Shown here piece by piece: positions 1-27,330 of a stretch of DNA of 27,330 nucleotides. How positions within the stretch are numbered: position 1 is the stretch's first letter; the number at the start of each line of letters is the position of its first letter. The notes beneath the pieces are model-generated. The model was given only the letters and a program-made list of their open reading frames with translations. It was not told the origin of the DNA and ran no database searches. Origin of the DNA: a virus. Made by a program: the position numbers and the translations under genes. Where the stretch lies: the IMG/VR virus record IMGVR_UViG_3300020385_000046, positions 1 through 27,330 of that record, one strand, 5' to 3'.

Positions 1-3000
1 TGACTCCAACAACAGAGAAGAAAAGTTTTCTAGGAAGATCTTCAACGACCGTTGTAGATGTATGTGAAGTTCCAGTTGTAGAGTTTTCTTGTCTCAGAAC
101 TCGTAATCTAGAGGAAATTCTATCAACATTAAGAATACGAACATTTTCATTACCAACTTTGAAAATATCATTTTCTTTGATATTTAAACCACCAATAACA
201 GAGAAATAAGTTACAATTCCAGTAGCACCAATATTATCAACTGCTTTTGAGAGTGCTAGTTTAGTTGTGGTGACACCGACCTTGATTGATGTATCCAGTA
301 ATGAAGAACTTGTGGTTATTCCTGTTATTTGAACGATGTCATTATTGTTAAGACCATGAGAAACCGTGCTTATGCCTAAGAAAGAGTCTCCACTAGCGGA
401 GTAAAATTCAACGTTCCTTAAATTGGTTGTTACTGCACTTATTGTTGAAATTCCAGGTCCTGCAACTTTTGCTACTCTTGCATTAGCAACAAAACTACTA
501 TCAATTTCTTTATTAAAAACAACTTTATCATTAACTCTATAATTTTGACCACCTGTCAAAATTCCTAAAGAGTCAACAGAACCTTTTTTGACAAAATTGA
601 TTACCGAATCTTGATCTATGTCTTTATAAGAAGTTTTTGTATAAACATATCCACTATTTCGATTAGAAATAGAATATGGATAAGTATTTCTAATCCAAGT
701 GGTTTTATTTAAATCAAAATCGTCTTGATTTGACTGTTTTTGGGTATTGAATGGATTTGGCTTTGAATTAAAGTTTTCGCCAATCAAATATGGGAATACT
801 GGTTTTTTGAAATTCTTAAATACGCCGTCAGATGATGGAACAGATTCAAAAGTTGCAAAATATGCGTAAGTTCCATTTGGATATTCCGGAGTTACACAAA
901 ATCTTCCATTATTTTCATCAAGATAAGAATCATCATCATAATCTAAGAAAAGGAAGTCCTCGACAAAAAATTCAGGAGGAAATTCACCTGTGGGAGGTCT
1001 TCCTGTTTTTAAGTTTGTAGTATATCCAGATTTTAATTGTACAATAGAACCACCTGATACCTCTGCAAATCCAAAAGGACCATAAATTGGGTGACCGTCG
1101 TAAGCCCATCCGATGATTGGTGAGTGTGCATCAATATTTGTTTCAGTGTTGTTTAATATTCTTAAATCTTTCTTACCAAACAGAACTGTGCCATCTGAAT
1201 TTGATGCGTATAAGATTTTTCTAAGTTCTCTTGGCGCATAAGTGTACGAGCACTGAAGTCCTAAATCTTTGTTCGTTGGAGAGGATATAGTAACGTCATC
1301 TGATTTTATGTTCGCAAGGTTTTTTCTAAATGAGTTGACTCTCCAAGATTGAATGCTTGTCTTAAAGGTTGCAAATTTTCCAGATTTGATTACATCAAAA
1401 GAAGTTGTTGAAGAACCATATCCAGCTCCAGATTTAGTAACGTTAACCGATATGATTTTACCGGTAGAATCAGTTTCAGCGACAATTTCAGCTCCGATGC
1501 CAATTCCGGTAATTTTTATCTCTGGTGTTGAGTTGTAGTCTGTTCCACCAGCACTAACAATGGCATCTACTATTCTCCCATTAATAACAACTGGTGATAT
1601 TACAGCTCCTCTACCAGTGTTTAGATTAATTAAGGGAAATCTTTCAAAATTAAGTATGTCTGAAGAACCATAACCCACACCATTGTTAGATAGGTGTATG
1701 GATGTTACGGACCCTCTAATTATTGGTTTAAGAACTGCATCAAAGGTTTTTCCTTCAATAGAGGATATTCCAATTCTACCGTCTATGGTGACAGTAATAT
1801 CCTGATAATTGAAAGTATGAGTTCCTACACCGATAGAACTAAAATCCTGATATTGCTTCGTATTGTAGAAGAAGTCAGATTGAGTTGTTCCTACACCAAC
1901 AGCGGATAATTTAAATTGGTCATTATTTAACTTAGTAACATAATATTCTGAGGAATTTGTCAATCCACCTACAGTCGTTCCATCTACGGTATATTTTAAA
2001 ATCTCTCCACTTTGATAACCATGGTTCTTAATACTAACGAGATTTAAAGATGTATCAATTCCAGATGCAACGCATGATGTCTTTTTATTTTGATATCCAG
2101 ATCCAGGGTTTATTACGGCAACAGTTTTTACAATAGATTTGCCATTATAAGAATTTAAAGATTGAATACCTTCACCAAAATCAGTGAATCCGATGGTGCT
2201 CAATCCAACAGAAGCGTCATCAATATTTTTGTGAAGTGTGATGGTGTAATTATCCTTCACATTCACATAGTATGATGAATCAGAAGCTAGACCAACCAAT
2301 GCCTTCTTACCGAAGGTCTTGTATACAACTCTCTCACCTGTTCTAAACTTGTGAGACGTGGTAAATCCGATTGTAGATGTATCAACTCCAATCCTTGCCG
2401 ATCCTATTCCAGAAGCATCAAAAGACACTTCATGGGGAACAGTTGTTAATTTTGCTTCTGCAGTCGCACCACTACCATTACCACCACTGATTTTAACTAT
2501 CGGTGTATCTAAGTAGTCAAACCCTTTATCAAAAACTTTTATTTCTTTTACACTTCCCTCTACATGACAGAATCCTGTAGCAGCAGATCCAACAGAATCT
2601 GTGATTCCTAAAGCAGGTGGATTAATTACATCATAATCCTCACCACCATTAGTAACCTGAATAGAATCTATAGATCCATAGTAGCAATAATCGTCAGACT
2701 TATAATTTAAAACCTCAACACCATTAACTAAAATTCCAGTGTATCCAGACTGAGTTTCATGAACCTTTCCATCAGTTTCTGGATGCTTAATTTCTCTAAG
2801 TATTTTTTGTGCTTTTATTTTTTCGTTGTAGTACTCAAGTTTTTGAATATTGTTTTGAGAGATGGTTATAGTATCTAATCCCCCACCAACAACTTTAACA
2901 AAAATGCCATTGTAGATATTCGATCTACTTTTTGCTAATTTTACAGTGTTTGCATCTACTCTTTTTACAAAATAAATTCCCTCAGCAAACAATTCACTTA

Positions 3001-5023
3001 CAATATAACTTTGTTGAACTGTTTGACCTCCAGTGTTGACTCTATTAAAAGTTACTTTTTCTGGCTCATAGTAAACAGCATCACCAGTATAGAAATTATG
3101 ATCAACACCACTTGTGATTTTTACATCTTCACTATCAGATATAAACACACCACCAAAAGTATATTGCTCAATGTTTGGATTTAATTTGACATTGGTAGTT
3201 GATGGTAGTGATGACGAAGATACTAAAACTTTAGATGAATTTGGATCATCAATAATTATGTCATGGGGAGTTGAAGTGTGTTTTGCACCAACCATCCGAA
3301 CACCAGTTTCTGGGTGTTCATGATATGGACCATAATAAGTTTTCCCATTAACTGTACCAAGGTCTGGTTTTAAATATACATTCTGAACATTGGCTGTTAA
3401 TATATTTAAATCTGAGTGAAGATCCGAATCAATTTTAGTAATTTTTCTAGTTACTTTTTTAATGTCACTAGTATTAGTGATTCCAGTTCCTCTAAAAATG
3501 CAAGCAGTTTCACTGAAAATATCAGTGATCACAAAATCATTTGCTAAGGTAGTAGCAAATATATCAGTTAAATTTAACTTGTCTCCTATTCTTAAAATAT
3601 GCGGATCTTTTGTTACAAGTCGATACGTATTGTTAGTTGCATCAATCAATGTCAGAGATTTTACATCATAGAATTGAGCCGTATTAAAAATCCAATTATT
3701 GGACTTGATATCTTTCGCAACTTTTCCTAAAGATTTAATTTTTACCTTAGATCCTTTTTTCTGATAGTAAGTTTGAGGAGGTATTTTAACATCATTTAAA
3801 ACAGATCTAATTTTTACACGAATACCATCTACAACATCATCATCAGATGTATATGCATAAGTGTTTTGATCTATGAAGGATCCATCAGAAATATCATTAG
3901 TTATACCAGTGGTATTAATTCCTAAAAATTGAGTATTAGTTTTTTCCGAATATGTACAAATTCCAGTTGTTCCATTTTTATAATTAAATGTTAAAGTTCC
4001 AGATTTTGGAAATCCAACTGTGGAATCAACATCCAAATATGATTGACCAACCCCAATATTTCCTATAATATATGTTTTCGCATGTAAGGAAAAATTGCCA
4101 TAAAGAAGTTCAGTAGATCCATCATTTTGATTTAAGGAACTATCGATGCTAATTTTATAATATGTTGAATCTGTGCTGACTCCAGAGAATATTTTTTCAA
4201 CATGAGAGACTGGAGCATAAGCTTTTTCAATATTTTCAAAGGTATCTTGAAATAAAGTTCTATTCAACAGTTCAGTTGGATCACCAAATAATGGCTCAAC
4301 AACTAAATCTCTACTTTTTCTAAAATTAGCGTTTGATGGACTAATAACATAGTCAATAGGACGAATTATTTCTGCGTTTTCGCCATACAATGCTTTGAAT
4401 AGGATTTTAAAGGATTCATCAGTTCCTCTAGATGAATAAAAATCCTTTGAATTCCTTATAAATTGAACTTGATCAAGTTCAGAATATAAATCTTTCTCTT
4501 CAAGACCACTTAAAAGTTGAACCTTAATTTTTTTAAGAAATTCTTCTAAAAATAAAACATTTAAATTTTCTACAACAGTTTCTACTTCATGAATATTAGA
4601 TTCTGTTGCAGAAAAAACCAAATTCTCTGGGTCATCACCATTTTCAAAAGAAGTTACTCCACTAAAACCTCTGGTGCAAGATACAAACGTAACATCTGTC
4701 TTACTTTCGTAAAAGATGATTTCATCTTCAATTTTGAGTAAACCATTTGTATCAGGAAATCCATCAGTATTCTGAACGTATATGTCTCCACTTCTAAACG
4801 CATCAAGGTTATATGTAAGAGTTGTTGATTTTACAACATTACCATTTGAGATTAATTTGATGTAAGAATCAATATTTTGAATCAAATCAAGTGGTCCACC
4901 CTGATATTCTTGACCAGAGTAGTATTGAGATAAAAATTCACCGATTAGAGGAAAATCCTCTTTTACATAAGAGGGTAATTGGCTCTTAATGACTTGACTA
5001 AGTTGTACTCTTTTTTCTGTCAT
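1..5023 (-). CDS. Giant virion/baseplate structural protein in the gp7 position, with YHYH-like domain (partial, C-terminus off window)
   Basis: The frame opens at an ATG 8 bases past the gp6 stop and stayed open wherever I translated it down to base 1, giving at least 1674 residues; the C-terminus lies outside the window. The N-terminus begins MTEKRVQLSQVIKSQLPSYV and continues with a region containing FKALYGENAEIIRPIDYVISPS. Much of the rest is low-complexity, with recurring phrases such as G(I/V)(S/T)T and DSLGILTGGQNY. Near 850-1130 there is DGHPIYGPFGF, later DENNGRFCVTPEYP and GTYAYF, which resemble the YHYH domain seen in cyanophage structural proteins. Position right after gp25-gp6 is that of T4 gp7, a wedge subunit. 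That it is in the virion baseplate is inferred from context and style; homology to T4 gp7 itself is not shown. Confidence 0.8.
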   Translation of the reverse strand, partial: MTEKRVQLSQVIKSQLPSYVKEDFPLIGEFLSQYYSGQEYQGGPLDLIQNIDSYIKLISNGNVVKSTTLTYNLDAFRSGDIYVQNTDGFPDTNGLLKIEDEIIFYESKTDVTFVSCTRGFSGVTSFENGDDPENLVFSATESNIHEVETVVENLNVLFLEEFLKKIKVQLLSGLEEKDLYSELDQVQFIRNSKDFYSSRGTDESFKILFKALYGENAEIIRPIDYVISPSNANFRKSRDLVVEPLFGDPTELLNRTLFQDTFENIEKAYAPVSHVEKIFSGVSTDSTYYKISIDSSLNQNDGSTELLYGNFSLHAKTYIIGNIGVGQSYLDVDSTVGFPKSGTLTFNYKNGTTGICTYSEKTNTQFLGINTTGITNDISDGSFIDQNTYAYTSDDDVVDGIRVKIRSVLNDVKIPPQTYYQKKGSKVKIKSLGKVAKDIKSNNWIFNTAQFYDVKSLTLIDATNNTYRLVTKDPHILRIGDKLNLTDIFATTLANDFVITDIFSETACIFRGTGITNTSDIKKVTRKITKIDSDLHSDLNILTANVQNVYLKPDLGTVNGKTYYGPYHEHPETGVRMVGAKHTSTPHDIIIDDPNSSKVLVSSSSLPSTTNVKLNPNIEQYTFGGVFISDSEDVKITSGVDHNFYTGDAVYYEPEKVTFNRVNTGGQTVQQSYIVSELFAEGIYFVKRVDANTVKLAKSRSNIYNGIFVKVVGGGLDTITISQNNIQKLEYYNEKIKAQKILREIKHPETDGKVHETQSGYTGILVNGVEVLNYKSDDYCYYGSIDSIQVTNGGEDYDVINPPALGITDSVGSAATGFCHVEGSVKEIKVFDKGFDYLDTPIVKISGGNGSGATAEAKLTTVPHEVSFDASGIGSARIGVDTSTIGFTTSHKFRTGERVVYKTFGKKALVGLASDSSYYVNVKDNYTITLHKNIDDASVGLSTIGFTDFGEGIQSLNSYNGKSIVKTVAVINPGSGYQNKKTSCVASGIDTSLNLVSIKNHGYQSGEILKYTVDGTTVGGLTNSSEYYVTKLNNDQFKLSAVGVGTTQSDFFYNTKQYQDFSSIGVGTHTFNYQDITVTIDGRIGISSIEGKTFDAVLKPIIRGSVTSIHLSNNGVGYGSSDILNFERFPLINLNTGRGAVISPVVINGRIVDAIVSAGGTDYNSTPEIKITGIGIGAEIVAETDSTGKIISVNVTKSGAGYGSSTTSFDVIKSGKFATFKTSIQSWRVNSFRKNLANIKSDDVTISSPTNKDLGLQCSYTYAPRELRKILYASNSDGTVLFGKKDLRILNNTETNIDAHSPIIGWAYDGHPIYGPFGFAEVSGGSIVQLKSGYTTNLKTGRPPTGEFPPEFFVEDFLFLDYDDDSYLDENNGRFCVTPEYPNGTYAYFATFESVPSSDGVFKNFKKPVFPYLIGENFNSKPNPFNTQKQSNQDDFDLNKTTWIRNTYPYSISNRNSGYVYTKTSYKDIDQDSVINFVKKGSVDSLGILTGGQNYRVNDKVVFNKEIDSSFVANARVAKVAGPGISTISAVTTNLRNVEFYSASGDSFLGISTVSHGLNNNDIVQITGITTSSSLLDTSIKVGVTTTKLALSKAVDNIGATGIVTYFSVIGGLNIKENDIFKVGNENVRILNVDRISSRLRVLRQENSTTGTSHTSTTVVEDLPRKLFFSVVGV

Positions 5024-5030
5024 TTTGTTT

Positions 5031-6965
5031 TTATCTTACTATGCTTCCGTTGGTATAACTTGGGCTGACGGTATAATTTGAACCTGATGGATCTGAACCA
5101 GAACTAATTTGATCAACAATCATTTCAACAGAACTCTTATCAAGTTGTAAATAAAGATCTTGAAGACCGATAATATCATTTGATAGAGGAGTTGCTGATA
5201 TTTCTAAGACCTGTTGACTTTGTTTAGTTTTTCCAGAAGTAATTTTGATTGGATTTAGTGTAATACGACCTTTTTCGTAATTAACACTACCAACATTTCT
5301 TCTTCTTAGAATAGGTGTTACTGAATCAGGGGTTGCAAGAGAGAATAAATTAATTGTTCCTGTCTTTTTGTCTGAATTGGGTAGATCACTAAGATAAACA
5401 TCTTCTGTAATATCTATCACCTTAAAAGAAGAGGATTTTATGTTGTAACCATTCATAGACTCAACAAAGAATGGATTTCCAAAGTCGATTGCATATTCAG
5501 CAAAGGTATTAAGTGCTAACCTCAAGTCTCTTCTGATTTGAAGAGTTGTGATATTAGAGGTTACTGATGCATGACTTTGATCAATAGTCTTCAAAAATTG
5601 ACTATATTTAAATCTTGCTCCGTATCTATTTAATTCAGATGATTCGGAGTACTTTGTGATATTGTCTTGAATTTTAGAAGCAACAAAACTCGCATTTGGT
5701 GCTAAATTTGTGTTATAGTATATTTTACTGTTGGTTTCGACATAAAGATACTTGAGGTCTAGAATTTCGGGCACAATTCCAGCAACGGAGTATTTTCTAA
5801 GATCTCTTTTTATATTTTCTTTGATAGAATTGGGAATAAAGTCGCCATTTCTTGGTTTTATGCTAATAAAGACTTTTCCATACTGTGGTGGAATCAAATC
5901 TTCTCCACCATAGACCGAAATAGACTCAGCCTCAGGATAAACTTTGTTCGGAATCAAAATCTCATAATCATTAGCAGTTAGTGCTCTGTTTTGAGTGGCA
6001 TAAATCTGCGGTGCGTACTTTTTAACAGAATCTACGCTCTCAATTGGTTCTCCACCACTTGATGGCAGTACAGAACCAATTAAAGATATCCCACTAGTGA
6101 TATTATATTCTATGCTTCCCTTTGTATACGCTAATCTACCACTAAAAGCAAAACTACTAACACCATTAGCAGATTCTCCAGAAGTTCTAACGTAAGAAAC
6201 CTCTACAACGTTGCCATCTTCGAGTTTTTTACCAAAAACACCATCACCAAAGATGATTTCATATTGCTCATCTTCAATTTCCTGAATATAATAGATTCTT
6301 GAGTTTCCATTAATGGCAGAACCTGTTCCTGAGTCAAAAAGATTATCTTGACGAGAATATTTAAGACTTACTGAAGATGATGCTGATGGTTTGATACTAA
6401 CCATTAATGTATCAAGGTCAATTCCATTATTTGAGAGAATAAATCTTTGATCTTTGTCTCTACTGTTTGATGTAAACGTCTGAGAGACCACTGTTCCTTC
6501 GTAAACCTCTAATTCGTCAAAAGAAGCAATACCATCAACAACATTAACCGTCTTATCTGCGGTAATTCCAAAGATAAATGATTGTTGATTGAATTGTCCA
6601 CCTGTGCTCGCTACAGGCCCTTTCTTTAATACAACTGTTGCTGGTGCAGGATTGATATTTGATACGTCTACAAAGAAATCAATAGAAACTCTAGATGATT
6701 TCTTAGACCTTGGTACGTATCCTATATTCCTCGCCAGCGCCACGACGTTCTCCCTCAAGGTGGCGCTATCAATGAACACCTCATTAGATACCATATTGGC
6801 ATTATAAGAGGTGATGTAGGTGTTATATGCTAATACGTCGATAATCGTTGACAGATTAGATCCCTCAAAGTCATAATCAGTAAAATCTGAGTTAGACCTT
6901 AGATAATCAATAAGAGTAGTCTTAATCTGGTCAAAATCCAGATTTGAAAAATTTAAAAGAGGCAT
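5031..6965 (-). CDS. 6: Baseplate wedge protein gp6
   Basis: A 644-residue protein, close to the about 660 residues of T4 gp6. It starts MPLLNFSNLDFDQIKTTLID and has the N-terminal gp6 pattern of a DYLRSNSDFTDYDFEGSNLS segment followed by NTYITSYNANMVSNEVFIDSATLRENVVALARNIGYVPRS. The middle (about 260-420) carries the baseplate_J-like region, including SSGGEPIESVDSVKKYAP and ALTANDYEILIPNKVYPEAES. In T4, gp6 dimers form the continuous ring of the baseplate and join neighbouring wedges. The start codon abuts the stop of gp25 (7367-6966), so the two are co-translated. Identification is strong from sequence pattern, length and order. Confidence 0.93.
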   Translation of the reverse strand: MPLLNFSNLDFDQIKTTLIDYLRSNSDFTDYDFEGSNLSTIIDVLAYNTYITSYNANMVSNEVFIDSATLRENVVALARNIGYVPRSKKSSRVSIDFFVDVSNINPAPATVVLKKGPVASTGGQFNQQSFIFGITADKTVNVVDGIASFDELEVYEGTVVSQTFTSNSRDKDQRFILSNNGIDLDTLMVSIKPSASSSVSLKYSRQDNLFDSGTGSAINGNSRIYYIQEIEDEQYEIIFGDGVFGKKLEDGNVVEVSYVRTSGESANGVSSFAFSGRLAYTKGSIEYNITSGISLIGSVLPSSGGEPIESVDSVKKYAPQIYATQNRALTANDYEILIPNKVYPEAESISVYGGEDLIPPQYGKVFISIKPRNGDFIPNSIKENIKRDLRKYSVAGIVPEILDLKYLYVETNSKIYYNTNLAPNASFVASKIQDNITKYSESSELNRYGARFKYSQFLKTIDQSHASVTSNITTLQIRRDLRLALNTFAEYAIDFGNPFFVESMNGYNIKSSSFKVIDITEDVYLSDLPNSDKKTGTINLFSLATPDSVTPILRRRNVGSVNYEKGRITLNPIKITSGKTKQSQQVLEISATPLSNDIIGLQDLYLQLDKSSVEMIVDQISSGSDPSGSNYTVSPSYTNGSIVR

Positions 6966-7367
6966 TTATCTTGTCGGTAATAATACAAACTCTAGTTGTT
7001 GTGGTGGAATATCCGCTCCAACAATACGATATTTGATTTTTGTATCTAAAGAATTGTTATCAAAGTCGGGAGTGACCTCAACATCGATTAATGAAACTCT
7101 AGGTTCATAATTATTGATTGCAGTTTCGATTTCATCACGAATTGCAAGAGCGGTTACCTCATCAAGATTCTCAAAAAGTAGTTTTGAGACATTAGAACCG
7201 AAGTCTGGATTAAAAAATTTCTCTCCAGGTGACGTTAAAATAATATTACGAACAGAACGGGCAATCGCATTTGTATTTTTAAGCGCAACCAGATCATTGT
7301 TTAAGGGGTTAACCTTAAAACTCATACTTACATCTTTAAATGATTGACTTACCCTTTCTAAAGGCAC
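6966..7367 (-). CDS. 25: Baseplate wedge protein gp25 (GPW/gp25 family)
   Basis: The 133-residue protein matches the size of T4 gp25 (132). It has the family hallmark ARSVRNIILTSPGEKFFNPD followed by FGSNVSKLLFENLD, and a C-terminal half of alternating beta pattern (NYEPRVSLIDVEVTPDFDNNSLDTKI). gp25 is a small sheath-polymerisation/baseplate wedge protein related to type VI secretion TssE. It lies immediately upstream of gp6. A late-promoter-like AATAAATA sits at 7389-7396, 22 bases before the start, consistent with late expression. Confidence 0.94.
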   Translation of the reverse strand: MPLERVSQSFKDVSMSFKVNPLNNDLVALKNTNAIARSVRNIILTSPGEKFFNPDFGSNVSKLLFENLDEVTALAIRDEIETAINNYEPRVSLIDVEVTPDFDNNSLDTKIKYRIVGADIPPQQLEFVLLPTR

Positions 7368-7388
7368 TAGAACCTAGCAATTATTAGT

Positions 7389-7396
7389 TATTTATT
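7389..7396 (-). promoter_or_regulatory. Candidate T4-type late promoter before gp25
   Basis: On the coding strand the octamer AATAAATA matches the T4 late promoter TATAAATA in 7 of 8 positions and lies 22 bases upstream of the gp25 ATG, where a late -10 would be. AT-rich octamers occur by chance here, so this is only a candidate. Confidence 0.4.
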
Positions 7397-7398
7397 CA

Positions 7399-7590
7399 CT
7401 AAAATTCGGTTAATACTGTAGGCTCTGTACCATAATCATGGTCATCATCATTGTGAATCTTCTCATGAATCTCTTTTTGCACCTTAAAATTGTGTTTTTT
7501 AGGTGTTAGGTCATCATTTGCGATCTCACGAAGCATTTTTTGGTGCTGGTCATTACCTAAATTGTCTAAAAAGTCGTTACTCGGAGCCAT
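7399..7590 (-). CDS. Small conserved cyanophage protein, unknown function
   Basis: 63 residues starting MAPSNDFLDNLGNDQHQKML and ending YGTEPTVLTEF; charged, rich in H, K and D in its second half. The open frame extends far upstream inside the preceding gene, but the ATG at 7590 follows a GAGG ribosome-binding-like sequence and is the natural start. It overlaps the end of the 227-residue gene by 14 bases, so coupling is likely. I recall this as a conserved small gene near gp25 in cyanomyoviruses. No function can be assigned. Confidence 0.8.
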   Translation of the reverse strand: MAPSNDFLDNLGNDQHQKMLREIANDDLTPKKHNFKVQKEIHEKIHNDDDHDYGTEPTVLTEF

Positions 7591-8260
7591 TTTCCTCTTT
7601 TTCGGGTGAATTTTCACGTTCTTTTGCAGTTTTCCAGAAATATTCGTCCTCACGACCCATGCCAAGTCGTTCATAACCGTTTTCAACACTGTAATATTCT
7701 GTTGAAACCTTAAAATCAGGCATTTTAGGATCAACAGGAGTCAAACTATTATCGTAAATGCGTATTCTATTATTTGGATAGAGAGCATACTGCCCATTAT
7801 CTAGTTCAATTAGGTTTGATGACTTGTGTTCAGCAGGATTTTCACTTGTAGCATAATCAACAACATCAGGATCCTGGTGATAATTGTCCAGAGTACACAC
7901 GTAGGTGCCCTTCTGGATGCCGAAATCCCTTGTATACAGTTCATAGTCCATTGAACCGATAAACTGCTTCTGAACGGCAACTACGCCATAGTCCATACAG
8001 TTCCAAAACTGTAGGTTAGGTAGATCCATATCAGGATCAGGAGTCTTAGGCTCTGAAACAAATGCACTAATTGGCAGTTTATCATACATTGCCGCATACT
8101 CTGGTAAGTATGTCTCAAAATAAAAAGCACGCCCAGGAATCGACTTTGCCGATACCCAGACGCCTTTTACAAATTCACCATGACCACTTTGATGATCGGT
8201 GAGATATTCTTTACGAACCCATACCTCAACCGAGGGAAGGTTACAAATTAAAGCAGCCAT
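7577..8260 (-). CDS. Conserved cyanomyovirus protein upstream of gp25, unknown function
   Basis: 227 residues starting MAALICNLPSVEVWVRKEYL. It is soluble-looking, with many aromatics (KSIPGRAFYFETYLPEYAAMYDKLP) and an acidic tail ending ENSPEKEENGSE. No signal peptide, membrane segment or catalytic motif is visible. Its place between the baseplate genes and the glycosyltransferase suggests a virion or assembly role, but that is inference from position. TTAAATAA, a possible late promoter, lies about 25 bases upstream, overlapping the stop of the previous gene. Confidence 0.85.
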   Translation of the reverse strand: MAALICNLPSVEVWVRKEYLTDHQSGHGEFVKGVWVSAKSIPGRAFYFETYLPEYAAMYDKLPISAFVSEPKTPDPDMDLPNLQFWNCMDYGVVAVQKQFIGSMDYELYTRDFGIQKGTYVCTLDNYHQDPDVVDYATSENPAEHKSSNLIELDNGQYALYPNNRIRIYDNSLTPVDPKMPDFKVSTEYYSVENGYERLGMGREDEYFWKTAKERENSPEKEENGSE

Positions 8261-8280
8261 TATGAATTAATATATCTTTA

Positions 8281-8290
8281 CTTATTTAAC
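8281..8290 (-). promoter_or_regulatory. Candidate late promoter (TTAAATAA) before the 227-residue gene
   Basis: The coding strand reads GGTTAAATAAG, overlapping the stop codon of the 8286-8432 gene and ending about 20 bases before the ATG at 8260. It resembles the T4/cyanophage late motif (T/C)(A/T)TAAATA. Weak on its own. Confidence 0.3.
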
Positions 8291-8432
8291 CACGTCCTTG
8301 TCCACGATATGGTTTCTTTTTACCATTGCGAGAGGACGGGGCCAACTTAGTGTTTACCGATCGTCCTTGACGAGTTTTTTTCGGTGGTGCCTTTTGAAAT
8401 TCGCCACCACTACCACTGAACATTCTAGCCAT
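8286..8432 (-). CDS. Small basic protein, unknown function
   Basis: 48 residues beginning MARMFSGSGGEF, with PPKKTRQGRSVNTKLAPSS in the middle and a very basic C-terminus (NGKKKPYRGQGRG). A strong GGAGGA lies about 9 bases upstream of the ATG. It overlaps the end of the preceding gene by 8 bases. The Lys/Arg/Gly-rich composition suggests nucleic-acid contact, but nothing specific can be said. I recall similar small basic proteins at this place in cyanomyoviruses. Confidence 0.75.
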   Translation of the reverse strand: MARMFSGSGGEFQKAPPKKTRQGRSVNTKLAPSSRNGKKKPYRGQGRG

Positions 8433-8619
8433 TTGTACATTCCTCCATTGAGATTAAATTAGCATCAAACATATCCTTCCCTTCTGAAGGACTTTCATAG
8501 TATCTTTCAGCAAGATCTTGCATGATATCGAGACACGCTTCGTGCGAGAGATTTCGATGAATTTTCTCTCCCGCATAAAGTATATCGAAACGAACCTTAG
8601 ATGACACGAGTTTTTTCAT
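8425..8619 (-). CDS. Small conserved cyanophage protein (MKKLVSSKVRF family), unknown function
   Basis: 64 residues beginning MKKLVSSKVRFDILYAGEKI, then HRNLSHEACLDIMQDLAERYY and an acidic end. The frame is open further upstream inside the glycosyltransferase, but the ATG at 8619 fits the family start that I recall from many cyanomyoviruses, where this gene also follows the glycosyltransferase. It overlaps the glycosyltransferase stop by 23 bases. The helix-rich LSHEACLDIMQDLAE segment is the most family-like part; function unknown. Confidence 0.82.
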   Translation of the reverse strand: MKKLVSSKVRFDILYAGEKIHRNLSHEACLDIMQDLAERYYESPSEGKDMFDANLISMEECTNG

Positions 8620-9364
8620 GACCAACACGAATCCGAGGATCGCACCAGATTTCAAATCCCTCATCCTTTGCATCAAGACAGAATGAGACATCCTCACCAC
8701 ACATGTCTTGTACTTCACCAGACTCAAAGACTTGCATCTTAGGAGCAAACCATGGATACTCTAAATTCTCAAAGACTCCATTCTTAATCAATACCCATCC
8801 AAATCCTGTATAATCAACAGTAAAAGGCTTCTTACGCTTACTGATGGATTCGACAGTCTCGTGATTCATCACTCCACCATTCTTACGGAAATCATCCTCT
8901 TCCAACCAGTGTGCGACAGAGGTTGTGTGTCCATCTTCTGTGGCATACCATCCACCAACAATCTCACGCTCTGTACCGTCTTCACTCAGAGCTAAATCAC
9001 AAAGTTGCCAGAACTTGGTCGTGTCAAATACAATATCACTATCAATCCATAACTGATAATCATATGTTAATTTACCATCCCATGGTACTTGCTTAGATCC
9101 ACGGAGAACATTTGCACCCAATACTTTACAACGGGCAAAGTTCACCATAGAAGAATAATCTTGACTAATCTGAATACTCATACCGTTCTGTACCATATCA
9201 AAGCACAGTTGTACAAAGTTCTTCAGAAAGATATAAGAGCACCCACGACCAGGAAGACAGAATACAATTGCCTTACCACGCATTCTCTCTTTGATCGCAT
9301 CGATGTCCCACTCAGGCGCTTTTTGCTTTGGTGCCACAGTCTTTACTTTAAATCCTTTAGCCAT
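8597..9364 (-). CDS. Glycosyltransferase-like protein (GT-A fold)
   Basis: 255 residues. The GT-A pattern is visible: KAIVFCLPGRGCSYIFLKNF at about 31-50, the metal-binding DSD at 108-110 in YQLWIDSDIVF, an acceptor-side block VDYTGFGWVLIKNGVFENL, and a GEDVSFCLDAKDEGFEIW segment where the ED pair is the usual catalytic/acceptor acid. It would use a nucleotide sugar. The acceptor is unknown and could be phage DNA, a virion protein or host LPS. It is transcribed from a good sigma-70 promoter at 9388-9416, although its neighbours downstream are structural genes. Confidence 0.82.
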   Translation of the reverse strand: MAKGFKVKTVAPKQKAPEWDIDAIKERMRGKAIVFCLPGRGCSYIFLKNFVQLCFDMVQNGMSIQISQDYSSMVNFARCKVLGANVLRGSKQVPWDGKLTYDYQLWIDSDIVFDTTKFWQLCDLALSEDGTEREIVGGWYATEDGHTTSVAHWLEEDDFRKNGGVMNHETVESISKRKKPFTVDYTGFGWVLIKNGVFENLEYPWFAPKMQVFESGEVQDMCGEDVSFCLDAKDEGFEIWCDPRIRVGHEKTRVI

Positions 9365-9387
9365 AGTTTTGAATAACCTTCAGTTCA

Positions 9388-9416
9388 ATTCTATCGTAGT
9401 ATGTAGTATGTGTCAA
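9388..9416 (-). promoter_or_regulatory. Sigma-70 type promoter for the glycosyltransferase
   Basis: On the minus strand TTGACA (9411-9416, perfect) is separated by exactly 17 bases from TAGAAT (9388-9393, 5 of 6). The ATG at 9364 lies 23 bases beyond the -10. This is host-type early-promoter architecture. Confidence 0.75.
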
Positions 9417-9440
9417 TATCAGACTTACTGTCCTTTACTT

Positions 9441-9635
9441 TCAGTATGATTGTTCTTGCTTATCCATAGAAGAAGGATTGCATTCCTCATACGACAAATC
9501 CTCAAGTTGGTAATCAGTCTGCATTAGACCAACTATCCCCTTGAGGGTATTCCATGTTTTATTAAATTGTGTTTCACTTAAATTATTATATAAGCATTCA
9601 TTCTTTGCATAGATGTGGTAGATCTTATCAGTCAT
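9441..9635 (-). CDS. Small conserved cyanophage protein (MTDKIYHIYAKNECLY), unknown function
   Basis: 64 residues, MTDKIYHIYAKNECLYNNLS at the start, then GIVGLMQTDYQLEDLSYEEC. An AAGGAGAT ribosome-binding site sits just upstream of the ATG, one of the best in the window. It is the first gene after the strong promoter at 9826-9854 and is preceded by a leader of almost 200 bases. I recall this family as an early cyanophage gene; no function is known to me. Confidence 0.8.
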   Translation of the reverse strand: MTDKIYHIYAKNECLYNNLSETQFNKTWNTLKGIVGLMQTDYQLEDLSYEECNPSSMDKQEQSY

Positions 9636-9639
9636 ATCT

Positions 9640-9825
9640 CCTTTGATGAATTTGTAGTATTAACAAAAAAACTTATAGGGGCGTTTTTGGCCACGGGAAA
9701 TTTTTTTTTGCTTTTGTTATCTATAGGTCGATTTGTCACCTCTGTAGGTTAGGGTAGTTAGACGTTTTTATCACGCCCCCCATAACGCAACAACGCCGCC
9801 CCTTAAAACACTGTCGTTTCACTGT
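9640..9825 (-). other. Long untranslated leader with GC-rich and poly-U stretches
   Basis: Between the promoter at 9826-9854 and the ATG at 9635 lie about 185 bases without a convincing gene. On the coding strand it has a G-rich start (AAGGGGCGGCG and ATGGGGGGCG), an A9-T3 stretch, and near the end ACGCCCCTATAAG followed by T7. The GGGGCG and CGCCCC could pair over a long distance just before the T7, as in a terminator or attenuator. No known riboswitch is recognised. Confidence 0.45.
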
Positions 9826-9854
9826 ATAATAGCAGAGGGACTAACTGATGTCAA
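9826..9854 (-). promoter_or_regulatory. Strong sigma-70 type early promoter
   Basis: Minus strand: perfect TTGACA at 9849-9854, a 17-base spacer, and TATTAT (5 of 6) at 9826-9831. It drives the leader and the gene at 9441-9635. Confidence 0.8.
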
Positions 9855-9871
9855 CCCCCCTGCACTAAGTA

Positions 9872-10156
9872 TCAAACAGCAGCAACTAGTTCATGATGGC
9901 ACATCCGATAAAGTTTGCTCTCGCTTACATCTGCCAGATCTTCTAGAGTGATATCATCTGGCATAGAATCACAGATGATTTCTGTTAACTGGAATTCATC
10001 GAGTTTCATCGCACGTTCCAGAATCTGTCGTGGGGTGCCGAACCCGTCAACGCTGGCAGCATAGATTTCTGAGATCGTGGCGTGGAGTCTGTCGCAGGCA
10101 TCGTCCAAGATCTCTAAAATGCGGCGGGTCTCTGCTGTGATGGTGATGGGGGTCAT
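9872..10156 (-). CDS. Hypothetical accessory protein, 94 residues
   Basis: Starts MTPITITAETRRILEILDDA and continues with alpha-helical, acidic sequence (LERAMKLDEFQLTEIICDSM, then DITLEDLADVSESKLYRM). No known motif was recognised. The start lies 15 bases after repeat copy 1. The GC-richer third positions differ slightly from neighbouring genes. It is the last gene of the repeat-bearing region on this side. Confidence 0.75.
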   Translation of the reverse strand: MTPITITAETRRILEILDDACDRLHATISEIYAASVDGFGTPRQILERAMKLDEFQLTEIICDSMPDDITLEDLADVSESKLYRMCHHELVAAV

Positions 10157-10171
10157 GCTGTTCAGTGCCTT

Positions 10172-10201
10172 ACACTATGGGGACGCTTTAGAGGGCCGGC
10201 C
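10172..10201 (-). repeat. Junction repeat, copy 1
   Basis: Coding strand: GGCCGGCCCT, CTAAAGCGT, CCCCATAGTGT, followed by AAGG. It lies 15 bases before the ATG at 10156, and the upstream gene stops 12 bases before it. Confidence 0.9.
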
Positions 10202-10212
10202 TTTAGTATCAC

Positions 10213-10467
10213 TCAAAGTTCTGTTAACATTTCATCGAGTTCCACTGTGTTTAACTGTGAATCATTCCACTTAACACCGTCAGGAGTTGTGCTACTAAAC
10301 TCCATCAACATGTGTGAGAGTGACTTATAACCGTGCTCAGCCCATCCTTTGGCGATATCATATAGTGCCTCATCATTACCCAACCAGAGTGCAACATTCC
10401 AGGTCTCGTAATTCGTCCAACCGTTATACGTGGTGTCGGTGAGATTCGTCTGAAAAGTTGTGGTCAT
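10213..10467 (-). CDS. Conserved phage protein with NYETWNVALWLGND motif
   Basis: 84 residues from ATG 10467: MTTTFQTNLTDTTYNGWTNY, then ETWNVALWLGNDEALYDIAK. The GWTNYETWNVALW block is a widespread phage/plasmid signature of an uncharacterised family, usually at the N-terminus as here. The longer reading beginning MIQAGPLNCSYS is an artefact: repeat copy 2 happens to be open in that frame. The start is 19 bases after the repeat. Function unknown. Confidence 0.85.
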   Translation of the reverse strand: MTTTFQTNLTDTTYNGWTNYETWNVALWLGNDEALYDIAKGWAEHGYKSLSHMLMEFSSTTPDGVKWNDSQLNTVELDEMLTEL

Positions 10468-10486
10468 AGAGGTTTGAGTGGTGCTT

Positions 10487-10516
10487 ACACTATAGGAACA
10501 GTTTAAAGGGCCGGCT
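10487..10516 (-). repeat. Junction repeat, copy 2
   Basis: Coding strand: AGCCGGCCCT, TTAAACTGT, TCCTATAGTGT, then AAGCACCACTCAA, a flank shared with copy 9 (AGCACCACTCAA). Confidence 0.92.
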
Positions 10517-10544
10517 TGTATCACCGACCCTGTGTGACTATCAA

Positions 10545-10652
10545 TTAGACTGCCGCAGTCTCCTCAACGAAAGTGTCAAGAACTGCCAGAAGTTCGTTAC
10601 CATTAGCGGCACGATTCATGAGTGACAGCATCAATTCAAGAGTCATAGTCAT
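10545..10652 (-). CDS. Very small protein, 35 residues
   Basis: Reads MTMTLELMLSLMNRAANGNE followed by LLAVLDTFVEETAAV. It is one of the smallest likely genes here. Support: it fills the interval between repeat copies 2 and 3 exactly, starts 15 bases after copy 3 like other genes, and forms a plausible two-helix sequence. I recall similar 35-40 residue proteins (LLxLMNxAxxGxELLAVLDTxVE) in cyanophages. Function unknown. Confidence 0.65.
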   Translation of the reverse strand: MTMTLELMLSLMNRAANGNELLAVLDTFVEETAAV

Positions 10653-10667
10653 TGGTGATTGGTATCT

Positions 10668-10697
10668 ACACTATAGGGACAATTTACAGGGCCGGCT
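10668..10697 (-). repeat. Junction repeat, copy 3
   Basis: Coding strand: AGCCGGCCCT, GTAAATTGT, CCCTATAGTGT. The preceding gene's TAA (10699) ends one base before it. Confidence 0.92.
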
Positions 10698-10698
10698 G

Positions 10699-10872
10699 TT
10701 ACCACTGCTCCGGAACTTGTAGGTCTTCCACGTATGCATTAACAGACTCATTTCCTTCCAATTCAAATAGGTCCTCCCAGCGAATCTGATGTGGATTAAA
10801 ATCTTCCATCACGTCAAGCTCTAGAGTGATGCGATACTTACCCTTTTGTGCGACACTATAAGAAACTGACAT
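10699..10872 (-). CDS. Small hypothetical protein, 57 residues
   Basis: Begins MSVSYSVAQKGKYRITLELD and ends VEDLQVPEQW. The beta-rich N-terminal half (KYRITLELDV) and acidic second half suggest a small folded domain. It is preceded by a consensus promoter at 10902-10930 and ends directly against repeat copy 3. Codons 3-7 (GTTTCTTATAGTGTC) resemble the TATAGT end of the junction repeat, so the start may derive from a decayed copy. Function unknown. Confidence 0.72.
   Translation of the reverse strand: MSVSYSVAQKGKYRITLELDVMEDFNPHQIRWEDLFELEGNESVNAYVEDLQVPEQW
10853..10872 (-). repeat. Possible decayed half-copy of the junction repeat
   Basis: The coding strand reads CAGTTTCTTATAGTGTCGC within the first codons of the 57-residue gene, close to CTGTTTCTATAGTGTAAGC of copy 7, but the GCCGGCC box is absent. 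Confidence 0.3.
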
Positions 10873-10901
10873 GATTCGGTGCTCTTGAGTGATGATGTTC
10901 T

Positions 10902-10930
10902 AGTATAGGATACCTAAGAGATATTGTCAA
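10902..10930 (-). promoter_or_regulatory. Sigma-70 type promoter
   Basis: Minus strand: perfect TTGACA (10925-10930), 17-base spacer, TATACT (10902-10907, 5 of 6). It faces the 57-residue gene, whose ATG is 29 bases beyond the -10. Confidence 0.75.
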
Positions 10931-11077
10931 TCTTCCAGAGAGTATTTATAAGAAATATTGGTATTTTTGTGTTCTTAATTCCTGGCAAAACTTATCAGCG
11001 CCCCCCTTGACATTTTTGCGAGTTGCTGTTAGACTGCTCGCTAAGATCACTACTCCTCAGCACATTAAAATACATAC

Positions 11078-11128
11078 TTATCCACAGAAATATACCTTTC
11101 TCCACAGATAATTGATACCTTTTCCACA
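11078..11128 (+). promoter_or_regulatory. Three DnaA-box-like sequences in tandem
   Basis: TTATCCACA (11078-11086) is a perfect DnaA box. TTCTCCACA (11098-11106) and TTTTCCACA (11120-11128) differ by one or two bases. All have the same orientation, spaced 20 and 22 bases apart, that is on the same helix face. Confidence 0.5.
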
Positions 11129-11214
11129 GACTTGTTAAAAACAGTATAAAATAGCAAACCATATTTATAATACCATTTTTAATTGATTTTTAATGAATAA
11201 AGGTATCAAAAGAT

Positions 11215-11244
11215 ACAAAAAAGGGAGGATAACCAGTCCTCCCT
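11215..11244 (-). terminator. Rho-independent terminator
   Basis: On the minus strand the stem AGGGAGGA/TCCTCCCT (11222-11229 and 11237-11244), loop of 7, is followed by T6 (11222-11217). It ends transcription arriving from the genes at 11343 and beyond. Confidence 0.82.
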
Positions 11245-11342
11245 CAGTATACCCACTTACTAACAATTAACCTTATTATATCCACTCAACTAGGGGTGAC
11301 TTTCAGTGTAGAGTGAGGCAAACCCTTTCCTCTCACTATCTC

Positions 11343-11522
11343 TCACATGCCATTCATAAACTCATGAAGTTCCTCATAGTATTGTTCTTCTGTATCGAAT
11401 TGCCTTCCATGAATAACACAAGGAAATTCTTTCTTTTGAAACATTGTTGATGTGACCTCGCAGTCTTGTTTGTCATAACCCATTTCGATTAGGGTGTTGA
11501 TGTAAGGATTGTTAGTTGTCAT
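11343..11522 (-). CDS. Small hypothetical protein, 59 residues
   Basis: Reads MTTNNPYINTLIEMGYDKQD, later FQKKEFPCVIHGRQFDTEEQ and YYEELHEFMNGM. The ATG is the last three bases of repeat copy 4 (TATAGTATG); the longer reading MGKLYDDRPCY runs through the repeat in its open frame and overlaps another gene, so it is rejected. The gene is last before the terminator at 11215-11244. Function unknown. Confidence 0.75.
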   Translation of the reverse strand: MTTNNPYINTLIEMGYDKQDCEVTSTMFQKKEFPCVIHGRQFDTEEQYYEELHEFMNGM

Positions 11523-11550
11523 ACTATAGGAACGCTTTACAGGGCCGGCT
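11521..11550 (-). repeat. Junction repeat, copy 4 (stop and start inside)
   Basis: Coding strand: AGCCGGCCCT, GTAAAGCGT, TCCTATAGTAT then G. It provides CCG-GCC-CTG-TAA, ending the upstream 55-residue protein as -PAL, and the ATG of the downstream gene. Confidence 0.94.
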
Positions 11551-11704
11551 GAGTGATAACATGGGCGGTCATCATACAATTTTCCCACATCAAATTGTAA
11601 CTATCAGCAACCCTTTGTGCAATCTCTTCAGTATCATAAATTCCCAGGGTTGTTGGGTCTTCAGAGTGTTCATCAAGTGCAATTACTTTGTGTGTCAGAA
11701 TCAT
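11537..11704 (-). CDS. Small hypothetical protein ending in repeat-encoded -PAL
   Basis: 55 residues: MILTHKVIALDEHSEDPTTL, GIYDTEEIAQRVADSYNLMW, then ENCMMTAHVITQPAL. The N-terminus looks like a beta-strand followed by a helix (TEEIAQRVADSYN), reminiscent of small YYxIxD-type phage proteins that describe a modified-residue pattern, but no family is certain. Its last three residues and stop are supplied by repeat copy 4. It follows the 59-residue gene at 11755-11934 after a 50-base gap with a T8 run. Confidence 0.72.
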   Translation of the reverse strand: MILTHKVIALDEHSEDPTTLGIYDTEEIAQRVADSYNLMWENCMMTAHVITQPAL

Positions 11705-11754
11705 AGTTTGGGTTGAAAAAAAATCGGCGTGGCGTATCTCGAAAAGACTCGGAA

Positions 11755-11934
11755 TTACTCGGAATCACTCTCAGTCAAACGATAAATTGTAGCAATCTTG
11801 GATTGAATTGAATCTGCAATATTTGCCTCTTCAGTACCATAATCTTGATAGTCATTCAGTGCGGAAGAGATAGCATCCCACTCAAGATCTGTAAAGAGTT
11901 GCTTGTAGATAACAGCAGAAGTTTTTTGGGACAT
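11755..11934 (-). CDS. Small hypothetical protein, 59 residues
   Basis: MSQKTSAVIYKQLFTDLEWD, AISSALNDYQDYGTEEANIA, DSIQSKIATIYRLTESDSE. Helical and acidic. Its ATG lies two bases after the stop of the preceding gene (11937). Just past its stop there is a direct repeat ACTCGGAATTACTCGGAATCAC on the plus strand overlapping the C-terminal codons. No function recognised. Confidence 0.72.
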   Translation of the reverse strand: MSQKTSAVIYKQLFTDLEWDAISSALNDYQDYGTEEANIADSIQSKIATIYRLTESDSE

Positions 11935-11936
11935 AA

Positions 11937-12095
11937 TCAGTTATAAGGAAAGAAAGAAGACTTAGTGGAATCAGTAGTGTAAGGAATGTTAAAATCCTCA
12001 CCGAACATCTGATAATAGAACTCACTGAAGATTGCGAAGTCATCAGGGGTTTCGTTGTTCCAGATTCTCAGGATTTCGTCGTAGGTGTCTCTCAT
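11937..12095 (-). CDS. Small hypothetical protein, 52 residues
   Basis: MRDTYDEILRIWNNETPDDF then AIFSEFYYQMFGEDFNIPYT. The ATG is fused to repeat copy 5 (TAATAGTATG). The upstream extension MISAGPVKCPNS is the open frame of the repeat and not a real start. It is followed two bases later by the next gene. Function unknown; acidic, aromatic-rich. Confidence 0.72.
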   Translation of the reverse strand: MRDTYDEILRIWNNETPDDFAIFSEFYYQMFGEDFNIPYTTDSTKSSFFPYN

Positions 12096-12123
12096 ACTAT
12101 TAGGACACTTTACAGGGCCGGCT
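12094..12123 (-). repeat. Junction repeat, copy 5 (start inside)
   Basis: Coding strand: AGCCGGCCCT, GTAAAGTGT, CCTAATAGTAT then G of the downstream ATG. Confidence 0.92.
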
Positions 12124-12131
12124 GATATCAC

Positions 12132-12260
12132 TCAACGATCATAGTTGTAATCAGGTTGCACAACATCTGCTAATGTGTTAAAGCTTTCAGCAGTGAATTG
12201 TCTTGCATTATCGCTATTCCAAAACAGAATGGCAATAACAACGAAGAGGGCAAATTTCAT
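12132..12260 (-). CDS. Small membrane protein, 42 residues
   Basis: From the ATG at 12260: MKFALFVVIAILFWNSDNAR then QFTAESFNTLADVVQPDYNYDR. Residues 3-14 are hydrophobic, a short transmembrane or signal-like segment, followed by LFWNSDNARQFTA, which I recall from small cyanophage membrane proteins starting at this methionine. A longer form from 12314 adds 18 basic residues (MIKALSKKRSSKELLSIH) and starts 12 bases after the upstream stop, so it cannot be excluded. Function unknown. Confidence 0.7.
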   Translation of the reverse strand: MKFALFVVIAILFWNSDNARQFTAESFNTLADVVQPDYNYDR

Positions 12261-12326
12261 GTGAATAGAAAGAAGTTCTTTAGAAGACCTTTTTTTAGAA
12301 AGTGCTTTAATCATTGAGTAATTACA

Positions 12327-12674
12327 TCAGGCAAAAACATAACCAGACTCGAAATCTTCAGTCTTGAAGATATTCATTCCATTGATACATCCAACGAATT
12401 TACGAACATACCAGACGAAATCTTTCTGGAATACATATTCGCCAGTAATACAAAACTCAGAGCAAAGTGCATTGAGTCTAGACTTAGTTGTTACTGATTG
12501 ATAACCGCCATCAAAGATTTGTAAATCATCATCTGTAACAATTGCAATTAAATTGTTATGAAGATAGACTTCTGAAGTGTTGCGAATAGGTGAATAAATT
12601 ACACGAGTATTTGCATTTGACCAGTCCTGATTGTTGTGAATAGCAGCACACATTTGGGATTCGATCTTACGCAT
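12327..12674 (-). CDS. Conserved phage protein MRKIESQMCAAIHN family, unknown function
   Basis: 115 residues: MRKIESQMCAAIHNNQDWSN, then NTRVIYSPIRNTSEVYLHNN and IVTDDDLQIFDGGYQSVTTKS, RLNALCSEFC. The pattern N-terminal RKIExxMCAAI, then two short beta repeats and DGGYQSxTTKSRLNAL, recurs in many phages and is uncharacterised. The C-terminal GMNIFKTEDFESGYVFA looks like a normal end. It begins 32 bases after repeat copy 6. Confidence that it is a gene is high; its role is unknown. Confidence 0.87.
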   Translation of the reverse strand: MRKIESQMCAAIHNNQDWSNANTRVIYSPIRNTSEVYLHNNLIAIVTDDDLQIFDGGYQSVTTKSRLNALCSEFCITGEYVFQKDFVWYVRKFVGCINGMNIFKTEDFESGYVFA

Positions 12675-12706
12675 GATTTTGGTTTTTTGAAGTGGGTTGG
12701 GTTCTT

Positions 12707-12736
12707 ACACTACTAGGACACTTTACAGGGCCGGCT
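12707..12736 (-). repeat. Junction repeat, copy 6
   Basis: Coding strand: AGCCGGCCCT, GTAAAGTGT, CCTAGTAGTGT then AAG. The upstream protein (12713-12931) ends inside it in the TAG frame, so its last residues SRPCKVS are repeat-encoded. Confidence 0.92.
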
Positions 12737-12931
12737 TACCATCTCCTCCCATTTTTCTACATTATAGAAATTAATAATCTCATCTTTAATCTCTTCCTCT
12801 GTTGCACTATCCATATCACCACGAACAACATCAAATAATAATCTTTCCATATCTTTATAATCCATATTATCCATAATCAACTGAGCATAATCATCTTTAA
12901 TTTTTGAAAGTTGTTCTTCGTTCAATATCAT
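12713..12931 (-). CDS. Small acidic phage protein whose C-terminus is encoded by the repeat
   Basis: 72 residues: MILNEEQLSKIKDDYAQLIM, DNMDYKDMERLLFDVVRGDM, DSATEEEIKDEIINFYNVEK. This matches a common cyanophage pattern, L(T/N)xxQLxxIxxDYAxLIxDxMD, usually ending soon after the last helix. Here the frame runs on through repeat copy 6 and stops at its TAG, adding SRPCKVS. The natural C-terminus may have been lost when the repeat was joined. Start follows the preceding stop by one base. Function unknown. Confidence 0.78.
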   Translation of the reverse strand: MILNEEQLSKIKDDYAQLIMDNMDYKDMERLLFDVVRGDMDSATEEEIKDEIINFYNVEKWEEMVSRPCKVS

Positions 12932-12932
12932 C

Positions 12933-13214
12933 TTAAACTAACTCCTGCTGATACTGCATCAATTGCTCCTCTACAACTTCATCAACTGCCTCTTGTATCA
13001 CCTGATAGATGTAATCATTGTCTCCTACATCATCAAAGATACGTCTAACCAGTGCAGGATCTTCTACATTGTTCTGATAATCAGTGTTGCCATCTTCATC
13101 TTTCAAATGACAATCATTCTTAGTATAGATCCATGCGGCACATTCTGCATCTTCTCCCTGTTCTTTGATCATAGATGATACTCGGTCTTGAAGTTGCTTG
13201 AGAGTGTAGTTCAT
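12933..13214 (-). CDS. Acidic conserved cyanophage protein, 93 residues
   Basis: MNYTLKQLQDRVSSMIKEQG, EDAECAAWIYTKNDCHLKDE, then VRRIFDDVGDNDYIYQVIQE and AVDEVVEEQLMQYQQELV. Acidic and helical. The AAWIYTK/DC block resembles uncharacterised phage proteins I have seen in cyanomyoviruses. It is followed one base after its stop by the next gene. Upstream lies a GTGAGTGAG-type simple repeat (13218-13233). Function unknown. Confidence 0.8.
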   Translation of the reverse strand: MNYTLKQLQDRVSSMIKEQGEDAECAAWIYTKNDCHLKDEDGNTDYQNNVEDPALVRRIFDDVGDNDYIYQVIQEAVDEVVEEQLMQYQQELV

Positions 13215-13241
13215 GATTAGAGTGAGTGAGGTGAGTGAGTG

Positions 13242-13442
13242 TTAGTTAGTGGGGAAGTTCTTACAGACTGCATCACATAAGACACGAATTAAATCTTCCA
13301 TATCATCTTCATTAATTTTATCGTCCAAATATTGTGATGTTATAATACAATCAATATCCTCCATTAGTTGTTCTCTTTGTGATAGCATTTCGAGTTGATT
13401 GTTCATTTGAAGAGTGTGAAGATAGGACTTGATTAGTGACAT
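13242..13442 (-). CDS. Small hypothetical protein, 66 residues
   Basis: MSLIKSYLHTLQMNNQLEML, SQREQLMEDIDCIITSQYLD, DKINEDDMEDLIRVLCDAVC. Helical and acidic. The start at 13442 is 3 bases after the preceding stop; MNNQLEML at 13406 is an alternative. Function unknown. Confidence 0.7.
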   Translation of the reverse strand: MSLIKSYLHTLQMNNQLEMLSQREQLMEDIDCIITSQYLDDKINEDDMEDLIRVLCDAVCKNFPTN

Positions 13443-13445
13443 TAA

Positions 13446-13718
13446 TTAACCCACACATGCCATCGGAGTATATTCTTCACGAGGCATTTTGTCAAGATTA
13501 AAGTCAGTTACCTCAGCACCGTTAGCAATACGAGCGTGCCAATCGTACTTTGCTTCAATACCAAGGATTGTGCTGTATGATTTCATTCCATTAACACGGA
13601 AAGTAACACGACGAATGAAACGACGAATAGTAACTTTCATTCCTTTGATCTCATCTGCCTCAGCAATAAATGCCTCGGGAAAATAATCAACGATTGTGGC
13701 AGAGTTAGTGACTTGCAT
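13446..13718 (-). CDS. Conserved hypothetical protein, 90 residues
   Basis: MQVTNSATIVDYFPEAFIAE, ADEIKGMKVTIRRFIRRVTF, RVNGMKSYSTILGIEAKYDW, ending MPREEYTPMACVG. A basic beta segment (KVTIRRFIRRVTFRV) is flanked by acidic parts. It starts 22 bases after repeat copy 7, the same distance class as copies 1-3. First gene of a run (13718 to 12713) of four tightly spaced genes. Function unknown. Confidence 0.78.
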   Translation of the reverse strand: MQVTNSATIVDYFPEAFIAEADEIKGMKVTIRRFIRRVTFRVNGMKSYSTILGIEAKYDWHARIANGAEVTDFNLDKMPREEYTPMACVG

Positions 13719-13740
13719 TGGTTGTGGGTTAGAAGTGCTT

Positions 13741-13770
13741 ACACTATAGAAACAGTTTACAGGGCCGGCT
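13741..13770 (-). repeat. Junction repeat, copy 7 (stop inside)
   Basis: Coding strand: AGCCGGCCCT, GTAAACTGT, TTCTATAGTGT then AAGCAC. It supplies CCG-GCC-CTG-TAA, ending the upstream membrane protein as -KPAL. Confidence 0.94.
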
Positions 13771-13921
13771 TTAGTAACTCCCGACAGTTTGATACAATCG
13801 TAGGATCAACTTTGCAAAGTTTTAACATCCGGGCATCTTGCATCTTTGTGATAGCATTGATACCGCTGATACCAATGTTTGCACCAATAATGATAACAAT
13901 AGCTGCTAGAACGATTCTCAT
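13757..13921 (-). CDS. Small membrane-anchored protein, 54 residues, ending in -PAL
   Basis: MRIVLAAIVIIIGANIGISG then INAITKMQDARMLKLCKVDP and TIVSNCRELLKPAL. Residues 3-19 form a hydrophobic signal or transmembrane segment; the two cysteines at about 36 and 46 may pair in the periplasm. Its ATG overlaps the TGA of the previous gene (ATGA). The last four residues and stop come from repeat copy 7. Function unknown. Confidence 0.72.
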   Translation of the reverse strand: MRIVLAAIVIIIGANIGISGINAITKMQDARMLKLCKVDPTIVSNCRELLKPAL

Positions 13922-14109
13922 GATTCAAGAAGAATAACTTCGTAAGATGTAAAGTCAGGATAGCATTTCTCTACCCATTTTGATAACTTATTATTCTGTG
14001 ATTTAATCCCCTTATGTGTTGTTGGACGTGTGGGCATTGTCTTCAGAAAAGATGTATGTCCCCCTTCTCTTGTAACTTGAATTGAATAAGTTGCTGTTGT
14101 AGTTTGCAT
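13918..14109 (-). CDS. Small hypothetical protein, 63 residues
   Basis: MQTTTATYSIQVTREGGHTS, FLKTMPTRPTTHKGIKSQNN, KLSKWVEKCYPDFTSYEVIL. The ATG at 14109 follows GGAGG in the last codons of the upstream gene, so translation is coupled; a TTG one codon upstream is less likely. Stop overlaps the next start (ATGA). A short beta N-terminus and a helix KLSKWVEKCYPDF are visible. Function unknown. Confidence 0.72.
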   Translation of the reverse strand: MQTTTATYSIQVTREGGHTSFLKTMPTRPTTHKGIKSQNNKLSKWVEKCYPDFTSYEVILLES

Positions 14110-14112
14110 CAA

Positions 14113-14355
14113 TCAACCTCCGTAGACTTCTTCTGCCATAGGAGTATCGCTCATGCGATCAAGATGATCCCACAGTGTATTCTTTTCACCGAACATTTCC
14201 ACGAAAAGATCAATGTTCTGACGATCATATTGTGATTTAACTGCCATGATCTCAGTCTCAATCCATGCGAGTTCCATACGCTTTTGGTCAAGTTTTTTGC
14301 GAAGTTCGTACAACTTTTGGTTGCGTTCGGTGAGAGTCATTTTAGTTTCGTTCAT
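14113..14355 (-). CDS. Coiled-coil hypothetical protein, 80 residues
   Basis: MNETKMTLTERNQKLYELRK, KLDQKRMELAWIETEIMAVK, SQYDRQNIDLFVEMFGEKNT. Residues about 7-50 form a heptad-like helix suited to a coiled coil. The ATG at 14355 is the end of repeat copy 8 (TATAGTATG); MTLTERN at 14340 is an alternative. Last codons contain the GGAGG used by the next gene. Function unknown. Confidence 0.77.
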   Translation of the reverse strand: MNETKMTLTERNQKLYELRKKLDQKRMELAWIETEIMAVKSQYDRQNIDLFVEMFGEKNTLWDHLDRMSDTPMAEEVYGG

Positions 14356-14383
14356 ACTATAGGGACACTTTAGAAGGCCGGCT
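14354..14383 (-). repeat. Junction repeat, copy 8 (start inside)
   Basis: Coding strand: AGCCGGCCTT, CTAAAGTGT, CCCTATAGTAT then G. The upstream TAA (14383-14385) shares its last base with the repeat. Confidence 0.93.
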
Positions 14384-14526
14384 TATATGAACTTGGCATT
14401 GACACTAACAACCGTTGCGGTAGGATTTCGTGCAAGTGCTGTTTTTTTAGCGTCATTATGATCCCTGGCAATAACTTGTTCGGAGAAGACTTGACCAGCA
14501 ATGTAGAGTTTAACTTCCCATTTCAT
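14383..14526 (-). CDS. Small conserved cyanophage protein MKWEVKLYIAGQVF family
   Basis: 47 residues: MKWEVKLYIAGQVFSEQVIA, RDHNDAKKTALARNPTATVV, SVNAKFI. The beta-strand/helix/beta-strand layout and the RDHNDAKKTALARNP block are typical of a small family that I recall in many T4-like cyanophages, usually next to a membrane protein as here. It overlaps that gene's stop (ATGA). The stop touches repeat copy 8. Function unknown. Confidence 0.8.
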   Translation of the reverse strand: MKWEVKLYIAGQVFSEQVIARDHNDAKKTALARNPTATVVSVNAKFI

Positions 14527-14741
14527 AGTGGTGAAAGCAATTTAGTAGATGAGATGATTAATAGAAACGTGAGCATGATTACCACGTCCCATGATTTTGT
14601 TCTGATGAAGAATGGCACTGAGATAGCATCACCAACAAATTGCATAATCACTCCTAATGATAGATTCACATGTAGGATGATGAAATATGCAGTGACCACA
14701 AGAAATGATCCTATGATTCTGCCAGCAGTGTCAATCTTCAT
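14523..14741 (-). CDS. Small conserved cyanophage membrane protein, 72 residues
   Basis: MKIDTAGRIIGSFLVVTAYF, IILHVNLSLGVIMQFVGDAI, SVPFFIRTKSWDVVIMLTFL, ending SSTKLLSPL. Two hydrophobic stretches at about 9-34 and 53-64 flank FVGDAISVPFFIRTKSWD, a conserved loop in the cyanophage family I recall. Likely in the host inner or thylakoid membrane. Translationally coupled to the MKWEV gene. Function unknown. Confidence 0.82.
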   Translation of the reverse strand: MKIDTAGRIIGSFLVVTAYFIILHVNLSLGVIMQFVGDAISVPFFIRTKSWDVVIMLTFLLIISSTKLLSPL

Positions 14742-14746
14742 CGTAA

Positions 14747-14890
14747 TTAAAAAATGTACTCTGTAGATTCAGGATGTTGTTGATGCTCTGATTCAGGATG
14801 TTCCTGTTGTTCAGATTCAGGATCTGGTGAGTTCCAAAAGTCTTCCCAATCTTTTGGTGAGTTTGTTACATCTTTGATGTTATGATTCAT
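14747..14890 (-). CDS. Small acidic protein with repeats of HPES/PESE
   Basis: 47 residues: MNHNIKDVTNSPKDWEDFWN, SPDPESEQQEHPESEHQQHP, ESTEYIF. Residues 22-42 are a degenerate tandem repeat (PESEQQEH, PESEHQQH, PEST), encoded by repeats of about 27 bases around GATTCAGGATGTT on the plus strand. It probably is intrinsically disordered. Start 5 bases after the upstream stop, 5 bases to the next gene. Function unknown. Confidence 0.65.
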   Translation of the reverse strand: MNHNIKDVTNSPKDWEDFWNSPDPESEQQEHPESEHQQHPESTEYIF

Positions 14891-14895
14891 TTTAG

Positions 14896-15252
14896 TCAGA
14901 GATAAAGAAAGGAACCGTAAGGATCACAAATTTGAGGATTATTTGCCAATTGAGTGATCAGATAGCGGACACCTTTTGCAGGTGCTTTGTAACTGGCAGG
15001 TTTGTAACATTCACCAGTGTTCTTATCAACGAACATCCAGCAGCCTCGTGTGGTATCTTTAACACCCTCACGATCAAGTCTTTGCCAGACTTTGATATAT
15101 TTGCGACCTTCTTCTACCTCCAGTTGATGATAGGTAGACCGACCAGATTCAATCGAATCTACTTTCCATTGATTGTTCAGCACTTCGATAAGTGCTTCAG
15201 TTAGGAATTGTGGTTTAGTTTGAGTGATGGTCATTGATTGAGTGGTGCTCAT
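14896..15252 (-). CDS. Conserved phage protein with CWMFVDKNTGECYKPASYKAP motif
   Basis: 118 residues from the repeat-fused ATG at 15252 (MSTTQSMTITQ); MTITQTKPQF at 15234 is an alternative start. The beta-rich body contains YHQLEVEEGRKYIKVWQRLD and RGCWMFVDKNTGECYKPASY followed by KAPAKGVRYL, a block widespread in phage proteins of unknown function. The two cysteines in CWMFVDKNTGEC are conserved in what I recall. The extension MGAGPLKCPYS is the repeat in its open frame and is rejected. Confidence 0.84.
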   Translation of the reverse strand: MSTTQSMTITQTKPQFLTEALIEVLNNQWKVDSIESGRSTYHQLEVEEGRKYIKVWQRLDREGVKDTTRGCWMFVDKNTGECYKPASYKAPAKGVRYLITQLANNPQICDPYGSFLYL

Positions 15253-15280
15253 ACTATAGGGACACTTTAGAGGGCCGGCT
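15251..15280 (-). repeat. Junction repeat, copy 9 (stop and start inside)
   Basis: Coding strand: AGCCGGCCCT, CTAAAGTGT, CCCTATAGTAT then G. It gives CCG-GCC-CTC-TAA to the ligase-like gene (ending -WEPAL) and the ATG of the next gene. Its flank AGCACCACTCAA also follows copy 2. Confidence 0.95.
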
Positions 15281-16172
15281 CCCAACCCTTTGCCATGTTG
15301 AAATTTGCATGACTAAAAGATTCACGATTCACGAGTTTATACATTCCAATATCATTAGTGCGAACATATCCTTCACCATCACATTCATCAAGACCAATGT
15401 AAGCATCAGGACCATTATTGTTACAAGTAAACAACATGTCCTCCTTGATTGACTTGACAAGAGACCACAAACGCAATACGTTTACGTCTATGTCATTCTC
15501 ACTTGCGATTGCATCTTGTACTATGTCATCAATAGGGAAACCTTCACGAATACAGGCATTTAGTTGTTGCTTGACTCGCTTAGCTTTCTTGTCATCCATG
15601 AACTCACAGAGAGTAGACATCTGGCGAGCAAATGAAACAATGCCACTCCAATCCTCATCCAGTTGCTCACACTTAGGAGCAATGAATAGACAATGATCCG
15701 TACTCTTAGGGCACAGAATCATAGGAGATGCAATAGCATCACGCAGATCAGTCTTTGTCACATAGATTGTATGTGGTGCTACGATTATATCCTGTTGAAT
15801 AGTCTCTTGAAAAACATAAGTGATCGTATTGGGGCAAAAAGTACAGTTACCACCGTACCCAATAAAATCACCTTGAATAATCCCAGCGAAATCAGGAAGG
15901 TTATCAAAGCAATGGTGTAATATATCAGCAACATTGCCAACATGATTAGCATCAATCTCTTCATGAGAGTGATTGATTTTGATAAGTTTTTTGTTGAAAA
16001 CACTTTTAGTTCCTACAAAGAATGTGCCAGTGGCAGGATCAGTACCCCACACAATCGCAGGAGCACCATCTATTTTGAGAGAAAGATGACTGTCCTCGGT
16101 AAACCAATCCAAGACAGACAAGTCACCCGTAAGAATAGTGTCTTCGGGATGTTCTAGGTGAGTGTTCTTCAT
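15267..16172 (-). CDS. RNA/DNA ligase-like nucleotidyltransferase
   Basis: 301 residues. Motif I is at 33-36 in LSLKIDGAPAIVWG, with Lys33 the likely adenylated residue (KxDG). A motif III-like part lies in the FVGTKSVFNK/GDFIGYGG region. Near the end, EGYV (267-270) and a motif V-like YKLVNR (278-283, Lys279) complete the ligase set. This would join nucleic acid ends with ATP through a covalent AMP intermediate. The start MKNTHLEHPEDTILTGDLSVL fits a phage family with an HLEHPED N-terminus. The start is the ATG of repeat copy 10 and the end (-EPAL) comes from copy 9, so the whole gene sits between two repeats as a single cassette. Substrate (RNA or DNA) is unknown. Confidence 0.85.
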   Translation of the reverse strand: MKNTHLEHPEDTILTGDLSVLDWFTEDSHLSLKIDGAPAIVWGTDPATGTFFVGTKSVFNKKLIKINHSHEEIDANHVGNVADILHHCFDNLPDFAGIIQGDFIGYGGNCTFCPNTITYVFQETIQQDIIVAPHTIYVTKTDLRDAIASPMILCPKSTDHCLFIAPKCEQLDEDWSGIVSFARQMSTLCEFMDDKKAKRVKQQLNACIREGFPIDDIVQDAIASENDIDVNVLRLWSLVKSIKEDMLFTCNNNGPDAYIGLDECDGEGYVRTNDIGMYKLVNRESFSHANFNMAKGWEPAL

Positions 16173-16200
16173 ACTACAGAGACAGTTTAGAGGGCCGGCT
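16171..16200 (-). repeat. Junction repeat, copy 10 (start inside)
   Basis: Coding strand: AGCCGGCCCT, CTAAACTGT, CTCTGTAGTAT then G. The upstream TAA (16201-16203) abuts it directly. Confidence 0.92.
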
Positions 16201-16446
16201 TTAGACAGGGAGTTTTGCTAGTGACTTTCCTTTACTATGCTTTGTGATAAAGTTAATTGCTGATTTACGATTGCGACAGGTTTTGAGTTGCTTTCCCTTA
16301 TGAATAATCACGAGTTGTGTATCACTACCTCCCAAAGGTACAGCAGCATATAAATTGGGATCTTCCCAATTTTTTCCAACTAAGAAACCAGTTTCTTTAA
16401 GTTGAGAATCTAAAATGTAAGGATTTGGTGGTTGTTTTAGTTTCAT
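16201..16446 (-). CDS. Small conserved phage protein MKLKQPPNPYIL, 81 residues
   Basis: MKLKQPPNPYILDSQLKETG, FLVGKNWEDPNLYAAVPLGG, SDTQLVIIHKGKQLKTCRNR, KSAINFITKHSKGKSLAKLPV. Basic with a central beta part (NLYAAVPLGGSDTQLVIIHKG) and a C-terminal helix. I recall the family from cyanophages. ATGA overlap with the upstream gene shows coupling. Function unknown. Confidence 0.8.
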   Translation of the reverse strand: MKLKQPPNPYILDSQLKETGFLVGKNWEDPNLYAAVPLGGSDTQLVIIHKGKQLKTCRNRKSAINFITKHSKGKSLAKLPV

Positions 16447-16646
16447 TTCCAGTTCTCCATAAACTCTTCAAATGTGTAACCTTCACCTGTTGATGTTTCT
16501 TCAATCAACTGTTCTAACGTATATTCTTGAAGTTCTTCACGGTATTCTTCTGTTGTAGGATCATTTTCAGGATCAAAATCATCATGGCAGAGATAGTCCC
16601 ACTCTGCACATAATGCATCGATAATATCTGCTCTTGTATAATTCAT
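16443..16646 (-). CDS. Acidic small protein, 67 residues
   Basis: MNYTRADIIDALCAEWDYLC, HDDFDPENDPTTEEYREELQ, EYTLEQLIEETSTGEGYTFE. Strongly acidic, helical. Overlaps both neighbours by ATGA, so it is co-translated with the helicase upstream and the basic 81-residue protein downstream. The acidic/basic pair could interact, but this is inference only. Function unknown. Confidence 0.78.
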   Translation of the reverse strand: MNYTRADIIDALCAEWDYLCHDDFDPENDPTTEEYREELQEYTLEQLIEETSTGEGYTFEEFMENWK

Positions 16647-17833
16647 CGCTTAATCTCACTGATAGCGGGTTGACCTTGATTGAACACTACATCAACAACT
16701 GCCTGAACTTTCTTGGCAGTGCTGATACCAACTCTGTCATAAGTTGGGATGCAGACTAAACCAAATGTCTTCTCAGTGCTACCCAGACGGATCACACGAC
16801 CGATAGACTGACTGATACCAATGTAGTCCATGTTCCGCATGAAAATAACAGCTTCAAGACCACTTACGTTGATACCTTCAGACAGAATGCTATGGTGGAT
16901 GACAACAAACTTCTTGCCATCTTCCTTGCCCCACTCATTCAGAGTGTCAAAGAATACGTCACGATTGACTTTCTTACCGTCGATGATTGCACCTGTCTTG
17001 GATGTAATCATCATCCAAGAGTATCCACGCTCCTTGAGTTGTAGGCAAAAGTCTGATTGTGAGACAAGACCCATAATTTGCTTCGTAGAACGAGCACAGA
17101 TCAAAGTCTTGTCGATATTGTTGTCATCGATAGTTTCGATGAGGTTGTCTCCATCCTCAGCATACATAACTTTTCTTCCCTTGATGATTGGCAGTTGTTT
17201 AACAACCACTTTTGGAGGAAGAATGTACCCTTCATCAACAAGGCGAGGAGCAGGAACATTACATAAAACTTGACCATAGACACTCCAATTCATTCCAGGT
17301 TTAGATGCAGCAAGAGAATGTTTGGGAGTTGCTGTAAAGAAATAGCAACGATTTGCATTCTCTGCAAAATACTTAGTCGCAGGGAAGAAGTTACGCTGAA
17401 CGCTATTGTGTGCTTCATCAAAATAGATGTTATTCACCTCAATATCTGCCTCCATGACACGATGGAGAGAATGATAAGAGGTAAAGATAATGCAGTTCTC
17501 ACCTGCTGTGCGAGCAGTGTTAGCAAAGATATGAATGTTATCTGCTTTCGTTGTAGAATAGTGAGGTGTCTCACCACTATGAACGTGCATTACATGTGTG
17601 TAAGTTGTATCAATCAACTCAAGGAATTCACTGCAAAGCTGCTCTGCCAACAGAATACGTGGAGCAACAACAACAGTCGTCATTCCGTTGTCAATATACT
17701 TACAATTCTCTATAACATCCTGAATCATACAGATAGTTTTGCCACCACCTGTAGGCACAATAATTTGACCTTTGTCATATGCAAGCATACGATCAACAAT
17801 GTCCGTTTGATGCTTACGAAGAGAAATAGTCAC
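16643..17833 (-). CDS. Superfamily 2 DNA/RNA helicase (UvsW-like class)
   Basis: 396 residues with all main SF2 motifs: Q-like SLRKHQ near 4-9, Walker A PTGGGKT 27-33, motif II DEAH 139-142, motif III TATP 167-170, and motif VI QSIGRVIRLGS near 336. This is an ATP-driven translocase of the RecG/UvsW/DEXD type. T4 UvsW is longer (about 500), so this may be an accessory helicase and not the UvsW orthologue. The start is a GTG with no obvious ribosome-binding site. A TTTACA-17-TATTAT promoter wound into a hairpin (17859-17894) stands 26 bases upstream. Confidence 0.9.
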   Translation of the reverse strand: MTISLRKHQTDIVDRMLAYDKGQIIVPTGGGKTICMIQDVIENCKYIDNGMTTVVVAPRILLAEQLCSEFLELIDTTYTHVMHVHSGETPHYSTTKADNIHIFANTARTAGENCIIFTSYHSLHRVMEADIEVNNIYFDEAHNSVQRNFFPATKYFAENANRCYFFTATPKHSLAASKPGMNWSVYGQVLCNVPAPRLVDEGYILPPKVVVKQLPIIKGRKVMYAEDGDNLIETIDDNNIDKTLICARSTKQIMGLVSQSDFCLQLKERGYSWMMITSKTGAIIDGKKVNRDVFFDTLNEWGKEDGKKFVVIHHSILSEGINVSGLEAVIFMRNMDYIGISQSIGRVIRLGSTEKTFGLVCIPTYDRVGISTAKKVQAVVDVVFNQGQPAISEIKR

Positions 17834-17858
17834 AGTGGGTGGTTTGTACCAGAATAAT

Positions 17859-17887
17859 ATAATAGCACCCTTACAGGCGATTGTAAA
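17859..17887 (-). promoter_or_regulatory. Sigma-70 type promoter overlapping a hairpin
   Basis: Minus strand: TTTACA (17882-17887, 5 of 6), exactly 17 bases, TATTAT (17859-17864, 5 of 6). The -35 and the whole spacer lie in the hairpin 17864-17894. Confidence 0.68.
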
Positions 17888-17894
17888 GGGTGCT
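17864..17894 (-). terminator. Hairpin overlapping the helicase promoter, possible terminator
   Basis: Arms AGCACCCTTACA (17864-17875) and TGTAAAGGGTGCT (17882-17894) pair with a single bulged base. On the minus strand it is followed by ATTATATTATT, not a clean U-run, so termination would be weak. Confidence 0.55.
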
Positions 17895-17904
17895 GAGGAC
17901 GCTT

Positions 17905-17934
17905 ACATTATAGGAACGCTTTAGAGGGCCGGCC
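17905..17934 (-). repeat. Junction repeat, copy 11
   Basis: Coding strand: GGCCGGCCCT, CTAAAGCGT, TCCTATAATGT then AAGC. The upstream TAG is one base away; the downstream GTG start is 71 bases away, with a promoter-hairpin between. Confidence 0.92.
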
Positions 17935-17935
17935 T

Positions 17936-18493
17936 CTATCTGGGTTCGTATTCCTTCACCGGTTTGTTAATTCCTTTCACTAAATGGCGACGGAGTTTCT
18001 CACCCTGCCTACGAATTTGTCTTCTTTCTTCTCTACTTTTACCTGATGCAGATTGTGGTTTATAATCAGGACTTACTTTCTTTGCTGACTTTTTGGAGAG
18101 CAACTTACTTGCCTGCTTTTCAATATCTTTAGATGTTGTCTTGGTTGTTGTTGATGCACCACCAGACTTTCTTGCTGCTGCTCTTGCTTGTGCTGCTTTC
18201 TTTCTTTCAGCCTTTGCTGCTGCTAACTGTTTCTCTCTTGCAGAACCTCTGTCCTGTGTTGGTTGCTGTTCTTTTTCAGATCTTTGACGCTGTTGACCAA
18301 TATCTTTTCTTGGTTTGTAATCCTTAGCGGGGACCATCTTGCCCCCGCCAACAGCTTTCATCCGTCTCTTTTCAGGTTCTGTTTTCTTACGCTCAGCACC
18401 GATTCTTCCGCCCTCACCAGTTCTCCTAATTTGAGAACGTCCTTGGACTTCTTTATCGTATACTTCAGTAATAAACTCCTGAAAAGTTTTCAT
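17936..18493 (-). CDS. Basic internal (capsid-packaged) protein with T4-type capsid-targeting sequence
   Basis: 185 residues. The N-terminus MKTFQEFITEVYD closely matches the capsid-targeting sequence of T4 internal proteins (MKTYQEFIAEA), which the gp21 protease cuts after the Glu. The predicted cut is after ITE (residue 10). The mature part is rich in K, R, Q and A, with AREKQLAAAKAERKKAAQARAA helices, and basic and disordered, as expected for a protein injected with, or condensing, DNA. A CTAAATAA late-promoter-like sequence lies upstream (18517-18524). The targeting role is known for T4; here it is inference from the motif. Confidence 0.72.
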   Translation of the reverse strand: MKTFQEFITEVYDKEVQGRSQIRRTGEGGRIGAERKKTEPEKRRMKAVGGGKMVPAKDYKPRKDIGQQRQRSEKEQQPTQDRGSAREKQLAAAKAERKKAAQARAAARKSGGASTTTKTTSKDIEKQASKLLSKKSAKKVSPDYKPQSASGKSREERRQIRRQGEKLRRHLVKGINKPVKEYEPR

Positions 18494-18516
18494 CTGAGAA
18501 AAGATCTTACCTCCTT

Positions 18517-18524
18517 TTATTTAG
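18517..18524 (-). promoter_or_regulatory. Candidate late promoter for the internal protein
   Basis: Coding strand CTAAATAA, like the cyanophage late motif CTAAATA, overlapping the TAA of the previous gene and followed by AAGGAGG. It lies 24 bases before the ATG at 18493. Confidence 0.42.
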
Positions 18525-18696
18525 ATGCTCCAGATTTATAAACCATACCATTCTCATACATCTCATTGATACGATCGTGCCTTAGTTTTTTGAGTTCATC
18601 AAATCTCTTTTGTTGATCATTAGTGTATGTAAAAGATTGCCTTCTCCAAGAATCACGAAGGTCACGAAGTTGATACAGGATTTCAGATGGTTTCAT
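18517..18696 (-). CDS. Small helical protein, 59 residues
   Basis: MKPSEILYQLRDLRDSWRRQ, SFTYTNDQQKRFDELKKLRH, DRINEMYENGMVYKSGASK. The whole is helical and basic, with RFDELKKLRHDRI. The ATG at 18696 is used instead of the TTG at 18708 because it overlaps the stop of the upstream gene (TGATATG). I recall similar small proteins from cyanophages. Function unknown. Confidence 0.75.
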   Translation of the reverse strand: MKPSEILYQLRDLRDSWRRQSFTYTNDQQKRFDELKKLRHDRINEMYENGMVYKSGASK

Positions 18697-18697
18697 A

Positions 18698-18847
18698 TCA
18701 ATAATCAATGTTAGATTTGAGGTACTCGTTCATGTCAAATTTTTGTTCATCTTGAATTAAATCTTCAAGATTTTCATAAACATGATCAAAATTGACCAGT
18801 TCTTCAACTTGTTGCTCAGTCAGGTAATAATCCATTGAGTTTGTCAT
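18698..18847 (-). CDS. Small acidic protein, 49 residues
   Basis: MTNSMDYYLTEQQVEELVNF, DHVYENLEDLIQDEQKFDMN, EYLKSNIDY. Highly acidic and helical. The ATG immediately follows repeat copy 12 and the stop is two bases before the next ATG. Probably encoded in one unit with 18517 and the internal protein 17936. Function unknown. Confidence 0.7.
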   Translation of the reverse strand: MTNSMDYYLTEQQVEELVNFDHVYENLEDLIQDEQKFDMNEYLKSNIDY

Positions 18848-18848
18848 T

Positions 18849-18878
18849 ACATTAGTGGAACACTTTAGAAGGCCGGCT
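18849..18878 (-). repeat. Junction repeat, copy 12
   Basis: Coding strand: AGCCGGCCTT, CTAAAGTGT, TCCACTAATGT then AATG. The previous gene's TAA (18878-18880) shares its last base with the repeat; the next ATG starts one base after it. Confidence 0.9.
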
Positions 18879-19021
18879 TACTTAACTAAAATTTGAAAGT
18901 CTTTACAACCCTCTTGTTTCTTAACGGTTTCCCAAAAAATTGCATCATCAATTTTTATAAAAGTTGCTGTGTGCTGTGCATAACCCTTTTTCTTGGGTTT
19001 TAGATACTTCACTTGGTACAT
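18878..19021 (-). CDS. Small conserved cyanophage protein MYQVKYLKPKKKGY
   Basis: 47 residues: MYQVKYLKPKKKGYAQHTAT, FIKIDDAIFWETVKKQEGCK, DFQILVK. The pattern beta-strand, helix with DDAIFWE, then GCKDFQI is a small family I recall in cyanophages, so this frame is likely real. It overlaps the 78-residue membrane-protein frame by 74 bases. Function unknown. Confidence 0.72.
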   Translation of the reverse strand: MYQVKYLKPKKKGYAQHTATFIKIDDAIFWETVKKQEGCKDFQILVK

Positions 19022-19184
19022 CATTCCAGTGTCTCAATACTCCAGATATAATAAAAAAGTTAGTGACCATGTAGCTAACAAATATAATGGTGCGTATGCC
19101 AGCAACATAATTATCGTAAGGTTTTGTTTTGTCATCGCTGAAGCTTCCTATTGCATATTTCCATATCTCCCAGAGTTTACTCAT
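18948..19184 (-). CDS. Small conserved cyanophage membrane protein (MSKLWEIWKYAIGSFSDD)
   Basis: 78 residues: MSKLWEIWKYAIGSFSDDKT, KPYDNYVAGIRTIIFVSYMV, TNFFIISGVLRHWNDVPSEV. One clear transmembrane segment at about 31-49, then RHWNDVP. The N-terminal two-thirds matches a cyanophage membrane-protein family I recall; the end (SKTQEKGLCTAHSNFYKN) overlaps the MYQVK gene and may be a read-on caused by a lost stop. It overlaps the stop of the oxygenase gene by 8 bases. Confidence 0.7.
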   Translation of the reverse strand: MSKLWEIWKYAIGSFSDDKTKPYDNYVAGIRTIIFVSYMVTNFFIISGVLRHWNDVPSEVSKTQEKGLCTAHSNFYKN

Positions 19185-19650
19185 ATTTTATTGCTAAAGT
19201 AAATCTCCACCTGTCTCTAAATGAAGTTGCTCTGTGCAACAGTCGAGCATCAAACATCATTATTCTATTAGGAAGTGGTACAACTCCCTGTATATTTCCT
19301 TGCACATATACCTGTGTTTCTCCACCATCATTTGGTTGCCAGTTGTATTGTGGATAGTATAAAAATGTTACACCACTATCACCATCTGTATGAAAGTAAG
19401 GAATTTCTCTAGGAGCAAAACAATTGATATACATCCTGTAAAATTTTAATCCTTCAGGCACCAATGGTTGTGTCTTGGCATAAAACAATTCATGAACATA
19501 TTGATTGTTTGGAATATCATGTGTCACCCCTGTAGGTGGTGTGTCACCATCATCAGATTCACCATATCTGTATTTTGCTCCCTCACAATAATCTAAGACA
19601 TGATTTTGCTCCTCTTTTGTTAAAAAATCATCGTAAATTCTAAGCATCAT
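19177..19650 (-). CDS. 2OG-Fe(II) dioxygenase (prolyl-hydroxylase-like)
   Basis: 157 residues. The iron site is visible: H87-x-D89 in YFHTDGDSG, distal H139 in LLHRATSF, and an Arg (147 or 149) in FRDRWRFTL for 2-oxoglutarate. The GGETQVYV strand before the distal His fits the double-stranded beta-helix fold. Substrate unknown; cyanophages carry several such enzymes. The ATGATG at 19650/19647 lies inside the end of the preceding oxygenase gene and has GGGAG just upstream. Two oxygenase genes overlapping by 11 bases suggest joint action. Confidence 0.87.
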   Translation of the reverse strand: MMLRIYDDFLTKEEQNHVLDYCEGAKYRYGESDDGDTPPTGVTHDIPNNQYVHELFYAKTQPLVPEGLKFYRMYINCFAPREIPYFHTDGDSGVTFLYYPQYNWQPNDGGETQVYVQGNIQGVVPLPNRIMMFDARLLHRATSFRDRWRFTLAIKYE

Positions 19651-20260
19651 CGCCGCTCCCATAACTCATTACAGATAAATTAAATGAAATTGTAACTCTT
19701 GGTTTATCTGGTGTTGGTGGGTAAGATTTAACTTCATGCTCCAAATAGGATGGAAACATAAGCAAATCACCTTCAATCACTGGTGGATTATATTTTTCAG
19801 AATAGTGTGTAGATTTCATATCAACAGAGTGATACCTAGTAATAGCTAATGGATCAGAAAATGTTAGAGGTGAATGAATTTCAGGATCAAAGGATAAAAA
19901 GTGAACACACGCAAAATGAGTAGGGTTAATAGGATCACCTACATGATTGTGTGATTCTTGATATTCACCATTACTATAACTGTTGTACCAGATTTCATCA
20001 ATCTCTACAGTAAATTTATCATCAAAAAAGTGTTTGATGACATTAAAATATTGCCTCTTTAGTTCGTGATTCTCTGACAAATCTTTACTTATCTTTTCAT
20101 TTTCAAAAGATGTTGTAATATTTGTTGTCAACCATCCTTCAGGAGATTGACAATCATCTTTGGTCTTTTCGACTAAAGGCATGACCGTACCTTTCAATTT
20201 TTCATTATCTTCTACATGCCCTTTGTAGTAAGATATTGGATAAATTTCAATTCTTGACAT
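19640..20260 (-). CDS. 2OG-Fe(II) oxygenase family protein
   Basis: 206 residues. The middle has YNSYSNGEYQESHNHVGDP with a His-x-His at 104/106, FACVHFLSFDPE, and EGDLLMFPSYLEHEVKSYPP with His175, then RVTISFNLS with Arg188. This is the pattern of the phage-associated 2OG oxygenases of the TIGR02466 kind, in which the first metal ligands are His-x-His/Asp. The substrate is unknown. It is the first of the oxygenase pair, followed by the 157-residue enzyme. Confidence 0.82.
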   Translation of the reverse strand: MSRIEIYPISYYKGHVEDNEKLKGTVMPLVEKTKDDCQSPEGWLTTNITTSFENEKISKDLSENHELKRQYFNVIKHFFDDKFTVEIDEIWYNSYSNGEYQESHNHVGDPINPTHFACVHFLSFDPEIHSPLTFSDPLAITRYHSVDMKSTHYSEKYNPPVIEGDLLMFPSYLEHEVKSYPPTPDKPRVTISFNLSVMSYGSGDDA

Positions 20261-20263
20261 AAC

Positions 20264-20512
20264 TCATTTAACGTTACTGGTTTTCCTGTTCCTAACATAT
20301 TTTAATTGATTCCAATAATAATTATGACACACCACTAAAATATGAATCTTTTTGTGTTTCTCTTCTACTGTATACTCACAGTTAGGTTTATCCTTTACAC
20401 CAGTCTCGATTGTGATATAATCATTATCGACAAAATAAACCCAACCCTTATCAATGTGTCCGGTTGATCTTTCCCATATCACGTAGTCATCAACTTTAGG
20501 AATGTACTTCAT
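20264..20512 (-). CDS. Conserved cyanophage protein MKYIPKVDDYVIW, 82 residues
   Basis: MKYIPKVDDYVIWERSTGHI, DKGWVYFVDNDYITIETGVK, DKPNCEYTVEEKHKKIHILV, VCHNYYWNQLKYVRNR. A small beta-barrel-like layout (DYVIW, GWVYF, YITIE) followed by a basic strand with His and Cys residues. It overlaps the previous gene's TGA (ATGA). I recall this family from cyanomyoviruses; function unknown. Confidence 0.82.
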   Translation of the reverse strand: MKYIPKVDDYVIWERSTGHIDKGWVYFVDNDYITIETGVKDKPNCEYTVEEKHKKIHILVVCHNYYWNQLKYVRNRKTSNVK

Positions 20513-20802
20513 TGAAATGCTGCCATCAGTGGATTGAGATTAAGTTGCATTGCAGTGTAACTGCTTGTCTTATCTATATCTACCTTAGCTCCGTGCTTGG
20601 TGGAGTTAATAGGCGCATGATAGCATCTCTTTGTTCTACTGTAGAAACCCCAGATTGACTGAGGTGGTGTGTCAGTATAAGAGAACATGCCATGGTTGAT
20701 AATCCAAATAGCAAGCATATTTTTTCTATGCTCTGTAACTTTATATGAGAAACCTTTTGGTGGTTCATGAATGAAATCAGGGGGTAGTTCTAACTGGTTC
20801 AT
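20509..20802 (-). CDS. Conserved cyanophage protein MNQLELPPDFIHEPPKGFSY
   Basis: 97 residues from ATG 20802 (ATG 20805 also possible). MNQLELPPDFIHEPPKGFSY, KVTEHRKNMLAIWIINHGMF, then QSIWGFYSRTKRCYHAPINS and LNLNPLMAAFQ. The QLxLPxDFIHEPPKGxSY start and the WGFYxxxxRxYxAPI block are characteristic of a cyanophage family. The frame extends upstream into the previous gene but the family start is here. Overlaps the neighbours on both sides. Function unknown. Confidence 0.83.
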   Translation of the reverse strand: MNQLELPPDFIHEPPKGFSYKVTEHRKNMLAIWIINHGMFSYTDTPPQSIWGFYSRTKRCYHAPINSTKHGAKVDIDKTSSYTAMQLNLNPLMAAFQ

Positions 20803-21007
20803 CATCAACAAAGATTCCTTCATAGTCTGGATACATTGTAGCAACAATATACTGTGCAAGTGTTACTGTAGGTGCCACTACATAAACCTCCACATTATAG
20901 GTGTGAAAATCATCAGGAGTATCTTGCATGGAAAGCTCTACCTCAACTCTCCATACATTTCCATTCTTGAGATGCTGTTGCCAACTAACAACTATGTCAG
21001 GTGCCAT
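20777..21007 (-). CDS. Conserved phage protein, 76 residues
   Basis: MAPDIVVSWQQHLKNGNVWR, VEVELSMQDTPDDFHTYNVE, VYVVAPTVTLAQYIVATMYP, DYEGIFVDDEPVRTTP. Alternating beta-strands plus a helix (LAQYIVATMYPDYE) and DDEP at the end, a pattern shared by cyanophage homologues. Overlaps the gene below by 26 bases; translation coupled. Function unknown. Confidence 0.83.
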   Translation of the reverse strand: MAPDIVVSWQQHLKNGNVWRVEVELSMQDTPDDFHTYNVEVYVVAPTVTLAQYIVATMYPDYEGIFVDDEPVRTTP

Positions 21008-21157
21008 TTAGATAAACTCCGCAATGTAATAGTCAACAGTGACTTCTAACTTTGCTGCTTCAATTTCACACTCGGCAATGAAATTGTCAATCATACTGTC
21101 AACTTTACAATTTTCATCCAAACCAAAAATTTCTTTTGAATCTTCGTAACTAATCAT
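21008..21157 (-). CDS. Small acidic protein, 49 residues
   Basis: MISYEDSKEIFGLDENCKVD, SMIDNFIAECEIEAAKLEVT, VDYYIAEFI. Acidic, helical. Starts in the ATGA overlap with the previous gene and ends exactly where the next ATG follows. Function unknown. Confidence 0.7.
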   Translation of the reverse strand: MISYEDSKEIFGLDENCKVDSMIDNFIAECEIEAAKLEVTVDYYIAEFI

Positions 21158-21588
21158 ACCATTAGTGCTCCACTAGGAATTTCGGTAAGTTCGGGGAGTT
21201 TATCATTGAACTCATTCATATTATAGCATATCCATCCTGCACTGGTAAAGATGTAAGAGTATTCCTCACCATTAGATAGGAACTCAATCACACTATTATC
21301 AAGGCGAGGAGGGCAACTTTCACCACGCTCAGAGTAATACTGAGGACCACATTCCTCAACTTCAACATTTTCGATCACATATTTTGCAATTTGCTTGCCA
21401 GTCCAGCGATCCTTTGTCCATGCACAAGACATATCGCCACCATCAATCAGCTCTGCTGCTTGTTCACGAGAATTGTAATGTGTGGTTAGAATGCGACCCA
21501 ACCACTCAGGATAACCGTCCCAATGATGATAAGCAGACAGAATAGAATCGTCCTGAAGTTGAATACCGATGCGTGAACGAGTTCCCAT
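21154..21588 (-). CDS. Conserved phage protein with YHHWDGYPEWLG motif
   Basis: 144 residues: MGTRSRIGIQLQDDSILSAY, HHWDGYPEWLGRILTTHYNS. The GTRSRIGI/LQDDSIxSxYxHWDGYPE start is a well-known signature of an uncharacterised family found in many phages and bacteria. The middle has DGGDMSCAWTKDR and the end has EEYSYIFTSAGWICY. The family looks beta-rich and is often near the 49- and 76-residue proteins. The region 86 bases upstream to repeat copy 13 has a GTTCC/GGAAC hairpin. Function unknown. Confidence 0.87.
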   Translation of the reverse strand: MGTRSRIGIQLQDDSILSAYHHWDGYPEWLGRILTTHYNSREQAAELIDGGDMSCAWTKDRWTGKQIAKYVIENVEVEECGPQYYSERGESCPPRLDNSVIEFLSNGEEYSYIFTSAGWICYNMNEFNDKLPELTEIPSGALMV

Positions 21589-21673
21589 AATGAAAGAAAA
21601 TGTATGAGAGGCGGTTCCACGTAAGGGAACACATTTGATTTACCTCTCTGAGTGTGTCTCGGGTCTCCCCTCC

Positions 21674-21703
21674 ACACTATGAGGACACTTTAGAGGGCCG
21701 GTT
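21674..21703 (-). repeat. Junction repeat, copy 13
   Basis: Coding strand: AACCGGCCCT, CTAAAGTGT, CCTCATAGTGT. The upstream TGA (21705-21707) is one base away; the next ATG is 85 bases downstream. Confidence 0.88.
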
Positions 21704-21704
21704 C

Positions 21705-22121
21705 TCAACCCCCATCAATTTGACATCCTAGCATTGCACCACCAACAACACCGGCAGGAATTGCCCACCAACGATCTTTACCTCTAGATCCAAAGCCTGC
21801 AAGTCCACCACCTAACAAAGCACCCACAGTTGTGCCACCTGAGCAGTCATTATTATCTACATATCTTCCAGGTTGATGATAACTTGGAGTATAGTGATTT
21901 CTCGCAGGAGTATATCCACAAGAAATTTTATTGCGTCTGTGCTTTACATATCCACCAACATATTGTCCATGCTTGTTGTAGTAACCAGGAATATATTTCT
22001 CTACATTTTCATAACAATGAGACTCCCGATAAACTCTCTGACCACGACTAACAACAGGACCAGCAGCAAAAGCTGGACTGGCAATGAAGAAGGTTGAGAG
22101 TAGAATTGCGGGGAGTTTCAT
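21705..22121 (-). CDS. Exported glycine-zipper protein
   Basis: 138 residues. Signal peptide at 1-19 (MKLPAILLSTFFIASPAFA, cut after AFA). The mature part has four cysteines, a tyrosine-rich Y(I/V)PGYYNKHGQYVGGY stretch, and a C-terminal glycine-zipper pair (VGALLGGGLAGF and IPAGVVGGAMLG), as in Rick17kDa/OmpA-like surface proteins. It likely resides in the periplasm or outer membrane of the host. The gene is followed directly by repeat copy 13 and preceded by the terminator at 22154-22180. Function unknown. Confidence 0.8.
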   Translation of the reverse strand: MKLPAILLSTFFIASPAFAAGPVVSRGQRVYRESHCYENVEKYIPGYYNKHGQYVGGYVKHRRNKISCGYTPARNHYTPSYHQPGRYVDNNDCSGGTTVGALLGGGLAGFGSRGKDRWWAIPAGVVGGAMLGCQIDGG

Positions 22122-22153
22122 GATTGATTTTTCTATGTGGCCAATTTATCATT

Positions 22154-22180
22154 AAAAAAGGGTGTCAGTCAAGCACCCTT
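22154..22180 (-). terminator. Rho-independent terminator with possible overlapping promoter
   Basis: Minus strand: AAGGGTG (22180-22174), 9-base loop, CACCCTT (22164-22158), then continuing T-run to 22154. The loop contains TTGACT (22167-22172), a possible -35; the following -10 candidate is weak (TAAATT with an 18-base spacer). Confidence 0.75.
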
Positions 22181-22184
22181 GTGA

Positions 22185-22370
22185 CTATTTCTGAAGTGGT
22201 TCATTCTTTTGCCCAGATGCTGATTCTTGTTTTCGTGCATTTTGCACCAGATACTCTGCAAATTCTTCCATTTTATCAGGGTGAATTGCCTGGATCCCTA
22301 CCTCTTCCACAGCATTTTTCATTGATTTAATGTTTTGCTCTTTAATTTTTTGCTGTTTTGGCAGTGTCAT
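22185..22370 (-). CDS. Small hypothetical protein, 61 residues
   Basis: MTLPKQQKIKEQNIKSMKNA, VEEVGIQAIHPDKMEEFAEY, LVQNARKQESASGQKNEPLQ. Helical, basic at the start. The ATG at 22370 follows AAAGGAG at the right distance; the GTG at 22376 is less likely. Last gene before the terminator. Function unknown. Confidence 0.75.
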   Translation of the reverse strand: MTLPKQQKIKEQNIKSMKNAVEEVGIQAIHPDKMEEFAEYLVQNARKQESASGQKNEPLQK

Positions 22371-22549
22371 TGGCACTCCTTTTTTTTGAATTGTTTACGG
22401 CAATCTTTAAGAACCTTGAGCTCTTCCTTGATAGTTTTGTAGGCATCTTCGGCAGATAGTTTTCTTCCCATCTCCAAAGCAATTGTCAATTCTACTCTAG
22501 TTCCGAAATGTTTAAGTGCCTCCTCAAAACAATTTAGATCTTCATACAT
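22367..22549 (-). CDS. Small helical protein, 60 residues
   Basis: MYEDLNCFEEALKHFGTRVE, LTIALEMGRKLSAEDAYKTI, KEELKVLKDCRKQFKKKECQ. The ATG at 22549 sits just past the previous stop; a TTG at 22555 would overlap it. The pattern with a basic tail and AEDAYKTIKEELK resembles small phage regulators, but no family is certain. Function unknown. Confidence 0.74.
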   Translation of the reverse strand: MYEDLNCFEEALKHFGTRVELTIALEMGRKLSAEDAYKTIKEELKVLKDCRKQFKKKECQ

Positions 22550-22551
22550 TA

Positions 22552-22770
22552 TCAATTCTCATCTTTCTTTCTTTTATAGAAACCAAAGGGAAAACTTCCT
22601 TCCATTTCTTTTTCTCGCAAAGATTGAGCAAGTTTACACACATTCTCCATCACATCAAGAGTGTCTTGAACTGATGAGCTTTCAGGCATTTTCTCTGCGA
22701 CAATCTCAAACAAAGGGAAGAACTTATCCGCTGCTGATTGTACCTCTTCAGGTGTTAATGGTCCTTTCAT
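22552..22770 (-). CDS. Small helical protein, 72 residues
   Basis: MKGPLTPEEVQSAADKFFPL, FEIVAEKMPESSSVQDTLDV, MENVCKLAQSLREKEMEGSF. Amphipathic helices and an LxxxxxxMENVCKLAQSLR segment. I recall similar cyanophage proteins. ATGA overlap with the upstream gene. Function unknown. Confidence 0.75.
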   Translation of the reverse strand: MKGPLTPEEVQSAADKFFPLFEIVAEKMPESSSVQDTLDVMENVCKLAQSLREKEMEGSFPFGFYKRKKDEN

Positions 22771-22910
22771 TTTCCTACTCCGTAATCGGGTGCTTTTGCT
22801 TCAAGTTCTCGAATAGTTTGATGTAATTCTTTTACTGCTTTACGCACTTTTTCAGTCTCTTCCCACTCAAAAGTGTCTCCAGACTTTGTTACAAATTCTC
22901 GTTTTGTCAT
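22767..22910 (-). CDS. Small hypothetical protein, 47 residues
   Basis: MTKREFVTKSGDTFEWEETE, KVRKAVKELHQTIRELEAKA, PDYGVGK. A beta hairpin-like TKSGDTFEWEET then a coiled-coil helix. Bracketed by ATGA overlaps on both ends. Function unknown. Confidence 0.72.
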   Translation of the reverse strand: MTKREFVTKSGDTFEWEETEKVRKAVKELHQTIRELEAKAPDYGVGK

Positions 22911-23035
22911 GAGTGTAGACTCTCCCAAACTTTATCAATATGCATGTTACCATGTATATATCCTGTTAAGATTATAGCAAGGGTGCATGTAAAAAGCAAG
23001 ACTAACGTCAAGATCTGTGGGACTGGTGATTTCAT
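22907..23035 (-). CDS. Small membrane protein, 42 residues
   Basis: MKSPVPQILTLVLLFTCTLA, IILTGYIHGNMHIDKVWESL, HS. Residues 8-25 form a transmembrane helix. Overlaps both neighbours by ATGA. Function unknown; too short for more. Confidence 0.7.
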   Translation of the reverse strand: MKSPVPQILTLVLLFTCTLAIILTGYIHGNMHIDKVWESLHS

Positions 23036-23259
23036 CGTTTTTGGAAACAAACAGAATTAAACCGTCCAACAATGCCACGCAATCTAAGTTTTGTGTGCGA
23101 AGAATGTACTTCTATTTCCTCTACCATGTACTTTCTCCCAACAATACACATGTAGGGCCAATCATTGTTACCCCAATTCCTTTGCTCTTTACTGCAACCA
23201 AGATATTCTACCATATCTCCTGGTTGTGGACCAAAGTAACCTTGAACTATAGTTCCCAT
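23032..23259 (-). CDS. Hypothetical protein, 75 residues, first gene of a coupled operon
   Basis: MGTIVQGYFGPQPGDMVEYL, GCSKEQRNWGNNDWPYMCIV, GRKYMVEEIEVHSSHTKLRL, RGIVGRFNSVCFQKR. The QPGDMVEYLGCS... GRKYxVEEIEVHxxHTKLRLRGIxGxFNSxxF layout looks like a small SH3/KOW-like beta-barrel family I recall from cyanophages. ATG at 23259 is chosen because the promoter at 23280-23308 predicts transcription from about 23273, which excludes a GTG at 23277. Confidence 0.78.
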   Translation of the reverse strand: MGTIVQGYFGPQPGDMVEYLGCSKEQRNWGNNDWPYMCIVGRKYMVEEIEVHSSHTKLRLRGIVGRFNSVCFQKR

Positions 23260-23279
23260 AACACAAAGTATTTCCACAT

Positions 23280-23308
23280 AGTATAAAACCCCCGACTATA
23301 TTAGTCAA
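23280..23308 (-). promoter_or_regulatory. Sigma-70 type promoter interwoven with a terminator hairpin
   Basis: Minus strand: TTGACT (23303-23308, 5 of 6), exactly 17 bases, TATACT (23280-23285, 5 of 6). The -35 lies within the hairpin 23288-23314, directly before the first gene of the coupled operon. Confidence 0.76.
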
Positions 23309-23314
23309 GGGGGT
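23285..23314 (-). terminator. Rho-independent terminator containing a promoter -35
   Basis: Minus strand: ACCCCC / GGGGGT outer stem (23309-23314 and 23288-23293), inner GACT/AGTC stem, loop AATAT, then T4. It ends the gene at 23321-23503. Confidence 0.78.
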
Positions 23315-23320
23315 CAATAC

Positions 23321-23503
23321 TTAATCAGTTAAAATCTCCTTACAAATACGTTTACATACCTGTTGAGTGTCATCACACTCTATTAAACAGTCATAGTAGT
23401 CATTTAGTTGATCTAGTTGTTCGTTTGCCTCATCTAAAGAGTTTAAAGATTTTTCGATGTGCCTCCATTCAGCTAGTTGATTAAAAGATAGCAGATTATG
23501 CAT
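23321..23503 (-). CDS. Small acidic protein, 60 residues
   Basis: MHNLLSFNQLAEWRHIEKSL, NSLDEANEQLDQLNDYYDCL, IECDDTQQVCKRICKEILTD. Helical and acidic, with four Cys. The ATG at 23503 has GGAGG six bases upstream, so this start is chosen over ones farther upstream. The transcript ends at the terminator 23285-23314. Function unknown. Confidence 0.74.
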   Translation of the reverse strand: MHNLLSFNQLAEWRHIEKSLNSLDEANEQLDQLNDYYDCLIECDDTQQVCKRICKEILTD

Positions 23504-23580
23504 TATGCCCTCCATACAATCCAAAAATAACAAGGAAGATAATATAATGAGTTTTAATTCATATTTTCTTCCTCTCTACG

Positions 23581-23589
23581 ATTATATCA
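23581..23589 (-). promoter_or_regulatory. Extended -10 promoter (TGATATAAT)
   Basis: Minus strand TGATATAAT is an extended -10 with perfect TATAAT; no good -35 is seen. The gene at 23321-23503 lies 77 bases downstream. Confidence 0.5.
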
Positions 23590-23645
23590 CTATTTATTGG
23601 GAAATGCACACATTTTACTATTTCCGCAATAAATCTAAACTACAT

Positions 23646-23810
23646 TTATTTCTGTGAATAAATTTTACTTTCTATTGCAAGAAGAGTATCATAAGGAATC
23701 CATGCAGGTTCTTCATCAGCAAACTGCACTTTTACCTCTTTGATATTCTTTTCTAAGAATTTAGAATATGTTGTTCTAGTATTTTTAACATGTGATAATG
23801 GGTTTATCAT
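23646..23810 (-). CDS. Small hypothetical protein, 54 residues
   Basis: MINPLSHVKNTRTTYSKFLE, KNIKEVKVQFADEEPAWIPY, DTLLAIESKIYSQK. A short beta segment EVKVQFADEEPAWIPYDTL resembles the small SH3-like ends of phage proteins. Starts in the ATGA overlap with the DUF4385 gene. Function unknown. Confidence 0.72.
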   Translation of the reverse strand: MINPLSHVKNTRTTYSKFLEKNIKEVKVQFADEEPAWIPYDTLLAIESKIYSQK

Positions 23811-24301
23811 TCCTGCAATCTCCATTGTTTTCTCATTTGTAGGTAGGTTTCATTATAGGCAACTAAGTCTCTTACTGCTTTGAATACTGTTGCTACTTTG
23901 GCTTTTTCGCTAGTAAGTGCATCAGACTCTTGCGGTAATACCTCGACACCTCCACGATCACCAGTGTGATAGTATGGGGGACGAGTAACATATTTTTTAC
24001 CACTTTTGTGATTTGCATAACGTCTTGCTCTTGTAAATCCCATCTCCAAAAACTTACGGCACATATCTGCACCGATAAAATCACTTACATCAAGATACTC
24101 ACAAAACATTGAATAAATCTTTCTGGAAGATTTCTGTGCAGTTTCTACATCCCGAAATCGCCAATGAGAACATATGTCGTTAGTGTAAGGGCGTACCAAT
24201 AACACTCCTTGTTCTCCCCTTCCAATGCGATAAAGTTTGCGAGTTTCTGTATCTGTGAAGTCAAGAGTTTTGTAATCAATCTCATAATCAAATTCCTTCA
24301 T
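23807..24301 (-). CDS. DUF4385 family protein
   Basis: 164 residues: MKEFDYEIDYKTLDFTDTET, RKLYRIGRGEQGVLLVRPYT, then CSHWRFRDVETAQKSSRKIY, DMCRKFLEMGFTRARRYANH, KSGKKY. I recognise the DUF4385 signature (LDFTDxETRKLYRIGRGEQGVLLVRPYT and FLEMGFTRARRYANHK). Found in many cyanophages and bacteria; function unknown. The start overlaps the end of the AbrB-like gene by 14 bases. Confidence 0.9.
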   Translation of the reverse strand: MKEFDYEIDYKTLDFTDTETRKLYRIGRGEQGVLLVRPYTNDICSHWRFRDVETAQKSSRKIYSMFCEYLDVSDFIGADMCRKFLEMGFTRARRYANHKSGKKYVTRPPYYHTGDRGGVEVLPQESDALTSEKAKVATVFKAVRDLVAYNETYLQMRKQWRLQE

Positions 24302-24440
24302 CGGGTTTAGTCAGACTCCAAGAACCATCATGATTGTCAATCCATTGTAGTACATCACCCTCTTTCCATCCAACTTTTTCTAAGAAATTTGGAGGGAATG
24401 TAAGTATTCCATCATCATCAACAGTGATTGTGGTGTTCAT
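24288..24440 (-). CDS. AbrB-like DNA-binding protein (MazE/SpoVT fold), 50 residues
   Basis: MNTTITVDDDGILTFPPNFL, EKVGWKEGDVLQWIDNHDGS, WSLTKPDEGI. The layout T(I/V)D-DGxLTFPxxFLExxGWKEGDxLxWxxxxDGSWxLxK is the swapped-hairpin AbrB pattern seen in antitoxins and transition-state regulators. It may bind DNA as a dimer and control phage or host genes. No toxin partner is visible next to it. It overlaps the DUF4385 start. Confidence 0.8.
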   Translation of the reverse strand: MNTTITVDDDGILTFPPNFLEKVGWKEGDVLQWIDNHDGSWSLTKPDEGI

Positions 24441-24451
24441 ATTTTTATGAA

Positions 24452-24652
24452 TTACTCGTACCAACGCAATGTTTTCAAATATTGAAGAACATTTTCACGA
24501 ACATTCATGAGCTCATGATAGCACTTTTGATTGTGAGCACAAGACCTCAAAGTAGGATCAGGTTCAATGACAGATTCGATGAAAATATCTAGACCTCGAT
24601 TCCATTTATCTTTTTTAGTTTCTTCACTATCGATAGTGTTCTGATCTTTCAT
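24452..24652 (-). CDS. Small acidic protein, 66 residues
   Basis: MKDQNTIDSEETKKDKWNRG, LDIFIESVIEPDPTLRSCAH, NQKCYHELMNVRENVLQYLK. A charged N-terminus is followed by a helix with C/H residues (CAHNQKCYHE). It starts 22 bases after the previous gene and precedes the AbrB-like gene by 11. Function unknown. Confidence 0.75.
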   Translation of the reverse strand: MKDQNTIDSEETKKDKWNRGLDIFIESVIEPDPTLRSCAHNQKCYHELMNVRENVLQYLKTLRWYE

Positions 24653-24674
24653 GATAGAATTGCATTCAGTCGTA

Positions 24675-24884
24675 CTATTTAATCACTTCCCAGTGATCAT
24701 CTGCACCCTCATTCATCCAGAAAAAGTAGCGGCCTGAGATAGATGAAAGAAAGACTTTTCCATCGTCTCGCTTTTCAATGCGGCAAGAATGGAGCAAGTC
24801 CATCTCATTAGCAAAACGATTCTTTGCTTTCTTAGACTTTGGTTTGACGCAGAGGAACTCGGTCTTCATTGAATTAGGTTGCAT
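24675..24884 (-). CDS. Small basic conserved cyanophage protein MKTEFLCVKPKSKKAKN
   Basis: 69 residues: MQPNSMKTEFLCVKPKSKKA, KNRFANEMDLLHSCRIEKRD, DGKVFLSSISGRYFFWMNEG. The ATG fused to repeat copy 14 is used; MKTEFLCVKP at 24869 is the start I recall in homologues and may be the real one. Basic first third, then a beta-rich FLSSISGRYFFWM. Function unknown. Confidence 0.75.
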   Translation of the reverse strand: MQPNSMKTEFLCVKPKSKKAKNRFANEMDLLHSCRIEKRDDGKVFLSSISGRYFFWMNEGADDHWEVIK

Positions 24885-24912
24885 AGTAATAGGACAGTTT
24901 AGAGGGCCGGCT
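24883..24912 (-). repeat. Junction repeat, copy 14 (start inside)
   Basis: Coding strand: AGCCGGCCCT, CTAAACTGT, CCTATTACTAT then G. It is immediately preceded by an inverted second copy of its GC box (24902-24931 palindrome). Confidence 0.9.
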
Positions 24913-24931
24913 TGATATCAAACCGGCCCTC
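24902..24931 (-). repeat. Near-perfect 30-base palindrome made from the repeat GC box
   Basis: GAGGGCCGG (24902-24910) and its inverse CCGGCCCTC (24923-24931) are joined by CTTGATATCAAA. The arms are 15 bases each, centred on GATATC (24914-24919), with one mismatch that becomes a G-U pair in minus-strand RNA. There is no U-run, so it is not a typical terminator. Confidence 0.85.
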
Positions 24932-24936
24932 ATATA

Positions 24937-26028
24937 TCAGATTTGATCCAGAGGAATCAAGCGAGTCATGGCACGAAGTTCCATGTGTTTCTCATCATCT
25001 GCAAATTGCGGAATAGCACCAATGATAGTAAAAGGACGACTCTCAGGGAGAGAAACCTGAATACCATTCAACTGACTGTTGATCAGTTTCACAGTTTGAG
25101 CATAGAACATTTCCAAGTCATTAGCAAAGTTCTTTAGTTCCTCACGCAGTTTTTCAGCAGTCTTATCGGTACTGTAAAGAACAATGTAAGTGTGATGACC
25201 ATGCGTAGTATTTGCAAGAATTTGGTCAACCCAACAACGACGAGCATTAGTTTTACCGGTAGAATAAAAAACCAATTGATTCTCATTCAAAGGATTGGGA
25301 GCGTCAGGGAGAGCAACGCCAAGAGTTTTGACCTCTTTGCAATTCTCAAGATATTCAATCCATTCAGAACGTGTTTTATCAACAATGATAGGGTCTCCGT
25401 CAGGAGTTGATTCATTCAGAATACGCTTACTAATCTTAGTAATCGTACCCGCAATATTACTGTAGAAACGCTCAATCTCTACCTCATTATAAAGCCAATC
25501 ATCAATAGATGCTTGATCACAGTTGATCAAACCTTTGCTGACCATTACACAACCACCAGTTACAATGTCGTTCATGTTTGCACGGCGAGCAACCAAGTGA
25601 TTGTTAGCAATCAAACCATTGACAATATCAGATGCTTCTTCATTAACTTCATCATCATAGGAGAAGATAGCAACAACAATATATTTCCAACCAGCAACAA
25701 GTGCTGCACGAATACGAGTGCGACCGTCTTTGATCTTTCCTTTAGTAGAAACAATCGGTGGGAAAGGATTGTAATCCCAACCATGCTCCTCATAACTATA
25801 TGCAATGTCATCAGTTGCATCATCTTTATTCTGCTCACTGCGAACTGCGGCATTGTTCAGTTCATCATCATAAAGTTTGTATCCAGAAATATCAATTTTG
25901 GTAAACTTTACAAACTTTCCATACTTTTGTTTTTTATTGATTTCTTCTTTGGACCAACGGCCTTCATATTGTTTTGCATCAAGATCCGCACAAGTAACCT
26001 TGCCGAATTCAACTTCAGATGTAGACAT
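24937..26028 (-). CDS. ParB-like nuclease-domain protein
   Basis: 363 residues from ATG 26028 (MSTSEVEFGKVTCADLDAKQ), with GGAG nine bases upstream. An ATG at 26103 within repeat copy 15 would add 25 residues and is the alternative. The ParB/Srx-like core is visible as YNPFPPIVSTKGKIKDGRTR, IRAALVAGW, with DGRTRIRAA at 101-109. The rest is helical with no recognised motif. ParB-like proteins bind DNA and use CTP, or act as regulators; no ParA partner is seen. A partition role is therefore unsupported; it could be an anti-host or regulatory protein. Confidence 0.78.
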   Translation of the reverse strand: MSTSEVEFGKVTCADLDAKQYEGRWSKEEINKKQKYGKFVKFTKIDISGYKLYDDELNNAAVRSEQNKDDATDDIAYSYEEHGWDYNPFPPIVSTKGKIKDGRTRIRAALVAGWKYIVVAIFSYDDEVNEEASDIVNGLIANNHLVARRANMNDIVTGGCVMVSKGLINCDQASIDDWLYNEVEIERFYSNIAGTITKISKRILNESTPDGDPIIVDKTRSEWIEYLENCKEVKTLGVALPDAPNPLNENQLVFYSTGKTNARRCWVDQILANTTHGHHTYIVLYSTDKTAEKLREELKNFANDLEMFYAQTVKLINSQLNGIQVSLPESRPFTIIGAIPQFADDEKHMELRAMTRLIPLDQI

Positions 26029-26092
26029 AATTGTTTGCTCCAATAGCATTTTAGTAGATAATGGGGAAGAGACTGCCAGAGGCATCTTCCTT

Positions 26093-26122
26093 ACATTACC
26101 CATACACTTTACAAGGCCGGCT
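26093..26122 (-). repeat. Junction repeat, copy 15 (stop inside)
   Basis: Coding strand: AGCCGGCCTT, GTAAAGTGT, ATGGGTAATGT then AAGG. It gives GAG-CCG-GCC-TTG-TAA, ending the upstream protein as -EPAL, and contains an ATG (26103) that may start the ParB-like gene. The most divergent of the full-length copies. Confidence 0.85.
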
Positions 26123-26600
26123 CTAATTTGTCAACCCTGTCTTCAATGAGTCTGTCTCCTAGAACACGAATCATAAGATTAAGTGATCTTTGATGAGGAC
26201 GTTGTTGCCAACCATACCATTTTTTCTTCTTTCCTGCATCATATGGGGGAACTTGTCCTACATGATAATATTGATCAGAGGTTACATCATAAATTTTATT
26301 GCAACTCGTATCTTCAAGCCACCAGTGAGGACAATCATGATAATCAATAGCACTCATCGGTTGCAACACATCTGTATCGATAAGATAATATAATGCTTGA
26401 CTTGAATGATAACAGTGTCCAAACTTTGGATTATGTTCATTCTCTTTGCGATATTTTTTCGTGAGTAGATCTGGAGAGAGATTCTCTGCAATCAATCCCA
26501 TCACCATCTCAATTTCAAAGTATTGAAAAGGTTCAAAGATAAGAGTTCGAGTCTCAAAAGGAATCTTACCGTTGTATCTACTTCTCTCTACAGATTTCAT
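26109..26600 (-). CDS. Phage protein with Cys-His-Asp pattern, ending in repeat-encoded -PAL
   Basis: 163 residues from ATG 26600 (MKSVERSRYNGKIPFETRTL); the longer reading uses TTG. C63 in KFGHCYHSSQAL, H92 in CPHWWLED and D105 in YDVTSDQY are ordered like the catalytic triad of papain/transglutaminase-like folds, and the GHCYHASxAL/HWWLE/DxTxDQY set is common in uncharacterised phage proteins. Enzymatic activity is inferred. The C-terminus EPAL and stop come from repeat copy 15. Confidence 0.8.
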   Translation of the reverse strand: MKSVERSRYNGKIPFETRTLIFEPFQYFEIEMVMGLIAENLSPDLLTKKYRKENEHNPKFGHCYHSSQALYYLIDTDVLQPMSAIDYHDCPHWWLEDTSCNKIYDVTSDQYYHVGQVPPYDAGKKKKWYGWQQRPHQRSLNLMIRVLGDRLIEDRVDKLEPAL

Positions 26601-26633
26601 AGGGGCCAGTTTTATCAACCTTCACAAAGGTAA

Positions 26634-27062
26634 TTATACACGTTTTTTTAAAGTTGTCAAATATTCTTCAAACAACTTTAATTCCATTTGTTGTGCTTCA
26701 ATCTCCCAAGGTTGATCAGAATAGTCTGTCTCTGTGTGATCTATGCCCTTCCAAAGGCGTTTGCCACGTTTATCTTTAAGATTCCCTTTGACATGTTGAT
26801 AAACGTGCCACAGTTCATGTAGGAGGGTTTGAGTGTATGGGATTACATCCATACGATTGTGCAATTCAATCTCAAAATCTCTAGGCCTACTGTCACTATC
26901 GATAACAGAACACCAACCGAGCACACCTTCCCGCAACAATCCACGATGATTGATTTTTATGTCAAGATTATGACGTGGCAGATACTTTGCAATAAACCAT
27001 ACCACGATGTCTTCACATCTCCTGCGGCTATAGTTGTAACCAGTGGTCTCAAGATAAAGCAT
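26634..27062 (-). CDS. HExxH zinc metalloprotease-like protein (SprT-like)
   Basis: 142 residues from ATG 27062. The zinc site HELWH at 82-86 in LLHELWHVYQH and a glutamate in QPWEIEA (120/122) fit SprT/gluzincin-type metallopeptidases. The N-terminal half has DIKINHRGLLREGVLGWCSV, a beta-rich SprT-like lead-in. Such phage enzymes may cleave host proteins. It overlaps the C-terminal frame of the 26957-27169 gene by more than 100 bases; either the upstream gene is really shorter, or one frame is shifted. Confidence 0.82.
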   Translation of the reverse strand: MLYLETTGYNYSRRRCEDIVVWFIAKYLPRHNLDIKINHRGLLREGVLGWCSVIDSDSRPRDFEIELHNRMDVIPYTQTLLHELWHVYQHVKGNLKDKRGKRLWKGIDHTETDYSDQPWEIEAQQMELKLFEEYLTTLKKRV

Positions 27063-27169
27063 TGATTGCAATAGAAGTGACACGAGTTCCCCACTGCATC
27101 ATCCACATAAATGATGCGATGAAGATTAGTTTTTGTATTCCAGAGAGTTGCATTGATTTTTTTACTCAT
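26957..27169 (-). CDS. Small protein with CxxxCxxC, overlapping the metalloprotease
   Basis: 70 residues: MSKKINATLWNTKTNLHRII, YVDDAVGNSCHFYCNQCFIL. The ATG is fused to repeat copy 16, and the first 38 residues with SCHFYCNQC look like a real zinc-binding-type protein. The remaining residues (about 106 bases) overlap the metalloprotease in another frame and look like read-through. Possible explanations are an overlapping gene or a lost stop/frameshift close to 27060. Confidence 0.5.
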   Translation of the reverse strand: MSKKINATLWNTKTNLHRIIYVDDAVGNSCHFYCNQCFILRPLVTTIAAGDVKTSWYGLLQSICHVIILT

Positions 27170-27195
27170 ATTAGATACACTTTACAAGGCCGGCC
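27168..27195 (-). repeat. Junction repeat, copy 16 (28 bases, start inside)
   Basis: Coding strand: GGCCGGCCTT, GTAAAGTGT, ATCTAATAT then G. Two bases shorter than the others; last copy before the divergent plus-strand gene. Confidence 0.86.
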
Positions 27196-27202
27196 TATTG
27201 CA

Positions 27203-27231
27203 TTGACATCTATATGACCATCATATATAAT
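27203..27231 (+). promoter_or_regulatory. Perfect consensus sigma-70 promoter
   Basis: Plus strand: TTGACA (27203-27208), exactly 17 bases, TATAAT (27226-27231). It faces the oxygenase gene at 27254, whose ATG is 22 bases after the -10. Confidence 0.85.
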
Positions 27232-27253
27232 CTATATCAAATGACTCTATAGT

Positions 27254-27330
27254 ATGGCACAAGACGAATTGCTTTCGTTATTTCCAACACCAGTTCTTAT
27301 TGCACAATATCCTGTGCCTTATGAGAAGGA
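27254..27330 (+). CDS. 2OG-Fe(II) oxygenase family protein, N-terminus only (partial, runs off window)
   Basis: The 25 visible residues are MAQDELLSLFPTPVLIAQYP then VPYEK. LLSLFPTPVLIA is the typical start of the TIGR02466-type 2OG-Fe(II) oxygenases of cyanophages; the metal-binding residues are off the window. It is the only plus-strand gene here. The start is preceded by CTCTATAGTATGG, the same TATAGTATG string that ends several minus-strand junction repeats. Confidence 0.65.
   Translation, partial: MAQDELLSLFPTPVLIAQYPVPYEK

Follow-up and report, generated by a model that had tools for sequence, protein, structure and literature searches.

A short intergenic repeat found directly in front of start codons in T4-like cyanophages is, judging from its sequence and placement, a regulatory element linked to gene starts; the likeliest reading is a promoter with a very short mRNA leader. 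A common core and a genome-specific 'code' precede many small genes, and the repeat therefore looks like an undescribed gene-control switch; no earlier description of it was found in a literature search. The window, meaning the whole stretch of 27,330 nucleotides that was analysed (IMG/VR record IMGVR_UViG_3300020385_000046), is a section of a T4-like cyanophage genome, and the repeat noticed there by the first-pass annotation is present in 16 intergenic copies, all in a single orientation (coding strand minus), between positions 10174 and 27195. The exact repeat pattern was found 16 times in the forward direction, never in reverse and never in a backward control, and GGCCGG occurs 16 times in the window, each time inside a repeat copy. 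With a weight matrix derived from the whole family, 14 window copies score 18–43 bits and the 11 copies of the isolate S-SM2 score 15–37 bits, the top score in shuffled S-SM2 sequence being 8 bits.

On the coding strand the core reads YAAAGTGTCCCTATAGTRTRA, is conserved family-wide and consists of a tandem direct repeat of CTAWAGTGT with an 11-bp period, not an inverted one, while the tail comprises the 11–15 nt directly upstream of it; copy 1 (10174–10201), for example, has a 17-nt core and an 11-nt tail, and copies 2 (10489–10516), 3 (10670–10697) and 13 (21676–21703) lie on the same strand. The family includes 534 distinct copies on 102 contigs, in addition to the isolates S-SM2 and SynMITS9220M01, and the copies on these contigs are co-oriented except for a few weak opposite-strand matches on nine of them. 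In six of six large genomes the repeats form a single cluster of about 10–16 kb, outside of which only a few matches with three mismatches and one with two were found. S-B43 has a single-copy match with no additional copies within 12 kb, and 30 kb of the repeat-lacking relative Bellamy contain none. A host regulatory motif was also considered and rejected: scanning 84,980 prokaryote genomes for an exact 18-mer match gave two hits, one of them on a Prochlorococcus contig with a recombinase.

Spacing to the start codon is fixed. Counted from the first T of TAAAG, the start codon lies exactly at +17 in 192 of the 211 copies in the ATG state (with the frame open in 195), and in the other copies the first ATG mostly lies at +32–41 and seldom in between. 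The first-pass annotation had listed seven window copies whose last bases form the ATG of the next gene, and this holds at +17 for six: copies 4 (11523–11550, ATG 11520–11522), 5 (12096–12123, ATG 12093–12095 of gene 11937–12095), 8 (14356–14383, gene 14113–14355), 9 (15253–15280, ATG 15250–15252), 10 (16173–16200, ATG 16170–16172) and 14 (24885–24912, gene 24675–24884), the last with an inverted CCGGCCCTC directly past its tail. In the seventh, the degenerate copy 16 (27168–27195), the ATG is moved by 2 nt to +15, and a better gene overlaps the 70-aa ORF that it would open, which makes this ORF doubtful.

Purines occupy positions +12 and +17 in 95–98% of copies, TAGT at +13–16 is strongly conserved, and the region downstream of the core is G-poor. 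The repeat-linked N-termini MSTTQ (as at copy 9) and MNTTQ are common to unrelated proteins, and Shine-Dalgarno pairing below -5 kcal/mol was found in 0% and 4% of repeat-linked genes versus 13% in random sequence. Fixed spacing, the G-poor stretch, these repeat-derived N-termini, the missing Shine-Dalgarno and the position of some copies just 3' of sigma-70-like promoters (e.g., on contig L193) would also suit a repeat working on RNA, in translation initiation or mRNA processing within polycistronic messages; it would follow each stop with a start region that is rich in A and C, unstructured and free of Shine-Dalgarno, and its tail would be bound by a putative phage RNA-binding protein. We consider this rather improbable: no common hairpin was found (mean fold Z of -0.3 over all copies and of +1.0 within the GGCCGG family), tail and core pair only in GTCCCC-type tails, the S-SM2 genome yielded no complementary guide to the tail (GGGGGGTCG has no reverse-strand match), and terminators directly before intact repeats would, barring readthrough, leave such elements untranscribed. 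Rfam gave no match within 9800–27330.

Of the 94 intrinsic terminators on the coding strand over all contigs, 12 have their end no more than 60 nt upstream of a repeat, where 3.5 would be expected (p=2e-4) and the backward control gave 0; at least seven of the twelve precede DUF6267 orthologues, which makes them less than fully independent. They mostly end 23–29 nt before TAAAG, so that only tail and core separate terminator from start codon. Resemblance to sigma-70 promoters is rare among the repeats; copy 15 (26095–26122), whose second half is weak, reads TTGACA-N17-TAAAGT by chance and, among the matches listed in a sigma-70 scan, is the only copy overlapping a minus-strand site. Good sigma-70 promoters separate from the repeats exist in the region, and copy 11 (17907–17934) is followed by a separate hairpin and sigma-70 promoter at 17887–17859. 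TATAGT (+11–16) as a sigma-70 -10 box would have transcription begin at about +23, within or past the conserved ATG at +17; for ATG-state copies this box was rejected, since the MKNTH starts described below persist without the repeat.

Our proposal is that the repeats are promoters yielding short leaders and that a phage-encoded factor of switching specificity reads them; we judge its chances to be evenly balanced, and promoter activity, start site and factor are all things that we infer. The core would be recognised by machinery common to all hosts, namely RNA polymerase, for which YAAAGT would serve as a -10-like box, with a transcription start near +12. The tail would be recognised by a putative phage-encoded specificity factor that switches between lineages, with all sites of a genome following. 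Transcripts would reach their AUG after about 5 nt in the ATG state or 20–29 nt in the GTA state, without a Shine-Dalgarno sequence, and recombination between identical repeats, cleanly adding or removing single genes, would be a by-product. In 19% of copies position 0 holds a C, and no -35 consensus was found in the 534 copies; both speak against a promoter, as do the scarcity of sigma-70 matches, the separate sigma-70 promoters of the region and the strong conservation of TAGT, which a start site at +12 leaves unaccounted for.

A given genome has a uniform tail, whereas tails vary from one genome to another and fall into at least 20 types; two tail hexamers differ by at most one mismatch in 97.3% of pairs from the same contig versus 16.5% of pairs from different contigs. 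Orthologous junctions at which both flanking genes are homologous carry unlike tails in 159 pairs (144 by a stricter cut), and the core distance at such junctions is 2.4/21 versus 3.15 within one genome; the core thus tracks the junction and the tail tracks the genome, with tails overwritten in place. Mapped onto the DUF6267 tree, 18 tail types require 29 changes, and the closely related DUF6267 genes of the L110/L142/L125/L129/L127 group go with five tails. In mosaic contigs such as L164, one foreign tail adjoins a gene also present in a foreign-tail phage. Uniform and rapidly switching tails, these mosaics and an S-SM2 gene annotated as a restriction enzyme between two repeats may also be expected of a DNA site for a putative phage nuclease or exclusion/homing factor, which would spare its own tail and cut others, homogenising tails and spreading cassettes by repair; with strict co-orientation, start-codon spacing and terminators left unexplained, we regard this as improbable. 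As an extension of the promoter reading, we tentatively suggest, with less confidence than for the mechanism itself, that T4-like cyanophages without MotA use a network of dispersed promoters that share a 'password' throughout each genome: one core would be paired with any of at least 20 tail codes, every code having a matching, rapidly switching and unrecognised phage factor, and genes would be exchanged freely, imports being re-coded in place to the password of the recipient.

The first-pass annotation had taken the repeat for a stop-start linker that encodes the end of one protein and the start of the next and lets homologous recombination exchange genes one by one as cassettes. Its individual observations on protein ends are correct: genes 11537–11704 (copy 4), 13757–13921 (copy 7, 13743–13770), 15267–16172 (copy 9) and 26109–26618 (copy 15) all close with -PAL at the repeat's TAA, and the 72-residue protein 12713–12931 stops at the second-frame TAG of copy 6 (12709–12736). 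The gene called ligase-like runs from its ATG in copy 10 to its stop codon in copy 9, exactly between the two as had been stated; it encodes a 301-aa DUF6267 protein (15267–16172, minus strand; PF19782, E=7.9e-80) with homologues in 467 phage records. These homologues end in ...KSW* or ...FANV* where no repeat tail is present, in ...W(E/Q)PAL* with a GGCCGG tail and in ...MAQRGVA* with the S-SM2 tail; those that lack flanking repeats have ends other than -PAL, and the -PAL C-termini evidently derive from the repeat and are not ancestral. Repeat-free homologues start at the identical MKNTH, so the repeat's ATG is a genuine conserved start.

Ending the upstream protein is not a general role, since among 481 upstream genes the core TAA ends only 27 (6%) and the TAG 7, most stops falling 13–24 nt upstream, right before the tail; coding of the protein end is a by-product of stop-free tails. 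Single-gene gain and loss with exact repeat boundaries, which the annotation had proposed to look for, was found between the window and contig L043 and in several other pairs. L043, 99.7% identical to the window, has one additional 78-aa gene between two repeats, without a sequence homologue in the phage collection, and copy 12 (18851–18878), the window's lone repeat at that site, is a chimera of both L043 repeats. Such chimeras, repeat flanks on both sides of 19 of 101 de-duplicated simple indels, stops in two frames with an ATG in the third, and one-sided breakpoints of at least 93% identity are what a cassette linker would leave. Swapping as the function of the repeat was not supported: window-gene junctions with repeats are broken in 32% of comparisons versus 43% for those without, and 43 of the 101 indels lie at repeats against 26% of window junctions carrying them, a modest and inconsistent excess. 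The stop role is confined to a minority of copies, copies also occur where no gene needs a stop, after non-coding DNA, a tRNA or a terminator, and uniform tails with in-place replacement are unexplained by recombination alone. The linker reading, to which we assign a low probability, overlooks the genome-specific tail, the upstream terminators and the fixed start-codon spacing, which indicate gene expression.

The opposite strand of the core contains ACACTATAGGGA, the core of T7-family promoters. Antisense T7-type promoters are nevertheless extremely improbable, the resemblance being in sequence only: their direction opposes the genes, conservation does not extend to the T7 specificity region, and both TATA and GGG vary freely among copies. 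No T7-type polymerase is known from T4-like cyanophages. T7, T3, K11 and SP6 exemplify co-evolution of polymerase and promoter, and, like those promoters, the repeat joins a shared core to a specificity box whose sequence is constant in one phage and changes from phage to phage; machinery and orientation differ, and the analogy is evolutionary only.

As far as the available parts of the sources on SAS/ESAS describe them, these too are multi-copy, short, asymmetric, co-oriented elements immediately before start codons of non-structural genes, sometimes containing the upstream stop, rare or absent in host genomes, and with a conserved part adjoined by one that varies, by subcluster in ESAS and by genome here. 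Sequence and hosts are unrelated: SAS is GGGATAGGAGCCC with a ribosome-binding motif, whereas the core here is YAAAGTGTCCCTATAGT without Shine-Dalgarno. ESAS, proposed to hold promoters, has a 17-bp inverted repeat with -35/-10, neither seen in the cyanophage repeat, and its consensus differs at three positions between subclusters, in contrast with the wholly different tails here. Promoter-early stem-loops (PeSLs) are reportedly dispersed intergenic repeats with a sigma-70 promoter and stem-loop per unit, recombination between which adds or removes genes. Dispersal in a hyperplastic region of T4-like phages, gene gain and loss by recombination and, for some copies, a preceding terminator are shared with the cyanophage repeat, which, unlike PeSLs, has a genome-specific box, lacks a strong sigma-70 promoter (-35 and -10) per unit, and is without a stem-loop in most copies, the window's included, terminators preceding about 12 copies over all contigs. 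PeSLs belong to the T4-type phages RB49 and phi1 (Arbiol 2010 and Comeau 2014, cited in PMC4503421).

The repeat shares with T4 middle promoters a host-type -10-like box, an upstream phage-factor box and many sites per genome, the box differing in sequence and position. T4 middle promoters combine a MotA box with a -10. Both motA and asi are absent from cyanomyoviruses (PMC2984593). Intergenic repeats of the halovirus HF2, likewise lying between viral genes, were demonstrated experimentally to carry promoters, with positions conserved in the genus; unlike the present repeat they have AT-rich promoter motifs and belong to an archaeal virus, for which the accessible part of PMC8707807 describes no genome-specific tail.

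For marine T4-like cyanophages, which lack the T4 middle regulators (PMC2984593), the repeat is a concrete and testable candidate for early/middle gene control, and tail type offers a means of sorting contigs into regulatory groups. It would also be a case in which about ten sites evolve in concert with a presumed trans-acting factor, and it accounts for the clean single-gene turnover and the odd repeat-derived protein ends in this gene-rich variable region.

All sixteen copies of the repeat in the window, a 27.3-kb virus record from a T4-like marine cyanophage whose nearest named relatives are the Synechococcus phages S-SM2 and SynMITS9220M01 and next Bellamy, share a single orientation and sit in the small-gene region adjoining gp25/purM; the minus strand carries all genes examined, gp6/gp25-like ones included. 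Every one of the window's sixteen GGCCGG words falls within these copies (none in a reversed-pattern control), copy 16 being degenerate and its associated ORF doubtful. The four -PAL C-termini, the 72-aa protein ending at TAG, the ATG starts at repeats and the "ligase-like" gene between copies 10 and 9 described in the first-pass annotation were all recovered. The last (15267-16172, minus strand, 301 aa) is a DUF6267 gene, whose protein occurs in 467 phage records and contains KIDGAP, a motif resembling the KxDG of nucleotidyltransferases/ligases.

GGCCGG does not define the family: the core CTTACACTATAGGGACRCTTTA (plus strand) is common to gene junctions of S-SM2 and SynMITS9220M01, where it is followed by CGACCCCCCTTT and GAGGTGAGTAACATT, as against GAGGGCCGGC in the window, and the coding-strand consensus consists of this variable tail and then YAAAGTGTCCCTATAGTRTRA. 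IMG/VR scans, counting contigs with at least three copies, found 534 distinct copies, spread over 102 contigs. Good matches in each of six large genomes lie together in a single cluster of ~10-16 kb, where 7-12 copies point the same way. No host motif family emerged, an exact 18-mer scan over 84,980 prokaryote genomes yielding 2 hits. One Prochlorococcus AG-402-I20 single-cell contig (QCHY01000012.1) holds, at 3262-6299, a core copy whose tail is GGGGGGACGTA, an ORF for a serine recombinase and an apparent homologue of the 138-aa secreted protein encoded in the window at 21705-22121, and this region is possibly a phage-derived island.

It had been proposed that the repeat is a stop-start linker, and that -PAL in homologues lacking it would make these ends ancestral. 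Homologues without the window's tail end in ...KSW, ...FANV or ...LTN, and that of S-SM2 in ...MAQRGVA, from its own tail, so -PAL is repeat-derived. Encoding the upstream protein end is, however, no general role, as only 27 of 481 upstream genes stop at the core TAA, most of these 27 belonging to the GGCCGG and GACCCC families, in which the tail has no stop codon; the usual stop lies 13-24 nt before the core, and the stop codon is an incidental feature. Counting on the coding strand from the first T of TAAAG, 211 copies end in ATG at +17 (open frame in 195), a true start because repeat-free DUF6267 homologues begin at the same MKNTH; MSTTQ, MNTTQ and similar N-termini are repeat-supplied in unrelated proteins. 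Another 174 copies end in GTA, the first ATG mostly following at +32 to +41. No Shine-Dalgarno sequence was found at repeat-linked starts.

The repeats had also been taken to make each gene an exchangeable cassette. One contig, which shares 99.7% identity with the window across 6.5 kb, has an extra 78-aa gene between two repeats; the window has only copy 12 at this place, a single repeat that joins the left flank of the one to the other's right flank. This pattern recurs in seven more contig-pair comparisons, where one block of 306-767 bp is inserted. Of 101 simple indels left after de-duplication, 43 fall at repeats, and 19 have a repeat on either side. Exact single-gene indels are thus borne out but faster turnover is not, since 32% of junctions with repeats are broken in the gene-order table versus 43% of those without: the repeats permit clean exchange, and the junction data do not support exchange as their purpose.

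Of 94 intrinsic terminators on the coding strand, 12 have their end no more than 60 nt upstream of a repeat, against 3.5 expected (p=2e-4); most of the 12 stop 23-29 nt short of the core, and several tail families are represented. Between their T-run and the start codon, at +17 or ~+33, lie only tail and core, and therefore a promoter should lie within the repeat unless these genes rely on read-through. Terminators and spacing together suggest promoter activity; transcription would start near +12 to +17, which agrees with YAAAGT at positions 0-5 and the purine found at +12 in 95% of copies, and the two start-codon positions, giving leaders of ~5 nt or of 20 nt and more, would fit leaderless-like and leadered messages. 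A -35 box is missing from the repeat, however, and sigma-70 promoters distinct from it occur nearby. Directly downstream of copy 11 in the coding sense, a hairpin at 17859-17887 overlaps a sigma-70 promoter (TTTACA-N17-TATTAT) and precedes a UvsW-like helicase, a unit adjoining the repeat that resembles the promoter-early stem-loops (PeSLs) of T4-type phages; an analogous S-SM2 hairpin has TTGACA in its loop. A perfect sigma-70 promoter (TTGACA-N16-TATAAT; 26633-26660, minus strand) lies between genes 26109-26618 and 26634-27083.

Short-leader promoters under a phage factor are the most likely function of the repeat, a reading to which we give about even confidence. That it is instead an RNA-level start element seems rather unlikely, and the other readings divide what is left. 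The copies share no common hairpin, the repeat matched no Rfam family and no guide complementary to the tail was found in the S-SM2 genome. In GTCCCC-tail families the tail GGGGAC, unlike other tails, pairs with core GUCCC, and the resulting hairpin is stable, with a mean of -13.8 kcal/mol and a Z of -2.9. At 24902-24931 the tail of copy 14 is followed by an inverted CCGGCCCTC, giving the near-perfect palindrome GAGGGCCGGCTTGATATCAAACCGGCCCTC, the sole such hairpin at any window repeat. The repeat acts like the SAS/ESAS elements of cluster K mycobacteriophages, and gene turnover at it resembles that at PeSLs, but by sequence and defining parts it belongs to neither. No earlier description was found in the literature searched, outside which lie two PeSL papers that may mention it.

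If one mismatch is allowed, 97.3% of within-contig pairs have matching tail hexamers, versus 16.5% of pairs between contigs, and there are at least 20 tail types. At 159 pairs of orthologous junctions (144 under a stricter cut) both flanking genes are homologous and the tails differ; core distance there is 2.4 of 21 bases, against 3.15 between junctions of one genome, and inheritance of the core therefore goes with the junction, that of the tail with the genome. Mapped on the DUF6267 tree, 18 tail types require 29 changes. A few contigs have one foreign tail beside a gene >90% identical to that of a phage bearing that tail, as expected from recent import. The genome-wide tail code is a new feature of a real, widespread element of marine cyanomyoviruses.
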